Positions 1 to 64,000 of a stretch of DNA of 64,000 nt are shown here, in pieces. Every line of letters begins with the position of its first letter. Position 1 is the stretch's first letter. Under the pieces are notes generated by a model that did no database searches, was not told the DNA's origin, and saw nothing but the letters and a program-made list of their open reading frames with translations. Made by a program: the position numbers and the translations under genes. The stretch comes from Tropicimonas sp. IMCC34043 (GTDB lineage: Bacteria > Pseudomonadota > Alphaproteobacteria > Rhodobacterales > Rhodobacteraceae), in assembly GCF_003390845.1 (NCBI RefSeq), contig NZ_QMEK01000006.1, forward strand, positions 1 through 64,000, in the 5' to 3' direction.

Positions 1-1009
1 CGATGGCATCGAGCTCTTTTTGCAGCATGGCAAAGGGGTCGTCCGTCGCCAGGGCATCGCGCGCGGCCTGATGCAGGAACCAGTCCAGATTGGCGCTGGA
101 GGCGGGCGAGATCGACATGCAGTTCCATTGCCCCGGCATCAGCCCGTTGCGGGTCAACCAGCCGGGCGAGGTTTCGGGGCGCTCGCGCAGGGCCTCGTTG
201 ATCGAATAGGTTCCCGAGACCACGGCCAGCTTGCCGGGTCCCGCGATGCCCGACCCCACGGCGCAGGCCGTGACGTCGTGCAGTCCCGCGGCGACGGGAA
301 GGCCCTGTGGCAGCCCGGTCGCCTGTGCGGCCTCGGCGGTGACACGACCGGCGATCTGACCGGGCAGGAACACTTGCGGCAGCGCGTGACGGATCGCGCC
401 CAGACCGAACAGCTCCAGTGCCGCATCGCTGTAGGTCTGGGTCTGCACGTCGGTGAAGGACAGGCTTGCCTCGGTAAAATCGGTGCCGACAATGCCGGTC
501 AGGCAGAACCGCAGCCAGTCCTTGCACGACAGGATCGCCCCGATGCGGGCGAACCCTGCGGGATCGGCGTCGCGCATGTAGGCCAGCAGGGCTGCGGGGA
601 AGGCGGGAAATGGCTGTTGCCCGCAAAGTGCCTGCGCCCGCGCCGAGGTGCCGTCGGCGTCCCAGCCGGCGACGACATCCTGCGCGCGGCTGTCGAGCGA
701 GGTCGCGGCCAGACCCAGCGGCACGCCGTCCCGGTCGAGCAGATAGACCCCGTCACCATGCCCCGCGACCGCGATCGCGGCGGGCAGAACGGCGTGCCCC
801 TCGGCCGCCGCCGCCGCGGCAAGCGCCTCGCGGATCGACCGCGCCGCGGCGTTCCAATGTGCGGTCATATCGCGTTCGACCCGGCGCGGCGCGTCCTTGA
901 TCTGCGGCACCGCGCAGTGACCCGAGGCCACGACGGATCCGTCCCGCCGGAACACCACCGACTTGGTCACGGTCAATCCGCTGTCGAGGCCGATCAGATA
1001 ATCCGTCAT
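1..1009 (-). CDS. FGGY-family carbohydrate kinase (partial, C-terminus outside window)
   Basis: About 336 codons are visible; FGGY kinases are usually 480-520 residues, so roughly the last third lies left of the window. The protein opens with MTDYLIGLDSG followed by a K, the N-terminal phosphate-binding (DxGTTxxK-like) motif. Further on it has KDWLRFCLTG and GLHDVTACAVG; in this family the Asp of the latter motif is the catalytic base. It should phosphorylate a sugar or sugar alcohol in the cytoplasm with ATP. The ATG at 1009 overlaps the stop of the upstream permease (ATGA), so translation is coupled to the ABC importer genes. The importer context suggests that the imported sugar is its substrate. 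Which sugar cannot be told; LyxK, erythritol-kinase and LsrK types are all possible. Confidence 0.85.
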   Translation of the reverse strand, partial: MTDYLIGLDSGLTVTKSVVFRRDGSVVASGHCAVPQIKDAPRRVERDMTAHWNAAARSIREALAAAAAAEGHAVLPAAIAVAGHGDGVYLLDRDGVPLGLAATSLDSRAQDVVAGWDADGTSARAQALCGQQPFPAFPAALLAYMRDADPAGFARIGAILSCKDWLRFCLTGIVGTDFTEASLSFTDVQTQTYSDAALELFGLGAIRHALPQVFLPGQIAGRVTAEAAQATGLPQGLPVAAGLHDVTACAVGSGIAGPGKLAVVSGTYSINEALRERPETSPGWLTRNGLMPGQWNCMSISPASSANLDWFLHQAARDALATDDPFAMLQKELDAI

Positions 1010-1980
1010 GTCTCGATCCTTGCATGTCGCAGCCTGTCTTGCAGGCTGGCAAGATAAATCGCCACCAGCATCACCGCGCCGAAAACGACCTGGCGAATGG
1101 AGGGCGGCACACCGTAGAGGTTCATCAGGTTCTCGATGATGGCGATCACAAGGACGGCCGCAAAGATGCCGCCGACGTTGCCCTTCCCCCCGGTCAGGGC
1201 GGTGCCGCCGAGGATCGCCCCGGCAAAGACCATCAGGATGTCGCCCTCGCCCAGATCCGCCACGACAGATTGCAGGCGCCCGACCTCGAGCACGCCGCCA
1301 AGGGATGCCAGCACCCCCGCAAGGACAAAGCACAGGATCTTGGTCCGGTCGATATTGACCCCGGCAATGAACGCGGCCTGTTCGTTGTTGCCGAGGGCCA
1401 GGATGTCCTTGCCCAGCCGGTGGCGTTCGACGATCAGCCAGGCCAGCAGGTAGACGCCGATCCAGATCACCACGGCGACCGGTACCACGCCCCAAAGACG
1501 CGCGGCCCCCAGCCAGACGAAGCTGTCGGGCAGGTAATAGATCCCCTCCGGGATCAGCCAGACGACGAGGCCGCGCATCAGCAGCAGCGTGCCAAGCGTG
1601 ACAAGGAAGGGGCTGACCCGAAGCTTGACGGCAAACAGCCCGTTCAGAAGGCCGATGATCCCGCCAAAGACCAGCACGCCCAGCACCGGCAGCACCGGGA
1701 CGGATTCGAATGGCAGGACCTGAAAGAACAGCACGACCGCCAGGGTCGGCGCCAGGGCAAAGGTCGATTCGAGCGACAGATCCAGCCCGCCGGTCAGCAC
1801 GACAAAGAACAGACCCAGCACCATGCAGCCAAGCGGCGCCGCAGCCCACATGACGTTCAGGATGTTGCGACTGGAAAAGAAGCCCGGCACCGTCAGACCC
1901 ACAAGGAACAGGATCGCCAGCAAGGCCCAGATCAGGTGCTTTTCCAGCACCAGAAAAACGAGGTTGCGAAGTTGGATCAT
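1006..1980 (-). CDS. Sugar ABC transporter permease (CUT2/RbsC family)
   Basis: This 324-residue protein is almost entirely hydrophobic, with about eight to ten membrane segments. It has the Gly-rich loops of the BPD_transp_2 family, for example VVLTGGLDLSLE near residue 65 and GAILGGTALTGGKGNVGG in the C-terminal half. It would form the membrane channel of an inner-membrane sugar importer. Its start overlaps the stop of the ATPase gene, and its stop overlaps the start of the kinase gene (both ATGA). The three genes are therefore one translationally coupled operon with the binding protein in front. Substrate is unknown. Only one permease gene is present, so the channel is likely a homodimer as in ribose importers. 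Confidence 0.9.
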   Translation of the reverse strand: MIQLRNLVFLVLEKHLIWALLAILFLVGLTVPGFFSSRNILNVMWAAAPLGCMVLGLFFVVLTGGLDLSLESTFALAPTLAVVLFFQVLPFESVPVLPVLGVLVFGGIIGLLNGLFAVKLRVSPFLVTLGTLLLMRGLVVWLIPEGIYYLPDSFVWLGAARLWGVVPVAVVIWIGVYLLAWLIVERHRLGKDILALGNNEQAAFIAGVNIDRTKILCFVLAGVLASLGGVLEVGRLQSVVADLGEGDILMVFAGAILGGTALTGGKGNVGGIFAAVLVIAIIENLMNLYGVPPSIRQVVFGAVMLVAIYLASLQDRLRHARIET

Positions 1981-3542
1981 GCGGTCGTCTCCACGCCTTG
2001 AACGGATTTATAAATGGTATCGACGTCAAAGCCCGGTGCGCCGCGGTCAAGCACGCGCACGACTTCGCCGCGATAGAAGACGAGGATGCGATCGCATATC
2101 TCTGTCAGTTCCTCCTCGCTCTCCGAGATCATGATGACCCCGGCGTCGCGGCTCAGGTCCTCGCGGATCAGCTTGAGGATGTCGGGCTTGGCCGAGATGT
2201 CGACGCCGCGCGTCGGTTCGTTCAGCAAGATCAGCCGGGGTGCGGTCAGCGACATGCGCCCCAGCAGAACCTTCTGCTTGTTCCCGCCCGACAGCCCGTC
2301 GATCATGGCGTGGGGGCTGGGTGTCTTGATCTTCAGTTGCGCGATGATTTCGGCCGTCGCCGTCTCGCAGGCGCCGCGTCCGACGAACCCCATCCGGTTC
2401 GACAATGCCGGCAGCCCGGCGATCACCGCGTTTTCAAGCACCGAGCGGTTCTGGATCACCGCCTGCGCCTCGCGGTTCTTCGGCAGGAACGAGATCCCGA
2501 CCATCTGCGCCGCCTTGGGAGAGGTCAGGACCTGCGGCGCGCCGTCGATCTCGATCTGGCCGCCATAGCCCGGACGCAGGCCATAGAGCGCCTCGACCGC
2601 CGTGTCCTTTCCCGACCCTTCAAGGCCGGCAAAGCCGATCACCTCGCCCCTGTGCAGGTCGAGCGACAGCCGATGCAACGTCTTGCCCGACGACAGCTCA
2701 CGCACCCGCAGCAGCGGCGTTCCGGACGGTCGGGGGCCGGTGGCATGCGTGATACTGGTCGGGCTGACGTCGCCGACAATCCAGTCGGCCAGCTCGCGCG
2801 CGGTCGTTTCGGCGGTGTTCAGGGTGGCGACGCGGCGGCCGTCGCGCATGACCGACACGCGGTCCGAAAACCCCATGACCTCGCTCACATGGTGCGAGAT
2901 CAGCGTGAACGACAGCTCCGGACGTTCGACGATCAGCGCCTTGAGAAGTTGCAGCAGCTCTTCCTTGCGGTCGCTGGTCAGGGAGGCGGTGATCTCGTCC
3001 AGCAGGATGGTCGAGGCATCGTCGACAAAGACGGCGCGACCGAATGCCAGAAGCTGCTGGGTTTCGACCGACAGGTCCCCCATCCGGCTGTCGGGGCGCG
3101 CTTTCAGGCGCAGCCGTTCGATCACCGCGGCGGTACGGCGACGGGTCTCGGCCGCCGAGGTGAACTGAAACCGCGCGGTCGGATGCCGCCCCATGAAAAG
3201 ATTGTCCTCGACCGACAGGTCTTCGGCGAATTGCGGTTCCTGGGACACCAGCGCGATGCCCAGCTTCAGGGCGCGGGCGGGGCCCGACTGATCGGCGGTC
3301 AGCGCACCGTGCGCGGTGTCGATGCGGCCCTCGGACGGCGTCAACAGCCCCGCGACCATCGACACAAGCACCGATTTTCCGGCCCCGTTCTTGCCGATCA
3401 GGCCATGGATTTCACCGCGCGCGACCGTCAGGTCGACCGCGTCCACCGCCACAACGCCAGGAAACCGGCGGGTCAATGCGCGAGCGGCAAAGCTCGCGTC
3501 TGGAGAAAGTGTCATGTTCATCATCCATCTGACGCGGCCCAT
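1977..3542 (-). CDS. Sugar ABC transporter ATP-binding protein, two NBDs (CUT2/RbsA-MglA type)
   Basis: The protein has two fused nucleotide-binding domains in about 510-521 residues, the usual length for this family. Domain 1 shows Walker A GLIGKNGAGKS, a degenerate signature LSVETQQ, and Walker B ILLDE. Domain 2 shows GLEGSGKD as P-loop, a good signature LSGGNKQKV, and LILLNEPTRGVD. Walker B of domain 2 thus carries Asn where Asp is usual. It powers import by the neighbouring permease. Start choice is uncertain: the ATG at 3542 has no Shine-Dalgarno, and in-frame ATGs follow at 3524, 3521 and 3515. The last gives a protein beginning MTLSPDASFAARAL, which fits family N-termini better. The gene lies 27 bases after the binding-protein stop. 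Confidence 0.9.
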   Translation of the reverse strand: MGRVRWMMNMTLSPDASFAARALTRRFPGVVAVDAVDLTVARGEIHGLIGKNGAGKSVLVSMVAGLLTPSEGRIDTAHGALTADQSGPARALKLGIALVSQEPQFAEDLSVEDNLFMGRHPTARFQFTSAAETRRRTAAVIERLRLKARPDSRMGDLSVETQQLLAFGRAVFVDDASTILLDEITASLTSDRKEELLQLLKALIVERPELSFTLISHHVSEVMGFSDRVSVMRDGRRVATLNTAETTARELADWIVGDVSPTSITHATGPRPSGTPLLRVRELSSGKTLHRLSLDLHRGEVIGFAGLEGSGKDTAVEALYGLRPGYGGQIEIDGAPQVLTSPKAAQMVGISFLPKNREAQAVIQNRSVLENAVIAGLPALSNRMGFVGRGACETATAEIIAQLKIKTPSPHAMIDGLSGGNKQKVLLGRMSLTAPRLILLNEPTRGVDISAKPDILKLIREDLSRDAGVIMISESEEELTEICDRILVFYRGEVVRVLDRGAPGFDVDTIYKSVQGVETTA

Positions 3543-3569
3543 CCGACAAGCGGATGGGCCGACACGACA

Positions 3570-4700
3570 TTATTGACCGTAGTCGGGCAAGGCGCCGTCG
3601 GTTTCCAAGGCCATCTGATTGGCCCAGTTTCGTTCGTCGTCATAGGCACTGTCACCCGGCACGGAATAGGCCTGGATCTGGTACCATGGCCCGTCGATCT
3701 GCTCGGGCTTCACGATCCTGACCGGGCCCCAAAGCGGGTCCTCTCCCTCCAGCAGCACCTTGCCTTCGCCGGGCAACTCGGTGCCGGACATCAGGTCATA
3801 GAGAAGCCGCATCGAGATCTGGCCCTCGCCGGTCGCGGGCTGCACCGACACATGGTCGATCTCGCCACGCGCAAGCGCCTGAAACTCCGGTATGGTGCCG
3901 TCGATGGTGGCCACCGGAATATGCGCCGGATCGTCAAGCGGGCTCAGCATGCCCTGCGCGCGGAATGCAGGCACCGCACCGCCGATCCCCATCGTGCCAT
4001 CGATGCTGGCCACGCCAAGGATTGCCTCGTTCCCGTAGCGAGAGATCAGGTCGTCAACGATCTTGCGGGCCTGACCACCATCGCAGGAGGCCTCGTGTTC
4101 CTCGATGACGATATCGGGGTTGGCGGCGGCAATAGGATCAAGGACCGACCGATAGCCGGTGTGCCGTGCAATATCGAACGAGGCGGTAATGATGCAGCGC
4201 AGTTCGATGAACACGCCCGGTTCCTGCCGCCAGCCTTCGCCACGCAATTCGTCCAGACGCGCGACAAGGGCCTCTCCTCCCAGTCGTCCGGCGACCTCGT
4301 TGTCGAAGGCGACAAAGGTCTGCGGGGCACCGGGCACCCAGGCGTTCGAGGTCACGACGGGTGTCCCGGCCTCGGCCAGTTGGCCCACCATGCCGCGCAT
4401 CGCCTCGCCGCGCCAGGGAACAAGCATCACGCCATCGACCCCGCGGGCCACCTGCGCCTGCAGCGCGTTCATCTGTTCGCTGACATCGTTTGCGCCGAAG
4501 ACGCGGAACGAGATCACGTCCCCGGTCTCGGCTTCGATCCGCGCCGCTTCCTGACGCTGACCCATCTCTACGCCGTTGAAGTAGATGTCGTTCGGGGCCC
4601 AGCGGATCACCGCGACCTCATAGGTCTCGGCCATTGCAGGCTGGCAAAGCGCCGTCGTCAACGCCACCGCAGCCGCGGTCCATGTCGTGTCCACTCGCAT
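3570..4700 (-). CDS. Periplasmic sugar-binding protein of ABC transporter
   Basis: The 376-residue protein starts at the ATG at 4700, chosen because GGAGGA lies a few bases upstream; two more upstream in-frame ATGs lack this. It has an N-terminal signal peptide with a short hydrophobic core ending near AMAET. The mature part is a Peripla_BP_4-like fold: an early segment with VAVIRWAPND, an internal AQVARGVDGVMLVP, and IDGTMGIGGA, typical of ribose/AI-2-type binding proteins. It would capture the substrate in the periplasm and deliver it to the downstream permease and ATPase. First gene of the minus-strand operon, so it should be the most strongly expressed. Ligand unknown. Confidence 0.88.
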   Translation of the reverse strand: MRVDTTWTAAAVALTTALCQPAMAETYEVAVIRWAPNDIYFNGVEMGQRQEAARIEAETGDVISFRVFGANDVSEQMNALQAQVARGVDGVMLVPWRGEAMRGMVGQLAEAGTPVVTSNAWVPGAPQTFVAFDNEVAGRLGGEALVARLDELRGEGWRQEPGVFIELRCIITASFDIARHTGYRSVLDPIAAANPDIVIEEHEASCDGGQARKIVDDLISRYGNEAILGVASIDGTMGIGGAVPAFRAQGMLSPLDDPAHIPVATIDGTIPEFQALARGEIDHVSVQPATGEGQISMRLLYDLMSGTELPGEGKVLLEGEDPLWGPVRIVKPEQIDGPWYQIQAYSVPGDSAYDDERNWANQMALETDGALPDYGQ

Positions 4701-4760
4701 GGTCTCCTCCATCTTGCGAATTCGAGGGGAGCATTGCACGCAGCAAGCAATGTATCAATA

Positions 4761-4775
4761 ATTTTGTTACAAAAT
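4761..4775. promoter_or_regulatory. Palindrome ATTTTG-TTA-CAAAAT in a divergent promoter region
   Basis: The 195-base gap between the divergent binding-protein and aldolase genes is much richer in A+T than its surroundings. It contains a perfect 6+3+6 inverted repeat. Position and symmetry fit an operator shared by both transcription units. No regulator gene for this locus is visible in the window; it may lie left of position 1. Confidence 0.4.
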
Positions 4776-4895
4776 CTTCGGCATGGGTCGTTCCGATCGA
4801 GATATTCGCCCATGAATGCTAAATTTACTGCGTGACAGCGGCCACTTTGCCATCCTATGTTATCATTAAATATGGTACATTACGGAGGAAGTTTC

Positions 4896-5675
4896 ATGAC
4901 CGCATCCGCCTTGCGGACCGGCAGATTGTTCAGGCGCGACACTGGCCGCACGCTGATGGTCGCGCTCGATCGCACCCTGCTGGCCGGGCCGTGCCCCCAC
5001 GCCGAAGACGCCGCGGCCCTTGTCGCACGCTTTGCCGACAGTCCGGTCGAGGCGCTGCTGCTGTCGCCGGGACTGACGCGGCTGGCCGCCGGCGCGCTGG
5101 GGCACGCGACGGCCCCGCGCATCGTCACCCGGATCGATTATCCGCTGGTGGCGGACTTCGCCTATCACGGGGCCGAACGGCACGAGATGATCTGCACGCC
5201 CGAGGCCGCCGCAGCACTCGGGGCGGATGCGGTGGTGATGTGCCTCGTCTCGGGATACGCGGATGTGCACACCCATGGCGCGAACCTGCGTGCTGTCGGC
5301 AAGGCGGCCGAGAGCTGTGCGAGGATCGGTCTTCCGCTTGTCGTCGAGGCGGTGCTGTGGGGAGAGCGTCACGACGATCCGCGCGATGCCGAGGCACTGG
5401 CCCGGATCTGTCGGATCGCTGCGGAGCTTGGCGCCGATGTGGTCAAGACCCAACCGCCGGCGACGGTCGAAGGTTTGCGCCTTGTGGTCGAGGCCTGCCC
5501 GGTGCCGGTGACAGCCCTTGGCGGCGCGGCAACGGATGCGGACGCAGCCGCCCGGCTGGCCGAACTGGCGATCGACGGCGGCGCACGCGGTTTGGTTTTT
5601 GGCCGCAATATCTGGGCGCGGCCGGAGGCGCAGGCATTCTGCGCGACGCTGTCCGATCTGGTGCATCGCTCCTGA
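4896..5675 (+). CDS. Class I aldolase of the DeoC/LsrF/FbaB-like family
   Basis: The 259-residue TIM-barrel aldolase has an early ALDRTLLAGP, a mid-chain VVEAVLWGERHDD, a Lys in GADVVKTQPP near the expected Schiff-base position, and a C-terminal phosphate-binding GGARGLVFGRNIW. The ATG at 4896 is chosen because GGAGGA lies 7 bases upstream; an ATG at 4857 has no such site. It probably cleaves the phosphorylated product of the FGGY kinase encoded on the other strand. Kinase, CUT2 importer and LsrF-like aldolase together recall the Lsr system, but LsrG and LsrR relatives are not seen here. The actual substrate could be another deoxy- or ketose phosphate. Confidence 0.8.
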   Translation: MTASALRTGRLFRRDTGRTLMVALDRTLLAGPCPHAEDAAALVARFADSPVEALLLSPGLTRLAAGALGHATAPRIVTRIDYPLVADFAYHGAERHEMICTPEAAAALGADAVVMCLVSGYADVHTHGANLRAVGKAAESCARIGLPLVVEAVLWGERHDDPRDAEALARICRIAAELGADVVKTQPPATVEGLRLVVEACPVPVTALGGAATDADAAARLAELAIDGGARGLVFGRNIWARPEAQAFCATLSDLVHRS

Positions 5676-5831
5676 ACGCAGGGGCGCGCATGCGCAGCCT
5701 GCTGGCAAATCGCCATGACTGCCCCGGACAACGAGCGACGTCTGGATCATTCTGCTGAGGCGCACGTGGCAGGGCCGGGCTCAAGATCCGGACGCAATTG
5801 TTTCGAAGCCGTGCACAGGTCCCGTCGCCGC

Positions 5832-5857
5832 CGATCCCCGGTTGGACCCGGGGATCG
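5832..5857. repeat. Perfect 10-bp hairpin in a 350-base non-coding gap
   Basis: The gap 5676-6026 separates the aldolase from the convergent C59 amidase gene. I see no convincing gene in it. It holds an inverted repeat with arms CGATCCCCGG and CCGGGGATCG and a 6-base loop. No T-run follows on either side, so it is only a possible bidirectional terminator or a repeat-family hairpin. Confidence 0.4.
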
Positions 5858-6026
5858 GGCAAGGCAGAGGGTGCGATTCCCCGAAGCGGACGCATCATCG
5901 TGCCCGGATAGGGTACGGGGTTGATCCGTCGCGGTCGTCCACGGAGCCGGATACTTCAGGACCTGCCGGGCGGTCGCGGATCGCGCTCAGCAGGCAGCAT
6001 CCTTGGGTATTCGCATTCGCTATGCC

Positions 6027-7133
6027 TCAGTTACTCGGGGCTGCGTTCATGAACTCGAAGGGTTTCGCCTCGACAAAGTGCGCGGCGGCATCTCCGGAGT
6101 AATAGTGGCCACCCGCGACTGCCAACTTCATCGGCTTTGCCCCTTCGGAGAGATCGACTTCGGCAAGAGGGACCCAGAACACGTTCGGCATCGTCGCCGA
6201 GTCAAAAAAGTAGACGAGGTTTTTCTGATCGGCGACAGTGCGCCAAAGCGTCGAGGCGATATCCGGTTGCCCTGGTGTCGAGATCCCGATTGGAACGCTC
6301 ACGCCGCGCATCACCGAAATGGACTGCCCCACGGCCTGGTTCGCGTAAGTCTGGCCCGGAACATCCTCTATGAAGTTCGTGCTTTTCTCTTTCGTGACAG
6401 CGTCGAGCAGGAAGGAGGCGCGGACGAAACGGTCGGCGGCGTGGATCGTGCCAGGCAGGAAGTTCATTCCGCCGATCTGCTGCCAGTACGCGACGAGTCC
6501 AAGCTGCTGATCGTAGGGAGGGGAGTTGGTCATCACCGTGTACTGCTTGCCATGGTGAATCGTCAACTTGCCATCCAGGTATTCGAAGATCGCGGAATCG
6601 CCCGTTGGATCGGAGATCGACAGGTGCAGCGTCGCGGCAGAGCCGTTCGGCAGCTTCGGTGCCACGATCCGGAAAGACTTCTCGGTCAGCCCGTCTACCG
6701 CCTCGGACACAGTCGCAAAATTGTCGAGCACATATTGGGCCCAAATGCCGACCGACAGCGGCGGGTCGTTCTGGTCGTCCCCGTAATCCGCTTCGGTGAG
6801 ATAGAGAAGATTGGTGACGAGCCCCTTTTCGTTCATACCGTCGGCCGTGGCCATGTTGTATCCGGAGGCGATCACGCTGCCGTACTTGGAGGTCCATGTC
6901 GGCGAGCCGGGTCCGGCGTTGCCGCTGCGGGTCATCCCCCGCGGGAACGCCCAGAGGTCGGTCTGCATGTCCTGCATCCAGTCCATGGAGCGGCCGGTAA
7001 TGACGGTCCCGTCATCGCCCACATAGACGGTGCGGGTGCACGCAATCGACACGCTCGGCAGCGCCATCGCTCCTGTCAGAAGCGAGGCAATTGCCATCGA
7101 AAAGACCTTTCGGCTGGGCAATCTTTGAGACAT
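6027..7133 (-). CDS. Exported choloylglycine hydrolase / penicillin V acylase family amidase (peptidase C59)
   Basis: This 368-residue Ntn-hydrolase has a clear signal peptide; after AMALPSVSIA comes Cys32. In family C59 the nucleophile is the N-terminal Cys exposed by processing, and here Ala31-Cys32 fits signal peptidase cleavage. The following TRTVYVG and VITGRSMDW segments match the family (Arg and Asp of the active site). Members hydrolyse linear amides: penicillin V, bile salts, acyl-homoserine lactones or N-acylethanolamines. It should act in the periplasm. The start at 7133 has GGAGGAAA upstream. It lies 236 bases downstream of two SDR genes on the same strand, probably the distal part of that unit. 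With eutBC nearby, an N-acyl amino alcohol is my inferred substrate. Confidence 0.85.
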   Translation of the reverse strand: MSQRLPSRKVFSMAIASLLTGAMALPSVSIACTRTVYVGDDGTVITGRSMDWMQDMQTDLWAFPRGMTRSGNAGPGSPTWTSKYGSVIASGYNMATADGMNEKGLVTNLLYLTEADYGDDQNDPPLSVGIWAQYVLDNFATVSEAVDGLTEKSFRIVAPKLPNGSAATLHLSISDPTGDSAIFEYLDGKLTIHHGKQYTVMTNSPPYDQQLGLVAYWQQIGGMNFLPGTIHAADRFVRASFLLDAVTKEKSTNFIEDVPGQTYANQAVGQSISVMRGVSVPIGISTPGQPDIASTLWRTVADQKNLVYFFDSATMPNVFWVPLAEVDLSEGAKPMKLAVAGGHYYSGDAAAHFVEAKPFEFMNAAPSN

Positions 7134-7369
7134 CTCTTGTTTCCTCCGGACCGCAGCCCGCTTGCCGGTCAGGCTGCCACTATTTGTTGCGGTTGGCATC
7201 AAAACCTAATTCTACATCTTGTTTCGTGTCAAGGTTGTATGACCCGCCGATAACACACGTCTCTTTCCATCCATTCTTCAGGAAATGTTGCGGAGCTTGG
7301 TCCTGAGGCAGGCTCTTCCGCTTCTTCGATTGTCTTCGACAAGGTCTTGCGACCGTTTCATCTGCCCGA

Positions 7370-8095
7370 TCACGCGATGAGACCGCCATCGACCAGAATG
7401 TCGCTTCCGGTGACGTAGGCAGCCTGATCGCTGGCCAGGAACAGGACCGCATTGGCGATGTCTTCCGGTTTGCCGAGACCTCCCAGCGGCACGGTTTCCA
7501 GAAAGGCATCCAGTTGGGCCGGGTCGTTTTCATAAAACATTGGCGTGTCGATGACACCGGGGCAGACCGTGTTGACCCTGATCTTGCGCGGCGCAAGTTC
7601 GCGGGCGGCGGACCGTGTCATGCCGCGAACGCTCCACTTCGCGCCGGCATAGCCGAAGGTTCCGCCGTAGCCGACCATGCCGCCAATCGACGAGAGGTTC
7701 ACGATGGAAGCTCCTTCGCTCAGAAGCGGGAGCGCGGCTTTCATGCCCCAAAACGTGCCGAACTGGTTGATCTTCATAATTCGGTCAAAACCTTCGGCGG
7801 TTTCCGCCTCCAGCGAGGCCGGCGCATAGATCCCTGCGTTGTTCACAACGACGTCGAGCTTGCCCGCCTCCTGCGAAATCCGTGCCATCGCCGCCGCCCA
7901 ATCCTCGGGGTCGGTGACGTCGAGCACCAGAGGGATGCAGCCGCTCTGCGCCTCGGGCAAGGTGCGATCGCTGGCATAGACGGTCACGCCCTGCGCAGAC
8001 AATGCCGCGCAGATCGCGCGGCCAATGCCGCCGGCAGCGCCGGTGACAAGGGCTGTGCGGCCATGAAGCGACGGGTAGGTTGCGGGTGCGGTCAT
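7370..8095 (-). CDS. SDR family NAD(P)-dependent oxidoreductase
   Basis: The 241-residue classical short-chain dehydrogenase has the dinucleotide motif TGAAGGIG, NNAG, catalytic Ser in NLSSIGG and the YAGAK (YxxxK) motif. The C-terminal part with VTGSDILVDGG is typical. Start at the ATG at 8095 gives a short N-terminus before the Rossmann fold. It follows another SDR gene by only 10 bases, so the two are co-transcribed behind the AraC regulator. It should oxidise or reduce an alcohol/carbonyl in the cytoplasm. Substrate is not evident; an alcohol or aldehyde from the eut-linked pathway is a guess. Confidence 0.88.
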   Translation of the reverse strand: MTAPATYPSLHGRTALVTGAAGGIGRAICAALSAQGVTVYASDRTLPEAQSGCIPLVLDVTDPEDWAAAMARISQEAGKLDVVVNNAGIYAPASLEAETAEGFDRIMKINQFGTFWGMKAALPLLSEGASIVNLSSIGGMVGYGGTFGYAGAKWSVRGMTRSAARELAPRKIRVNTVCPGVIDTPMFYENDPAQLDAFLETVPLGGLGKPEDIANAVLFLASDQAAYVTGSDILVDGGLIA

Positions 8096-8105
8096 ATCGA
8101 TTTCC

Positions 8106-8849
8106 TCATTGCGCGGTGAACCCGCCATCCACGGTCAGGACGGCACCGGTCACAAAGCTTGCGGCATCGGATGCGAGGAACAGGACAGCCTCGGCCACTT
8201 CACAGGGGTCCGCCGCACGTCCCATCGGCGTGGCCTGCCGGGTCGCTTCGTTCATTTCGGCCGGCTGGGCGCGCACCATTTCGGTGTCGATCAATCCCGG
8301 ACAGATCACATTCGCCCGCAGGTTTTCGCGTGCATGGGTCACTGCCACGTTGCGCGTCATGTTGATGACCGCCCCCTTGCTGGCGTGATAGGCGATCTGG
8401 CCCTGACCACCGACAAGCCCCCAGATCGAGGCGATGTTCACGATCGAGATCGGATGTTTTCCCAACCCCAACCGGGTCACGGCCTGCATGCCAAGCATTA
8501 CGCCGGTCTGGTTTACCCCACAGATGAAGTCCCAGCCTTCCATGGTGACGTCGGCAACATTCTGCTTTGGAGCGGCCACGCCGGCGCCGCTGACCAGAAT
8601 GTCGATGGATTGGCTCGCCGCCGCCATTTCTTCCCGCAAGCCAGCCCAGGCATGGGGGTCGGCCACGTCGAGGGAACGATAGCTGACCAGCCCGTCCGCG
8701 GCGTCATAGTCCGGCACCTCGGCCATGATGTCTGTCGCTATGACCCTTGCCCCGGCTGCGGCCAACGTTTCGACACAGGCGCGGCCGATCCCTCGGGCCG
8801 CCCCGGTCACAAGGGCGCGGCGGCCCTGAAGGTTCATCCTTCTGCTCAT
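8106..8849 (-). CDS. SDR family NAD(P)-dependent oxidoreductase
   Basis: The 247-residue classical SDR has TGAARGIG near residue 15, GAGVA in the NNAG position, NIASIWG with the catalytic Ser, and the YHASK (YxxxK) motif. It ends with VTGAVLTVDGG. The start at 8849 sits one base before the end of the AraC-family regulator gene (stop at 8851-8853), so the regulator and both SDRs form one minus-strand unit. Reading upstream of this start runs in frame through the regulator region, but only the ATG at 8849 gives a normal SDR N-terminus. Cytoplasmic; substrate unknown. Confidence 0.88.
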   Translation of the reverse strand: MSRRMNLQGRRALVTGAARGIGRACVETLAAAGARVIATDIMAEVPDYDAADGLVSYRSLDVADPHAWAGLREEMAAASQSIDILVSGAGVAAPKQNVADVTMEGWDFICGVNQTGVMLGMQAVTRLGLGKHPISIVNIASIWGLVGGQGQIAYHASKGAVINMTRNVAVTHARENLRANVICPGLIDTEMVRAQPAEMNEATRQATPMGRAADPCEVAEAVLFLASDAASFVTGAVLTVDGGFTAQ

Positions 8850-8850
8850 G

Positions 8851-9780
8851 TCAGATCCTTGTCGTTCTGTTCGAAGTGGCGATGTGCCCGGCGCGAATAA
8901 GGGTCGGTGAAAGCCCGAACCAGCGACGACACACGCGTGAAAATGCGCTTGGCTCGGAATAGCCGAGCATCGAGGCGATTTCGGCGACCGGCAGATGGAC
9001 CTGGGACAGCAGGAACATGGACAGGTCGCGACGCATCTCTCCCACGATGTCCGAGAAGACCTCGCCTTCGTTCGCGAGTCGCCGCTGAAGGGTCCAGGAA
9101 GACAGACCCAACGCATCGGCAACCACCTCGAGACGCGGTTCGCCAGAAGAGATCTGGCATCGGATCTCGGCACGGACCCGGGCGGACAGGGTCGGCTCCG
9201 ACCATAGGGTAAAGCCGGCGTCGGTCTTCTGGTCGCGCGCGCGCAGGCGGACGGCGCCGCGGACCACGCGATCCGACAGATAGATGGAGTCGTGTTCCTG
9301 GGCAAAAAGCACCGCGGCGCCGAGGACCTCTGCATGACGGCTGCAATCGGCCGGACGCGCATGTTGGAAATGGACTTCGACTGGGGACCAGTCGGGGTCA
9401 ATCGCCGTCGTCAGATGCAGCACGAGCCCTGCGATGCCAAGCTCTGCCTCCTGCCTGCGCCGGATCGCACGCCCGTCGAGAAAACGTCGGCGCAGCGCCC
9501 AGACATCGCCTTCGCGGCAAAGCTCAAGCTTTTCCCAAGGCCTTTGCTCCGCAACCTCGTCGGACAGGCGCGCAATCGCACTTCGCAGGTCGGGCGCCGG
9601 CTGGAACGCGGGAAACAGCAACCGACCGGCAGTGGCCGCGAGATCCAGACCGAGCGTCGGGCGAGCTTCGTCTGCAGCGCGGGCCTCGAGGATTTCCCAT
9701 GCGTCGGGTGCGTTCAGAACCTCCTCGCTGGGCATGAGCCCCGTGAATGAATTCGATGAAATCCGGGTGACTCGCTGCAT
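8851..9780 (-). CDS. AraC-family transcriptional regulator
   Basis: The 309-residue protein has an N-terminal arabinose-binding-like (AraC_binding_2) region and a C-terminal AraC DNA-binding domain. The latter shows VADALGLSSWTLQRRLANEG and later VAEIASMLGYSEPSAFSR, the two helix-turn-helix elements, plus WFGLSPTLIR at the end. The ATG at 9780 has AGGAGA upstream; a further 67 in-frame codons to 9981 are not needed. It is divergent from the binding-protein gene at 10030 and leads the two SDR genes. It is the obvious candidate to control both sides of this locus. Confidence 0.88.
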   Translation of the reverse strand: MQRVTRISSNSFTGLMPSEEVLNAPDAWEILEARAADEARPTLGLDLAATAGRLLFPAFQPAPDLRSAIARLSDEVAEQRPWEKLELCREGDVWALRRRFLDGRAIRRRQEAELGIAGLVLHLTTAIDPDWSPVEVHFQHARPADCSRHAEVLGAAVLFAQEHDSIYLSDRVVRGAVRLRARDQKTDAGFTLWSEPTLSARVRAEIRCQISSGEPRLEVVADALGLSSWTLQRRLANEGEVFSDIVGEMRRDLSMFLLSQVHLPVAEIASMLGYSEPSAFSRVCRRWFGLSPTLIRAGHIATSNRTTRI

Positions 9781-10029
9781 GTCGTCTCCTGTCCGCCAGA
9801 CTGGCACGCTGCCCGGTCGACAGCCCGCGGTGTCAGCCTTCGATTTCTGGTGTCCCGACAGTCCTGCAGCAGGCGGATTGGCGAAATACGTAAACCTACC
9901 GACCCCTTTCCGAGTCTTCCGCGGAACTTTGTTTTCAGCGGTCAACTGTCGCGGCGCTGTTTCGGCGCAGGTTTGACGCAAGGAAAAAACAGACCACGGA
10001 CAGACATTGCCAACAAAAGGAGATCTCTC
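9781..10029. promoter_or_regulatory. Divergent intergenic region between araC-like gene and ABC binding-protein gene
   Basis: About 250 bases without a gene separate two divergent transcription units. Imperfect repeats around GACAG and TGTC occur near 9819-9870. I see no symmetry clear enough to name as an operator. An A-rich stretch with GGAG close to 10020 is the ribosome binding site for the TTG start at 10030. Confidence 0.45.
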
Positions 10030-11076
10030 TTGATTGCGACTTCAACCAGGCTGCGACCACTTGCGGCGGTACCGGCAGCGGCGCTCGTTGCAATGCTTGC
10101 CGTGCCGGTCTTTGCACAAGACGCCACATGCACGCCCCATGCCGTCGATGTGGGCACTGACACCCCGGTCATGGTCGGCTGTGAACCGCTGAAAATTGCG
10201 TTCCTCATCGCCGCCACGAACAACACCCACCTGCAAGCCCAGATCAAGGGCGCACAGGATGCCGCCGCAGAAATCGGCGCCGAGATCAGCGTTTTCGACC
10301 CGAACTGGAGCCCGACGACGCAGTACAACCAGGCACAGAACGTCATTTCGGGCGACAGATTCAACGCCATCCTTGCCGAGATGAACGATGGCAACCAGGC
10401 CTGTCAGATCATGACGGAAACTGCCGCCGCCGAAGGGGTGCTCGTTGCCGTGGTCAACCAGCCGCTCTGTGGCCGAGGCAGCAACGAAGGCGACGAGCTT
10501 TGGGCCCCCGGCACCCTCAACTTCGTGGGTGGCACGCAGGGTCGCGCAGCCTTCCGGGACTGGATCTTCTCGATTGCCGAAGAAAATCCCGGCCCACAGA
10601 AAGTCGTCGTTCTGACGGGCCCCGACCTCAACTCGAACACGATCAACACCGATCTTGCGGTCGCCGATGTTCAGGCAGCGTTCCCGGACTTTGACGTGAT
10701 TACGACCGTGCGCACGGATTATTCGGTGCTGCAAGGCAACGAGAAGATGATGCCGCTGTTCCAGGCCAATCCGGACCTCAACATCTTCATCTCCAACTAC
10801 TCGGACATGACCCGTGGCGCCGTGCAGGCTGCCCAGCAGACCGGCATCATCGACACGCTCAAGATCTACGATTCCGGCGGAAACAAATGGGCCTTCGAGG
10901 CTGTAAAACGCGGTTGGGTAGAACGCACGCGGACAATCGAACCCTACGCAGAGACCTATGAGGCCGTGAAACAACTCGGCGCTGCCTGGGCCGGTCAAGA
11001 GGTGCCGCGTTTCACCCTGACCGCCACCACCACCGTTGCCCCGGAAAATGTGGACAGCCTCGAAGCTGAATACTGA
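10030..11076 (+). CDS. Periplasmic binding protein of CUT2-type ABC transporter
   Basis: The 348-residue binding protein begins at a TTG codon at 10030, chosen because AAAAGGAG precedes it by 7 bases and because it gives a clean signal peptide (MIATSTRLRPL, hydrophobic core, cleavage after FAQ). No ATG is suitably placed. The mature protein is a Peripla_BP_4-like fold with IAFLIAATNNTHLQAQ early, NVISGDRFNAILAEMND in the middle and a C-terminal TTTVAPENVD. It serves the ATPase and permease encoded at 13334-15842, with eutBC inserted between. The ligand is probably the nitrogen compound handled by EutBC and the amide hydrolases, not an ordinary sugar (inference). Confidence 0.88.
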   Translation: MIATSTRLRPLAAVPAAALVAMLAVPVFAQDATCTPHAVDVGTDTPVMVGCEPLKIAFLIAATNNTHLQAQIKGAQDAAAEIGAEISVFDPNWSPTTQYNQAQNVISGDRFNAILAEMNDGNQACQIMTETAAAEGVLVAVVNQPLCGRGSNEGDELWAPGTLNFVGGTQGRAAFRDWIFSIAEENPGPQKVVVLTGPDLNSNTINTDLAVADVQAAFPDFDVITTVRTDYSVLQGNEKMMPLFQANPDLNIFISNYSDMTRGAVQAAQQTGIIDTLKIYDSGGNKWAFEAVKRGWVERTRTIEPYAETYEAVKQLGAAWAGQEVPRFTLTATTTVAPENVDSLEAEY

Positions 11077-11100
11077 TCCAGCGAACTGACGCATCCCCCC

Positions 11101-11124
11101 CCCCGCGGCGCCACCGTCGCGGGG
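11101..11124 (+). other. GC hairpin after the binding-protein gene
   Basis: The 132-base spacer before eutB has a run of C and then arms CCCCGCG / CGCGGGG with a 10-base loop. A second small hairpin (CGACCG/CGGTCG) lies a little downstream. No T-run follows, so it is more likely an mRNA-stabilising or partly terminating element. Such an element would allow higher expression of the binding protein than of the downstream genes. Confidence 0.4.
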
Positions 11125-11208
11125 AACCGCTCCATTCCGCACGGCACCGGCGACCGTCACACCGGTCGGAAGCGCTGCGCGACGTCTTGCAACCCCGAAG
11201 GGCCCGCC

Positions 11209-12579
11209 ATGGCAACCTACAAAGCGACAGTGGGAAAAGAGACCTTCGGGTTTCCGACGCTCGCCGCCTTGCTTGCGGCCGCAACGCCAGAGCGATCCGG
11301 CGATCACCTCGCCGGGATCGCAGCTTTGTCCGAACAGCAACGCGTCGCCGCGCGCATGGCGCTCGCCGATCTTTCGCTGAGCGTGTTTCTGAACGAAGCA
11401 GTTGTGGCTTACGCGGAATGCGAGGTGACCCGGCTGATCCTCGACACGCACGATCAGACGGCCTTTGCCGCGCAACCGGCGCGCAATGTTGGCGATCTGA
11501 GGAACTGGTTGCTCGATCCGGCGGTCTCGGGTGGCGACATACTGGCTGCATCGCCGGGGCTGACGCCTGAAATGGTCGCCGCTGTGTCCAAGCTGATGCG
11601 CAATCAAGACCTGATCCGCGTTGCGCACAAGATCGAGGTCGTGACGGCTTTCCGCAGCACGATCGGTCGGCGCGGAACCATGGCCACCCGCCTTCAACCC
11701 AACCACCCCGCAGATGACCTTGCCGGGATTGCGGCGGTCATCCTCGACGGTCTGATGCGCGGTGCCGGGGACGCGGTTATCGGGATCAACCCGGCCTCCG
11801 ACAGTATCGCGAACTGTATCCGTCTTGTCGAAATGCTCGATGACCTGCGCGAGAAGCTGGCGCTTCCGACCCAAAGCTGCGTGCTGACGCACGTCACCTC
11901 GACCATCGACATGATCGCGGCGGGAGCCCCGGTCGATCTGGTTTTCCAATCCATCGCCGGGACCGAAAAGGCCAATGAAGGGTTCGGCCTGCGTCTCGCC
12001 GATCTGGCCGAAGCGCAAGAGGCCGCCCTGTCGCTTGGACGCGGCACCGCCGGACAGGATGTGATGTACTTCGAGACCGGTCAGGGATCGGCACTGTCTG
12101 CAAATGCACATTCTGGCGTGGACCAGCAGACGTTGGAGGCCCGCGCGCAAGGCGTCGCGCGCGCGTTCCGCCCGTTGCTGGTGAACACGGTGGTGGGTTT
12201 CATCGGCCCCGAATACCTTTTCGACGCCAAGCAGATCATCCGGGCGGGGCTCGAAGACCACTTCACCGGCAAGGTGCTTGGCCTGCCGATGGGCGTGGAC
12301 GTTTGTTACACAAACCACGCCGAGGCGGATCAGGACGACATGGACAGCCTGTCCGTCCTGCTTGCGGTCGCAGGTGTCAACTTCGTCATAACGGTTCCCG
12401 GTTCCGACGACATCATGCTCGGCTATCAAAGCCTTGCCTTCGAGGACATCGCATTCCTGCGCGAAACGACAGGACTGCGCCCGGCCCCCGAATTTGAAGC
12501 ATGGCTCGCCAACCAGGGTCCGAGCGTTGGTGCACAACCGCTTCTTGCGGCGTTCGAACGCATCGGGGTGTCGGCATGA
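11209..12579 (+). CDS. eutB: Ethanolamine ammonia-lyase, large subunit EutB
   Basis: The 456-residue protein matches EutB along its length: NPASDSIANC, TQSCVLTHV, the metal/substrate-site stretch QSIAGTEKANEGFG, YFETGQGSALSANAH, and PMGVDVCYTNHAEAD near the C-terminus. Together with EutC it is the adenosylcobalamin-dependent enzyme that turns ethanolamine (and less well 2-aminopropanol) into aldehyde plus ammonia. It overlaps eutC by four bases (ATGA). The operon also codes for a CUT2 ABC importer, which is not the usual partner of EutBC. No microcompartment shell genes, EutA reactivase or EutE are seen nearby, so acetaldehyde would have to be handled by other enzymes. Confidence 0.95.
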   Translation: MATYKATVGKETFGFPTLAALLAAATPERSGDHLAGIAALSEQQRVAARMALADLSLSVFLNEAVVAYAECEVTRLILDTHDQTAFAAQPARNVGDLRNWLLDPAVSGGDILAASPGLTPEMVAAVSKLMRNQDLIRVAHKIEVVTAFRSTIGRRGTMATRLQPNHPADDLAGIAAVILDGLMRGAGDAVIGINPASDSIANCIRLVEMLDDLREKLALPTQSCVLTHVTSTIDMIAAGAPVDLVFQSIAGTEKANEGFGLRLADLAEAQEAALSLGRGTAGQDVMYFETGQGSALSANAHSGVDQQTLEARAQGVARAFRPLLVNTVVGFIGPEYLFDAKQIIRAGLEDHFTGKVLGLPMGVDVCYTNHAEADQDDMDSLSVLLAVAGVNFVITVPGSDDIMLGYQSLAFEDIAFLRETTGLRPAPEFEAWLANQGPSVGAQPLLAAFERIGVSA

Positions 12580-13337
12580 AGGAACCGACGCGCAGCACCC
12601 GGTTTGACAAACTGCGCCGCCTGACCCCGTCTCGGGTCAGGTTCGATGCCAGTGATCATGCGCCAGGCCTCGATGCGGTGCTGGACTTTCAGGCAAGCCA
12701 CGCCCGGGCGCGCGATGCGATCCACCGGTCCGTTGACTGGGACAGTATCATCGCCGACCTCGCCCCACACACCGCGCTGAGGCTTGAGTCCAAGGCAGGC
12801 GAGCGCAAGACCTACCTGTCGCGCCCCGATTTCGGTCGTGAACTTTCGGACCGCAGTCTCCTCGCGCTGGACGGGATGCGGGTTGAGGGGCCGGTGGTCG
12901 TGCTTGCGGACGGATTGTCATCCTTTGCCGTCCAGAGTCACGGCGCGGCGCTCTTTCAAGCCCTGACGGCCTTGATCCCCGAACTGGGAAACGCACCGGT
13001 TTTCCTTGTGGAACAGGCACGCGTCGCCATTGCCGACCAGATCGGTGCGTCGGTTGGCGCCACGGCGACGTTCATGCTGATCGGCGAACGTCCCGGTCTG
13101 AGCGTGTCTGACTCACTGGGCGCCTATTTCACCTGGGCCCCGGATCCGGGTCTGCAGGACAGCCGGCGCAACTGCGTCTCGAACATTCATGCCAACGACG
13201 GCCTTTCGATCCGGGATGCCGCGGCGCGTCTTGCCTGGGTCTGGCAGGAGGCCCGGAAACTCGGAACCTCCGGCGTCACCCTCAAGGACATGAGCGGCAT
13301 GCAAAAGGCCATCGCAAGCGAAAGGAGCGGAGAATGA
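12576..13337 (+). CDS. eutC: Ethanolamine ammonia-lyase, small subunit EutC
   Basis: The 253-residue protein has the EutC signature stretches LTPSRVRF near the N-terminus, LSRPDFGREL, VLADGLSS, LIGERPGLSVSDSLGAY and NCVSNIHANDGLS. EutC completes the cobalamin-binding site of the lyase. The ATG at 12576 overlaps the eutB stop, and the stop overlaps the start of the ABC ATPase gene at 13334. Such coupling of EutC to an importer ATPase argues strongly that the transporter and the lyase work on the same compound or on a precursor of it. Confidence 0.95.
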   Translation: MKEPTRSTRFDKLRRLTPSRVRFDASDHAPGLDAVLDFQASHARARDAIHRSVDWDSIIADLAPHTALRLESKAGERKTYLSRPDFGRELSDRSLLALDGMRVEGPVVVLADGLSSFAVQSHGAALFQALTALIPELGNAPVFLVEQARVAIADQIGASVGATATFMLIGERPGLSVSDSLGAYFTWAPDPGLQDSRRNCVSNIHANDGLSIRDAAARLAWVWQEARKLGTSGVTLKDMSGMQKAIASERSGE

Positions 13338-14872
13338 CTGTAACCCCGGAGCAAGCCCGGAAACTGGCCTTCAGCGCGACCAACATCACGAAGCGATATG
13401 GCGGCACACTGGCCCTGGATCACATCCGCCTCGACGCTGAAGCCGGCATGATCCACGCGCTTGTCGGAGAGAACGGTGCAGGCAAGTCGACCTTCCTCGG
13501 CGTGCTCGCAGGCCGCGTCGTTCCGACCGAAGGCGAGATCGAGATCTTCTCGAAACCCCATGTCTTCGGCTCGCCGCGAGAGGCACACCGCCTCGGGATC
13601 GGCGCGATCTATCAGGAACTGACCATCGTGCCGCGTCTGAATGCGGTCGCGAACGTGTTTCTGGGGCAGCCCCATGCGAAACGAGGCCTTTTGAGCGAAA
13701 AGCGGATGCGCGCCGAATTTCGGGAGGTCTGCGCGCGTTTCGGGGTCGATATTGCCCCGGATGCGGTGGCCGGAACGCTGTCGACGGCAGACCAGCAGAT
13801 GCTGGAAATCATGCGCGGCGCCCGCTCGGGGGCGGAGCTTCTGCTGTTTGACGAGCCGACGACCTCGCTCGCTCCGCCGGAACGCGAGGGGCTGTTTCAG
13901 GTCATGAACCAGTTGCGCGATCAAGGCACCACGATGGTCTTTGTAAGCCACAACCTCGAGGAAGTGCTGGACATCGCAGACACGATCACGGTGTTCCGCG
14001 ACGGGCAACTCGCGGCCACTGGCCCGCGAGCGGACTGGACCAAGGCCTCGATCGTGCGCGCGATGGTCGGTCAGGACATTGTCGAATACCGCCGCGTGGA
14101 ACGCGCGAAGGCCGCACCCGGATCACCGCCTCTGATCGTTGCCCGGGGCGTGACCCTGCCGGGTGCCTGCGAAGATGTGTCGTTCGAGCTGAAGGCAGGT
14201 GAAATTCTCGGGATCGGCGGACTGGTCGGCTCGGGGCGGTCGTCGCTTTTGCGGTCGTTGGCTGGCGTCGAATCCATGTCCCATGGCGAGTTGATTGTAG
14301 ACGGTCGCGGTGTCGAATGGCCAACGCGGCCGCGACACGCGATGCGCCATGGAATTGCCTTTGTCCCAGAGGACCGGAAACATCAGGGCCTCGTTCTGGG
14401 CATGCGGGCGATGGACAATATAGTCATGTCCAACATCGGCGAGGTCAGCCGGTATGGTGTGATTTCCGAACGCAAGATTGTCGAAAAATCCACCAGCATC
14501 GCCCGGGAGTTCGGCTTTTCGGCGGATCGGATCGGCACCATGGTGCGGCATCTGTCCGGCGGGAACCAGCAGAAGGTCCTGCTCGGCAAGGCCCGGTTCT
14601 GCGCCCCCAGAGTGCTTCTGGTCGACGAACCGACCCGTGGCATCGACATCGGGGCCAAGGACGAAATCATGTCCACCCTGCGCAGCCTCGCGGACGCGGG
14701 CATGGGCATCATCGTGGTGTCCTCGGACCTCGAAGAGGTCATCCAGATCAGTGACCGCATTCTCGTCATGGCCCACGGCCGCGTGGTCGATGAGCTCGAT
14801 CAATCCGGCGGCCCTGTGCAGGTCACGGACATCCTGAATTCGGCATTCGGAGTTGAACGTCATGCAAGCTAA
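13334..14872 (+). CDS. CUT2-type ABC transporter ATP-binding protein, two NBDs
   Basis: The 512-residue fused ATPase has NBD1 with Walker A GENGAGKS, signature region LSTADQQM and Walker B LLFDEPT. NBD2 has the degenerate P-loop GLVGSGRSS, signature LSGGNQQKV, and Walker B LLVDEPTRGID. This is the RbsA/MglA/XylG pattern, normally for sugars. It is coupled by ATGA overlap to eutC in front and overlaps the permease gene behind. It energises import by the 14862 permease with the 10030 binding protein. Confidence 0.92.
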   Translation: MTVTPEQARKLAFSATNITKRYGGTLALDHIRLDAEAGMIHALVGENGAGKSTFLGVLAGRVVPTEGEIEIFSKPHVFGSPREAHRLGIGAIYQELTIVPRLNAVANVFLGQPHAKRGLLSEKRMRAEFREVCARFGVDIAPDAVAGTLSTADQQMLEIMRGARSGAELLLFDEPTTSLAPPEREGLFQVMNQLRDQGTTMVFVSHNLEEVLDIADTITVFRDGQLAATGPRADWTKASIVRAMVGQDIVEYRRVERAKAAPGSPPLIVARGVTLPGACEDVSFELKAGEILGIGGLVGSGRSSLLRSLAGVESMSHGELIVDGRGVEWPTRPRHAMRHGIAFVPEDRKHQGLVLGMRAMDNIVMSNIGEVSRYGVISERKIVEKSTSIAREFGFSADRIGTMVRHLSGGNQQKVLLGKARFCAPRVLLVDEPTRGIDIGAKDEIMSTLRSLADAGMGIIVVSSDLEEVIQISDRILVMAHGRVVDELDQSGGPVQVTDILNSAFGVERHAS

Positions 14873-15842
14873 CCCAACCCAGACAGAGTCCGGCGGCGGA
14901 TTCCGGCGCTATTTCAACCGCGACGCAATCATGCAATACGGCGTCGTGTGGGCCTTTTGTGTCCTGATCCTTCTTGGCGCGATTGCCTATCCCGGCCTGT
15001 TCGCGCTGCGCAATATCCAGAACATCCTCAGCCAGTCGGCCCCCCTCGGCATCGTTGCTGTTGCGATGACGTTCGTGCTCATCTCCCGCGGCTTCGACCT
15101 CTCGGTCGCCTCGGTCTTCGCGCTTGGCGCGGTGATCTTTGCCAACCGTGCGGATCCCTTCGGGCTATGGGGCGCGGCGCTGACCGTCCTGGCGGTGACG
15201 TTTGTCTGTGGCGTGATCAACGGCCTGATCATCACCAAGCTCGATGTGAACCCCTTTGTCGCCACGCTCGGCACCGGGTCGGTGTTTGGCGGCGGGGCGT
15301 TTCTCTACTCCAGATCCGCGCCTCAGGTGCCCGACAACTTTGACTTCACAATCCTCGGCACGGGCCGCTGGCTTGGCTGGCCGATCTCGATCTGGATCAT
15401 GGTCGCGATCTTCCTTGTCGGTGGCTTCGTGCTGTCGCGCACAGTCTACGGCCGCTCGTTGTTCTCGCTGGGCGGCAACGAAGAGGCCGCGCGCCTCTCC
15501 GGTATCCCCGTCGATCTGATCCGCGGCTCCACATATGTACTCACCGGCGTCTGCGCAGGGATCGGCGGCATGATCCTCGCCTCCCGCCTCGGGGTCGGTC
15601 AGGCCGACATGGGCGGCTCGCTCGCACTCGATGCAATCGCCGTTGTCGTGATCGGCGGCACCTCTCTGCTCGGGGGCGAAGGCGCGATCTGGCGCACGGC
15701 CATCGGGCTTCTGATCATCGCCACCCTCACAAACGTCTTTGACAGCCTCGCGATCAACACGAACGTCCAGCAGGTCGTCAAGGGCATCATCGTTATCGCC
15801 GCCGTCGCGCTCGATATCTACGCGCGCCGCGTCCGCAAATAA
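14862..15842 (+). CDS. CUT2-type ABC transporter permease
   Basis: The 326-residue membrane protein belongs to the BPD_transp_2 family. It has SQSAPLGIVAVAMTFVLIS and RGFDLSVASVFALG early, FSLGGNEEAARLSGIPVD in the typical cytoplasmic loop, and VVVIGGTSLLGGEGAIW near the C-terminus. The ATG at 14862 is chosen because GGAG lies nine bases upstream; an in-frame TTG at 14853 is an alternative. It overlaps the ATPase gene. It forms the channel of the eut-linked importer. Confidence 0.9.
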   Translation: MQANPTQTESGGGFRRYFNRDAIMQYGVVWAFCVLILLGAIAYPGLFALRNIQNILSQSAPLGIVAVAMTFVLISRGFDLSVASVFALGAVIFANRADPFGLWGAALTVLAVTFVCGVINGLIITKLDVNPFVATLGTGSVFGGGAFLYSRSAPQVPDNFDFTILGTGRWLGWPISIWIMVAIFLVGGFVLSRTVYGRSLFSLGGNEEAARLSGIPVDLIRGSTYVLTGVCAGIGGMILASRLGVGQADMGGSLALDAIAVVVIGGTSLLGGEGAIWRTAIGLLIIATLTNVFDSLAINTNVQQVVKGIIVIAAVALDIYARRVRK

Positions 15843-15872
15843 TTGCCTTCCCCCAAAAGAAAGGACCTCAAA

Positions 15873-16730
15873 ATGACCAAGGATGTCTCGGTCGCCCTTA
15901 CCTTCGATTTCGACGCCATGTCGCTTTGGATCGGCACCTTCGGAATGACCTCCCCCAGCGCGGTATCGCGTGGCGAGTTCGGTGCCATCGGCGTGCGCCG
16001 CATCATGAAAACATTGGAGGAAGCCTGCATTCCCGCAACGTTCTTCGTCCCCGGCCACACCGCCTATGCCTTTCCGAAAGTGGTACAGGCCATCGCTGAA
16101 GCCGGGCATGAGATCGGACACCATGGCTGGGTTCACGAGAACCCGGTTACCGTCACCGCAGAGCGCGAACGCGAGATCATGGCGCTGGGTCTTCAGGCGC
16201 TGAACGATGTGGTCGGGATCAAGCCGACCGGCTATCGTTCCCCTGCCTGGGACAACAGCCCGCAAACGCTCGAGCTGCTGTTCGAGAACGGATTCGAATA
16301 CGAAAGCTCGATGATGGGCAACGACTTTCAACCCTATTGGTGCCGCGTCGGCGACAAATGGAGCGCGAGCGGAAAATGGGAGTTCGGCAAGCCCGTCGAG
16401 ATGGTCGAAATCCCGGTCGCCTGGCACCTCGATGACTTCCCGATGTTCGAATATGTGCCTGGCTCGAACCAGGCCGTCATCACGCCGCGCCAGTTCCTTG
16501 AGATGCTCAAGGACGAGTTCGATTGGCTTTATGAACGTGAAGGCCAGGGCATCTTCGTGCCGACGATGCACCCGCAGGTGATCGGACGCGGTCACCGGAT
16601 GATCGTTCTGGAGCAATTCATCGACTACGTGAAATCGAAGCCCGGCGTCAAGTTTACCACGATGACCGACTACGCCCGCAAGTGGCGCAAGGACAAGACA
16701 CCGAGCCTGCCCATGGATGCTGTTTCCTGA
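15873..16730 (+). CDS. Polysaccharide deacetylase family hydrolase (NodB homology)
   Basis: The 285-residue protein shows the NodB-fold motifs: LTFDFDAMS (catalytic/metal Asp pair), GHEIGHHGWVHE (the His-x3-His metal motif), GYRSPAWD, and a late MHPQVIGRGHR. The family removes acyl groups from amides by a metal-dependent mechanism. Non-carbohydrate members such as PuuE-type allantoinases exist, and the FDFDAMSLW type belongs to a branch that I associate with small-molecule catabolic operons. The start at 15873 has AAAGGA upstream. It lies 30 bases after the permease and before the penicillin-acylase-like gene, so it should process the imported compound in the cytoplasm. Confidence 0.85.
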   Translation: MTKDVSVALTFDFDAMSLWIGTFGMTSPSAVSRGEFGAIGVRRIMKTLEEACIPATFFVPGHTAYAFPKVVQAIAEAGHEIGHHGWVHENPVTVTAEREREIMALGLQALNDVVGIKPTGYRSPAWDNSPQTLELLFENGFEYESSMMGNDFQPYWCRVGDKWSASGKWEFGKPVEMVEIPVAWHLDDFPMFEYVPGSNQAVITPRQFLEMLKDEFDWLYEREGQGIFVPTMHPQVIGRGHRMIVLEQFIDYVKSKPGVKFTTMTDYARKWRKDKTPSLPMDAVS

Positions 16731-16808
16731 GGGATCGGCGCATCGTCGCGAGGCGCCCTGACCGAGCGCCTCGTCCGACCCCTGGTTACGCGACAACAAG
16801 GACAGAAC

Positions 16809-19151
16809 ATGAAAGACGACCCGCAACCCGACCAGCAGACACTGTCCGGCCTTACCGCGCCTGGGTCCATCACGCTCGACACGTGGGGCATCCCGCACAT
16901 CCGCGCAGAAAACGAAGCCGATCTGTTCTTTCTGCAAGGTGTGAACGCCGCGCGCGAGCGGCTTTGGCAAATCGATCTGTGGCGCAAGCGGGGTCTGGGT
17001 CTGCTCGCCGCCAGCTTTGGCCCCGGGTATCTGGAGCAGGACCGAGCGACGCGTCTGTTTCTCTATCGCGGCGACATGGCGGCGGAATGGGCCGCCTACT
17101 CCGAGGATGCAAAAGCGATCTGCACGGCCTTTGTTGCGGGCATCAACGCCTGGGTGGATCAGATCGTCCGCACAGGCGCCGAACTCCCGGTCGAATTTCT
17201 GGTTACCGATACCCGACCCGAACAATGGGCGCCCGAGGATGTGGTGCGGATTCGCAGCCATTCGATGATGCGCAACGGCATGTCCGAAGTCATTCGTGCC
17301 AACGTGATGGCGCGCGCTGACGCCTCTGTTGACCTGTTGCGTCAGTTCCTCGAACCGCTTCATGACATTGTGGTCCCCGAAGGCCTCGACCTCGGCGCCG
17401 TGCCGGTCGAGGCGCTGGATCTGTTCAAGCTGGCGATCGCGCCGGTTTCATTTGAACCCGAGCGGATGGCCGCACCCCTTGCCGAGGCAGGGCAGTGGCG
17501 CAAACCCCTGGCGACGGGCGATGTGGTGCGCGACACCAACGGCCAGGGGTCGAACAACTGGGTCATCGCGCCGGAGCGGAGCGCAACCGGAAGGCCGATC
17601 ATGGCCAGCGATCCCCATCGCGCCCATGCGGTTCCATCGTTGCGCTATATCGCGCACCTGACCTGCCCGACCCTTGATGTCATCGGCGCGGGCGAGCCCT
17701 GTCTGCCGGGGATCTGCATTGGCCACAACGGTCATGCGGCCTTTGGCCTGACGCTGTTCTTCGGGCCGGATCAGGAAGACATGCGTGTCTACGAGTTGAA
17801 CCCCGAGGACCCCAATCAGTACCGCTATGGCGATGGCTGGGAAGACATGACCGTGTTGCGCGAGCCCGTGCCCGTTCGCGGGACCGGGGCCCAGGAGCTG
17901 GAGCTTCGGTTCACGCGGCATGGCCCGGTGATCTGGTCGGCCGGCACGACCGCGCTCGCCGTGGAAACCGTCTGGAACACTCCGGGGTCGGCACCCTATC
18001 TGAAGTCACTCGCGTCAATGCGATCGCAGGACTTCGCGACCTTTCGGGGCCATATGGAAAGCTGGGGCGTCCCGGCGGCCAACCTCGTCTATGCCGACAC
18101 CACGGGCGATATCGGCTGGACGACGGCGGGGTTCAGTCCCGTCCGCCCGAACTGGGACGGGCTTCTGCCAACCCCCGGCGACGGTCGGTTTGAATGGGAC
18201 GGCTTTTATCCGGGCCACAGGCTTCCCCAGGTCCTGAACCCCGCCGTTGGCCATTTCGCCACAGCGAACGAAATGAACCTGCCCGAAGGCTGGGATCAAG
18301 GCACGGACCAGATCGGGTACGAGTGGCTGGAGCCCTCGCGGGCGCACCGAATTGCAGAAGTGCTCGACACCCGCACGCCGCATGGGATCTCCGACAGTGA
18401 AGCGCTGCAATGCGATGTCCTGTCGATCCCCGCCCGGCGGTTGGTCACCCTGCTCGATGCCGTCGCAGATGTGCCGCACGACGCGCAGGCCCTGTTCAAG
18501 GGCTGGGACTATCGCCTGACCGTCGATAGCGCCGCCGCCGCCCTTTTTGAGTGCTGGTGGAGCCGACATTTGCGCCCGGGCCTGTTCGCGTTGGTCACCG
18601 ACGATCCGGACGTTGCCGCCTGGCTTCTGCCCGGCGACCCTGCCGGCGTGCTCGCCTGCCTCGAAAATCCGGATGCGCGTTTGGGGGATGAACCGAAGGC
18701 CGCGCGCGATCGCCTGCTGATCACCACCCTCGACGCGGCCCTGAAAGACTGTCGCTCCATGATGGGCGACGCGCCGTCAACATGGCGTTGGGGCACACTC
18801 CACAAGGGCCGTTTCCGAAACGCCCTCGCGCGTCTCGATACCGCGGCCGACTTGCCCCCGATCGACGAAATCGAGGTCCCGGGCAGCGACAGCACCCCGA
18901 TGAACGCCCTTTACGCAACCTCGGACTTCTCCGTCACACTCGGCGCCTCGGTGCGGCTCGTCATCGAAGTGGGGGATTGGGACAATAGCCGGTTCATCAA
19001 CGCACCGGGCCAGTCCGGCAACGTGGCGTCCGAACATTATGCGGATCTTTTGGTGCCTTGGGCGAAGGGGGGGTATTTCCCCTTGGTCTACACTGAAAAT
19101 GCGATCAACGCGGCCGCACAGGTGCGAATCGAGTTCCTGCCGCCTGCATGA
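16809..19151 (+). CDS. Penicillin acylase family amidohydrolase (Ntn-hydrolase, S45)
   Basis: The 780-residue precursor has the S45 layout: an alpha-chain part beginning with GIPHIRAENEAD and LWQIDLWRKRG, a linker, then Ser248 in the GQGSNNWVIAP motif where autocleavage frees the beta-chain nucleophile. Later come ASDPHRAH, LVYADTTGDIGW, and the Asn-containing FATANEMNLP, all typical of the beta chain. There is no signal peptide, unlike classical periplasmic penicillin G acylase, so it probably works in the cytoplasm. It should cleave an acyl chain from an amine. As last gene of the operon it is followed by a hairpin. In context it may release ethanolamine or a related amino alcohol for EutBC. 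Confidence 0.88.
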   Translation: MKDDPQPDQQTLSGLTAPGSITLDTWGIPHIRAENEADLFFLQGVNAARERLWQIDLWRKRGLGLLAASFGPGYLEQDRATRLFLYRGDMAAEWAAYSEDAKAICTAFVAGINAWVDQIVRTGAELPVEFLVTDTRPEQWAPEDVVRIRSHSMMRNGMSEVIRANVMARADASVDLLRQFLEPLHDIVVPEGLDLGAVPVEALDLFKLAIAPVSFEPERMAAPLAEAGQWRKPLATGDVVRDTNGQGSNNWVIAPERSATGRPIMASDPHRAHAVPSLRYIAHLTCPTLDVIGAGEPCLPGICIGHNGHAAFGLTLFFGPDQEDMRVYELNPEDPNQYRYGDGWEDMTVLREPVPVRGTGAQELELRFTRHGPVIWSAGTTALAVETVWNTPGSAPYLKSLASMRSQDFATFRGHMESWGVPAANLVYADTTGDIGWTTAGFSPVRPNWDGLLPTPGDGRFEWDGFYPGHRLPQVLNPAVGHFATANEMNLPEGWDQGTDQIGYEWLEPSRAHRIAEVLDTRTPHGISDSEALQCDVLSIPARRLVTLLDAVADVPHDAQALFKGWDYRLTVDSAAAALFECWWSRHLRPGLFALVTDDPDVAAWLLPGDPAGVLACLENPDARLGDEPKAARDRLLITTLDAALKDCRSMMGDAPSTWRWGTLHKGRFRNALARLDTAADLPPIDEIEVPGSDSTPMNALYATSDFSVTLGASVRLVIEVGDWDNSRFINAPGQSGNVASEHYADLLVPWAKGGYFPLVYTENAINAAAQVRIEFLPPA

Positions 19152-19210
19152 ATGCCGTGCGACGTGCCCCGCAAACGGGCATGTGGCATGACGTCCGACC
19201 GGAAACGCCA

Positions 19211-19240
19211 GCCTCCGCCCCGTCCTTGACGGGCGGGGGC
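19211..19240 (+). terminator. Probable Rho-independent terminator after the eut-linked operon
   Basis: A strong GC hairpin has a left arm covering GCCTCCGCCCCGTC and a right arm GACGGGCGGGGGC, with one bulge and a short loop. It is followed 16 bases later by a CTTTTTG stretch. It sits between the acylase stop and the next gene, where the operon should end. The gap to the T-run is longer than ideal. Confidence 0.5.
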
Positions 19241-19305
19241 TTATCGCAATTCTCTTTTTGTGGGAAGGCTCTCAGCTTGGGGGCATCTTGGATTGGAGAT
19301 GCGAC

Positions 19306-21075
19306 GTGAAAAGTACGAAAGCCGATGTGCCAGCGCAGACGTACATATCCGCCACGGTCACCCGTGACGGCGCGATCAACGTCACCTCCACCGATGCGGA
19401 CCAGGCAAACTTCTTTGAAGAAAACGCCATACTGGCCGCGCATGCGCGTCGTTTCCTTGCGTCTGGCCGCACAACTGTCAGGTACACCTTCATTGACGAC
19501 GCCGAACTCTGGCACCTCGTCTCGATGCACGCCTTGCCGGATGCGTTTGGCAAGGAGATGGGACGGATTCAGGTCCATGTGAGCACGTCCTCGCCCTTCG
19601 GCCTGACGCTTCGTGAACTGGACGTGTTGACGCTGATTGCGGCCGGGCACGCGAACCAGCACGTCGCGGATTGTCTCGACATCAAGCTGCGCACCGTCAC
19701 CACGCATGTCGAGCACATACTCGTCAAACTTGGCAGATTGACCCGAACTGCGGCGGCAACGCTTGCGGTTGATTATGGGCTCTTGCGGTTGCCCACGCCG
19801 GGCGGGGGGCGCAATCTTCAGCCGCTGACTGCGGGGCTCCTCGACGTCGAGGAACCTGTCAGTCCGGTATCGCGGCGCCGGGCCGTTGCGAACCGCCCCA
19901 AACCGATCACCATCGGGACGCCTCTCAGCCTCAAGGGGCTCGCGGCCTCCGATGCCCGTGAAATGATGATGAGCGCTCGCCTGGCCGTAAGCGAAATCAA
20001 TGCCGCCGGTGGCGTATTGGGACGGCCGCTCGAACTGCATGAAGTGTCCTGCGACATCGGGGATCCAGGCAGTGTCCTGCGCGCGGTCGACTACCTGATC
20101 GACCAGGAAGTCGATGCGATTGCCAGCGGCTATTCCGTCGCCGAAATCCAGATACAGGACCGGATGGCAGATTATGGCGCGCCCTATCTGCACTGTGCGA
20201 CAATGGAGGCAATGGTCGAGCGGGTCCGGCAGGAACCGGACCGGCTGAGCAATATCTTTCAGATCTGCCCCAGCGACACAGGGTATGGACCGCGCTTCAT
20301 CCAGTTCCTCGATCAGCTCGAGGCATCCAGGCAGTGGACCCCGCACAATCGACGCATCGCGATCATCCAGCCCAAGTGGTCCCAGATGGATATCGGGATC
20401 GATCGCGTCGAGGCCATGGCCGAGCGCCGCGGGTTCAAGCTCGACGTCATCAACGACCTGCCGGTCAAGAATATCGACTGGACCGATGTTCAACGGCGCC
20501 TGCACAATATCGACCCCTGTGCGGTCTTTCTGGCCTATTATTTTCCTGAAGAAAACATCGCGTTCCTGCGAAACTACCTCGCAGATCCCGGGCAGGCATT
20601 GATCTACACGCTCTATGGCCCGTCAATTCCGGCCTATCGGGAAGAGCTTGGGGCTGCTGCAAATGGCGTGATCTGGGCCACGACAACCGGGCGCGCGGAT
20701 ACGATTGCGAACACGAATTTCGAGAGAGCCTACAGAAATATGCATGGCCGCGATCCCGGCCATTCCCACGCCGGGCTCGCCTATGACCGCGTTCACCTTC
20801 TCGCGCGGGCCTGGCATGAAACCGGCGATCCACGCGGGTTTCGCCTGGTGTCGGACGCCTTGCGGAAGGTTCCATATCGTGGCGTGAACGGCATGTACTT
20901 CATGGACAACGCCGGACAGTCCGTGAGTTCGCCCGATCTGTCTTCGGTCGATCCTTCGCTCAGCCACCCCCACCTGATCTTCCAGATCCAGAATGGCCGA
21001 CAGCAACTCTTGTCGCCTTCCGCCATCGAAGACCGGAACTTCCTTGTGCCTCCGTGGTTTGGCGCTGTTGCGTGA
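19306..21075 (+). CDS. LuxR-type regulator fused to a Peripla_BP_6-like ligand-binding domain
   Basis: The 589-residue protein has no signal peptide or membrane segment. Residues about 98-160 form a LuxR-type helix-turn-helix (FGLTLRELDVLTLIAAG, then RTVTTHVEHILVKLGRL). From about residue 200 the chain looks like an AmiC/UrtA/LivJ-type binding protein: PITIGTPLSL, ARLAVSEINAAGGVLGRPLE, DAIASGYSVAE, HCATMEAMVERV, SHAGLAYDRVHLLARAW. In exported relatives this fold binds amino acids, amides or urea. Here it should sense a cytoplasmic amide-like ligand and control DNA binding. The GTG at 19306 is chosen because GGAGAT lies seven bases upstream; a TTG at 19258 is less likely. It probably regulates the preceding eut/amidase operon. 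Confidence 0.82.
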   Translation: MKSTKADVPAQTYISATVTRDGAINVTSTDADQANFFEENAILAAHARRFLASGRTTVRYTFIDDAELWHLVSMHALPDAFGKEMGRIQVHVSTSSPFGLTLRELDVLTLIAAGHANQHVADCLDIKLRTVTTHVEHILVKLGRLTRTAAATLAVDYGLLRLPTPGGGRNLQPLTAGLLDVEEPVSPVSRRRAVANRPKPITIGTPLSLKGLAASDAREMMMSARLAVSEINAAGGVLGRPLELHEVSCDIGDPGSVLRAVDYLIDQEVDAIASGYSVAEIQIQDRMADYGAPYLHCATMEAMVERVRQEPDRLSNIFQICPSDTGYGPRFIQFLDQLEASRQWTPHNRRIAIIQPKWSQMDIGIDRVEAMAERRGFKLDVINDLPVKNIDWTDVQRRLHNIDPCAVFLAYYFPEENIAFLRNYLADPGQALIYTLYGPSIPAYREELGAAANGVIWATTTGRADTIANTNFERAYRNMHGRDPGHSHAGLAYDRVHLLARAWHETGDPRGFRLVSDALRKVPYRGVNGMYFMDNAGQSVSSPDLSSVDPSLSHPHLIFQIQNGRQQLLSPSAIEDRNFLVPPWFGAVA

Positions 21076-21152
21076 ACCGGGTGAGGGCCGAGGTTTCCCT
21101 TTGCCCCGCCGCACGTGCCATCATCAGGGCCTGACCGGCCGGAGGACCATTG

Positions 21153-22199
21153 CTAGCGTTGCTTCGGCGGCGCCGTCGTTGCGCGCATCATCAGTTCCAC
21201 GTCGAGTCTGGTTCTGACGACGTTCAGCGAATCCGGACTGGCGATGGCGTCGATCAGATGCCGGCCGGCCAGAGATCCGATGCGGCCGGCCGGGATTCGC
21301 ACGGTCGTCAGGGCCGGCATCATGTCGGCCGACCCGGCGAAGTCGCCGATGCCGATGATCGAGATGTCGCGAGGAACGTTCAGCCCGAGCGTCATCGCGG
21401 CCGAGACAGCGCCTTGCGCGATCACGTCGTTGCCGCAGAGCAGGGCCGAGGGCGGCTCTGACCGGCGCAGCAGATCCAGACACACCGATTTCGACTGCGC
21501 GATGCTGTAAAGCGAACGGCCCATCCATTCGACCGGGACGTCGATGCCGACGGCGGCAAAGGCGGCTGTCGCCCCTTCGAACCGTGCCCGGGCGCGGTCG
21601 TTCTCGGCCGTTGGCGGAAAGACGATGCCGATCCGGCGATGCCCGAGAAGAACGAGGTGTTCCGCGGCTACCCGTCCGGCCTCGGTGTTGTCGGCGCCGA
21701 CGCTGGAGATCGGCGAGTCGGGCGCATAGCTCCAGATCGCGAGTGCGGGAACGCCCTGCTGCTCGATCAGCCGATAGGTATCGGCGCTGTGATCCAGCCC
21801 GATCAGCGCCACCCCGTCGACCCGATGTTCGAGCAGTTTTCGGAGCACGTTGTATTCGGTTTTCAGATCATAGCCATGGGTCGCCAGAAGGACGGTGAAT
21901 CCTTCTTCGCTGACCGCGTCGCTGAACGCCTGGACGACCTCGGCGAAGATCGCGTGATCCACGGTCGGAACGATCAGGCCGATGGTCGCGCTTCGCCGTC
22001 CATGCATTGTCTGGGCCGCGCGGTTGCGGATGTACCCGGTCTTGCGGATCGCCGCGTCGATCTTTTTCCGAGTCGCCGGATGCACCAGATCGGGGTGATT
22101 GATCGCGCGAGACACCGTTGCCGGCGAGACCCCGACAAGGCGGGAAACGGAAACGATGTCTATCTTTTCGCCTTGTTTTTTCATGGCTTTTTCAGACAT
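21153..22199 (-). CDS. LacI-family transcriptional regulator
   Basis: The 348-residue protein begins with a LacI helix-turn-helix (VSRLVGVSPATVSRAI, NHPDLVHPATRKKI) and has the hinge region and a periplasmic-binding-like effector domain (IGLIVPTVDHAIFAE, GADNTEAGRVA, GHRRIGIV, CGNDVIAQGA). It is divergent from the sulfoacetate operon, with an A+T-rich palindromic region between, so it is the likely local regulator. The sulfoacetate operon known from Cupriavidus necator uses a LysR-type SauR, so a LacI protein here would be a different solution. No clear Shine-Dalgarno precedes the ATG at 22199; an in-frame ATG at 22184 is an alternative. Confidence 0.9.
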   Translation of the reverse strand: MSEKAMKKQGEKIDIVSVSRLVGVSPATVSRAINHPDLVHPATRKKIDAAIRKTGYIRNRAAQTMHGRRSATIGLIVPTVDHAIFAEVVQAFSDAVSEEGFTVLLATHGYDLKTEYNVLRKLLEHRVDGVALIGLDHSADTYRLIEQQGVPALAIWSYAPDSPISSVGADNTEAGRVAAEHLVLLGHRRIGIVFPPTAENDRARARFEGATAAFAAVGIDVPVEWMGRSLYSIAQSKSVCLDLLRRSEPPSALLCGNDVIAQGAVSAAMTLGLNVPRDISIIGIGDFAGSADMMPALTTVRIPAGRIGSLAGRHLIDAIASPDSLNVVRTRLDVELMMRATTAPPKQR

Positions 22200-22211
22200 T
22201 TCTGGAAATAT

Positions 22212-22239
22212 ATGAAAACATTTGCAAAACTATTTTCAT
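22212..22239. promoter_or_regulatory. Candidate LacI-family operator before the sulfoacetate operon
   Basis: Just upstream of the LacI gene lies an inverted repeat ATGAAAA ... TTTTCAT with a 14-base spacer. Inside the spacer is the small palindrome TTTGCAAA. The stretch is A+T-rich in a GC-rich genome. Location between the divergent regulator and sau genes fits an operator and promoter region. Confidence 0.45.
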
Positions 22240-22309
22240 GACCTAGTTTGGAAGTCAAGCGCCGGGACAGGTTTGAGGAAAGCGACCCCGGCGCGGGAGG
22301 GGAAATCGA

Positions 22310-22554
22310 TGTTCGAGCAATTCAGCCGTCCTGCGCCAGCAATGGCGGGGACTGTCCCGGGAGCCGTTGTTCCCACGTCAGGCGCAACGTCTGGCAGGTC
22401 TCGCAGGTGTCAGGAGGGGTCTGGCATAGGGCGACCGTCGGGCTGGTCGGCCAGATATCGGAATGCATCGGCCGGTTGCCGCATCGAGCAGGGGTTCGAC
22501 GCCTGCAGCAGACGGCGGCCCCATGCGGCGTCCAGCGTTTTGCCTTGGGAGTGA
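22310..22554 (+). CDS. Small hypothetical ORF in the leader of the sulfoacetate operon
   Basis: An 81-codon frame starts at an ATG preceded by a strong GGGAGGGG site and stops 5 bases before sauS. The predicted peptide (MFEQFSRPAPAMAG..., rich in Ala, Ser, Gly and Arg) resembles nothing I recognise. The rest of the 320-base leader holds no other candidate. It may be a leader peptide, a decayed gene, or chance. The good ribosome binding site is the main argument for it. Confidence 0.3.
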
Positions 22555-22559
22555 CTGCC

Positions 22560-23969
22560 ATGAATGTTCACGACGATACCGTCGCCGTCGATCAGGTGAT
22601 GGCAAAGGCCCGTGCGGCCCAGGCTGCCTATGAGGCGGGCGGAAGCCAGGCGCGTTATGACCGGGCCGCGCAGGCTGTGGCCTGGGCGATCATGGAACCG
22701 TCGCGCAACAAGGCCCTTGCAGAGCTGGCTGTGCGGACGACGGGCCTTGGCAATGTTGCCGACAAAATTACCAAGAACCACCGCAAGACGCTGGGGCTGA
22801 TGCGAGATATCGGGGTCGTGCGGACATACGGTGTTCTTTCCGACGATCCGGAGACCGGCATAACCGAGATCGCACGTCCGCTCGGCGTGATCGGTGCCGT
22901 CGTGCCCTCGACCAACCCGGCCGCCACCCCCGCCAACAACATCATCAATGCGGTCAAATGCGGCAATGCGATCATCCTGTCGCCATCGCCCAAGGGTGTC
23001 GCCTGCTGCGAGCTGCTGCTGGACTATATCCACGCCGAATTCGACAAGATTGGCGAGGACCGGGATCTGGTGCAGATGATCCCTGCGCCCGGTGGCAAGG
23101 CAAGAACGCAGCGGCTGCTGGAGACCGCCGATCTTGCCGTCGTGACCGGCAGTCAGGACAATGTCCGGCGCGCCTATTCCAGCGGGACGCCAGCCATCGG
23201 CGTCGGCGCCGGTAACGTGACCGTCATCGTCGACGAGACTGCCGATCTGGCCGCAGCCGCAAGCAAGATTGCCGCCTCCAAGACTTTTGACAACGCCACC
23301 TCGTGCTCTTCGGAGAACGCGCTTGTGGTCGTGGACGCGATCTATGACGCATTTCTGGACTGCATGGCCGCAGAGGGCGGCGCAATCCTGCCGTCCTCCG
23401 AAGCGCCTGGCATCATCGGTCGGCTTTGGCCGGACGGTCACCTGAGCCGCGAGATCATCGCCACGGATGCCGATGTGATGATCGAAAAGCTCGGCCTTCG
23501 CGGCAAGGTGCCCGAGGACACCCGCTTCATCGCGGTCGAGACCGCGGGCATCGGCCCGGACCATCCCCTTTCAGGCGAAAAGCTCAGCCGCGTCGTCGCG
23601 CTTTACCGCGCCGAAGACTATGATGACGCCGTCGAGATCACCCGACGCATCCTGTCGCATCAGGGGGCCGGTCATTCGATCGGCATCCATACCGGCGATC
23701 CGGACCGTCCCGGCGCCCTTGGCGGCCAGATACCGACGTGCCGGGTGATCGTCAATCAGGCGCATTGCTTTGCTACCGGCGGTTCCTTTGACAACGGCAT
23801 GCCGTTCTCGTTGTCGATGGGTTGCGGCAGCTGGGGCGGCAACTCGATCGACGATAACCTGCACTGGCGGCATTTTCTTCAGAAAACGCGGATTATCCGG
23901 CCGATCCCCCCGCGCGAGCCGTCGCTTGACGAGATATTCGCAGACTATTGGGCGGAGGCGGGCAAATGA
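22560..23969 (+). CDS. sauS: Sulfoacetaldehyde dehydrogenase (acylating), SauS-like
   Basis: The 469-residue protein is an acylating aldehyde dehydrogenase. It has GVIGAVVPSTNPAATPANN (EutE/AdhE-type coenzyme region), VTGSQDNVRRAYSSGTPAIG, GVGAGNVTVIVDE, and the catalytic Cys in FDNATSCSSENA. In sulfoacetate degradation SauS reduces sulfoacetyl-CoA to sulfoacetaldehyde. The assignment to SauS and not EutE rests on the neighbours: an AMP-forming ligase overlapping its stop, and Xsc downstream. The ATG at 22560 follows GGGAG at a suitable distance. The frame stays open to 22248, but the upstream part does not look like protein. Confidence 0.85.
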   Translation: MNVHDDTVAVDQVMAKARAAQAAYEAGGSQARYDRAAQAVAWAIMEPSRNKALAELAVRTTGLGNVADKITKNHRKTLGLMRDIGVVRTYGVLSDDPETGITEIARPLGVIGAVVPSTNPAATPANNIINAVKCGNAIILSPSPKGVACCELLLDYIHAEFDKIGEDRDLVQMIPAPGGKARTQRLLETADLAVVTGSQDNVRRAYSSGTPAIGVGAGNVTVIVDETADLAAAASKIAASKTFDNATSCSSENALVVVDAIYDAFLDCMAAEGGAILPSSEAPGIIGRLWPDGHLSREIIATDADVMIEKLGLRGKVPEDTRFIAVETAGIGPDHPLSGEKLSRVVALYRAEDYDDAVEITRRILSHQGAGHSIGIHTGDPDRPGALGGQIPTCRVIVNQAHCFATGGSFDNGMPFSLSMGCGSWGGNSIDDNLHWRHFLQKTRIIRPIPPREPSLDEIFADYWAEAGK

Positions 23970-25492
23970 GGCTGCTCGCGTCGTCCCCTCCCGAAGGCAC
24001 GGTGCGCGACTGGCTCGATTATCGGGCCGAAACAACGGGCCAGACGACCAGTCATCTGTTTCCGGACGGCGCGCCACATCTGACATGGGGCGAGCTGCGC
24101 GACGGGGCGGCCGATATCGCCCGGCACCTCACCGGCCTTGGCATCGCGAAGGGCGATAGTGTGGCGCTCATGGTGCCCAACAGTCGCGAAGGCATCCTGT
24201 GTCTGTTCGGGGTGTTCTACGGCGGGTTTCGCGCCACGGTGATCAATCTTGCCGCCGGGTCGGAGGCGGTCGGCTATGCGCTGTCCCATTGCGAGGCCGG
24301 CTATGTGCTGGTCGGCTCGGCGCAGCAGGAGTTATTCGAGAGCGCGACTGCCGCGCACAAGGTCGACGCCCGCCCGATCCGGGTGGCAAGCGAGATCGAA
24401 TGGCCGCAGGCGAGCGTTGCCGGGACGCTCCACGACCACACCGCCGAAGATGACGCGCTGCTCATGTACACCTCCGGGACGACCGGGCGGCCAAAGGGCG
24501 TGGTGCACTCTCACCGCAGCCTTCTTGCCGGCGGCTGGACGACGACACTCGCCCATGAACTCGGTCCGGACGACCGCGCGCTCTGCGTCCTGCCGATCTG
24601 CCACATCAACGGATTATGCGTGACGATCATGGGGCCTCTGGTTTCGGGCGGAACGGTCGTGATTTGCGACCGGTTTTCGACGGCGCGGTTCTGGTCGATC
24701 TGCGCAACCTGCGAGGTGACGTGGTTTTCGGTGGTGCCGACGATCATCTCGTATCTCATTCACGGCGAGGCCGATCCTGACGCGGCGACGCGTGCCCGCA
24801 TCCGGTTTGGCCGGTCCGCCTCGTCCCCGCTTGCGCCCGAGGTTCAGGAGTTCTTTGAACGCCGCTTCGACATTCCGATTGTTGAGACAATGGGCCTGAC
24901 GGAGACCTCGGCGCAGATCCTGTCGAATCCGTTGCCGCCGGGCGTGCGCAAGCTGGGATCGCCCGGCAAGGCCTATGGCAACGAGGTGGCGATCCTGTCG
25001 ACGGCGCGGGTGCCACAGCCGCCGGACGTCGAAGGCGAGATCGCGGTCAGGGGGCCGAATGTCATGCGCGGCTATCTCAAGAACCCCGAAGCGACGGCGG
25101 CCGCACTGATCGGCGACGGATGGCTTCTGACCGGAGATCTGGGAAAAATCGACAGCGACGGCTACCTTTTCGTCACCGGACGCCTCAAGGAACTGATTAT
25201 CAAGGGCGGAGAAAACATCGCCCCCCGCGAAGTCGACGAGGCGCTTTATGCGCATCCCGATGTGATCGAGGCCGCGGCGTTCGCGCGCCCCTGCAAGAGC
25301 TATGGGGAAACTGTGGAGGCAGCCGTCAAGCTGCGCGAAGGCTCGGCACTGACGCAAGAGGACCTGATCCGCCTGTGCCAGGACCGGCTGGGCCGGTTCA
25401 AGAGCCCGGACGTCATTCATATCCTCGACGACCTGCCGAAGGGCCCATCGGGGAAGATCCAGCGGCTGAGGCTTGCGCAGATAACGGGGTAA
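23966..25492 (+). CDS. sauT: Sulfoacetate-CoA ligase (AMP-forming), SauT-like
   Basis: The 508-residue ANL-superfamily ligase has the P-loop-like YTSGTTGRPKGVVHSH, the MGLTETSAQI motif (A5), GYLKNPEATA, WLLTGDLGKIDSDGYLFVTGR (A7-A8 hinge) and the catalytic Lys in GPSGKIQR near the C-terminus. SauT activates sulfoacetate to sulfoacetyl-CoA with ATP. The start overlaps the SauS stop by four bases, with GGAGG upstream. Other acids could be the substrate in isolation; the SauS-Xsc-Soe context makes sulfoacetate by far the best choice. Confidence 0.82.
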   Translation: MRLLASSPPEGTVRDWLDYRAETTGQTTSHLFPDGAPHLTWGELRDGAADIARHLTGLGIAKGDSVALMVPNSREGILCLFGVFYGGFRATVINLAAGSEAVGYALSHCEAGYVLVGSAQQELFESATAAHKVDARPIRVASEIEWPQASVAGTLHDHTAEDDALLMYTSGTTGRPKGVVHSHRSLLAGGWTTTLAHELGPDDRALCVLPICHINGLCVTIMGPLVSGGTVVICDRFSTARFWSICATCEVTWFSVVPTIISYLIHGEADPDAATRARIRFGRSASSPLAPEVQEFFERRFDIPIVETMGLTETSAQILSNPLPPGVRKLGSPGKAYGNEVAILSTARVPQPPDVEGEIAVRGPNVMRGYLKNPEATAAALIGDGWLLTGDLGKIDSDGYLFVTGRLKELIIKGGENIAPREVDEALYAHPDVIEAAAFARPCKSYGETVEAAVKLREGSALTQEDLIRLCQDRLGRFKSPDVIHILDDLPKGPSGKIQRLRLAQITG

Positions 25493-25621
25493 ACGCATCC
25501 AGACCGAAAGACGGGGGAGGGAAATCGGGAGGGTTGACGCGGTTGCGTCATGAGTGACGACCAGGTCCCCTGGGATAAAAAAGTGCAGAAATTCAGGGAA
25601 ATACAAAGGGAGGAACACTGT

Positions 25622-26578
25622 ATGATCCGCAAATCGAACACCAGAATGGCACTGGGCCTGTCGCTCGTTGCAGGCACGCTTGCCTTCGCGACGGTAGCAC
25701 CTGCGCAGGACTATCCGAACCGACCCATAGAACTGATCGTGACCTTCGGTCCCGGCGGCGGCGCCGACCTGATGGGCCGGCAAATGGCCCGTTTCCTCGA
25801 AGCGCCGCTTGGCGTACCGGTTCCGGTCTCGAACGTTGCCGGTGCATCGGGAAATGCCGGGCTGACGGCGCTGCGGACCAACGCGGCGGACGGGTATACG
25901 ATGGGCACGCTCATCTCGCTCACCGTCGCCTCGTGGGCTGCCGGGCTTGGTGACAACGAACCCGAGGATTTCCGCGTCATCGCGGTCGCGCAAAGCTCGC
26001 CCTCCTTCCTGTTCGTGTCCTCAAACAGCCCCTACAAGACTGCCGAGGAGCTTTTCGCCTACGCGCGGGAACATCCCAGCGAGATCACTGTGGCGACCTC
26101 GGGTTATGGCACTCAGGATGACGTGACGCTCAAGATATTGTCCGATGCCGGCGTCGCGCTGGCGAACGTTCCACTGCAGGCGCCTGCCGAGCGTTATGCC
26201 TCTGCGATCGGCGGTCACACCTCGGCGATCTACGAGGAGCCCGGTGACGTTGCGCAATTCGTGGAAGCCGGACAACTGATCCCCGTGGTGGTCTTTGATA
26301 CCGAACGGCATCCCGAGTTTCCCGATGTCCCGACCTCGGCCGAGCTTGGCATCGACATCTCCGGCCTCGACAACTTCCGCAGCATCGCGGTTTCCGCCGA
26401 CGTGCCGGACGAGATCGTCGCCAAACTGCAATCCGCGATCCTCGACGTCGCGGCCTCGGACGAATGGCATGCGTTCTGCAAGAAGACCTACACCTGCATA
26501 GAGCCGGTGACCGGAGAGGCCGCGCAGGCGATGGTGCGTGATTTCAAGGATGTCATCGCGGCGAAGCTCGGTTCCTGA
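25622..26578 (+). CDS. Tripartite tricarboxylate transporter (TTT) substrate-binding protein, TctC/Bug family
   Basis: The 318-residue protein has a signal peptide (cleavage after VAPAQ) and the Bug signature segments YPNRPIELIVTFGPGGGAD, NVAGASGNAG, DVPTSAELGID and a late AAKLGS end. It starts at the ATG at 25622, with GGGAGG eight bases ahead. Bug proteins bind carboxylates in the periplasm. Together with the TctB and TctA homologues behind it, it should import sulfoacetate. The known sauU transporter of Cupriavidus is a single MFS protein, so this is a different uptake route. Confidence 0.88.
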   Translation: MIRKSNTRMALGLSLVAGTLAFATVAPAQDYPNRPIELIVTFGPGGGADLMGRQMARFLEAPLGVPVPVSNVAGASGNAGLTALRTNAADGYTMGTLISLTVASWAAGLGDNEPEDFRVIAVAQSSPSFLFVSSNSPYKTAEELFAYAREHPSEITVATSGYGTQDDVTLKILSDAGVALANVPLQAPAERYASAIGGHTSAIYEEPGDVAQFVEAGQLIPVVVFDTERHPEFPDVPTSAELGIDISGLDNFRSIAVSADVPDEIVAKLQSAILDVAASDEWHAFCKKTYTCIEPVTGEAAQAMVRDFKDVIAAKLGS

Positions 26579-26588
26579 GGGCGGTCGC

Positions 26589-27176
26589 GTGGAAAACCGA
26601 TTGACCTCGGACCACCGGACCGATGCGCAGGTCGGACGGGCGCAGTCGTCCGGCCTGCGTGTGCTGCTGCCGACGGTCTTGCCGGCGATGCTTGTTGTGC
26701 TGGGACTGGTCCTGCCCCTGTTCATGTTCGAGGGCGACCAGCACCCGAGCAAGATCGGCCTTGGCCCCGGGGCGTGGCCCGATGCCATCCTGAAGGGGAT
26801 GTCCTTTTTTGCGGCACTTTGGCTCGCGCGCGAAATATGGGTGCTCGGACGTGCGGGCCGGACGACAACCCTGTCTCCGCCGGATGACGATCTTTCCTAT
26901 TCCTATGCCAAGGCCATTGGCGGCCTCGTCATGATCGTCGCCTATGGCTGGCTGCTGCCCCTGACCGGCTTTGCGCTGACCACCGCCGCCTTCATCGCGC
27001 TTTGGTGCGTCTTTGGCGGCGTGCGCAAGCCTCTTGTCGTCATCCCCGTCTCGCTTCTCGGCACCTATGCCCTGTTGTGGGTGTTCATGGGGCTCGCGTT
27101 GATGCCGCTCAGCCGTGGGGTCGGCGTCTTCAATAGCTTCAGCATCGCTCTGTTGCAGCTTCTGGGCATCTACTAA
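26589..27176 (+). CDS. TTT transporter small membrane subunit, TctB family
   Basis: The 195-residue protein has four hydrophobic segments in the TctB arrangement, including VLPAMLVVLGLVLPLFMF and a C-terminal pair, with LGPGAWPDAI in the first loop, which is typical. A GTG at 26589 is the best start because GAGGG precedes it. It lies between tctC-like and tctA-like genes with short gaps, as expected for a TTT system. Confidence 0.85.
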   Translation: MENRLTSDHRTDAQVGRAQSSGLRVLLPTVLPAMLVVLGLVLPLFMFEGDQHPSKIGLGPGAWPDAILKGMSFFAALWLAREIWVLGRAGRTTTLSPPDDDLSYSYAKAIGGLVMIVAYGWLLPLTGFALTTAAFIALWCVFGGVRKPLVVIPVSLLGTYALLWVFMGLALMPLSRGVGVFNSFSIALLQLLGIY

Positions 27177-27193
27177 CAGAAAAGGCCCGAAAC

Positions 27194-28711
27194 ATGAGTA
27201 CGATCCATCTTTTGGCCGGCGGCTTCCAGGCTGCGTTCCAGTTCTGGCCGTTCCTGACCATTGTCACGGGGCTGCTCGTCGGCGTCGTTGCAGGCGCGAT
27301 CCCCGGCATCTCGTTCGTCAACGCGATGGCCATGGCATTGCCGTTCACCTATGTCATGGAACCCACCCAATCCATGCTGTTTCTGGGCGGGATCTATGTC
27401 GGGGGTGTGTTCGGCGGATCGATCTCTGCGATCATGATCAACGTCCCCGGAACGCCCGCGTCGTTGCCCGCCACCTGGGAGGGCTATCCCATGACGCGGC
27501 AGGGCAACGTCAAGCGGGCGCTGGCAATCGCGGTCACCGCCTCGGCAACGGGCGGGCTGGTCAGTGCGCTGGTTCTGGCGTTCCTGTCGGCGCCCTTTGC
27601 GACCTTCGCGCTGCGGTTTTCGCAACCCGAGTTCTTCGCGGCAACGCTTCTCGGTCTGGTCAGTGTCATCGCCATTGCCAAGGACCAGCCGCTGGTCACG
27701 ATGGTTTCCCTGCTTCTCGGCATCGCCGTCGGCACGGTTGGTGTCGATCCTCTGTATGGTCAGGCGCGGTTCACCTTCGGTGTCCCGGAGATGGAAAGCG
27801 GCGTCCGCTTTGTCGTCGTGATGATCGGCCTTTTCGCCATCGGCGAAGTGGTCGATCTGCTGGCGACCAATCGCGACCTGCGGCCGAAGAAGATCGACGG
27901 CAAGGGCCTTGGCGTGAGCTTTCGGGACATCCTGAACGTGAAAGGGGCGATCCTGCGGGGAACCGGGCTGGGGTGCATGATCGGCGTCATTCCGGGCGCC
28001 GGCGCGACCCCGGGGGCAGTCATTGCCTATGGCGTCGAGAAACAGGTGTCAAAGCGCGGGAAGGAATTCGGGACCGGCGTGGATGAAGGGCTGGCGGCGC
28101 CGGAAGCGGCCAAGAATGCCACAACCGGGGCCGCAATGGTGCCGCTGCTGACGCTTGGCATCCCGGGCAGTGCGGCGACCGCAATCATGCTGGCCGCGAT
28201 GATGCTCCACGGCGTCAATCCGGGACCGCTTTTGTTCATCATGGATCCGTCGATGGTCTATACGATCTTTGCCGCGATGATCATTGCCAACCTGCTGATG
28301 ATCGTGGCCGGCATCGGGGTGGCGCAGGTGTTTTCGACCCTGATGCGGACGCCGCCCGCAATCCTTGCCGCCTTCATTGTGGTCCTGAGCGTTGTCGGTG
28401 CCTACGGCGTTCGCAACAACGTCTTCGACGTCTATGTCTGCCTTGCTTTCGGTGTTCTGGGTTGGGGGATGAAACGCATCGGTTTTCCGACCGCACCGAT
28501 GGTGCTGGGCGTGATCCTTGGACCGCTGGCCGAACGCTACTTTCTCACCTCGCTTGCCAATGCCCATCAGGACTGGACCGTCTTCTTCGTCCGTCCGATC
28601 AGCGCGACGATCCTGTTTCTTGCGCTGGTGTTCGTGTGCTGGTCGCTCTGGCCAGCTCTCAAGCCGATCGCCCGGCGTCTGCTGGGCCGCAAGGAAAGAT
28701 TCAACGTCTAG
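27194..28711 (+). CDS. TTT transporter large membrane subunit, TctA family
   Basis: The 505-residue protein has about 12 membrane segments. It carries the two TctA signatures: GVVAGAIPGISFVNAMAM near the N-terminus and MIGVIPGAGATPGAVIAYG in the middle, plus FGGSISAIMINVPGTP and PLLTLGIPGSAATAIML. TctA is the channel-forming subunit driven by the ion gradient. AAAGG lies ahead of the ATG. It completes the presumed sulfoacetate importer. Confidence 0.92.
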   Translation: MSTIHLLAGGFQAAFQFWPFLTIVTGLLVGVVAGAIPGISFVNAMAMALPFTYVMEPTQSMLFLGGIYVGGVFGGSISAIMINVPGTPASLPATWEGYPMTRQGNVKRALAIAVTASATGGLVSALVLAFLSAPFATFALRFSQPEFFAATLLGLVSVIAIAKDQPLVTMVSLLLGIAVGTVGVDPLYGQARFTFGVPEMESGVRFVVVMIGLFAIGEVVDLLATNRDLRPKKIDGKGLGVSFRDILNVKGAILRGTGLGCMIGVIPGAGATPGAVIAYGVEKQVSKRGKEFGTGVDEGLAAPEAAKNATTGAAMVPLLTLGIPGSAATAIMLAAMMLHGVNPGPLLFIMDPSMVYTIFAAMIIANLLMIVAGIGVAQVFSTLMRTPPAILAAFIVVLSVVGAYGVRNNVFDVYVCLAFGVLGWGMKRIGFPTAPMVLGVILGPLAERYFLTSLANAHQDWTVFFVRPISATILFLALVFVCWSLWPALKPIARRLLGRKERFNV

Positions 28712-28797
28712 ATCCTTCCGCACCACCAAAGGCCTGCACGCGGCGTCGGCGCCATCTGTCTGTGCGGCCGCTCACGGAAATACGAGGAGACCCATTC

Positions 28798-30579
28798 ATG
28801 AAGATGACGACCGAAGAAGCGTTTGTGAAAGTCCTGCAGATGCATGGGATCGAACATGCATTCGGGATCATCGGGTCGGCCATGATGCCGATTTCCGATC
28901 TGTTCCCGGCCGCGGGGATCAAGTTCTGGGATTGCGCGCATGAGGTGAACGCCGGCATGAGCGCCGATGGCTACACCCGCGCCACCGGCAAGATGTCGAT
29001 GGCGATCGCCCAGAACGGCCCCGGCATCACCAATATGGTAACGCCGATCATCACCGCCTTCTGGAACCACACGCCGCTGCTGCTGGTCACGCCGCAGGCC
29101 GCCAACAAGACCATCGGCCAGGGCGGGTTTCAGGAAATGCAGCAGATGGCGCTGTTCAAGGATTGCGTCTGCTATCAGGAGGAGGTGCGGGATCCGACCC
29201 GGATCGCCGAGGTGCTGAACCGGGTGATCCTCAAGGCGTTCCGGGGCGCGGCGCCGGCGCAGATCAACGTGCCACGCGATTTCTGGACCCAGATCATCGA
29301 TATCGAGCTTCCGCAGATCGTGCGGATCGACCATCCGCCGGGCGATCCGTCAGCGATTGCCGAGGCCGCCAGCCTGCTGTCCGGTGCGCAGTTCCCGGTG
29401 ATCCTGAACGGGGCGGGCGTCGTGCTTTCGGGTGCGATCCCGGTCGCCGTGCAACTGGCCGAGCGGCTGTCGGCGCCTGTCTGCTGCAACTATCAGCACA
29501 ATGACGCGTTTCCGGGGTCGCATCCGCTGTCCTGCGGACCGCTCGGCTATAACGGCTCCAGGGCGGCCATGGACATGATTTCCAAGGCCGACGTGATCCT
29601 CGCCCTCGGCACCCGGCTCAATCCGTTCTCGTCGCTGCCGGCCTATCAGACCGAATATTGGCCGAAGGACGCAAAGATCATCCAGGTCGATATCAACGCC
29701 GACCGGATCGGGCTGACCAAGAAGGTCGCGGTCGGCATTCAGGGCGATGCGCGCAAGGTGGCCGAGGCAATCCTTGCCGGCCTGTCGGAGCAGGCAGGCG
29801 ACGCCGGGCGCAAGCAACGCGAGGACATGGTGGCCTATGCCAAGTCGGCCTGGGCCCAGCAACTCGCCTCGATGGATCACGAGGACGACGATGACGGCAT
29901 CAGCTGGAACGAGCGCGCCCGAACCCGCGAACCGGACCGGATGAGCCCGCGTCAGGCCTGGCGCGCGATCCAGAGCGCGCTGCCGGCGAATGCGATCATC
30001 AGTTCGGACATCGGCAACAACTGTGCCATCGGCAATGCCTATCCCAGCTTCGAGCAAGGCCGGAAATACCTGGCTCCGGGGCTGTTCGGCCCCTGCGGCT
30101 ATGGCCTGCCGGCGATCCTTGGCGCCAAGATCGGATGCCCGGACGTGCCTGTCGTCGGTTTCGCGGGCGACGGCGCCTTCGGGATCTCGATGAACGAGAT
30201 GACGGCCTGCGGGCGCAACGACTGGCCGGCGATCACCATGGTGATCTTCCGCAACTACCAGTGGGGCGCCGAGAAGCGGAACACGACGCTGTGGTTCGAC
30301 GACAACTTCGTCGGCACCGAACTGAACCTCGGCGTGAACTATGCGAAGGTTGCCGATGCCTGCGGTCTGAAGGGCGTGCAGGTCACCGGGACCGAGGCGC
30401 TGACAGAGGCGCTCAGGACTGCGGTGAAGGAACAGATGGAGGACGGCATCACGACCTTCATCGAAGTCGTCCTGAACCAGGAGCTTGGCGAGCCCTTCCG
30501 GCGGGACGCCATGAAGAAACCGGTCGTCGTGGCCGGAATCTCGAAGGCCGATTTCGTGGCCCAGACCCCCCGCCTTTGA
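28798..30579 (+). CDS. xsc: Sulfoacetaldehyde acetyltransferase Xsc
   Basis: The 593-residue thiamine-diphosphate enzyme opens with MKMTTEEAFVKVLQMHGIEH, then FWDCAHEVNAGMSADGYTRA (conserved Glu of the ThDP site), GFQEMQQMALFKDCVC and, in the C-terminal ThDP/Mg region, GFAGDGAFGISMNEM. These stretches are characteristic of Xsc. It converts sulfoacetaldehyde and phosphate to acetyl phosphate and sulfite. The ATG at 28798 follows GAGGAGA. Downstream Pta and SoeABC handle its two products. Confidence 0.95.
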   Translation: MKMTTEEAFVKVLQMHGIEHAFGIIGSAMMPISDLFPAAGIKFWDCAHEVNAGMSADGYTRATGKMSMAIAQNGPGITNMVTPIITAFWNHTPLLLVTPQAANKTIGQGGFQEMQQMALFKDCVCYQEEVRDPTRIAEVLNRVILKAFRGAAPAQINVPRDFWTQIIDIELPQIVRIDHPPGDPSAIAEAASLLSGAQFPVILNGAGVVLSGAIPVAVQLAERLSAPVCCNYQHNDAFPGSHPLSCGPLGYNGSRAAMDMISKADVILALGTRLNPFSSLPAYQTEYWPKDAKIIQVDINADRIGLTKKVAVGIQGDARKVAEAILAGLSEQAGDAGRKQREDMVAYAKSAWAQQLASMDHEDDDDGISWNERARTREPDRMSPRQAWRAIQSALPANAIISSDIGNNCAIGNAYPSFEQGRKYLAPGLFGPCGYGLPAILGAKIGCPDVPVVGFAGDGAFGISMNEMTACGRNDWPAITMVIFRNYQWGAEKRNTTLWFDDNFVGTELNLGVNYAKVADACGLKGVQVTGTEALTEALRTAVKEQMEDGITTFIEVVLNQELGEPFRRDAMKKPVVVAGISKADFVAQTPRL

Positions 30580-30617
30580 TGGTGGAGGGCCGTCGGGAGT
30601 GCCGGGACACCGGGGAG

Positions 30618-30640
30618 ACGGGGACTGTGACGGTCCCCGT
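30618..30640 (+). other. Hairpin between xsc and pta
   Basis: In the 97-base gap there is a perfect 8-bp stem (ACGGGGAC / GTCCCCGT) with a 7-base loop and no T-run. It may stabilise the xsc part of the transcript or set the level of downstream genes. Confidence 0.4.
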
Positions 30641-30676
30641 GCCCGGCCCTGCTGAACGCAAGAGGACAAGCGCGCG

Positions 30677-31687
30677 ATGTCGGTTCTGAACAATATTGCC
30701 ACTCTCTGCCGGACGGCGCGGCCGCATATCGTGCTGTCCGAGGGCGAGGATCCGCGCGTCGCCGAAGCGGCGGTTCGCGCCGGCGCCGAGGGTCTGGCCC
30801 GGATCACCTTGCTTGGGGCAACCGACAGGGTGCGCCGCGGGATCGCCGGGGCAGCGGGGCAGGCAGAGATCGACGTGCTCGATCCCGAAGCCTCTGACAG
30901 GATCGAGGACTATGCCACAGCCTATCATGCTCTGCGGCGGCACAAGGGCGTCGACATGGTGGAGGCGCGCAAGGTCATGCGCTCACCGCTGGGGTTTGCG
31001 GCGATGATGCTGCGGCAGGGCGATGCCGACGGAACCATTGGCGGCGCCGTCGCGACGACCGCGGAAACCGTGCGGACTGCCCTGCAGATCGTCGGCAAGG
31101 CCGAGACGGCCGATGTCGTTTCAAGCTGCTTTCTGATGCTGCTCGGCGCTCCGTTCAGCCGGCCGGTGATCTTTGCCGATTGCGGGCTGATCCTGCAGCC
31201 GACGGCGGTCGAGCTGGCGAGCATCGCCATCGCTTCGGCCGGGTCGCTGACCGCGCTGACAGGCCAGACGCCGCGGATCGCGATGCTGTCGTTCTCGACC
31301 CTCGGCAGCGTTCCCGATACCGCGCATGAATCGATCGGCCGCATCAATACGGCGGTAAGACTGGTGCGGGACCGCAGACCCGACCTGATGATCGAGGGCG
31401 AGATCCAGTTCGATGCCGCATTGATGCCCGATGTCGCGTCCTCGAAGGCACCTGCCTCGATCCTTGGCGGCAACGCGAACGTCTTTGTCTTCCCAAGCCT
31501 CAGCGCGGGCAACATCGGCTATAAAATCGCCCAGCGGTTGGGCGGCGCGATGGCCCTCGGTCCCATCATTCAGGGACTTGCCCGTCCGGCAAACGATTTG
31601 TCGAGGGGATGCAGCGTTGATGATGTCTATCGGATGATTGCCATTACCGGCGCCCAGTCGGCCGCGATGAAGCGGATTGCCGCGTGA
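30677..31687 (+). CDS. pta: Phosphate acetyltransferase
   Basis: The 336-residue PTA_PTB-family protein has HIVLSEGEDPRVAEAAVRA, DGTIGGAVATTAETVRTAL, FADCGLILQPTAVELASIA, LSFSTLGSV, EGEIQFDAAL and ANVFVFPSLSAGNIGYKIAQ, which are conserved Pta segments. It turns acetyl phosphate from Xsc into acetyl-CoA. Short Pta proteins of this size are the usual partner of Xsc in sulfonate-degrading bacteria. It lacks the N-terminal regulatory part of the long enterobacterial enzyme. Confidence 0.93.
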   Translation: MSVLNNIATLCRTARPHIVLSEGEDPRVAEAAVRAGAEGLARITLLGATDRVRRGIAGAAGQAEIDVLDPEASDRIEDYATAYHALRRHKGVDMVEARKVMRSPLGFAAMMLRQGDADGTIGGAVATTAETVRTALQIVGKAETADVVSSCFLMLLGAPFSRPVIFADCGLILQPTAVELASIAIASAGSLTALTGQTPRIAMLSFSTLGSVPDTAHESIGRINTAVRLVRDRRPDLMIEGEIQFDAALMPDVASSKAPASILGGNANVFVFPSLSAGNIGYKIAQRLGGAMALGPIIQGLARPANDLSRGCSVDDVYRMIAITGAQSAAMKRIAA

Positions 31688-31701
31688 AAAAGGAGAGTGG
31701 A

Positions 31702-34557
31702 ATGTCCGCAGAACCCGTCGTCAACCTCAACCAGCCCGTCGCAGACCGGGTGGCCAAGACGACCTGTTACATGTGCGCCTGCCGCTGCGGGATCGACGTC
31801 CATATCACCGATGGCAAGGTCCGCTATATCGACGGCAACCGCGATCACCCGGTGAACCGGGGTGTCATCTGTGGCAAGGGCAGCGCGGGGATCATGCAGC
31901 ACTATTCGCCCGCACGTCTTCGCGCGCCGATGCGACGGGTGGGGCCGCGCGGTTCGGGCGAGTTCGAAGAAATTTCCTGGGACGAAGCGCTGGCGCTGGC
32001 AACCGACTGGCTGGGGGAGGTCCGTCGGAGCGATCCCCGGCGGCTGGCGTTTTTCACCGGCCGCGACCAGAGCCAGTCGCTGACCGGGTTCTGGGCAATG
32101 CAGTATGGAACGCCGAACTTCGCGGCCCATGGCGGGTTCTGCTCGGTCAACATGGCCGCCGGCGGGCTTTATACCTTCGGCGGCGCCTTCTGGGAATTCG
32201 GCGACCCGGATTGGGACCTGACCAAGTATTTCATGCTGTTCGGCGTGGCCGAGGATCATGCCTCGAACCCGATCAAGATCGGCATTGGCAAGCTCAAGTC
32301 GCGCGGCGCCAAGGTCGTGTCGATAAATCCGGTGCGAACCGGCTATAACGCTGTGGCCGACGAATGGGTCGGCATTCGTCCGGGCACGGACGGGCTGTTC
32401 GTGGGGGCGCTGATTCACGAACTGTTCCGCACCCGGCAGGTCGATCTGGACTATCTGATCCGCTACACCAACGCGCCCTGGCTTGTCATCGAGGCGCCGG
32501 GTGCCGCGGACGACGGGCTGTTTGCGCGCGACGAAGCGGGCGCGCCGCTGGTCTGGGACAAGGCAAGTGGCGGGCTGGCAAGCGGGCTCGGCCCCGATGT
32601 CCAGCCGGTTCTGACCGGACGCCGCACGCTGGCCGACGGGCGCATGGCGCGCCCGGTTTTCGAGCTGATGGCCGAACGCTATCTCGATCCCACCTACAGC
32701 CCCGAGGCCGTGGCGGAGGGAACCGGCGTGCCGGCCGAGCAGATCCGGCGGCTGGCGGCAGAGATTGCCCACGTCGCCTTCAGGGAAGAGATCGTGCTGG
32801 ACCAGCCCTGGACCGACTGGACGGGACGGCGCCACGAAAAGATGATCGGCCGCCCGGTCTCGATGCACGCGATGCGGGGTATTTCGGCCCATTCGAACGG
32901 TTTCCAGACCTGCCGGATGATCCATATTCTGCAGATCCTTCTGGGGTCGATCGACTGCCCCGGCGGCTTTCGATATAAACCGCCCTATCCCCGGCAGGCG
33001 CCGCCCTGGCTGTTGCCGCACGGAGCCAGCCGCGATGTGCGCCCCGATGAACCGCTCGGCGGTCCGCATCTGGGGTTTCCGCTGGGTCCGCAACATCTTC
33101 TGCTCAATGAGGATGACAGCCCGGCCCGGATCGACAAGGGCTTTAGCTGGGATGCCCCGATGTCGGCACATGGGTTGATGCACATGGTCATCAACAACGC
33201 CGCCACCAAGGATCCCTACGGTATCGACGTTCTGTTCATGTACATGGCCAACATGGCGTGGAACTCCTCGATGAACGTGGGCGGAACGATCGAGGCGCTG
33301 ACCAGAAAGGACGAAAACGGCGACTATGTGATCCCAAAGATCATCTATTCGGATTCCTATTATTCCGAAACGGTGCCCTACGCCGACCTGATCTTGCCGG
33401 ATACGACCTATCTCGAACGCTGGGACTGCATCTCGCTGCTCGACCGTCCGATCTCGGAGGCCGATATGGCCGCGGATTCGATCCGCTGGCCGGTGGTCGA
33501 GCCGGACCGAGACGTGCGCGGATTTCAGGAAGTGCTGATCGATCTTGGCGGCCGTCTCGGGTTGCCTGCCTTTACCAATGCGGACGGTTCGCCGAAATAT
33601 CCCGGTGGATACCCCGACTACATCGTCAACCATCAGCGCAAACCGGGGATCGGTCCGCTGGCCGGATGGCGGGGGGCGGACGGAACCAAGACAGGCAACG
33701 GCGCGCCGAACCCGCAGCAGCTCGACCGCTATATCGAGAACGGTTCCTTTTTCGCGCATCACCTGAAACCCGAGCAGGCCTATTTCAAGCACGCCAACCG
33801 CGATTACCTGACCTGGGCGGTCGAGATGGGGTTCCGGACCGTTCCGCTGCCGACGATCTTTCAGCTTTATTCCGAACCGGTGCAGGCGTTCAGGCTTGCG
33901 GCAGAGGGCCATGGCACGCGCCAGCCCCCCGAAACCCACCGCGCGCGCATTGCCCGATATTTCGACCCGCTGCCGTTCTGGTATCCGCCGTTCGAGGGAA
34001 GTCTGGTGGACGAGGCGCTCTATCCGCTTCACGCGATCACCCAGCGGCCGATGCACATGTATCATTCCTGGGGCAGTCAGAATGCCTGGCTGCGGCAGAT
34101 CACGGCGGCGAACAGGCTTTACATCCATCACGATCTTGGCGCGCAGACGGGCGTTACCGATGACGACTGGGTCTGGCTCGCGTCGCATCTGGGCCGGGTC
34201 AAGTGCCAGGTCCGGCTGATGGAGGGCGTCAATCCGGACACCGTCTGGACCTGGAACGCCATTGGCAAGCGCCGCGGGGCCTGGAACCTGTCCGACGACG
34301 CGCCGGAGATGAAAGAGGGCTTCCTGCTCAACCACCTCATTTCCGAACTGCTGCCCAAGGGCGGAGGCGGCTATCGCTACTCCAATTCCGATCCGATCAC
34401 GGGTCAGGCCGCCTGGTTCGACCTTCGTGTGAATATCGCCCCTGCAGACGGCGCTGGCGCCACCGAGCCGATGTTCGAACCCCTCGGCCACGCCCAGCTT
34501 CCGCCGGCGCCGGGAAAACTTGCCTATGGCAGTCAATTTCGAAAGGCCAAGACATGA
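31702..34557 (+). CDS. soeA: Sulfite dehydrogenase (quinone), molybdopterin subunit SoeA
   Basis: The 951-residue protein belongs to the DMSO-reductase superfamily. Its N-terminus binds one 4Fe-4S cluster through Cys22, Cys25, Cys29 and Cys57 (CYMCACRC ... GVICGKG). A molybdopterin guanine dinucleotide-binding body follows (KSRGAKVVSINPVRTGYNAVAD; GRPVSMHAMRGISAHSNGFQ; ADLILPDTTYLERWDC). There is no Tat signal, so it faces the cytoplasm, as SoeA does. Together with SoeB and SoeC it oxidises sulfite to sulfate at the membrane. In isolation it could be another Psr/Dms-like enzyme, but the position after xsc-pta makes sulfite the expected substrate. The ATG at 31702 is preceded by AAGGAG. Confidence 0.85.
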   Translation: MSAEPVVNLNQPVADRVAKTTCYMCACRCGIDVHITDGKVRYIDGNRDHPVNRGVICGKGSAGIMQHYSPARLRAPMRRVGPRGSGEFEEISWDEALALATDWLGEVRRSDPRRLAFFTGRDQSQSLTGFWAMQYGTPNFAAHGGFCSVNMAAGGLYTFGGAFWEFGDPDWDLTKYFMLFGVAEDHASNPIKIGIGKLKSRGAKVVSINPVRTGYNAVADEWVGIRPGTDGLFVGALIHELFRTRQVDLDYLIRYTNAPWLVIEAPGAADDGLFARDEAGAPLVWDKASGGLASGLGPDVQPVLTGRRTLADGRMARPVFELMAERYLDPTYSPEAVAEGTGVPAEQIRRLAAEIAHVAFREEIVLDQPWTDWTGRRHEKMIGRPVSMHAMRGISAHSNGFQTCRMIHILQILLGSIDCPGGFRYKPPYPRQAPPWLLPHGASRDVRPDEPLGGPHLGFPLGPQHLLLNEDDSPARIDKGFSWDAPMSAHGLMHMVINNAATKDPYGIDVLFMYMANMAWNSSMNVGGTIEALTRKDENGDYVIPKIIYSDSYYSETVPYADLILPDTTYLERWDCISLLDRPISEADMAADSIRWPVVEPDRDVRGFQEVLIDLGGRLGLPAFTNADGSPKYPGGYPDYIVNHQRKPGIGPLAGWRGADGTKTGNGAPNPQQLDRYIENGSFFAHHLKPEQAYFKHANRDYLTWAVEMGFRTVPLPTIFQLYSEPVQAFRLAAEGHGTRQPPETHRARIARYFDPLPFWYPPFEGSLVDEALYPLHAITQRPMHMYHSWGSQNAWLRQITAANRLYIHHDLGAQTGVTDDDWVWLASHLGRVKCQVRLMEGVNPDTVWTWNAIGKRRGAWNLSDDAPEMKEGFLLNHLISELLPKGGGGYRYSNSDPITGQAAWFDLRVNIAPADGAGATEPMFEPLGHAQLPPAPGKLAYGSQFRKAKT

Positions 34558-35303
34558 CGACCCTGCCGCCCGAGACCGGAAAGAAGCTTGGCCTTGTCAT
34601 CGATCTTGATATCTGTGTGGGCTGCCAGGCCTGTGTGACCAGTTGCAAGGAATGGAACACCGGCGGCCACAGCGCACCGCTCTCCGACCATGACCCCTAT
34701 GGCGCGGATCCCTCGGGGGCCTGGCTGAACCGGGTCCATTCCTATGAATACGAGAAGGCCGGCGTCAGCCGGACCGTGCATTTCCCGCGCTCATGCCTGC
34801 ATTGCGAGGAACCTGCCTGCGTCACGGTCTGCCCGACCGGCGCGTCCTACAAGCGGATCGAGGACGGTATTGTTCTGGTCAATCCCGATACCTGCATCGG
34901 CTGCAAGCTGTGTTCCTGGGCCTGTCCCTATGGCGCGCGCGAATACGACCACGACGACGGTGTGATGAAGAAATGCACGCTTTGCGTCGATCGCATCTAT
35001 AACGAGACCATTCCCGAAGAGGACAGGGTGCCGTCCTGCGTGCGCGCCTGTCCCACCGGTGCCCGCGCCTTCGGCGATCTCGGCGATCCGGACAGCGCAG
35101 TTTCGAAATCGGTCGCGGCGCGCGAGGGTTTCGGACTGCTCGAGGAGTTCGGCTACAAGCCGGTCAACCGCTATCTGCCGCCGCGCGAGGCCGCGCCGCG
35201 CGCGGTCGTGGCCGAACCGCAGGGCGAGACCGCAAGCCTGCCCAATCCCCGCTCGGCCGTCGAACGCCTGTTCGCCTGGGCCGACCGGGCTCTGTCGCAC
35301 TGA
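34554..35303 (+). CDS. soeB: Sulfite dehydrogenase iron-sulfur subunit SoeB
   Basis: The 249-residue protein has four ferredoxin-type Cys groups: CVGCQACVTSCKEWN, CLHCEEPACVTVCPTGA, CIGCKLCSWACPYGA and CTLC ... CVRACPTGA. These suit four 4Fe-4S clusters as in DmsB/PsrB. It carries electrons from SoeA to the membrane subunit. It overlaps soeA by four bases (ATGA), so production of the two subunits is coupled. Confidence 0.9.
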   Translation: MTTLPPETGKKLGLVIDLDICVGCQACVTSCKEWNTGGHSAPLSDHDPYGADPSGAWLNRVHSYEYEKAGVSRTVHFPRSCLHCEEPACVTVCPTGASYKRIEDGIVLVNPDTCIGCKLCSWACPYGAREYDHDDGVMKKCTLCVDRIYNETIPEEDRVPSCVRACPTGARAFGDLGDPDSAVSKSVAAREGFGLLEEFGYKPVNRYLPPREAAPRAVVAEPQGETASLPNPRSAVERLFAWADRALSH

Positions 35304-35312
35304 GGATCCTGC

Positions 35313-36254
35313 ATGCATCCCGCCTATTCCGTCATCTTCTTCACCACATCCTCTGGCGCTGGCTATGGCCTTCTGTTCTGGTTGTCGCTGCTTCATGCCG
35401 CGGGCGGAGCGCCGGACGGCCGGTGGAGCCTTTTGGCGATCCTTGTCATGGCTCTTGTCCTGATCACGCTGGGGCTGCTTGCCTCGACACTTCACCTTGG
35501 ACACCCCGAACGCGCGATTGGCGCGCTGTCGCAATGGCGCAGCTCGTGGCTGTCGCGCGAAGGGCTGGCTGCCTTGGCAACCTATGTTCCGGCAGGTCTG
35601 CTGGCATTGGTCTGGCTTTTCGGCATCGGGACGGCCTGGAGCGTGCCGCTTGCCCTCCTGTCGGCGGCAGGGGCGGTGGCAACGGTCTATTGCACCGGCA
35701 TGATCTATGCATCTCTTCCGACGATCCGGGAATGGAACATGCCGATGGTGCCCGCCATCTATCTGGTGCTGACCGCAGCCTCGGGCGCACTGATCCTTGC
35801 GACGTTGCTGGCGCTGTTCGGGGCGGCCTCCGGCTGGGTCGCGCTGCTGACCATCGCGACGCTTATGGCGGCGGCTGCATTGAAATGGCTTTACTGGGCG
35901 CGCATCGACGCAAATCCGGGCAAGTATACCGACGAGATGGCGATCGGCATTCCGGGGGCAAGCGCGATACGTCAACTGGACCCGCCACACACGCGGCCGA
36001 ATTACGTGATGCGGGAAATGGGCTATCTTGTCGGACGCAAGCACGCGCGGCGGCTGCGCCGGATCGCTCTGGCCAGCCTCTGCGGGCTGCCGCTGCTGCT
36101 CGTCCTTCTCGCTCTGCTCTGGCACGCGGCCGCGCCGTTTCTTCTGATCGTCGCCACCCTCAGTGCGGCGGTCGGCCTTCTTATCGAACGGTGGCTGTTC
36201 TTCGCCGAGGCGAGCCATGTGTCGATGCTCTACTACGGTCGCAAACGGGCCTGA
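35313..36254 (+). CDS. soeC: Sulfite dehydrogenase membrane anchor SoeC (DmsC/NrfD type)
   Basis: The 313-residue protein has about eight membrane helices, starting MHPAYSVIFFTTSSGAGYGL, with ASTLHLGHPERAIGALSQW and SSWLSREGLAAL, which are typical of DmsC-like anchors of sulfite dehydrogenases. It should pass electrons to quinone. GAGGA lies before the ATG, nine bases after the soeB stop. It ends the sulfoacetate gene set. No sulfate exporter gene follows within the window. Confidence 0.87.
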   Translation: MHPAYSVIFFTTSSGAGYGLLFWLSLLHAAGGAPDGRWSLLAILVMALVLITLGLLASTLHLGHPERAIGALSQWRSSWLSREGLAALATYVPAGLLALVWLFGIGTAWSVPLALLSAAGAVATVYCTGMIYASLPTIREWNMPMVPAIYLVLTAASGALILATLLALFGAASGWVALLTIATLMAAAALKWLYWARIDANPGKYTDEMAIGIPGASAIRQLDPPHTRPNYVMREMGYLVGRKHARRLRRIALASLCGLPLLLVLLALLWHAAAPFLLIVATLSAAVGLLIERWLFFAEASHVSMLYYGRKRA

Positions 36255-36837
36255 GCAGGCGGCGCGGCGCCTTCACAGCCAAGGGAATTGGGCATGTATT
36301 GCGGCGTTGCCGCGCAAATCCTTGGGGGGATTCATCTCGTGAATTCCGCGTGCTAGGCTCCAGACACATTGAGTTTCAAAGCCGGAACAAGACGGTTGCA
36401 GCAAGCATGATCGCGGAGAAGAACGTTTCCGGGCATCGGTCATAACGGGTCGCCGCGCGCCCCCTCGAGCGCGACTTCTGACAGCGGTGGGCGGTGATGG
36501 CGTGACCGGCCTGTTGTGCAACACGTGTCACCGCCCCATGCGCAGGAGACATACGCGAAGCTTCGCTTGGCTCATCGTCGGGTTCTGGGACGAATCCGGC
36601 CTCTGATCCGATCAACGACACATCGCGGATACGAATGGTGTTCGAAGATCGGGTCCAGATCAAAGTCGCGTGCCGAAAGGTATCCCGTCGCACACTGGGG
36701 CACCCGATCCGGTCTCGTTTTGCGTCGAACGGCTCCTTACGCTCTTCCGCTATGACGCCTCGCGACTGGCGGCCGGCAGGCGTGACCGCGGTGCCGATGG
36801 CACCGTGGCGAAGGATATGGATGTGGGTCCGTCTCGA
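36255..36837. other. Intergenic region with transposon remnant
   Basis: This 583-base gap between soeC and the RND pump gene (convergent) has no intact gene. Its left half contains an IS5-like transposase tail (listed separately). The stretch around 36330-36400 looks like the non-coding end of such an element. The right half (36500-36837) is open in several frames but nothing is recognisable. No clear terminator is seen for either flanking operon. Confidence 0.5.
36376..36480 (-). pseudogene. Remnant of an IS5-family transposase (C-terminal tail)
   Basis: On the minus strand about 33 codons before a stop read RGRAATRYDRCPETF and then a hydrophobic end. This resembles the C-terminus of IS5-family transposases (ATRYDK, F, LAA pattern). 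The sequence further upstream in the same frame does not look like transposase. Only a fragment therefore remains, presumably after deletion or a later insertion. Confidence 0.45.
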
Positions 36838-39800
36838 TCATTCTGCGTGCCGTGTTTGAGACGGCGCGCGGAACCGTCGTGTCACGAAGTGCTCGAAATC
36901 ATCGACGAAGGTGTAGACCACGGGGATAACGAGCAGGCTCAAAAGAGTCGACGTTATCAGTCCGCCGATCACCACTGTGGCCATCGGTTGGCGGAAGCTT
37001 GGATCGCCTTCCACGAGGCTGAGAGCGGCCGGCAACATGCCGCACGACATGGCAACCGTTGTCATGATGATCGGCCTTGCACGCTTGTGGCAGGCATCCA
37101 CCAGAGCATCGAACCGATTCATCCCCGATTTTCGCGCCAGCAGCGCGTAGTCCACCAACAGTATAGAGTTTTTCGAGACGATCCCCATCAGCAGCAGCAA
37201 ACCGATGACAGCGGGCATCGAAAAGCTCGTGCCGGTGACAACCAGCGGAAACAAGGCCCCGCCGAGCGCCAGCGGCAGAGCGGTAAGGATGGTGATCGGC
37301 TGCAGGAAGTCGTCGAACAGCAGCACCAGCACCGCGTAGACGCAGAAGATGCCGAGCGCCATTGCAGTGGCGAAGCTGGCGAAGAGTTCGGACTGCCGCT
37401 TGAGGTCGCCTTGCTCGACAAAGCTCACACCGGAGGGCAGATTCTTGTAGCTGGAGAGCTGCTGCACCTCGCTGTTGACACTTGAGAGGCTGCGCCCGTT
37501 CAGTTCGATGGTGACCGACACATTGCGCGAGCGGTCGAGCCGGTCGATTTCGGAGGGCGAGGACCCAAGTGAAATATCGGCAATGGTCCCGAACGTGACG
37601 TTGCCGTTGGTCCCGGCGACAGGAATCAGCTTGATCTGATCAAGGGTTTGACGGGCCTGTTCGGCCAGGGTTACCCTGATCGGGATCTGCCGTTCGGGCA
37701 GGTTCAGTTGGGAGAGCGCCGAATCGTAGGCTCCCGACGTCGCGACCCGAACCGCATCGGAAATCCCTTTCGAAGTTACCCCGTAGGATGCGGCGCGTGC
37801 CAGATCGGGCGTGATGACGATCTCGGGCGACTGGATCGAGGCCGACGAGGTGACATTGCCGATCCCATTGATTTTACCACGAATTTCTTCGCTCAGATCG
37901 CTCGCTGCCTGCTCCAGCGTCGCGGAGTTGTCGCCAGACAGCGTGATCTGAAGCTCGGTGCCATTGCCGCCCGAACCCACTTCGATGCGCGCGCCGGGGA
38001 TGTTCTCCAGTGCGCGGCGGATCTCCGCCTCGATTTGGGTCTGGCTGACATCTCGGTCGTCGATGTTTGTCAGGTCCACCACGATGGTGGCCGAGGTGAC
38101 GGAACTTGTGCTGGAGCCGCCGCCCATTCCGCCGTCGGAGGCCGAGCCGGTGGCCTGGAATACCGCCTGCACGTGATCCACGCCGACAATTGCCTCTGAG
38201 ACCCTGCGCGATATGGCGTCGGTTTCGGCAATGGTGGTGCCCGGCGCGGTGGTGACGTTGATTTGGGTCTGGCTGTCATCTGAGGCAGGAAAGAAGCCGG
38301 TCGAGAGATTGCCGAGCATCAGAAGCGTCGCCCCAAAGAAGGCGATCACGCCGATCACGGGAATCCAGCGGTGTCGCAACGCCCCCCGGATCACGGCCAG
38401 ATAGCTTCTCATGACCAAGCCGTCCTTATGCTCCTCGGGCGGCTTCGCTTTCATCGTGTAGGCGGCCAGCATGGGCGTGACGAGCCGGGCAACCAGCAAC
38501 GAGAAGAATACCGCGACCGAGGCCGTAATGCCGAATTGCTTGAAGATGATCCCGATCACCCCGCTCATGAAGGCCGTGGGCAGAAATACGGCGATCAGGG
38601 TGAAGGTGGTGGCGATGACCGCCATCCCGATCTCGTCGGCGGCCTCCATGGATGCCTGATAGGCGGGCTTGCCCATCTGCATGTGCCGCTCGATGTTCTC
38701 GACCTCGACGATGGCGTCATCCACGAGGATGCCGACCACCAGCGACAAGGCAAGCAAGGTCACGGTGTTGAGCGAGTAGCCGAGATAATCCATCACCAGG
38801 AACGTCGGAATGATCGACAGAGGCAGGGCGATCGCGGCAAGCAGGGTGCCGCGCCATTCCCAAAGGAACAGGAAAACAACCAACACAGCGATTGCGGCCC
38901 CCTCATAGAGCATGGACATCGAAGCGTGATAGTTTTGCTCGGTTGGCAGAATGGTATTGTAGGCCTCGGTGATCTTCACGTGCGGATTCTTGGCCGAGAA
39001 CGCCTCCATCGCGGTCCGAACGTTTTCGGTTACTGCAAGATCCGAATAACCGGTCAGGCGCTTGATCTGCGCCGCGATCACCGGCTCGCCATTGAGGTAG
39101 GCCAGCGAGGAAAGATCGGCGTGGGTGTCGGTGATTGTGCCCAGTTCGTCGAGCCGAACCCAGCTTCCATTTGGCAGCGGGATCGGGCTGGCGCGCAATT
39201 CCTCGACGCTGTCGGAGGCGGCGAGAACCCGAACCGACTGGGAGGCGTTTCCGACCTCGGCCTTGCCACCGGACAGGTCCCGCTGGACTTCATCGAGCCG
39301 GGAATTCACGTCTGACGCCGAGAGGCCCAGGCCATTCAGCAGGAGGGGATCGAGTTCGACGCGGATCTCGCGATCGATGCCACCAAGCCGCCCGACCTCG
39401 CCGACACCGTCGACAGCCATCAGCGCACGCTTGAGGTCGTTATCAAGGAACCAGCTCAGCTCGGCATCGTCGAGCTTTTCGGAGCTGATTACGTAGGTCA
39501 CGAGCGGGGAGCCCGCCAGCGTGCTCTTTGAGACGGTGGGGGCGTTCATTTCGGTTGGCAGATCGTCCTTCGCCTGATCGACGGCGCTTTGCACCTCGTC
39601 CAGCGCGGTCTGCACGTCCTTACCGACCTGAAAAGCGACGGAAATGCTGACCGAGCCGTCGGTGATCGTCGTTGTGACCGAGTCGAGCTGATCGAACCCG
39701 GTGAGCTGATCCTCGATCTTGCGGGCTACCTCGGTTTCAAGCTGCGCGGCAGCAGCGCCTTCGAGACTGGCCGAAATTTCGATCGTCGGCAGCGACATGT

Positions 39801-39915
39801 CGGGGAAGTTCTGCACGTCGAGACGGTTGAAAGCCATCAACCCGGTGATGGTGAGCAGCACAAATGCGAGGATTGGCGGAACCGGGTTTCGGATTGCCCA
39901 AGCCGAGAAGTTCAT
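36838..39915 (-). CDS. RND multidrug efflux pump inner-membrane transporter (AcrB/HAE1 type)
   Basis: The 1025-residue pump has 12 membrane segments and two large periplasmic loops. It starts AWAIRNPVPPILAFVLLT. Later motifs are LVVGILVDDAIVEVENIERH (proton-relay Asp pair region of TM4), GLLLLMGIVSKNSILLVDYA (TM10 region) and RARPIIMTTVAMSCGMLPAAL. It exports drugs or solvents across both membranes with the adaptor and outer-membrane protein encoded upstream in the same unit. Its ATG overlaps the adaptor stop by four bases. Many cues (an asymmetric N-terminus, an adaptor with a single hairpin) resemble the MexF/TriC-like HAE1 group. Substrate unknown. Confidence 0.95.
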   Translation of the reverse strand: MNFSAWAIRNPVPPILAFVLLTITGLMAFNRLDVQNFPDMSLPTIEISASLEGAAAAQLETEVARKIEDQLTGFDQLDSVTTTITDGSVSISVAFQVGKDVQTALDEVQSAVDQAKDDLPTEMNAPTVSKSTLAGSPLVTYVISSEKLDDAELSWFLDNDLKRALMAVDGVGEVGRLGGIDREIRVELDPLLLNGLGLSASDVNSRLDEVQRDLSGGKAEVGNASQSVRVLAASDSVEELRASPIPLPNGSWVRLDELGTITDTHADLSSLAYLNGEPVIAAQIKRLTGYSDLAVTENVRTAMEAFSAKNPHVKITEAYNTILPTEQNYHASMSMLYEGAAIAVLVVFLFLWEWRGTLLAAIALPLSIIPTFLVMDYLGYSLNTVTLLALSLVVGILVDDAIVEVENIERHMQMGKPAYQASMEAADEIGMAVIATTFTLIAVFLPTAFMSGVIGIIFKQFGITASVAVFFSLLVARLVTPMLAAYTMKAKPPEEHKDGLVMRSYLAVIRGALRHRWIPVIGVIAFFGATLLMLGNLSTGFFPASDDSQTQINVTTAPGTTIAETDAISRRVSEAIVGVDHVQAVFQATGSASDGGMGGGSSTSSVTSATIVVDLTNIDDRDVSQTQIEAEIRRALENIPGARIEVGSGGNGTELQITLSGDNSATLEQAASDLSEEIRGKINGIGNVTSSASIQSPEIVITPDLARAASYGVTSKGISDAVRVATSGAYDSALSQLNLPERQIPIRVTLAEQARQTLDQIKLIPVAGTNGNVTFGTIADISLGSSPSEIDRLDRSRNVSVTIELNGRSLSSVNSEVQQLSSYKNLPSGVSFVEQGDLKRQSELFASFATAMALGIFCVYAVLVLLFDDFLQPITILTALPLALGGALFPLVVTGTSFSMPAVIGLLLLMGIVSKNSILLVDYALLARKSGMNRFDALVDACHKRARPIIMTTVAMSCGMLPAALSLVEGDPSFRQPMATVVIGGLITSTLLSLLVIPVVYTFVDDFEHFVTRRFRAPSQTRHAE

Positions 39916-41153
39916 TGGACGGCCTCCTTGTCAGCTTGGTCCGATGCCTCGGCTCGTTGTTGCGCCCCGTCACCGGCGTCATCGGTTCCATCGCCCGATG
40001 CGGCGACCGCCGCATCGTCGCTGGACGGCTCCGGCGCAACCACCCGCACGACAGAACCTTCGGACAGAAAGGCCCCGCCCGATTGAACGACCTTCGCATC
40101 CGCAGGCAGATCGCTGGTTATTTCGACCCGGTCGTCCTGACGCCGTCCGGTCTCGACCCTGACCCGCGAAACGGTCGGTGTCTCGCCCTCTACCAGCGTG
40201 AAGACGTAGGAAAACCCGTCCTGCATCACGATGGCGGAAGACGGAACCGAAAGCGCCTCACGCGAACCGACCTGGAACACGCCCGAAATCATGATGCCGG
40301 TCTTGGGCTGAGGGCTGTTGTCGGGCGCCGTCAGCGAGACATAGACGATCACCCGTCCGTTGCTTTCCGAGGCGCTGGGAGAGATGCGCCGAACCTCACC
40401 GGAGATCTCGCCGAAAGGGGTGGGAATGCGCACCGGCGTGCCGACTTCGATATTGCGCAGTTGTTTGAGAGGCACCTCGGCCTGCCATTCCACCTTCCCG
40501 TCGCGAACGAGCCGGAACAACTCCTGCCCCTCGCTGACCACATCGCCGATGGCGGCGTTGCGCGCGCTGATCACTCCACCGGTGACAGCGGTCACTTGCG
40601 TGTACTCCAGATCGAGCTTGGCCGAGGCAAGTTGGGCTTCAGCGGAGGCGACATCCGCCTTCGCCTTGCGTTCGGTGGCATAGTATTCGGCGGCCTGTTG
40701 CTTCGAGATCGCGCTGCCGCCGCTGAGCTGGCGCGCGCGGTCCGCTTCAGCGGTCGCCTGGTCGAGAGACGCCCTGGCCGATTCCAGCGAGGCCTCGAGC
40801 TGAAGAATGCTGTTTTCCAGCGACTCGCGCGAGAGTTCGGCGAGCGGGTCATCCTTGGCCACGGTGTCGCCCACGTCGGCATTGACCGACTTGATCATCT
40901 GACCGCCGATCTGGGCGGAAATAATCACCTCCTGCCAGGCGGCAAGCCAGCCATTGGCCTCCACCTCCACCGGCCAGACGTCCGTCTGGGGTGCGATCAC
41001 GGCGACGGTGAGCGCCGCAGCACTCTGCGTCGCCTCTGCCTCTGCCTCGACCGCGGTGCCGGTTCCCGTGCTCTGTGGCCGCAGGAAGACCACCGCGCCG
41101 GCGAGGGCGACAGCGGCGATGCCCGCAATGAGGAGGTTTCGTTTTCCAGTCAT
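39912..41153 (-). CDS. RND efflux periplasmic adaptor (MFP/HlyD family)
   Basis: The 413-residue protein has an N-terminal membrane anchor or signal (LLIAGIAAVALAGAVVFL), a biotinyl-lipoyl-like half motif ANGWLAAWQEVIISAQIGGQ, a coiled-coil hairpin about residues 100-170, and the second lipoyl half GVISARNAAIGDVVSEG. It links the inner-membrane pump to the outer-membrane channel. The C-terminal 40 residues are rich in Ala, Asp and Ser and probably disordered. It lies 22 bases after the channel gene and overlaps the pump gene. Confidence 0.92.
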   Translation of the reverse strand: MTGKRNLLIAGIAAVALAGAVVFLRPQSTGTGTAVEAEAEATQSAAALTVAVIAPQTDVWPVEVEANGWLAAWQEVIISAQIGGQMIKSVNADVGDTVAKDDPLAELSRESLENSILQLEASLESARASLDQATAEADRARQLSGGSAISKQQAAEYYATERKAKADVASAEAQLASAKLDLEYTQVTAVTGGVISARNAAIGDVVSEGQELFRLVRDGKVEWQAEVPLKQLRNIEVGTPVRIPTPFGEISGEVRRISPSASESNGRVIVYVSLTAPDNSPQPKTGIMISGVFQVGSREALSVPSSAIVMQDGFSYVFTLVEGETPTVSRVRVETGRRQDDRVEITSDLPADAKVVQSGGAFLSEGSVVRVVAPEPSSDDAAVAASGDGTDDAGDGAQQRAEASDQADKEAVQ

Positions 41154-41175
41154 GTGTCAGCTTTCAATTTGGCGC

Positions 41176-42522
41176 TCAGACCGGGCGCGGTGGCACCCAG
41201 CCACCGCCCACTGCCTTGTAAAGCGCGATCCATTGTACCAACACGGCCTGGCGCTGGCTGATGCGGGTGATCCGTGCGGACTGCAGAAGCCTGCGGGCCT
41301 CTTCCCGGTCGAGCAGCGAGGTGCGCCCGGCCTTCCAGTCTTCGTTCATTGCGTCGAAATAGGCTTGGTACTGTTGAACGAGAGTTTCGGCACTGGTCAG
41401 ATTGGTGCGAGCGGCGGCGAGGCGTGTCAGGGCGTCCTCGACTTCGCCGACCGCGGTCAGCACGACTGAACGATAGCTCTCGGCCGCCGTCAGGGCATCG
41501 GCATTCGCTGCGCGGACCGAAGCCCGCAATGCGCCCCCGTCGAGGATCGGCACCGACAGCGCCGGCCCGAACGACCAGGACTTCGGACTCGAAAGCGTGA
41601 CATTGCCATCAATCGTCAAGGAGGGATACAGGTTTGCCTCGGAAACCTTCAGGTCCAGTAGCGAGGCGGCAAATCTCTCTTCCTCTGCGAGCACGTCCGG
41701 GCGTTGGCGCAGCATGTCTGCAGGGACCGAAGAGACCCGAAATGGTTTCGTCGCAGGCAGACCGCCGCCCTTGGAGAGGATCGTATCGATCTGCGCCCGG
41801 GAAACGCCCACCACTTTCGTGAGACTTTGCAGCGCTACCTGACAATCGGCCCGTTGGTTGGTGAGGTTGATCTCCGCGCTCGCCACGGTGGCCTGCGAGA
41901 GCGACAGGTCGGAGGGAGCGCTCAAACCCGCGTTCACCAAGCTGCGCGTTGCATTGAGGGTTTCCTGCTGCGAGGAAAGCGTGCTGCGGTATTCGGCTTC
42001 GGCAAGCTTGCAGGCACGGTAGTCGACGTATCCACTTGCGACCTCGGCCGCGAGCGAGATGTAGGAGCCGGCGTAGGAAATCTCGTCGGCCCGGGCGCGC
42101 GTGCTGTCGGCGAGGGCAGTGTTGGCGTTCCGGCCGAGGATATCGACCTCCCAGCTGGCATCCACCAGTTCCGTGCGGCTCTTTGTGCGTCCGACGAGCT
42201 CTGCATCGCTGAGGGTCGCCGAGGCCGTTCCTGTCACATTGGGATAGAGATTGGCCGAACTCTCGCCGGCCAATGCTCTGGCTGCCATGACACTTGCCGC
42301 GGCGCTTCGCAGATCGGGGCTGTTTGTCCGAGCGAGCGAAAGCAGCTCCGTCAACTGCGCGTCACCGACGCGGGACCACCAGTTCACATCCAGCGTCGCG
42401 CTGGCCGAGGGTGCTGACGTCGCGTAGCGGGCCGCAACGGCTTGCCGGGCATCGGGCCGGATCAGCGGCACGCTGCACCCGGCAAGCAGGCAGGCACCCA
42501 GAAGGGTGAGGGCAGTCTTCAT
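41176..42522 (-). CDS. Outer-membrane efflux lipoprotein (NodT/OprM family)
   Basis: The 448-residue protein has a lipoprotein signal with lipobox LAGC at residues 13-16. The body shows NodT-type features: DVNWWSRVGDAQLTELL, SWEVDILGRNANTALADSTRA, AEVASGYVDYRACK and RRPD-like RQRPDVLAEEERFAAS. It forms the trimeric outer-membrane duct of the pump. It is the first gene of the minus-strand efflux operon and divergent from the two-component genes at 42660, which probably control it. Confidence 0.92.
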   Translation of the reverse strand: MKTALTLLGACLLAGCSVPLIRPDARQAVAARYATSAPSASATLDVNWWSRVGDAQLTELLSLARTNSPDLRSAAASVMAARALAGESSANLYPNVTGTASATLSDAELVGRTKSRTELVDASWEVDILGRNANTALADSTRARADEISYAGSYISLAAEVASGYVDYRACKLAEAEYRSTLSSQQETLNATRSLVNAGLSAPSDLSLSQATVASAEINLTNQRADCQVALQSLTKVVGVSRAQIDTILSKGGGLPATKPFRVSSVPADMLRQRPDVLAEEERFAASLLDLKVSEANLYPSLTIDGNVTLSSPKSWSFGPALSVPILDGGALRASVRAANADALTAAESYRSVVLTAVGEVEDALTRLAAARTNLTSAETLVQQYQAYFDAMNEDWKAGRTSLLDREEARRLLQSARITRISQRQAVLVQWIALYKAVGGGWVPPRPV

Positions 42523-42659
42523 GGGGCGGCTCCGAAACTTCTCGGGTTTGTATGCGTTCGGAGGATGTTAAGTTGTGTCAAGTTTCGGCAAAGTTTTTAA
42601 AAGTCGGCTATCCGGACCGGGGGGCGGCGCTAAGATCGCCGTGAAAGGACGAGCCGAAA

Positions 42660-43352
42660 ATGACGACTGTATTGTTTATTGACGATGATGCCGAACTTAC
42701 CGGCCTGCTCGGCGAGTATCTGGAACAGGAAGGCTTCAAGGTCGCGATTGCCGGGGACGGCGAGCGGGCCCTGGGGCGCATCGTGGATGCCCGCGCCGAT
42801 ATCGTTGTCCTGGATATCATGATGCCCAAAGTCGACGGGCTGCAGGTGCTGCGCCGCATTCGCGCGGAAAGCTCGGTGCCGGTGCTGATGCTGACCGCCC
42901 GCGGAGACGAAGCCGACCGGATCGTGGGACTCGATCTGGGAGCCGACGACTACCTTGCCAAACCGTGCTCTCCGGCCGAACTCATTGCGCGCATCCGCGC
43001 GATCCTGCGCCGCACCCTTCCGGTCGAGGGGCAGGATAGCGAGAGCTCGAACGTGCAGCAAGAGGGGCCGCTCAGCATCGATCGCGAACGCCGCCTCGCC
43101 ACCTGGGCCGGCAAGCCCATCGCACTGACCGGAGTCGAGTTCAACATTCTGGACGTCCTTATCGCACAGACCGGACGGCCGGTATCGCGGGCGGATCTTT
43201 CCCAGCAGGGGTTGGGTCGGCCGCTTGCGGCCTATGACCGCGCCGTCGATGTGCATGTCTCCTCGATCCGACAGAAGATCGGTAACTTCGCCGACGGCCG
43301 GTCGCCCATTCAGAGCCTTCGTGGCGTGGGCTATGTCTTTGTCAAGGAATGA
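42660..43352 (+). CDS. OmpR/PhoB-family response regulator
   Basis: The 230-residue protein has a receiver domain with acidic pair Asp8-Asp9, phospho-acceptor Asp52 in VVLDIMMP, Thr79 in LMLTARG and Lys101 in LAKP. A winged-helix effector domain follows (RRLATWAGKPIALTGVEFNILDVL; DRAVDVHVSSIRQKI). The layout and the PCSPAEL loop resemble CpxR-like regulators. It is divergent from the efflux operon with 137 bases between, and followed by its kinase. It likely activates the pump genes under envelope or drug stress. Confidence 0.93.
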   Translation: MTTVLFIDDDAELTGLLGEYLEQEGFKVAIAGDGERALGRIVDARADIVVLDIMMPKVDGLQVLRRIRAESSVPVLMLTARGDEADRIVGLDLGADDYLAKPCSPAELIARIRAILRRTLPVEGQDSESSNVQQEGPLSIDRERRLATWAGKPIALTGVEFNILDVLIAQTGRPVSRADLSQQGLGRPLAAYDRAVDVHVSSIRQKIGNFADGRSPIQSLRGVGYVFVKE

Positions 43353-43358
43353 CCGATC

Positions 43359-44606
43359 ATGATCTTGCGGGTCTTTGCCTTCATCTGGGGGGCGACGCTC
43401 GTTACCCTGTTGTTGTTTCTGTCGCTGATTTTTTTCGTGGACCTGACGCCACCCAAGGATGTCTGGCGAAAAGCAGAACTGGAGATCCTCGAACAGGAAC
43501 TGGCGCTGATCTACGACAGAGAAGGTCCAGCAGGGACTCGGGCGTTCTGGCAACAGATCGCGCCCGCCCATCCAAGCTACGGGCTCGAGGCCGACAGCTC
43601 TTGCACGCACCCGAGCGCAATCGGCGTGTCGGGCGACGGCTGCTTGCGGCTGGTCGACCTGGGCTCCGCAGATGACACCCTGGCCTTGTTGCGACCCGTC
43701 ACGCTGCCGCTGATCCTGGGCGCCGTGGTCAGCGCAATGATGGCGATCTTCCTCTCGCGCTGGCTGACCCGTCCGATCCGTGAGGTGAGCCGCGGCCTCA
43801 AGGCGATCGCGGAGGGGCATCTTGAAACCCGAATGCCGGCAAGCCTGCGCACCTCCAATCGCGAGATGCAGGAGCTCGGCAAGGATTTCGATCTCGCCGC
43901 CGAGCGATTGCAGGCACTTTCCGAAGGCCGCAACCGGCTATTCCATGATATCTCCCATGAGATCCGCTCACCGCTCGCCCGGTTGCGCGCCGCGGTCGGG
44001 CTGATCGAGATCAACCCTGCGCGCGGCTCTTCGCTGGCCGGCCGGATGGAGGGGGACATTGCCCGGCTTGACCAACTCGTGAACGAGATCCTCACGCTCG
44101 CCCGGCTCGAACGTGGCGAAAGGTTGGGCGAGTTCCAGAGGATCGATCTGCTCGATCTCGTCGAGAACATCATTGCGGATGCAAATTTCGAGGGCCGCGT
44201 CCGCGATGTCAAAGTGCAATATTCTGGCGCCAACACTCTGGAACTGCACGGAAATCTGGAGCTTCTTCACCGCGCCTGCGAGAATGTCATCCGCAACGCA
44301 CTCGCCCATTCGCCCCAAGGCGGGGTCGTGGCCGTGACCGGACGGCTGGCTGGAGAAACGATCGTTCTTGAAATTGCGGATCACGGCGTGGGTGTGCCCG
44401 AGGCCGATCTGAAAAACATATTCAACCCCTTCGTACGGGTCGACGAGGCGACCCCTTCGGTTGGGATCGGCCTCGGCCTCGCCATTGCCTCAAGCGCCCT
44501 TCACTCCCACGGCGGTTCCATCACAGCGAGAAATCGTCAGCCCCACGGCCTGCTGATCGAAATTGTTATCCCAACGCTCATAGGCAATGCATCGTCGGAG
44601 TTGTGA
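43359..44606 (+). CDS. Sensor histidine kinase
   Basis: The 415-residue kinase has two membrane segments (about residues 5-27 and 115-133) around an 85-residue periplasmic part. A HAMP domain follows (LSRWLTRPIREVSRGLKAIAEG), then a DHp domain with phospho-His200 in FHDISHEIRSPLAR. The ATPase domain has an N-box (CENVIRNALAHSP) and G-boxes (DHGVGVPE, VGIGLGLAIA). It is coupled to the response regulator gene with a 6-base gap. Two Cys residues in the periplasmic part (82 and 95) might form a disulfide. Signal unknown. Confidence 0.93.
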   Translation: MILRVFAFIWGATLVTLLLFLSLIFFVDLTPPKDVWRKAELEILEQELALIYDREGPAGTRAFWQQIAPAHPSYGLEADSSCTHPSAIGVSGDGCLRLVDLGSADDTLALLRPVTLPLILGAVVSAMMAIFLSRWLTRPIREVSRGLKAIAEGHLETRMPASLRTSNREMQELGKDFDLAAERLQALSEGRNRLFHDISHEIRSPLARLRAAVGLIEINPARGSSLAGRMEGDIARLDQLVNEILTLARLERGERLGEFQRIDLLDLVENIIADANFEGRVRDVKVQYSGANTLELHGNLELLHRACENVIRNALAHSPQGGVVAVTGRLAGETIVLEIADHGVGVPEADLKNIFNPFVRVDEATPSVGIGLGLAIASSALHSHGGSITARNRQPHGLLIEIVIPTLIGNASSEL

Positions 44607-44785
44607 GGTTCGATGAGGTTCGTGTCTCTAGGGCGTCGTCGAGCTAGCCGCAACGGGCCGTTCGCGTCATCAAGGCCAACCACGGTTCGCAACTTTGCAG
44701 CGGCCGCTCCCTGCGCATCGCAGACTTTCAACCGGCCCTACCGGCCGACGCACAAGCGGTCCCGAACTCGTCCTCCGGATTCTGC

Positions 44786-45884
44786 TTATCGCGTATCTGA
44801 ACGATAATCCGCGCCTGTGAGCGGGGTTTGCCCTCTACAATCAGGTGTACCCCCCCATACCAGCGTCGCCATCGTCTCGCGGTTCTTGTCGGCAAGGTTC
44901 GCCGACCGCGAATAGTGCCGCGCCATCGATGGCGTTTTCTGCCCCAAGAGGTCCGCGATGCGCCGTTTATCAAGTCCCGCCTCGCGCAGCGTCGTTGCGA
45001 CCGTGTGGCGCAGACCCTTGAGCGTCAGGCCGGGGGCGATCAAGCCGTCCGCTTCCAGCCCGGTCTTGAAGCGGTGCCAGACAGTGGAAAACCCGTTGTA
45101 GGTCCATGCCGCGCCCTGCGAACTGGCCAGCACGGTGGCGGCTTCATGCGCAGGGATGCTGTCGAGCGCGGCCCGCAAGGTGAGGCTGACCGGAATCGCC
45201 ACCTCCCCCGTCTTGCCGCGCACGCCCCAGATCGTATCGCCCTCGATCTGGTCCTTGCGCAGCGTCAGCGCGTCGGAAGGATCGAGGCCGGTGTTCATCA
45301 TCAACGCCAGTGCCACGCGAACGTGGGGCTTGGCGCGGGAAAGGACGATGTCGCGCTCCTCGATGGTCCAAGGCCGGTTGGCATAGGCGCGGTCGCGGGG
45401 ACGGCGCTTGGGGATCACGTCCTTGGCGTAGTTCGCGGCGACCAGCCCTCGAGGGACGGCATGGCGAAACACCTCGCTCAGCAAAGTGCGCACCATGTTG
45501 GCCCGCCGCCAGCCGATCTTTTTCGCGGCCTTGTCATGTATGCCCGCGATCAGTGGGGTGCCGATCACATGGACGGGCGTGTCGCGGATGGGCGCAAGGA
45601 AATCCGCGCATTTGCGGTAATCGCGGCGTGTGGCCTCGGCCAGATTGGCGAAATGCCCTGTCTCGAAATAGCCCTTGATTAGCCCGCCCAAAGTGCCCGC
45701 GCGGGCCTTTCTGCTTCTGCGCCATGGCGATGGCGCGGATCGCCTCGCACTCTGCCAGAAACTCGGCCGACCCCAGCGGCGCTTCGGTCAGGTCGATCTT
45801 GTGGCCCGTCGCGCGGTGGTAGCAGCGCATCCGGCCGTGACGATCCTTGAATATCTTGAACCCTTTGACGCGCACATGGGTCAT
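44786..45884 (-). pseudogene. Tyrosine integrase, frameshifted
   Basis: Two overlapping minus-strand frames together give one phage/island integrase. The first runs from the ATG at 45884 (MTHVRVKGFKIFKDRHGRMR ... IRAIAMAQKQKGPR). The second continues from about 45695 (LGGLIKGYFETGHFANLAE) to the end, with GLRHTVATTLREAG (box II) and the nucleophile Tyr in ARHYSRSAN. The join lies in the CG-alternating stretch near 45698-45706; restoring two bases there gives the usual RAGTLGG linker. The box I region reads NTGLDPSDAL, lacking the usual Arg after GL. The gene is probably inactive. Its start overlaps the stop of the excisionase remnant. Confidence 0.8.
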
Positions 45885-46066
45885 CACAGCCGGTCCAGGA
45901 TGTCGTCGCGCGTCATCTCGACATGGTCGGCCTTCATAGTGTCGATCCAGCGGTCGATGTCGCGCCGGTCCCACAGCAAGGTGCCGCGGGCCAGCTCCAC
46001 GGGTCGCACCGGGCAGCTTGCCTTGAAATGCTTCATGGCGAGGCCCGTGTAGCTGGCGGCCTCGGC
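45884..46066 (-). pseudogene. Excisionase-like/AlpA-type DNA-binding protein, N-terminally truncated
   Basis: The minus-strand frame reads AEAASYTGLAMKHF, then CPVRPVELARGTLLWDRRDI and DRWIDTMK. This is the pattern of small winged-helix excisionase/AlpA-like proteins that precede integrases. No start codon precedes the domain, because the frame runs straight into the oppositely oriented repressor fragment. A restart at the ATG at 46036 would give about 50 residues without the first helix. Its stop overlaps the integrase start. Confidence 0.6.
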
Positions 46067-46384
46067 ATGTCGCAGCGCGCCTATCAGAGCTACGAGACCG
46101 GCAAACGCTCTATTCCTGTCGAGGCACTGGTCGACATGCACCGCCAGTTCGGCACGGACCTGAACTGGATCCTGCTGGGGGTCGATGCTGTGCGCCCGGG
46201 CCATGACCTGGCCGCGCTGGAGGGATTCGAGACAGCGCTCGACCGCCACCTGAGCGCGACCGGCGTCCGCCTGAAAAGCGAGAAGCGCGGGGCGATCGTT
46301 GCGCGCTGGTACCGATCGTTCCTGGAAGGGAAGGAAATCCCCATGGACGACGTTCACACCTGGATCGAACTGCTGAGAGAATGA
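46061..46384 (+). pseudogene. XRE-family phage-type repressor, N-terminally truncated
   Basis: From LGMSQRAYQSYETGKRSIPV, followed by EALVDMHRQFGTDLNWILLG, the frame matches the second half of an XRE helix-turn-helix and the typical FGxDxxWLLxG end. About 70 residues then follow to a stop at 46384. The first helices of the domain are missing. Upstream sequence is the opposite strand of the excisionase remnant, so the gene was cut at about 46061-46066. A start at ATG 46067 would give 105 residues with a broken DNA-binding domain. Confidence 0.6.
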
Positions 46385-46434
46385 CGATGGGGCTTTAGAA
46401 GAGTGATGCCTGGCTTCGGCACGAGGTGGCGTCG

Positions 46435-46749
46435 ATGGAACGGATGCAGAGGGACCTGGCGCGCTACACGCACCCAGTGATCCGCGCGATAGGGCCGTGC
46501 GGGGTGGCTTATCTGGCGAGCTGGGCGATGGTGATGGCGCTGGGGGCTGAGGCTGGTGCGATGGTGGTTGTCGCAGCGATGTCTGCGACGGTTCTGGTGC
46601 TGGGTGCGCCAGCCTTTGCGCTGGCGGTCGCGGCGGAGCGGCATTTTCGGGGGCGGTTGGAGCGGATCGCCGGAGAATCTGGACGCACCAACCGATTTGT
46701 TCAACCAAACCAAGTGCCTGGACAAGTGCCGTGCAATGCCGTCCAATGA
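46435..46749 (+). CDS. Small two-helix membrane protein, hypothetical
   Basis: The 104-residue protein has two hydrophobic segments (about residues 24-42 and 45-72) followed by a basic stretch AAERHFRGRLERI. It resembles small unnamed membrane proteins next to prophage repressors, which I cannot assign further. The ATG at 46435 is preceded by GAGG; a GTG at 46426 is the alternative. The last 20 residues (polar, NRFVQPNQVPGQ) look unlike the rest and may result from a junction. Confidence 0.5.
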   Translation: MERMQRDLARYTHPVIRAIGPCGVAYLASWAMVMALGAEAGAMVVVAAMSATVLVLGAPAFALAVAAERHFRGRLERIAGESGRTNRFVQPNQVPGQVPCNAVQ

Positions 46750-46778
46750 TCATGTAGCTTTGTATTCCAAGGATTTCT

Positions 46779-49628
46779 GTGTCTGTCCCGCGCCTGTCCT
46801 GTCCGATCTGTTTGCGCCGAGAGGCCGGGTTGATCCCGGCGCCGCGTCATGTGGCGAATTGGCATCAGCTGAACGGGCCGGAACAGATGGCGATGCTGGC
46901 CGAGTTGGGGGCTGCTCTAGGGCGCGGAACCCCGGGTTTTGTCGCTTCTTCAGCCCATGACCATTTCCATCTTAAGGAGGCGTCCGGATCGCGTCTGACG
47001 ACCGGGGGGCGCGACCCGCTTCTGCCGTTGCTCGCCGAGCGACTGGACACAGCGCAGTCTGTCGATCTAGCCACTGCCTTTGCCATGGACAGCGGTGTGG
47101 CGCTGCTCGAACCTTGGTTCCGCGAGTTGCTGGCGCGGGGTGGTCGACTGAGGATTGTCGTGGGCGATTACCTCGACACGACCGATCCAACCGCCTTGGC
47201 CCGCCTCTTGGACCTAGAAGGGGCGGAGCTGTTCGTGTTCGAGACAGACAGTCTCAGTTTTCACCCTAAAGCCTGGTTGTTCCGCGCGACAGATGCACGG
47301 GGGGCAGCGATTGTCGGCAGCTCGAACCTCTCGCAGTCGGCGCTGACCGAGGGCGTAGAGTGGAACCTGCATTCCGAAGATGCAGCTGACAGTGTCGCCG
47401 CGGCTTTCGAAGAGCTGGTGGCACGCTCAGAGGTAAAGCCCCTGACCGCCGCCTGGATAGATGCCTATGCCAAACGCCGCAGGACACGGCCCATGCCCGA
47501 GTTCACCGCCCGCGTGGTGGCCGAGGAAGGGCCACCGCCAGAGCCGCATTCGATCCAGCAAGAAGCGCTGGATGCCCTATCGCTAAGCCGATCGAACGAC
47601 CACCGCGCCGGTTTGGTCGTGCTGGCAACCGGACTGGGCAAAACCTGGCTGGCCGCCTTCGATACGATCCGCGCCAAGGCGGGCCGCATTCTCTTCGTGG
47701 CCCATCGCGACGAGATCCTCACCCAGGCGATGGCAGCCTTTCGCAAGGTGCGGCCGGAGGCCAAGCTGGGCCGCTACACAGGTACCGAGAAAGAGCCGGA
47801 TGCGGAAATCCTCTTTGCCTCGATCCAGACGCTAGGCCGCATCGGTCACTTGCGCCAATTCGACCGCGACCATTTCGACTATATCGTCGTGGATGAATTC
47901 CACCACGCTGCCGCCAGCACCTACCGGAAACTGATCTCCCATTTCACGCCCCGGTTCCTTCTGGGTCTGACCGCCACGCCCGACCGGACGGATGGTGCTG
48001 ACATGCTGGGGTTATCCGGCGAAAACCTTGTCTACCAATGCGACCTGTTTCGCGGGATCGACGCGGGGCATCTCTCGCCGTTCCACTATTTCGGTGTGCC
48101 CGACGATGTCGACTATGCGCAGATCCCCTGGCGGTCTGGGCAATTCGACCCAACCGCTCTCGACGCTGCCTTGGCGACCGAGGCGCGGGCGCTGAATGCG
48201 CTGGAACAGTATCGCAAGCGCGCAACCGGCCCCGCGATCGGGTTTTGCTGTTCGATGCGCCATGCCGACTACATGGCGGATTATTTCTGCGCTGCCGGGC
48301 TGAGGGCCGTCGCCGTGCACTCGGGCCAAAGCTCCGCCCCGCGAGCAAGCTCTCTGGCCGCGCTAGGTAGGGCCGAGATCGATGTCCTGTTCGCGGTCGA
48401 CATGTTCAACGAAGGCGTCGACGTTCCCGAGATCGGCACCGTCCTGATGCTGCGCCCCACCGAAAGCGCGATCATCTGGCTGCAGCAGCTTGGCCGCGGT
48501 CTGCGCCGCGTCGAAGGCAAGGTGCTGCAGGTGATCGACTATATCGGCAACCATCGCAGCTTTCTGACGAAGGTTGCCACCCTGTTGCAGGCCGGCGCGG
48601 GGGATCGCTCGATCTCGACCAAGCTGGAGGCGCTTCAGGCCGGTGAGTTCCAGATGCCGAAGGGCTGCGAGATCACTTATGAGCTGCAGGTCATCGACAT
48701 CCTGCGCAATCTCCTCCGCCCGAAGGAAGGCGCGGCAGAGCTTGAAGCTCTTTATATCGACTTCCGAGACCGGAACGGCATCCGTCCCACGGCTGTCGAA
48801 GTCTTCCGCAACGGCTTCGATCCCCGCGCATCGGGCCACGGCGGCTGGTTCGATTTCGTCCGCGATATGGGGGATCCCTTGCCCGAACGTTCTTTTGCCA
48901 ATCACGGTCGTCTCTTGAGTGAATTGGAACGGCCCAGGGGTTTGTCCCGATCCGCCTTGACCGGATTGCGCGACGTCGTAGCCGGGCGGCAACCGAGCGA
49001 TGGCGCGTCAGAGCTCGCCTTCAACCCGCACCTGGTCCGAGGCAGCGACGGCTTTCGGCTGGCGCGACCGGACACCTCCGGCGAACTGGAACCGCTTGTG
49101 CGCGAGTTGGTCGAATGGCGCTTGGCGGAAACGCCCATCGTGCGCGAGGCAGCCGAAGCATCCTCGACCTTTGTCGGCAAGCCACAGGCACTGGAGCATT
49201 GGCAGCGCTACTACGTTCCGGACATCGCCGAGTTCTTTGGCGAAGAGTACAAGCTAAACCTCTGGCGAACCGGGATGAAGGCGCTGCCAGAAAAGAAGAT
49301 CATGATCCTTCTTGCCAATGTCTCGACCCAGGACCTGACCTACAAAAACGCATTCCTCAGCCCGTCCCGGCTGAAATGGTTCAGCCAAAACCAGACGCGG
49401 CAGGACGGCAAGCATGGCCGGGTCATCAGCGGTGAGGAAGGCCACGAGGTGCACTTGTTCACCCGGCGAGGGAACAAAGTGAATGGCAAGGTCAATCCGT
49501 TCATCTATTGTGGTCAGCCAAAGTTTGTCGACTGGACAGGAGAGAAACCGATCGAAGTGACCTGGGATTTGCCGGTTCCCGCCCCGCGCGAACTTTGGGC
49601 AGAGCTTGGAATTCCAGACAATGACTGA
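46779..49628 (+). CDS. HKD-nuclease/SF2 helicase fusion with DUF3427 C-terminus
   Basis: This is a 949-residue multi-domain protein. Residues 8-66 recall a shrunken HIT domain (CPIC, HVANWHQLNGPEQ, AHDHFHL). Residues about 75-235 are a phospholipase-D-like nuclease (COG3886 type) with FHPKAWLFR and IVGSSNLSQSAL. The helicase has motif I ATGLGKT, motif II VVDEFHH, motif III LTATPDR, and motifs V/VI FNEGVDVPEIG and QQLGRGLR. The C-terminal part (LTYKNAFLSPSRLKWFSQ ... KVNPFIYCG) matches DUF3427. It should bind and cleave or remodel nucleic acid. The start is a GTG with AAGGA upstream. The neighbouring gene also joins an HKD nuclease to a helicase. I infer phage or plasmid defence. Confidence 0.85.
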   Translation: MSVPRLSCPICLRREAGLIPAPRHVANWHQLNGPEQMAMLAELGAALGRGTPGFVASSAHDHFHLKEASGSRLTTGGRDPLLPLLAERLDTAQSVDLATAFAMDSGVALLEPWFRELLARGGRLRIVVGDYLDTTDPTALARLLDLEGAELFVFETDSLSFHPKAWLFRATDARGAAIVGSSNLSQSALTEGVEWNLHSEDAADSVAAAFEELVARSEVKPLTAAWIDAYAKRRRTRPMPEFTARVVAEEGPPPEPHSIQQEALDALSLSRSNDHRAGLVVLATGLGKTWLAAFDTIRAKAGRILFVAHRDEILTQAMAAFRKVRPEAKLGRYTGTEKEPDAEILFASIQTLGRIGHLRQFDRDHFDYIVVDEFHHAAASTYRKLISHFTPRFLLGLTATPDRTDGADMLGLSGENLVYQCDLFRGIDAGHLSPFHYFGVPDDVDYAQIPWRSGQFDPTALDAALATEARALNALEQYRKRATGPAIGFCCSMRHADYMADYFCAAGLRAVAVHSGQSSAPRASSLAALGRAEIDVLFAVDMFNEGVDVPEIGTVLMLRPTESAIIWLQQLGRGLRRVEGKVLQVIDYIGNHRSFLTKVATLLQAGAGDRSISTKLEALQAGEFQMPKGCEITYELQVIDILRNLLRPKEGAAELEALYIDFRDRNGIRPTAVEVFRNGFDPRASGHGGWFDFVRDMGDPLPERSFANHGRLLSELERPRGLSRSALTGLRDVVAGRQPSDGASELAFNPHLVRGSDGFRLARPDTSGELEPLVRELVEWRLAETPIVREAAEASSTFVGKPQALEHWQRYYVPDIAEFFGEEYKLNLWRTGMKALPEKKIMILLANVSTQDLTYKNAFLSPSRLKWFSQNQTRQDGKHGRVISGEEGHEVHLFTRRGNKVNGKVNPFIYCGQPKFVDWTGEKPIEVTWDLPVPAPRELWAELGIPDND

Positions 49629-49694
49629 TCGCCAGAACTCATCGTCACAAGCCGTCGCCGGTAAGGCGATCGATAATTGGCTCTAGGCAAACAG

Positions 49695-52600
49695 ATGGAG
49701 CGGCAGGGACTGATTTCGCGCTTCTTCTCTCGGACCAGCGATGGTGACCGGCAAGAGAACGCGTCAGAAGGGCCGCCTCCGCAGGGCCACGATGCCTGGG
49801 GTGACAACGCGACCCGTCCGGTCCACGCCCTGGTTAAGTCGGTGCTACAGGAGCCGCACTGTCTGATCGTTACCGGGTACCAGGATTTCTTGTCTTCCCT
49901 GACGATCGTGCTTGATGCGGTCCATGATCTTGCAGAACGGCCAGAGGGCAGCATCCGCATCGTTTTCGGCTCGAACACGGACGGTCGCAGACAGTTTGGG
50001 GGTGGCGGGCGGTCAGTCGCGCAGGAAGCCCGACAGTATTTTCTCGGTGCTCGGGGCCTGTCAGTCGTCGATTTGGCTGACCTTCGCGCCGTTCTCGCGA
50101 CGGATGCTATCGAGCGTGGCATCATCCAGTTTCGCGCTTTCGATCCAGCGCTTGCCGAAGCGAAGCTGGGTCGCAGACCGCCTATGCTGCATGCAAAGCT
50201 CATCGTTGGCGAAGGCTCTGCTCTATCGGGGAGTGCGAATTTTTCAATCAACGGTCTGCGCCGTAACCTCGAATTCATGGACGATGCACATGCTTGGCCG
50301 GACATCGCGAGTGCAAGGCGCGCTGCCGCAGAACAATACTGGGAGATGGGGCGCGACTGGACGGAGACAGCGTTGGAGATCCTGCGCTCGCTCATCCGGC
50401 TGGTTACACCCGAGGAGGCGGTCGCGAGGACCGTTCACGAAGCCACCACCTTCACACCTTGGCGCGTGGCTGGAAACACGAGTGCAGGCCGGCCGCCGCA
50501 GCCATTTCAGGCAGACTTGGTCTATGAGGCCGCGGGAACCGTTTACGAACATGGCTTTGCTTTCGTCGAGGCACCGACCGGGGCGGGAAAAACGGACATC
50601 GGAAAGCACCTGGCAACCGTGCTGCCGGTCAGCCATGCGCAGACCGTCTTTTCCTGGGGTGAGCGAGCAGATCAGCAGCGCCTCGGTTCGCTCGCCTTGA
50701 TCCCCGCCAGCGTTTTGAGAAACTGGACGTCGAATGCCCCCGCAAATTTCAAGCCGATCAAGCACAGCCACTTGTCCCGCCAGAAAAAGGACGCGGCCGC
50801 CGAGTTGGATGAAATCAACCGCGCCGTCCGCTCGTCAGCGTCGATGATCGTGGATGAAAGCCACCGGTTAAGCTCGCGTTATCTCGCGCCCTCGGCGCGC
50901 TCGCTGGTGTTCGAACGAAGCCCGGCCATTTGGACGGCCTGTCTTTCGGCCACGTTGATGGGCAACCAAGGGCTCGATGGTCTGCTCGCTTTCCATGAAA
51001 AGCGCGCCTCGATCTATGTGCCGCCGGTGATCACAGATCAGATCAACCAGCATATGGCCAAAGTTCGCGCTCGCGGAGAACTTGTCCGGCATCTGGATCA
51101 GGTCAATCGTCGCATCGAGGCGCAGGGTGTGCAGGAAGACCTATTTCTTAGTGCTGAGACCCTCGGGGAAGAGGTCGCTGCCATCGAACGCCAGCTGGAA
51201 GCAGACGGCCTACAAATCAGAGCGTTGCAAGAAGGCCTCGCGGATGCCCTCGCGCCATATGTGGTGCGCCGCCAGCGTGCCTGCATTGGGGAAAGCGCCA
51301 ACAGAAGAAGCGGGGCATTTGTTTACCCGTTAACCCGCAGCCATCGCGAAGACACTGCGCTCACCGATCAACAACGCCAGATCATTTCGCGGATCAAGAC
51401 CCTGGCCGAATGCATCACGACTGGGATCACGCTTGTGTCCGCTGATCCGCAACGCGCAGGCCAGACAGAGATCAAGTTTCACGATAAGTCGCGAATTCAC
51501 ATACGTAATTTCCTGGCACTGCTGCGCGCATCAATCATCTTCGCGCGCGAAGAATGGGCGCGAGAGCGCGACAGCGATGCAGACCAGCGAGGACGCGCCT
51601 CAATCGGCGAGAACCTACGACGTGCCGAAAGGCAGAACATGCGCAGACTGGCGGTTCCTGAAGGTGTTCTTCCGGAGGAACTGTCGCCCGAGGTCGACGA
51701 CTCCCAGACACCGATTTGCGACAGGATCACGCACCTTCTGAACCATGCGGGCCTCGATAGCATCGACGAGGCACGCGCCGAGGTGATGCGCGGTATTCTG
51801 CGCAAGCACGGCCATGCAATCTTCCTTGCGGAACGAGTTGGTGTGCTCGAGGTGTACGCGCGCCTTCTGGCGGGACAGCGAGGCCGAGGTCCCGAGGTTT
51901 TTGTGGTCGCCCCAGGCGCTCGTATCAAACCGGGCAAGAAAATGCATCACATCCGATCCGGGGCCGAAGCGCAGGAATACTTCGGGATCGACGGGAAGCA
52001 TGTCGATACGATGAAGCCGCGGGCGATGTTCCTGACCTTCCAGATGGCGGAGGGCATCAACCTCCAACTCGCGCCTGCACTTGGGATCATCGGAGTGACG
52101 TCGGACGTAAAGAGCCTGATCCAAGGTTTGGGTCGGATCGACAGGATCGACAGCCCGAACTCCCGCATCCACTACCACACATTTGATCTGCCGGGCCTTG
52201 TTCTGTCGTCCGATCACAAGGCACGCGCCCGTGTTGCCAGCATCGCCTTACTTTCTGGGGTCGGTGCGGATGACCTGCCCTCTGAGCTGGTTGAGTTTGC
52301 TGCCGGAGATTTGACTGACCTGGTCCTCGATCAAATCAAGAAGCCAAGGATTTTGCGACCTGGAAACTACTTCGATCAGATCGAGGGGCTGCGCCGAGCG
52401 GTGCCTCTAGAGGTATTCGAACGTGTGCAAAGCGCCAATCCGCGCGGCCTGTGGGGTGCAGAACTGTGCCTGCTTGCATCACGACAACCCGTGACGATCC
52501 TGCTTCTTGGGGGGCGTACTGGTAGCACCCAAGACCCAACCGTCTTTCCTCCTCGCCTTCTTGCTGTGCACGACGATGGTGGGCGAGCAGAGATCATCGG

Positions 52601-53150
52601 AGATCAGATAGAGGCTGCCCGGCTTCTCTCGGATGCCTATGCGGAAACGCGTCGTCTCTATCGTCATGACGTTCGCCCCGAATTTTCCCAGGTGACGGCA
52701 ACCTTGGACCGTTTGCGCGGCACTCTCGGTCAACTGACCCACTGGGATATCCGCCCAGCACGCACAGTTTCACTGCTGGCTTCCCTTGCAGGCTTCTTGA
52801 CCGGCCGTGCTGTGACAGACGGCGGCCAAGGGCAGTTTGGCGATCTGACCCTGCCAGCGCTCGAGAAACTGGCCGAAGCCTGGGCGCACGAACTGGATGT
52901 CTTCTGGATTGAAGCAAAGGAAGCCGTAAGCCAGCGCAGCGCATCAGGTGGCGAAATCCCCGATTACCTTGGCATTGATGCGATCTACAGGGCCTTTTGC
53001 GCGCAACCCGACGACGTCCGCGACGCCGTCCGCGTTCGGATGGATGATCTGATTGCAGCGTGCAGGGTTCTGTCAGAAGGGGATTCCGTGGACATCTTAA
53101 GCCGCGTGGCGGTGATCTTTGAAGCACAGCGTAAACACGATGGTGGCTAG
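49695..53150 (+). CDS. Second HKD-nuclease/SNF2-like helicase fusion
   Basis: The 1151-residue protein has a PLD-like nuclease in its first 230 residues (HALVKSVLQ; MLHAKLIVGEGSALSGSANF, with Glu in the place of the usual Asp). The helicase has motif I EAPTGAGKTD, motif II MIVDESHRLSS, motif III CLSATLMG, and, after a long insert, EGINLQLA and the arginine-finger motif IQGLGRIDRID. The C-terminal 300 residues are unassigned. Start is uncertain: ATG 49695, in-frame TTG 49677, or an out-of-frame ATG at 49621 that overlaps the previous stop and ends after 21 codons. It lies 66 bases after the first helicase gene and is surely co-transcribed. Confidence 0.82.
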   Translation: MERQGLISRFFSRTSDGDRQENASEGPPPQGHDAWGDNATRPVHALVKSVLQEPHCLIVTGYQDFLSSLTIVLDAVHDLAERPEGSIRIVFGSNTDGRRQFGGGGRSVAQEARQYFLGARGLSVVDLADLRAVLATDAIERGIIQFRAFDPALAEAKLGRRPPMLHAKLIVGEGSALSGSANFSINGLRRNLEFMDDAHAWPDIASARRAAAEQYWEMGRDWTETALEILRSLIRLVTPEEAVARTVHEATTFTPWRVAGNTSAGRPPQPFQADLVYEAAGTVYEHGFAFVEAPTGAGKTDIGKHLATVLPVSHAQTVFSWGERADQQRLGSLALIPASVLRNWTSNAPANFKPIKHSHLSRQKKDAAAELDEINRAVRSSASMIVDESHRLSSRYLAPSARSLVFERSPAIWTACLSATLMGNQGLDGLLAFHEKRASIYVPPVITDQINQHMAKVRARGELVRHLDQVNRRIEAQGVQEDLFLSAETLGEEVAAIERQLEADGLQIRALQEGLADALAPYVVRRQRACIGESANRRSGAFVYPLTRSHREDTALTDQQRQIISRIKTLAECITTGITLVSADPQRAGQTEIKFHDKSRIHIRNFLALLRASIIFAREEWARERDSDADQRGRASIGENLRRAERQNMRRLAVPEGVLPEELSPEVDDSQTPICDRITHLLNHAGLDSIDEARAEVMRGILRKHGHAIFLAERVGVLEVYARLLAGQRGRGPEVFVVAPGARIKPGKKMHHIRSGAEAQEYFGIDGKHVDTMKPRAMFLTFQMAEGINLQLAPALGIIGVTSDVKSLIQGLGRIDRIDSPNSRIHYHTFDLPGLVLSSDHKARARVASIALLSGVGADDLPSELVEFAAGDLTDLVLDQIKKPRILRPGNYFDQIEGLRRAVPLEVFERVQSANPRGLWGAELCLLASRQPVTILLLGGRTGSTQDPTVFPPRLLAVHDDGGRAEIIGDQIEAARLLSDAYAETRRLYRHDVRPEFSQVTATLDRLRGTLGQLTHWDIRPARTVSLLASLAGFLTGRAVTDGGQGQFGDLTLPALEKLAEAWAHELDVFWIEAKEAVSQRSASGGEIPDYLGIDAIYRAFCAQPDDVRDAVRVRMDDLIAACRVLSEGDSVDILSRVAVIFEAQRKHDGG

Positions 53151-53450
53151 TAGTGGTGCTGAGGTGATTTCCTCGCCGTGAACGGTCATGCCCGGCCCAC
53201 TCCGGACTTTGGCGACAGGGGGCAACGCTGCTGTCCGGCTTCACCAGACCGGCCATCCGTGAGTTGTGAAGCACTTTCGAGAAGCGAATGACGGCAGTGC
53301 GGACTTCGCGTCGGTAAAGGCATGCACGCTGAACGTCTGCACATCTGTCTAGATAAACATTCCCCGAAGGCTTATCCCCTTTATGCCGGTGCTACACGAT
53401 GTTGAATTTTCAGCTTTGCAGGGTGCGCGCGTTCCCATATTGTTCCAAGC
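53151..53450. other. Non-coding gap after the helicase pair
   Basis: I see no gene in these 300 bases. There is an inverted-repeat-like stretch around 53290-53320 (GAATGACGGCAGTGCGGACTTC) that recalls debris common near mobile elements. No clear terminator or promoter can be named. Confidence 0.4.
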
Positions 53451-54605
53451 ATGCAGCGCCCGGCATTCATGCCCATCCTCATTCTGTTCGCAGCCGAAGC
53501 TGTGATAACGGGCCTTATCTACGCCCGCTTGCCGGACATCAAAGCGGCGGGAGAACTGTCGAACGCGGCCTTCGGGTTCGTCTTGGTCGGAGTGCCCATC
53601 GGTAACATCATGGGCTTCATGCTGGCACCCCTCACGATTGGTTTTTTCGGCCTGACCACAGTAAGCTGGATTGCGGTCGCAGTCCTTGGTGTAGTGTCCC
53701 TTGGGCTCGGCTTCGCGACGACTGTGCCGACGCTGTTGGCAGCCTTCGCGCTGCTAGGCCTATGCCTGTCGCATACGGAGGTCTCACAGAACTCCATGGC
53801 TGGGCATGTCGAGCGCACGAGCGGACGGCGCGTCATGTCGCGCTGCCATGGGGGATGGAGCGTCGGCTCCATCATTGGGCTGTTGTGTGGCGGTATCCTA
53901 AGTCAGGCGATGGTGCCCGTCGCGGTGCAGAGTGCTGGCGCAGCAGTGATAGGCATCGCGACAGCGATCCTTCTTTCCCGCATCTTGCCACATGTGCCGC
54001 GTCGCGCCCAAGCTGCGAAGGTCGCGCGGCTGTCCATCCGAGACCGCGTTCCCGCAGTGGCGTTGTTGCTGTTGTGCCTCCTGCCGCTCGGAACGCTGGC
54101 TTTGGAGGGTATCGTGCGGGACTGGGGTGCGATCTTTCTGCGCGACGATCTCGGAGCTGCCCCTTTCGCATCGACACTCCTCTTCGTGACTGTCTCGACT
54201 TCAATGGCCGCTGTCCGGCTGTCAGGGGACGCCATCCTCGAATGGCTGGGGGAACGCGTGGTCGTGGGCGGGTCCATTCTCTGCGCTAGCGCCGGATTGT
54301 TGATCGTCGCGAGTGCTCAGTCGTTGGTTGTAGCTCTGATCGGAGCGGCGGTCACAGGCGTGGGCGTTGCGGTAGTCTATCCGGTGGCGTTGTCGATCGC
54401 TGCGCGGCGGTCGGATCGACCGGAACGGGATGTGGCCACAATGTCATTCATCTGCTTCGTCACGCTAATGGCGAGTCCCACGGCAGTCGGGTTCCTGAGC
54501 GAAACCACTGGGCTGCGCATCACCTTCGCAGCGTTCGCGCTGCTGTCTCTGCTGGCCCTTCTGTTGCTGCGGGTGACAGGCAGGCGGAATGACGGCAACG
54601 GGTGA
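53451..54605 (+). CDS. MFS transporter (YbjJ-like)
   Basis: The 384-residue protein has 12 predicted membrane segments. The conserved loop 2-3 is weak; TM4-5 shows GLCLSHTEVSQNSMAGHVER and CHGGWSVGSIIGLL, as in YbjJ-type major-facilitator proteins. Role unknown; it may export or import a small molecule. It has no obvious Shine-Dalgarno at the ATG. It stands alone between the helicase pair and the HipBA module. Confidence 0.82.
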   Translation: MQRPAFMPILILFAAEAVITGLIYARLPDIKAAGELSNAAFGFVLVGVPIGNIMGFMLAPLTIGFFGLTTVSWIAVAVLGVVSLGLGFATTVPTLLAAFALLGLCLSHTEVSQNSMAGHVERTSGRRVMSRCHGGWSVGSIIGLLCGGILSQAMVPVAVQSAGAAVIGIATAILLSRILPHVPRRAQAAKVARLSIRDRVPAVALLLLCLLPLGTLALEGIVRDWGAIFLRDDLGAAPFASTLLFVTVSTSMAAVRLSGDAILEWLGERVVVGGSILCASAGLLIVASAQSLVVALIGAAVTGVGVAVVYPVALSIAARRSDRPERDVATMSFICFVTLMASPTAVGFLSETTGLRITFAAFALLSLLALLLLRVTGRRNDGNG

Positions 54606-54910
54606 GGATGACCTCCGATGGAACGGCAATTTCAAACGCCACTTCGCGAAGAGCGTGCTTTCCAAAGCCGCCATTCGATGCGCTGCAGCATTTATCAAAC
54701 AGGGCTCGTAGCCGCCTTGCGGCACCGCAGAGAAAACCCCCGCAACAAGCTCACGTAGAAGTCGGCTCCCAGTAGTCCGGCACGACCGGATCGCGTCTGC
54801 GGCGAACGTCCGGTGTCCGCCCTTCACGTTATCCATCGTTCCCCTCTCACAGAAGCAGAGCCGCTTGATACCGGTCGGCATGAATTTCCCCTACGCACGG
54901 CGGCTGAGAT
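54606..54910. other. Non-coding gap before the HipBA operators
   Basis: About 300 bases without a recognisable gene. Nothing stands out in it on either strand; the A+T content rises only at the right end, where the hip operators begin. Confidence 0.4.
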
Positions 54911-54980
54911 TTAGCTTATGGGCTATATGTGGATTTCATAGCCCTCGCGCTATATTGACAAAATATCGCCCGTGGGCTAT
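54911..54980. promoter_or_regulatory. Three HipB-type operators with exact 27-bp spacing
   Basis: Three copies of the palindrome ATAGC-N6-GCTAT occur at 54911-54926 (TTAGC half), 54938-54953 (perfect) and 54965-54980 (ATCGC half). Their centres are exactly 27 bp apart. HipB of E. coli binds a comparable inverted repeat with an 8-base spacer upstream of hipBA. Here the third box covers the spacer and -10 region of the promoter, so bound repressor would block it. Confidence 0.75.
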
Positions 54981-54983
54981 CAA
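54955..54983 (+). promoter_or_regulatory. hipBA promoter
   Basis: A perfect -35 TTGACA at 54955-54960 is followed after 17 bases by TATCAA at 54978-54983. Transcription should start about 6-7 bases later, at or next to the ATG at 54990, so the hipB mRNA would be leaderless or nearly so. Confidence 0.65.
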
Positions 54984-54989
54984 AATGCC

Positions 54990-55238
54990 ATGGACACCTT
55001 TCCCACATATCCCATTCGAAGCCTGCGCCAAGCCGGGACCGTGCTGCGTGCGCGGCGAGCGGCGCGGAAGATCAGCCAGAAGCAGCTTGGCGAGATGACG
55101 GGAACGGCGCAATCCACCATTTCCGACATCGAGAACGGCGTCGTGTCCGTCAGCCTCGATGTCTACCTGCGCCTCCTCGAGGCCCTTGGCGCGGAACTGT
55201 CCGCGACGGACCGTGTAGCCGACCCAGGGCAGCACTAG
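54990..55238 (+). CDS. hipB: HipB-like antitoxin, XRE family
   Basis: The 82-residue protein has a helix-turn-helix: RAARKISQKQLGEMTG, TAQSTISDIENG and VSVSLDVYLRLLEALGAEL, which is the HipB pattern. It should neutralise HipA and repress the operon through the boxes upstream. A GTG at 54972 is in frame but lies inside the promoter and third operator, so the ATG at 54990 is the sensible start. One base separates its stop from the hipA start. Confidence 0.88.
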   Translation: MDTFPTYPIRSLRQAGTVLRARRAARKISQKQLGEMTGTAQSTISDIENGVVSVSLDVYLRLLEALGAELSATDRVADPGQH

Positions 55239-55239
55239 G

Positions 55240-56565
55240 ATGGCACGCATCGCACGCGCGGGCCGCCGCACACGCCAAAGCAAGACAGCCGTCTGGTACG
55301 AAAGGGCGCGGGTGGGCACGCTGACCCGCGCGACGGATGGGGCCATCGCCTTCTCCTACGATCCTGATTGGATTGCGTCCGAGGCCGCTTTTCCCGTCGC
55401 CAGCGCCCTGCCGCTGACCAAGCTCAAATGGCAGGGCGATCCGGTTGTCGCCGCCTTCGACAACCTCTTGCCCGATGCCGAAGGCGAGCTGCGCGAGAAG
55501 ATCGCCGCGCGTGTCGGAGCGCAAGGCAAGGATGTGTTCTCGCTGTTGTCTGTGCTGGGTCGCGACTGTGTCGGTGCGCTGCAATTCCTGCCGCTGGACG
55601 AAGCCCCGTCCGAACAGGACATGCAGTATCGCGTCATTTCGGAAGAAGAGATGGTCGCAGACCTGAAAAACCTCGCCGCCGCACCGCTCGCCCTGGGTAA
55701 CGACGAGGATTTCCGGATTTCCATCGCCGGTGCGCAGGAGAAGACGGCCTATCTGCGGATCGACAGGCAGTGGGCCAAACCGCGGGGCATCACGCCGACC
55801 AGCCATATCTTCAAGACGCCCATGGGCCTGATTCCCGGCCCTGAACAGATCGACCTGAGCGACAGCGTCGAGAACGAGTTGTTCTGCATGACCCTGGCGC
55901 GTGACATCGGCCTGCCCGTCGCGCATGTCGAAAAGCTCACCCTTCCCGGGCAGGTCGTGCTGTCGGTCGAACGGTTCGATCGCGTCTGGCACGGCGACAC
56001 CCTGAAACGCCTGCCGCAGGAAGATATCTGCCAGTCTTTGGGCTACCCTTCTGCCATGAAATACCAGAGGCTGGGCGGCCCCGGCGTCGCGCAGATCATG
56101 GAGCTTCTGCGGGAATCCGACACGCCCATCGAGGACCGGGAGACGTTCTTCCGGGCGCAGATCTTCTTCTTCCTGATCGGGGCCTCGGACGGGCATGCCA
56201 AGAACTTCAGCCTGCGTCTGGGGCGTCGGGCGCGATTCACGCTCGCGCCCCTCTATGACATCCTGAGCGTCGCCCCGATCGTCCGCGCGGGCCGGTTGCA
56301 GCGCAAGCGCTACCGCCTCGCCATGTCGATCGATGGCCATTACGGCATCGACGAAATCGTGCCGCGCCACTTCGAGGCCGAGGGGCGCGCGGCGGGTCTG
56401 CCCAAGGGCCGCGCCTTGGAGCTGTTGCAGGACATGGTAGATCGGCTGGGCCCTGCGCTGGAGCGGACGCTTCTGGCGGTGGGCGATCAGGTCCCGGCGG
56501 CGGTCAGCGAGCCGATCGCAAGCGATGCGATCCAGCGGGCGGCGCAGATGCGGGACCTGCGTTAG
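55240..56565 (+). CDS. hipA: HipA-like serine/threonine kinase toxin
   Basis: The 441-residue protein has the HipA N-terminal subdomain (DWIASEAAFPVASALPLT, FDNLLPDAEGELR), the Gly-rich SIAGAQEKTAYL, the SVERFDR segment, and the catalytic loop GASDGHAKNFSL with its Asp and Asn, then PLYDILS with the metal-binding Asp. E. coli HipA phosphorylates glutamyl-tRNA synthetase and causes growth arrest. The catalytic residues look intact, so it is probably active. The gene ends tail to tail, overlapping by a few bases, with the mobC-like gene of the other strand. Confidence 0.92.
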   Translation: MARIARAGRRTRQSKTAVWYERARVGTLTRATDGAIAFSYDPDWIASEAAFPVASALPLTKLKWQGDPVVAAFDNLLPDAEGELREKIAARVGAQGKDVFSLLSVLGRDCVGALQFLPLDEAPSEQDMQYRVISEEEMVADLKNLAAAPLALGNDEDFRISIAGAQEKTAYLRIDRQWAKPRGITPTSHIFKTPMGLIPGPEQIDLSDSVENELFCMTLARDIGLPVAHVEKLTLPGQVVLSVERFDRVWHGDTLKRLPQEDICQSLGYPSAMKYQRLGGPGVAQIMELLRESDTPIEDRETFFRAQIFFFLIGASDGHAKNFSLRLGRRARFTLAPLYDILSVAPIVRAGRLQRKRYRLAMSIDGHYGIDEIVPRHFEAEGRAAGLPKGRALELLQDMVDRLGPALERTLLAVGDQVPAAVSEPIASDAIQRAAQMRDLR

Positions 56566-57137
56566 GGTTTCGGTGCATCAGCGGCTACCCCCTCCAACGC
56601 CCTATCGACCTCGCGCGTCCTCGCGGCCAGCTGTGCCTCCCACAGGATGCGGAACTCTTCCGCGAATTCGGCGAGGCCCCCGGCGAAGGTGCGGATCGTG
56701 GTCATGTCGTCATCGGTGAAGGGCATCGGGCGGCCGCTCAGTTCGGCCTCGTTCAGCTTGTGGGCGATGTGGTTGACCGCGGCGCCGTCGGTCGCGACCC
56801 GCGCGCTCCAGGCTTGCAGGTGGTCGAGCACGACCTGATCGGCCGGGCGCAGCAGGATGTCGGCCACCCCCATCAGGCGGCGCAGGGCGGCGGGTTGGTC
56901 GGTGATGCCGCGGCGTGCCAGCGCGGCCTGAAACCCCGCCAGCTGGCGCGCGCTCAGGCGGGTGCTGATCGTTGTTGTCGAAGCAGAGCGTGCGCCTTTG
57001 GCCCGGCTCAGCGTGTTGTAGATCGTCCGGGTCGAGACGCCAAAGCGGCGGGCCAGAGCGGCGGCTGATGTACCTCCGGCGCGGGCCTCGATGATCTGGC
57101 GGCGTTCGTCGTCGGTCAGTTTGCGGTGGTGGCGCAT
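56562..57137 (-). CDS. HTH/MobC-like plasmid mobilisation protein
   Basis: The 191-residue protein begins with a resolvase-type helix-turn-helix (KLTDDERRQIIEARAGG, LARRFGVSTRTIYNTLSRAK). After a linker comes a MobC-like part (VNHIAHKLNEAELSGRP and an acidic helical end). MobC proteins help relaxase to open oriT. No relaxase gene is visible in the window. The gene starts just downstream of a long hairpin at 57173-57220. It may instead be a DNA-binding accessory of the rep-like gene. Confidence 0.6.
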   Translation of the reverse strand: MRHHRKLTDDERRQIIEARAGGTSAAALARRFGVSTRTIYNTLSRAKGARSASTTTISTRLSARQLAGFQAALARRGITDQPAALRRLMGVADILLRPADQVVLDHLQAWSARVATDGAAVNHIAHKLNEAELSGRPMPFTDDDMTTIRTFAGGLAEFAEEFRILWEAQLAARTREVDRALEGVAADAPKP

Positions 57138-57172
57138 GTGAAGTTTACGTTCCTATTTCTTGCCAACTTCCT

Positions 57173-57220
57173 CCAAGCCCCCCGCCTCCCAGCGTCAGCG
57201 GAGGCGGGTCAGGGGCTTGG
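57173..57220. repeat. Long hairpin ahead of the mobC-like gene (oriT candidate)
   Basis: Arms CCAAGCCCC + CCGCCTCC pair with GGAGGCGG + GGGGCTTGG, interrupted only by a 4-base bulge (GTCA) on the right and a 10-base loop. That is 17 base pairs. It lies about 35 bases upstream of the mobC-like start, where oriT-type structures are often found. No T-run follows on the minus strand, so it is not a usual terminator. Confidence 0.5.
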
Positions 57221-57240
57221 AGTCCGTTTCGGTGGGTTTG

Positions 57241-57433
57241 CTTGGTTGGACGGTGTGCAGGGGACGCGAGACGGGAAACGTGTTGCGCAAAGCGTGGGGC
57301 AGGAAACGCGGCGCACAGGACGTGATGCGCGATGCGGAAGGCGCGGCGCAAAGGACGCGGGACGGGACGCACGCTCCGGAAAGCGCCATGCACGGGACGC
57401 GATGCGCGGCGCATTTTGCGGAAAACGCACCGC
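57241..57433. repeat. Degenerate GC-rich repeats between rep-like and mobC-like genes
   Basis: The gap contains repeated pieces around GGCGCA and GGACGCG. The clearest pair is CGCGGCGCAMAGGACGYG at 57307-57324 and 57342-57359, 35 bases apart with two differences. A further relative of the neighbouring part lies near 57394. The region is open in several frames on both strands because of its composition, but no frame looks like a protein. It may be part of a replication or transfer origin. Confidence 0.45.
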
Positions 57434-58294
57434 TCATCCCGCCAAACCCGCCGCGCGCAGCTGGCCATCGGTCACCAGCCCCGCAGCCACCAGCGCCGTC
57501 ACTTGCGGGGCGGTGATGTGTTTGCACATCGGGCTGCGGTCGCGGATCCATGCGGCCAGCCGGGCGTGGTGATCGGCGGTCAGCGCCGTCCGCGCCTGCC
57601 GTCCTTCGGCCATCGCATCGAGGAAGCGCTGCCACCGGCGGGCGGCGAACCAGTTGTCCGAGAAACAGACTTTCGATCGGGTGAAGCCGGCGCTCTCGGT
57701 CGCATAGGCCTGTACGGCGCGCAGCAGGTCGTCGGGGTCGATCCCCTCGGCCAGCGCCTCGGCAATCGCGCTCACACTCGCCGCCTTCCCGCGCTGCCGG
57801 TCCTTGGGGTAGGCGGCCCAGATCCTTTCAACCCGTTCATCCACCGCCGCCGCCTCCGCGCGCTTGCGCGTAGGTGGTTTATGGATGGTTTCAGGGTGGT
57901 TTGGGGTCCACCGTGGACCCCGTACCCCGTCCACCCTGGACCCCCTACCGGGTTCAGGCTGGACGGGGTCCACCATGGACCCCGTCCCATCATCGGGTTC
58001 GGCCATCGATTCCAGCGCCATCACGCGGGCCAAAACGATCCGATAGATCACGGTGAACCCGTTCTTGCAGGGACGCCGCCCGGTCTCGATCAGGATGCCC
58101 TCTTTCAGGAAATCGCTGATCGTCCGCTTCACGGTGCTTTCGCCCAGCTCGGTGTGGCGCTGGATCGTACCTTTGGAGCACCAGATGCCCGAGCCGTCAT
58201 CGCTCGCCTTGTCGGCCAGGAACATGATGATCTGCTTGCGCGCGGCGCTGCCGAAGATGCGGTCGGCGCAGAGATTGGCGATCTTCCAGCTCAT
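57434..58294 (-). CDS. Helix-turn-helix replication-initiator-like protein
   Basis: The 286-residue protein has an N-terminal winged-helix (LADKASDDGSGIWCSKGTI, RHTELGESTVKRTISDFLKEG) typical of HTH_36 replication proteins on alphaproteobacterial plasmids and integrative elements. A low-complexity Pro/Gly/Asp linker follows, then a C-terminal part with RIWAAYPKDRQRGKAAS and WFAARRWQRFLDAM. The ATG at 58294 gives MSWKIANLCAD, the natural domain start. It probably belonged to a plasmid or mobilisable element now fixed in the chromosome. The linker coding sequence holds palindromic repeats. Confidence 0.6.
   Translation of the reverse strand: MSWKIANLCADRIFGSAARKQIIMFLADKASDDGSGIWCSKGTIQRHTELGESTVKRTISDFLKEGILIETGRRPCKNGFTVIYRIVLARVMALESMAEPDDGTGSMVDPVQPEPGRGSRVDGVRGPRWTPNHPETIHKPPTRKRAEAAAVDERVERIWAAYPKDRQRGKAASVSAIAEALAEGIDPDDLLRAVQAYATESAGFTRSKVCFSDNWFAARRWQRFLDAMAEGRQARTALTADHHARLAAWIRDRSPMCKHITAPQVTALVAAGLVTDGQLRAAGLAG
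57903..57983. repeat. Three palindromic GTCCA-TGGAC repeats inside the rep-like gene
   Basis: Copies lie at 57903-57921 (a perfect 19-base palindrome GGGGTCCAC-C-GTGGACCCC), 57929-57941 (GTCCA-CCC-TGGAC) and 57965-57983 (GGGGTCCA-CCA-TGGACCCC). They encode the linker of the protein. They may be binding sites for the protein itself (iteron-like) or a simple repeat expansion. Confidence 0.55.
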
Positions 58295-58504
58295 GCGCAG
58301 GCCCCCGGAAAGGGGGCGTGGCGACGCGCCAAAGGCGATGGATGATACCGCTTGACAGATCGGAAAACGTCGCCGCACCATCCGCCAAAAGCCCCTTTCC
58401 GGGCCCGCAAATGGTTTGACAATCGGCTGCTAAGTGCCTGATTTCCCGTGGTGGGTTTGACAGAAACTTCGCCCGTAACCGCCTGATCTTCCATCCACAA
58501 TTTG

Positions 58505-58553
58505 GGATTGAAAATCCTCGTGTCGGTGGTTCGATTCCGCCCCCGGGCACCAC
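58505..58553 (+). repeat. 3' fragment of tRNA-Phe (attachment-site copy), inverted
   Basis: These 49 bases are identical to the part of tRNA-Phe from the anticodon stem to one base past the CCA end. The intact gene is on the minus strand at 59103-59177, so the two copies are inverted relative to each other with about 550 bases between. The 5' part of a tRNA is not present here. A 3' tRNA fragment is the usual footprint of integrase-mediated insertion, but attachment sites are normally direct repeats. Confidence 0.8.
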
Positions 58554-58817
58554 AATTTCCAGAGCAACTTTGCGTTATCAAAGGCTTCGCTGGCAGGCGC
58601 ATTTTCTGGTCCACCCCTAAGCCCAGCTATCGGCGCTCGGTGGTCTCTCTGTGGCGGCGAAGTGCCGTTCAGCTTTGAGTATGGCGCGGCGCTCGAAATT
58701 GTACGCTGTGGGGATCCACCCAGCATCGTGCAAACACCGCGCAGCCTCCAGCGCTGCTGCCTGACGCGGTGCGCCCCGACCGACTCGTCCTCAGCTAGCA
58801 GGTAGGTGACCCCAACA

Positions 58818-58982
58818 GTTCAACCACGCGCTCAATGCCCGCCAATTAGGCGCGCCGCGCCATACTTCCCAAGAAACGGTCATGTTGCAAAGGTATGGCT
58901 TGCCGACTCGCACCTTGCCGGAACATAGCCTCATCGTTCAACTACGCGCTCATACCCCGCCAATTACGCGCGCCGCGCCATA
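58818..58982. repeat. Imperfect 47-bp direct repeat in non-coding DNA
   Basis: Two copies, 58818-58864 and 58936-58982, share GTTCAAC, ACGCGCTCA, CCCGCCAATTA and CGCGCCGCGCCATA, with a few differences; the period is 118 bases. They lie in the roughly 800-base stretch between the rep-like gene and tRNA-Phe, which otherwise holds only the tRNA fragment. No gene is seen there. Confidence 0.6.
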
Positions 58983-59102
58983 GCTGGAAAAAGAGAACGC
59001 GCGGCGGGCGAGGATTGTCAAACCTGTCCCCGAAAAGCGTCAAACCCGATCCGAGTAAGGACCAGACACGACCACAGAACCCAACCATTTCAGCTTGTTA
59101 AG

Positions 59103-59177
59103 TGGTGCCCGGGGGCGGAATCGAACCACCGACACGAGGATTTTCAATCCACTGCTCTACCCCTGAGCTACCCGGGC
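59103..59177 (-). tRNA. tRNA-Phe (anticodon GAA)
   Basis: The 75-base gene folds with acceptor stem GCCCGGG/CCCGGGC, D-arm GCTC/GAGC, anticodon loop TTGAAAA (anticodon GAA), T-arm GGTGG-TTCGATT-CCGCC and an encoded CCA end. There is one T-T mismatch in the anticodon stem. It lies at the boundary of the mobile island and follows yacG on the same strand. Confidence 0.95.
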
Positions 59178-59254
59178 ACGGGTGCGCTTTCGCGCGGGCG
59201 TGGCGTTTTCTAGACGGGCCGGCTGGCATAGTCCAGTGCCCGAAGATAAAAAAA

Positions 59255-59437
59255 TCAGTGTTGATCGAAGGTGTCGGGTCCGGGCTCGGCCGAGGGGTCA
59301 TCGGGCTCGATCGGCTCGTCCGACGGGATGGCGTAGCTGCCGTTCAGCCAGCGTCCGAGGTCGATATCGGCGCAGCGGCGCGAGCAGAACGGGCGATACT
59401 CGGGCGCGGTCGGATTTCGGCAGATCGGGCAGCTCAT
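59255..59437 (-). CDS. yacG: DNA gyrase inhibitor YacG-like zinc protein
   Basis: This 60-residue protein has the Cys4 zinc site of YacG: CPIC near the N-terminus and FCSRRC at residues 17-22, followed by [13 protein letters not shown] and an acidic tail. YacG of E. coli binds GyrB and blocks gyrase. The ATG at 59437 overlaps the stop of the RNase gene (ATGA). It is the last protein gene of the housekeeping operon. Confidence 0.92.
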
Positions 59438-60477
59438 TGCAGGGCCTTTCGCAGCTCCGCATCGGTCGGCAGCCGCTCGCGCTTGCGCTGCAGCTCGAAA
59501 TGACCAATCGGGGTCCAGCCGACCTGGGCCGTCTCGACCGGGTCGCTCCGGAAGGCCGTGCGCAGCGTCTGTTCGATCTGGCGCCGGTCCTTCTTGGCCA
59601 GGGGCGCGAAATCGACGGTCACCTGCCCGCCGAGACCGCGCAGGCGCAGGGCGCGCGGCAGGGCGCGGGCCGCCTCGATATTGGCCTTGAGCGCGGCGGC
59701 GGGCGAATGATCGCCGCCGGTGTTGACGTCGATCGCAACCAGCGCCCGGGTCGGTTCGACGATCAGGCTGCCGCCGCCGGGCAGTCTTTCCTCGATGCCC
59801 GCGACAATGGCCAGATCGTCCAGAACGCCACGGCTGGCGAAACAGCCGGGATCGGTCACCACCTCGTCGGGCCGGCCCCACTCGCGCCAGGCCAGCGCAT
59901 GGGCATCGGCCCCTTCGAGCAGCGTCTCGGGCGGGCCGTCGCGGTCGGCTGCAATGCTTTCTGCAAGGCTGCGCATCTCGGCGATGTCTTCGACAATCTC
60001 GGCCTCGTCGGCCTCGGCGGCCTCCGAGCGGATGATCAGGCCGAAACTGCTGTCGGCCATCAGATCCTCGGCCAGCGCCTTCAATTCGCCGCGCAGCATC
60101 TCGTCATGGATCTGGCGCGAGACATTGAGGCCCGGCGCATCCGGGGTGACAATCGCGAACTTCGACTTGAACAGCAGCCGATGGGTGACCGGCACGGCCT
60201 TGCCCGGTTCGGCATAGCCCGTCACCTGAACCAGCACCGACTGGCCCGGGCTCAGACCCTTTGCCTCGCGCAGAAACGCCTGCCCCTCGGACAAGCGCAG
60301 GAACAGCCCGCCCTGACCCTTGACGGGGCGTTCGACAACGGCGCGCAGGATCGTGCCCGGCATCGGCGGGCCGTCTTCGGGCGGGTCGATCAGAAAGTCC
60401 TCAAGCCGACCATCGGCCAGACGCGCGGCCGCCCGCCGTCCGGCGATCTGATCAAGAAGAACGCTTGTTCCCTTCAT
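59434..60477 (-). CDS. Ribonuclease E/G family protein (short, RNase G-like)
   Basis: This 347-residue protein is a compact member of the family. It has an S1-like early part ([20 protein letters not shown]) and the catalytic core with [15 protein letters not shown] and [17 protein letters not shown], whose two Asp residues match the metal-binding pair of RNase E. It lacks the Zn-link/small domain and the long scaffold tail, as is usual for the second RNase E/G gene of Rhodobacterales. Likely role: RNA maturation or decay in the cytoplasm. Start and stop overlap the neighbouring genes by four bases each. Confidence 0.85.
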
Positions 60478-61052
60478 GCGGCCGCCCGGTAGAGAGGATA
60501 GCCCGCGGCCATCAGCAGCCCGGCAGTCTCGGCCAGCGGCAGACCGACAATGCCGGTGTAGGAGCCGCTGATCCAGGGAATGAAGGCCCCGGCGGTGCCT
60601 TGGATCGAATAGCCGCCGGCCTTGCCGCGCCAGTCGCCGCCGGCGAGATAGGCGTTCACTTCGGTATCGGCCAAACGCTTCATCTGCACGATCGAGACCG
60701 AGTCGCGCTGCCACAACCTGTCGCCCAGACGCACCGCGACGGCGGTCACCACCCGATGGCGCCGCCCGGACAAGGCATAAAGGAACGCGGCCGCCTCGCC
60801 GGCATCGGCGGGCTTGCCATAGATCCGGCGCCCCAGCGCCACCGTGGTGTCGGCCGACAGCACCAGATCGCCCGGCTCTGCCACGACAGCCAGCGCCTTC
60901 TCGCGCGCCATCCGCTGGCAATAGGGCCGCGGAAGCTCGCCTTTCAGCGGTGTCTCGTCGATGTCGGGTGGGCAGATCGCGTCGGCGGCCACACCGATCT
61001 GGGCCAGCAACTCGCGGCGGCGCGGGCTGCCCGAGCCGAGGATCAGTCGCAT
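60474..61052 (-). CDS. maf: Maf-family nucleotide pyrophosphatase
   Basis: The 192-residue protein shows the Maf signature: [16 protein letters not shown] at the N-terminus, [31 protein letters not shown] and [17 protein letters not shown]. Maf proteins hydrolyse non-canonical or ordinary nucleoside triphosphates (m7GTP, dTTP, UTP). It sits 13 bases after infA and overlaps the next gene. Confidence 0.93.
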
Positions 61053-61065
61053 GGGGCCGGTCGCC

Positions 61066-61284
61066 TTACTTGAAGCGATAGTTGATACGACCCTTGGTCA
61101 GGTCGTAAGGGGTCATTTCCACCTGAACCCGGTCGCCGGCAAGAACCCGGATACGGTTCTTGCGCATCTTTCCTGCCGTGTGCGCGATAATCTCATGGCC
61201 GTTTTCGAGCTCGACCCTGAATGTCGCGTTGGGCAGGAGTTCCTTCACGACACCGGGGAATTCGAGCATCTCTTCCTTGGCCAT
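61066..61284 (-). CDS. infA: Translation initiation factor IF-1
   Basis: The 72-residue protein begins [19 protein letters not shown] and ends GRINYRFK, a textbook IF-1 with an OB fold. GGAG lies ahead of the ATG. It helps assemble the 30S initiation complex. Confidence 0.97.
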
Positions 61285-61306
61285 GGTCACTCCAATAATG
61301 GTTTCA

Positions 61307-61326
61307 CACCCCCCTTTCGGGAGGTG
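61307..61326 (-). other. GAAA-tetraloop hairpin in the infA leader
   Basis: On the minus strand CACCTCCC-GAAA-GGGGGGTG forms an 8-bp stem with one G-T pair and a GNRA loop, 23 bases before the infA start. There is no T-run, so it is more likely an mRNA structure (stability or internal processing) than a terminator. Confidence 0.45.
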
Positions 61327-61448
61327 CCGGTTAAATGCGCCCAACGGACAGGTATTTCAAGGCCGATTCTGCTCATGCGGACGCAACCCCACCGGTTCGG
61401 TGCGGACCTGCGCCTGATCGTGCGAGACGGGCGACCGGCTTTGCCCGG

Positions 61449-61916
61449 CTATACCGCGTTGGTGTCCCGTGGCGGACCGAACCGGTTCACCATCCGTTCG
61501 ATGATCTGGTCGCGCGACTGGCGATAGCGGGCGAGCTTCGCCTCGCGGGTCTCGCCCAGACCCGTCGGATCCATGATCGGCCAATATTCGACATCGAGAT
61601 GATAGAACCGGGTCAGTTCCAGCGCCTTGCGCTGGCTGGCCGGGGTGAGTGCCACGATCAGGTCGAACCCGCCAAGATCGTCGCCCCAGTCCTGCATCTC
61701 GTCGAAACTGCGCGGGCGATGCCGGGTCAGTTCGACGTCCATTTCCTTGCAAACGGCGACGACAAATCCGTCGATCTCGAGATCGTTCTTCACCCCCGCC
61801 GACTGGACATAGAAACTGTGACCGTAAAACAATTTGGCGATACCCTCGGCCATCGGAGACCGCACGACATTGTAGTCGCAGGTAAACAGCACCGAGGCCG
61901 GGAAACCGGAGGGCAT
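61449..61916 (-). CDS. Low-molecular-weight phosphatase / ArsC-like family protein
   Basis: The 155-residue protein has the C-x5-R loop FTCDYNVVRSPMAEG (Cys13, Arg19) of low-molecular-weight protein tyrosine phosphatases and thioredoxin-type arsenate reductases. A C-terminal general-acid motif IMDPTG is also present. Substrate is unknown; the gene is a constant member of this operon in Rhodobacterales. It begins 5 bases after the UPF0262 gene. Confidence 0.88.
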   Translation of the reverse strand: MPSGFPASVLFTCDYNVVRSPMAEGIAKLFYGHSFYVQSAGVKNDLEIDGFVVAVCKEMDVELTRHRPRSFDEMQDWGDDLGGFDLIVALTPASQRKALELTRFYHLDVEYWPIMDPTGLGETREAKLARYRQSRDQIIERMVNRFGPPRDTNAV

Positions 61917-61920
61917 ACGG

Positions 61921-62406
61921 TCAACCTCCGAAATGCAGCACGCAAATCAGGGTGAAAAGCCGTCTGGCGGTATCGATATCCATTTCAGCCTTGCCTTCCA
62001 GCCGTTCCAGCAAAACGCGCGCACCTTCGTTGTGGATGCCGCGACGGGCCATGTCTATCGCCTCGATCTGGCTTGGCGGCATGTTCTTGACGGCGGCGAA
62101 ATAGCTTTCGCAGATCTGGAAGTAATCCTTCACCACCTGCCGGAACGGCCCGAGCGAGAGGTGGAATTCCGCCAGTTTCTGCCGTTCCTCGTCCGAGACC
62201 TCGAACACCAGCCGCCGCTCGCGGATCGCAAGGTTGACCCGGAACGGTCCCTCGGGCGTCGTCTCGCCGGCATGCGCCGGCAGGGCAAAGCTGTTGTCCT
62301 CCAGCAGATCGAAGATCGCGACCTGGCGTTCCTGCTCGATCTCGGGCGTCGGCGCGGCAAGCCGGGTGTCGTCGATCTCGATATGGATGATGCGAAGATT
62401 GCTCAT
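61921..62406 (-). CDS. UPF0262 family protein
   Basis: The 161-residue protein starts MSNLRIIHIEIDD and contains LAIRERRLVFEVSDEE, LSLGPFRQVVKDYFQICESY and RRGIHNEGARVLLERLEGKA, conserved in UPF0262 of alphaproteobacteria. Function is unknown. It overlaps hisD by four bases, which suggests co-production with it. Confidence 0.92.
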   Translation of the reverse strand: MSNLRIIHIEIDDTRLAAPTPEIEQERQVAIFDLLEDNSFALPAHAGETTPEGPFRVNLAIRERRLVFEVSDEERQKLAEFHLSLGPFRQVVKDYFQICESYFAAVKNMPPSQIEAIDMARRGIHNEGARVLLERLEGKAEMDIDTARRLFTLICVLHFGG

Positions 62407-63728
62407 GTTCCGGCCTCGTTGGTGGTCGGCGTGTTCAGTCGGTCGAGCCGGGCGCGGACGGACAGCCCGTGCGCCTCGAGGCTTTCCGAGATCGCCAGCC
62501 GTTCGGCTGCCGGGCCGATCGCGGCCAGCGCCGCGGGGGTCATCCGGGCAAGCGTGGTGCGTTTCAGAAAATCCATCACCGAAAGACCACTGGAAAACCG
62601 GGCAGACCGCGCCGTCGGCAGCACGTGATTGGGCCCGCCCACATAGTCGCCGATTGCCTCGGGCGTCCAGGCGCCGATGAAGATGGCGCCGGCATGGCGA
62701 ACCCTTGCGACCAGCGCCTCCGCCTCGGCCGTGCACAGTTCCAGGTGTTCGGGTGCCACGCGGTCCGAAAGCTCCACCGCCTCGTCCATGTCGCGCACGG
62801 TGATGACGGCACCGAAATCCCGCCAGGAGGCCGCGGCGATCTCGCGCCGCTGCAGGGTTTCGAGCCGCTTCTCGACCGCCGCCGCGACCGCCCGGCCAAA
62901 GCCCGCGTCGGGCGTGACCAGGATCGCCTGGGCCGAGGCGTCATGTTCGGCCTGGCTCATCAGATCGACCGCGATCCAGTCCGGGTCATTGTCGGCGTCG
63001 GCGATGACGAGGATCTCGGACGGACCTGCAATCATGTCGATCCCGACGCGCCCGAAGACCCGCCGCTTGGCCGCCGCGACATAGGCGTTGCCGGGTCCGG
63101 TGATCTTGTCGACCGGCACGACGGTCTCCGTACCATAGGCGAGCGCCGCAATGGCCTGCGCGCCGCCGAGGCGATAGACCTTGTCGACCCCGGCAATCCG
63201 TGCGGCGAGCAGTACCAGCGGATTCACCAGACCGTCGGGCGTCGGCACGGTGACGACCAGCCGGTCGACCCCCGCGACACGCGCCGGGATCGCATTCATC
63301 AGAACCGACGAGGGATAAGAGGCAAGCCCGCCCGGCACGTAAAGCCCGGCTGCCGAAACCGGCGTCCAGCGCCAGCCGAGGTCGGCCCCCGCGGCATCGG
63401 TCCAGCGCGCGTCTTCCGGCATCTGGCGGCTGTGATAGGCCCGGATCCGCTCGGCCGCGAGGTTCAGGGCGTCACGGTCGTCGGGTGTAACCTTGGCGCA
63501 TTCGGCCTCGATCTCGGCCTCCGAGAAGGCCAGCGTCTCTGGCGTCAGTCGCACCCGGTCGAAACGTTCCGTCAGCTCGATCAGCGCCGCGTCGCCGCGC
63601 GCCCGCACATCGCCAATGATCCCGGCGACAGCAGCATCGACATCCGGCGCATCCTCGCGCTTGGTGGTCAGGAACGCTGCAAAGCGGGTCGCGAAATCGG
63701 CATCCGTTGTGTCGAGAAACTGGGGCAT
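62403..63728 (-). CDS. hisD: Histidinol dehydrogenase
   Basis: The 441-residue protein has the HisD segments GWRWTPVSAAGLYVPGGLA, VYRLGGAQAIAALAYGTE, DKITGPGNAYVAAAKR, DMIAGPSEILVIAD and QAEHDASAQAIL (zinc and substrate ligands), as well as APEHLEL. It oxidises L-histidinol to histidine in two NAD-dependent steps in the cytoplasm. The first gene after the DUF2948 gene; an 81-base gap lies between them. Confidence 0.97.
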   Translation of the reverse strand: MPQFLDTTDADFATRFAAFLTTKREDAPDVDAAVAGIIGDVRARGDAALIELTERFDRVRLTPETLAFSEAEIEAECAKVTPDDRDALNLAAERIRAYHSRQMPEDARWTDAAGADLGWRWTPVSAAGLYVPGGLASYPSSVLMNAIPARVAGVDRLVVTVPTPDGLVNPLVLLAARIAGVDKVYRLGGAQAIAALAYGTETVVPVDKITGPGNAYVAAAKRRVFGRVGIDMIAGPSEILVIADADNDPDWIAVDLMSQAEHDASAQAILVTPDAGFGRAVAAAVEKRLETLQRREIAAASWRDFGAVITVRDMDEAVELSDRVAPEHLELCTAEAEALVARVRHAGAIFIGAWTPEAIGDYVGGPNHVLPTARSARFSSGLSVMDFLKRTTLARMTPAALAAIGPAAERLAISESLEAHGLSVRARLDRLNTPTTNEAGT

Positions 63729-63809
63729 GACGTCTCCTTGTCCGGCCCCTGATACTGAACGATGGCCCCCGCCTCAAGCGGCGCAAGCGCGCGGGGCCGA
63801 TGCTTGCGT

Positions 63810-64000
63810 TCAGTCCTCGTGGACGGGTGCACGCCCCGAGGGCGCGACATAGGGCCGGGTCACATCGCGCAGCGTGACATTCACGCTTTCGACCTCTGCC
63901 GCGATGGCGCCGTCGCCGGCCAGCGTCAGGGTCATCCGGCCGGTGCCATCGGCGCCGGGTTCGAACGCGATTTCGAGCAGCGACAGGATCGTGTCGGGAT
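63810..64000 (-). CDS. DUF2948 family protein (partial, N-terminus outside window)
   Basis: The last 63 codons are visible: DTILSLLEIAFEPG, MTLTLAGDGAIAAEVESVN, VTLRDVTRPYVAPSG and the end APVHED. This matches the C-terminus of DUF2948 proteins, which precede hisD in Rhodobacterales. Function unknown. Confidence 0.8.
   Translation of the reverse strand, partial: PDTILSLLEIAFEPGADGTGRMTLTLAGDGAIAAEVESVNVTLRDVTRPYVAPSGRAPVHED

Follow-up and report, generated by a model that had tools for sequence, protein, structure and literature searches.

SauUSI is a type IV restriction enzyme of Staphylococcus aureus (PDB 7clg) that is described as a homodimer formed through its own PLD domains, with the PLD motif H(X)K(X)4E (PMC7913695). 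It has been described as a barrier against foreign DNA made of one polypeptide. In the NgoAVII and CglI systems, as described in the same source, a PLD nuclease and an SF2 helicase-like ATPase are the separate R and H subunits (PMC7913695). A fusion of HKD to an SF2 helicase is described for the PbeA / CxC-ABC systems (PMC10853773), and BREX-related Type-2 systems are described as having HKD and a Swi2/Snf2 helicase together with DUF499 and an N6-methyltransferase (PMC12839542).

We analyzed two adjacent genes, here called A and B, in a 64,000-nucleotide stretch of Tropicimonas sp. IMCC34043 (contig NZ_QMEK01000006.1; hereafter the window). A first-pass annotation of this DNA had described them as two different HKD nuclease-helicase fusions carried by a decayed island.

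Two adjacent nuclease-helicase genes

The open reading frames and the ATG at 49695 confirmed two intact long genes. The gap from the stop of A to the start of B is exactly 66 bases for this ATG and 48 bases for TTG 49677, from which the residues of B are numbered (1157 aa). The GTG start of A is backed by homology from residues 1-4 onward in relatives. Wherever dS can be measured, dN/dS is about 0.03-0.11, which shows strong purifying selection on both genes, so their reading frames are not due to chance. An N-terminal HKD nuclease followed by an SF2 helicase was found in each. The features of the locus are collected in Table 1.

Table 1 Features of the locus, in positions of the window.
Feature	Position	Strand	Remarks
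Island integrase	44786..45974	-	Frame interrupted: pieces 44786-45691 and 45534-45974
Junction 46061-46065, then putative truncated repressor (HTH_3)	46061..46384	+	
Gene A	46779..49628	+	949 aa, GTG start; SauUSI-like type IV restriction enzyme (by homology); order: HIT-like remnant (?), PLD, SF2 helicase, coupler, DUF3427/SRA
A, N-terminal ~70 aa	46779..46988	+	CPxC ... APRHV ... HxHL (22 A homologues aligned)
A, PLD catalytic motif	47262..47327	+	H162-x-K164 ... GSSN 180-183
A, helicase core	47625..48509	+	ATGLGKT 283-289, DEFH 372-375, QQLGRGLRR 569-577
A, C-terminal DUF3427/SRA-type target recognition domain	49182..49607	+	Pfam and SauUSI alignment
Gene B	49695..53150	+	HKD nuclease, SNF2-type helicase, C-terminal domain; likely ATG start 49695
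B, HKD motif	50190..50240	+	H172-x-K174 ... GSAN 185-188
B, Walker A	50571..50594	+	APTGAGKT 299-306
B, motif II	50853..50864	+	DESH 393-396
B, motif VI	52122..52151	+	QGLGRIDRID 816-825, RapA/SNF2-like
B, C-terminal domain	52311..53150	+	Residues 879-1157; mean pLDDT 79.1, a fair local model
HipA-like gene	55240..56565	+	Common to L009, L010 (partial, contig end of locus), L011 and L115; 95-97%
att-type sequence	58505..58553	+	Exact inverted copy, 49 bases, of the 3' part of tRNA-Phe
tRNA-Phe	59103..59177	-	Target site of the island family

By homology and architecture, gene A is a SauUSI-family protein. Its matches to ResIII (8e-38), Helicase_C (4e-10) and DUF3427 (2.5e-12) exceeded the Pfam cut-offs, in agreement with its earlier description as COG1061/DUF3427-like, and PLDc_2 (6e-6, 26.6 bits) was slightly below the cut-off of 27. 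The SauUSI structure 7clg was aligned over profile positions 63-930 (E=2.8e-123), and the PADLOC profile mREase_IV matched at E=8.7e-117. A has the single-chain order of PLD, SF2 ATPase, coupler and DUF3427/SRA and the chain-long homology of SauUSI-like proteins. The earlier statement that the pair was not recognised as a named system therefore does not hold for A. The pair as such and gene B are unnamed in the libraries and literature searched; the portions of the literature covered by the search did not describe the pairing of an HKD-SNF2 gene with a SauUSI-like one.

We then compared the catalytic and recognition residues. H162, K164 and G180-N183 of A were invariant in a 15-row alignment and present in a 22-row alignment. 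Arg169 occupies the place of the acidic residue in the SauUSI PLD motif. This acidic residue is absent from all 22 SauUSI-like rows aligned, A included, and for this reason was not taken as family-defining. N857 of A (49347-49349) aligns with SauUSI Asp858, which is described as the carboxylate facing the flipped cytosine in an enzyme specific for 5mC/5hmC. The position is Asn in 9/9 close-clade rows and Asp in the 13 other rows of the 22-row alignment, and the adjoining loop of A is shortened by 4 residues relative to the other aligned relatives. Because this carboxylate is not kept, A was filed by homology and architecture and not by base specificity. The N-terminal ~70 residues of A had no Pfam match at E<=5 in three proteins. 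Compared with the conserved HxHxH criterion, the 22 aligned homologues have as HIT traces only CxxC, APRRH and HxHL. Judged by its motif, this stretch is possibly a degenerate HIT-like domain.

Gene B fits no family in the libraries searched, and its Pfam matches were weak and all below the cut-offs (PLDc_2 8.5e-4). Across 25 aligned sequences, the window's included, the invariant residues were H172, K174, G185, S186 and N188 of the HKD motif, G302/G304/K305/T306 of Walker A, and D393/E394/H396 and Q816/G819/R820/D822/R823 of motifs II and VI. Searched against the sequences of the PDB, the B profile matched RapA alone (E=5e-5); this match covers 53 profile positions surrounding motifs V-VI. 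RapA was also the top match by fold of the full model (E=2e-11; mean pLDDT 67.7, a middling value). These matches uphold the earlier reading of the second gene as SNF2-like. A fold search of the PDB with the C-terminal domain found no match (best E 1.3), and we regard this domain as a candidate sensor or target-recognition domain. B represents an unnamed HKD-SNF2 family found so far mainly in Rhodobacterales. It was present in 1 of 289 genomes of a class-wide sample, namely its own genome, in one copy. A match was found on one viral contig and none in phage records.

Recurrence of the pair and exchange of the second gene

The suggested co-occurrence of the two genes was found across genomes: in a genome scan made with B, 11 of the 16 close B loci have A immediately upstream. 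In the other 5 and in all 26 further B loci (31/42), no A was found beside B within the stretch of DNA available for the locus. Since the loci share descent, these counts are not independent events. A was sought by itself in 390 genomes sampled in the order and in plasmids. Close A genes (76% or more) were found in 8 of these genomes, with B directly downstream in 6, and plasmid NZ_CP069374 has A directly upstream of B. The adjacency occurs in different genera. In the 13 pairs listed, the two genes are on the same strand and 33-66 bases apart (A is split in one pair, locus L014), and order and orientation were unvaried in the pairs observed.

The first-pass annotation had proposed a two-component restriction-type or DNA-remodelling system with a dimeric PLD site divided between the two subunits. 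The restriction-type look of both proteins and the recurrence of the pair on mobile DNA support the broader part of this proposal. One HKD motif per chain, the close same-strand adjacency and the recurrent pairing would also fit one obligate two-subunit enzyme with a shared PLD site. However, each gene is found without the other, an unrelated helicase can take the place of B, and the homologue SauUSI is reported to dimerize with itself by means of its PLD domains (PMC7913695). The degree of divergence also differs between A and B among clades. Between the window and loci L013, L015 and L017, dS was 0.74-0.95 for A, and for B it was 4.9, not computable and 2.4, respectively; the two genes have partly separate histories. 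A two-subunit enzyme sharing one active site is unlikely, because A and B each occur apart or with other partners, and we assign it a low probability.

In the remaining 2 of the 8 close-A genomes, an SF2/UvrD double helicase of ~1710 residues (the giant) was found in B's place. All 8 genomes have B or the giant directly downstream of A on the same strand, and in the A tree the giant-partnered genes are nested among the B-partnered ones (a weak fork, 80/85). In this SauUSI-like clade, a large helicase-type partner therefore adjoins A in every genome sampled. The exchange of the partner with little change in A suggests modular type IV restriction. A may depend on a helicase-type enzyme that finishes the cut DNA, with B and the giant as alternatives for one job. 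The 8/8 adjacency favors this reading, as does the giant adjoining A or A's methyltransferase gene in 6 of 11 distant A loci (it follows on the same strand in 2 and is divergent in 4). On the other hand, the 8 genomes are one clade, no giant was found within the stretch of DNA available for the other 5 distant loci, any nuclease in the giant is putative, and full-length A relatives in genome G398 and plasmids L005 and L006 have neither partner. We therefore consider such dependence possible but not likely.

Island setting and proposed function

The view that the genes are cargo of a decayed island was borne out by the window's integrase, which lies in two frames and is intact as one continuous 400-aa frame in locus L012. 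In addition, the junction lacks ~540 bases that L010 and L011 have. The islands that carry the A+B cassette often target tRNA-Phe, and known defence genes surround it there. In loci L013-L016 and L022, a shared block ends ~216 bases before A and 46-59 bases after B, and the flanks then differ. The left edge is the 17-base tRNA-Phe 3' end in 5 of 6 loci of one clade (L015 is without it), and in that clade it is an island end. Shared block edges alone thus do not prove that A+B is a unit. Since homology stops sharply, the A+B block and the solitary B-II genes were also examined as possible transposable units, the edges of the B-II genes by eye only. For the A+B block this was rejected, as any terminal repeats at its edges were at most 8-11 bases long and a duplication was not visible.

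Genes for PD-Lambda-4_A, ThsB, SIR2, HerA and also iSirtuin-nSTAND were found beside the pair, in neighbourhoods that were hand-picked for scanning; 2 of the 6 beside A+B had no PADLOC match. B also occurs solitary (the B-II genes), just downstream of the type I R-M operon hsdRMS in locus L018 and just upstream of GmrSD in L019. The recurrence of A+B could be co-carriage, because 31 of the 42 scanned B loci show no A in the DNA available. Their separate occurrence, the adjoining defence genes and the island end at the left edge favor the reading that A and B are unrelated defence genes on a shared island, whose pairing has no functional meaning. This reading is countered by the shared block, which ends tightly around A+B with differing surroundings, and by the constant order and orientation of the pair, and we consider it rather improbable.

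From homology, motifs, selection, recurrence, partner exchange and defence neighbours, we consider it reasonably probable that A and B form a two-gene defence cassette, in which a type IV restriction enzyme is joined by an exchangeable helicase(-nuclease) partner. A would be an ATP-dependent, modification-dependent enzyme of the SauUSI family whose SRA-type C-terminal domain binds a modified base, whose SF2 motor translocates and whose PLD domains cut DNA as a homodimer. B, assembled apart from A, would be an HKD nuclease carried by an SNF2-type motor for double-strand DNA. It would probably also form homodimers by way of its one HKD motif, and its C-terminal domain would be the likely sensor. 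A would detect and cut, and B would act as a plug-in helicase-nuclease that degrades or attacks invading DNA in parallel with A or after it. This plug-in would be exchangeable, as the giant replaces B next to A genes of close similarity. B could also work without A. We infer the dimers, cutting, translocation, division of labour and anti-phage effect in this proposal. Because the cytosine-selecting SRA carboxylate is Asn and the adjoining loop is shorter in its clade, A may read modified thymine or uracil. A two-enzyme type IV system that reads such bases (e.g. 5-hydroxymethyluracil), with the exchangeable partner finishing the DNA, is a more speculative version that we hold to be doubtful. 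The Asp-to-Asn change predicts altered base specificity and could extend type IV restriction to thymine-modifying phages.

Comparison with known systems

DISARM is marked by DrmB with its DUF1998 (MZB) domain. The likeness to DISARM raised earlier was dropped, since this domain (PF09369) was absent from the window's own genome (0/1) and present in 8 of 14 controls. RapA, a SNF2 ATPase, is the best fold match and the only profile match of the B motor; to our knowledge it has no HKD nuclease, unlike B.

The BREX-related Type-2 helicase is like B in having HKD N-terminal to a Swi2/Snf2 helicase. It differs in that no DUF499 gene lies beside B and that the C-terminal domain of B has no fold match. 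DUF3780, N6-methyltransferase and DUF499 were not found among the 8 window proteins scanned, and the sole DUF499 match in the genome is ~200 kb from B, in a frame part of which resembles an integrase. Membership of B in these systems was rejected for this locus. The shared domain order could also mean that B is an effector that lost its Type-2 partners, but with no such partner seen beside B and with its relatives solitary or in other settings, we regard this as very improbable.

The PbeA / CxC-ABC systems share the HKD-SF2 helicase fusion with A, which scores 3.2e-25 against them, whereas its mREase_IV score is far better. NgoAVII and CglI likewise pair a PLD nuclease with an SF2 helicase-like ATPase, but A and B each hold both in one chain. 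SauUSI matches A in its single-chain PLD nuclease, SF2 ATPase, coupler and SRA-type domain, with homology over nearly the whole chain. Unlike SauUSI, A has ~70 extra residues at its N-terminus that look HIT-like, is without the acidic residue of the PLD motif, and has Asn in place of Asp858 beside a loop shortened by 4 residues, and in its close clade B or the giant adjoins the enzyme.

Two adjacent helicase-nuclease genes

The first-pass annotation had described two HKD/SF2-helicase fusions lying 66 bases apart. The ORF listing of the window contains both, intact and on the same strand, where that annotation had placed them, and the spacing is confirmed when the second gene, B, starts at ATG. 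The PLDc_2 match of the first gene, A, fell slightly below the Pfam cut-off, and all Pfam matches of B were below theirs; the HKD and SF2 motifs of B are conserved in an alignment of 25 sequences. Where dS was measurable (two B comparisons with the window yielded none), dN/dS was ~0.03 to 0.11 for A and B. The source genome carries one copy of B.

Gene A matched PADLOC mREase_IV (E = 8.7e-117) and PDB chain 7clg, in a single-sequence search (2.4e-87) and with a 15-row A profile (2.8e-123, positions 63-930 of 960). The PDB entry is titled 'Putative helicase'; we take the chain to be SauUSI because H119, K121, E126, Y831, D858, W868 and the length of 953 residues equal the numbering in the accessible text of PMC7913695. 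SauUSI is described there as a single PLD-SF2-coupler-SRA polypeptide; it is homodimeric via its PLD domains, translocates and shreds the DNA between target sites. The N-terminal ~70 residues of A hold a CPxC, APRHV, HxHL trace and may be a worn HIT domain; they had no match in Pfam. Asn857 of A occupies the position of SauUSI Asp858, whose carboxylate would face the flipped cytosine (accessible text of PMC7913695). In the A alignment this position is Asn in 9/9 close-clade rows and Asp in 13/13 other rows, and the loop just before it is four residues shorter in those nine rows. Since an SRA-domain carboxylate is held responsible for the preference of modified cytosine over thymine (PMC6212794, in the part available), the base specificity of A is in question. 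The PLD motif of SauUSI has an acidic residue, whereas A and its aligned relatives are without it (22/22 rows).

The motor of B, previously called SNF2-like, is borne out as SNF2-type by both profile and fold. Among PDB sequences, a 25-sequence B profile retrieved only RapA chains within the limit of E<=0.1 (the best at 5e-5, spanning 53 positions around motifs V-VI), and RapA was the first fold match (E=2e-11) of the predicted B model (pLDDT 67.7). The C-terminal 279 residues, modelled with fair confidence (79.1), had no match among PDB folds (best E 1.3). PADLOC, NCBIfam and the other libraries searched gave no family name for B: the best PADLOC match, DpdK (4e-7), was confined to the HKD region, and the NCBIfam matches were weak.

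Features of the window and of compared loci (L-numbers; G000 is the source genome)
Feature	Location	Strand	Remarks
A	46779-49628	+	949 aa; ResIII, Helicase_C, DUF3427 (Pfam)
B	ATG 49695 or TTG 49677 to 53150	+	HKD and SF2 motifs
Integrase	within 44786-46065		two frames
HipA-like gene	55240-56565		95-97% identical in L009, L010 (partial), L011, L115
tRNA-Phe 3' part and its copy	59102-59150 and 58505-58553		copy exact, 49 bases, inverted
Giant	L104:1414-6546	-	~1650-1860 aa across loci
Giant	L105:1322-6454	-	beside SauUSI-like gene
Methyltransferase gene	L112:7239-7829		PADLOC mads_2, 2.4e-12
B-II loci	L025-L039, L041, L042, L049, L004
B-II gene	L027:8899-12267		1122 aa
DUF499 stretch	G000:C13:252815-253558 (L135:9306-12998)	-	in 1230-aa frame

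Pairing and exchange of partners

A search for B as a single protein across 289 genomes of the class recovered it in one, the source genome itself. Genomes were also scanned with an alignment of four B rows, which yielded 42 loci; we take their names as Rhodobacterales except for a proteobacterial MAG (L012) and a weakly matching one from Nitriliruptoraceae (L045). The loci fall into two groups, B-I (56-95% to the window) and B-II (~33-37%). A lies directly upstream of B in 11 of the 16 B-I loci of the scan (L008-L017 and L022; split in two frames in L014); it was found in the locus DNA of none of the 26 remaining B loci, several of them short or partial. In L018 and the viral contig L002/L050, B-I stands downstream of hsdR-hsdM-hsdS, and in L019 it has GmrSD directly downstream. 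Most full-length B-II genes have exactly the same length as that of L027, and none was seen with A adjoining. Their DNA homology to L027 mostly stops at, or a few bases from, the stop codon; upstream, the closest B-II loci have up to ~600 bases in common with it.

Full-length B-I occurs in 9 of 390 genomes of the order, with A adjoining in 6 of the 9, a count that leaves out the B-II genes, fragments and weak helicase-motif matches included in the 33-genome tally. A was found at E<=1e-60 in 22 of the 390: eight with close A (at least 76%), G398, 11 with distant SauUSI-like relatives, and two with partial matches (G368 and G652) left out of further analysis. Six of the eight close A genes are with B, and two (G493 and G581) have a much larger gene, the giant, in its place. 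On plasmids, NZ_CP069374 of Neotabrizicola shimadae carries the A+B pair, spanning the record ends; further A relatives >50% over its length were found only in two plasmid records (L005 and L006), both without B.

The giant comprises an SF2 helicase, matching PADLOC DpdF (1.4e-112), and a UvrD-type helicase (1710 aa in L104); its first 280 residues hold putative DEDD-exonuclease-like motifs. Among the 11 distant A loci, some of which lie near contig ends, the giant adjoins A or its small methyltransferase gene in six (downstream and co-oriented in L121 and L122; divergently placed in L112, L113, L117 and L119), and the methyltransferase gene (~196 aa) lies directly upstream of A in eight. In the A tree, a weakly supported fork (80/85) places both A genes that have the giant as partner within the clade of those with B; in the B tree, L021 and L023, both without A, are nested in the A-paired clade. 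When the window was compared with L013, L015 and L017, dS was 0.74, 0.81 and 0.95 for A and 4.9, not computable and 2.4 for B. A and B have therefore not always moved together.

The island and its neighbours

The pair was said to sit on a decayed island, and the island is indeed worn around two intact genes. Its integrase is split, ~540 bases of L010 and L011 are missing at 46061-46065, and a copy of the tRNA-Phe 3' end lies inverted at a distance of 548 bases from the tRNA. Rearrangement is likely, since the copies at island ends are as a rule direct. The gap sits at the apparent start of a repressor gene, and the integrase match of L010 is likewise in two pieces. The window, L010 and L011 have the integrase stretch, A+B and HipA in common; L115, sharing the HipA-like gene, has a distant A without B.

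The target of the island family is tRNA-Phe. Its 17-base 3' end (<=1 mismatch) lies immediately before A+B in L013, L014, L016, L017 and L022 and before A and the giant in L105, and is absent before the block in L015 and L104. The block common to L013-L016 and L022 runs from ~216 bases before A to 46-59 after B, with differing surroundings. Left of the island, translations of 36838-44606 indicate an apparent efflux operon of the RND type and a sensor kinase with its response regulator. Elsewhere in the source genome, a DUF499 stretch shares its frame with an integrase-like stretch; this looks like a broken gene on a different island.

PADLOC (E<=1e-5) was run on nine hand-picked neighbours, six at or near A+B and three near B-II. 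Matches near A+B were PD-Lambda-4_A in L009 (E=0), ThsB in L016 (9.6e-50), and SIR2 and HerA, two proteins, in L003, with none for L014 and L015; near B-II they were LmuB-like in L025 and GajA-like in L004, with none for L027. Pfam identified the L014 neighbour as iSirtuin-nSTAND and that of L027 as PIN.

Proposed roles and known systems

By homology with SauUSI, A would bind a modified base with its SRA-type domain, move along DNA by ATP and make double-strand cuts as a homodimer. B, whose SNF2 motor is joined to an HKD nuclease of its own, is probably a homodimer and may be triggered via its C-terminal domain. Together they could form a cassette of detector-cutter (A) and follow-up or parallel effector (B). 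The first-pass annotation had proposed one enzyme with a PLD active site shared between the two, which is unlikely because each gene occurs without the other.

In the accessible text of the literature searched, we found no description of a SauUSI-like gene paired with either an HKD-SNF2 gene or an SF2/UvrD giant. Type IV restriction and HKD-SF2 effectors are kinds already known. HKD-SNF2 effectors are described, in the parts available, in a COG1743-DUF499 operon (PMC7641849) and in BREX-related Type-2 systems (PMC12839542).
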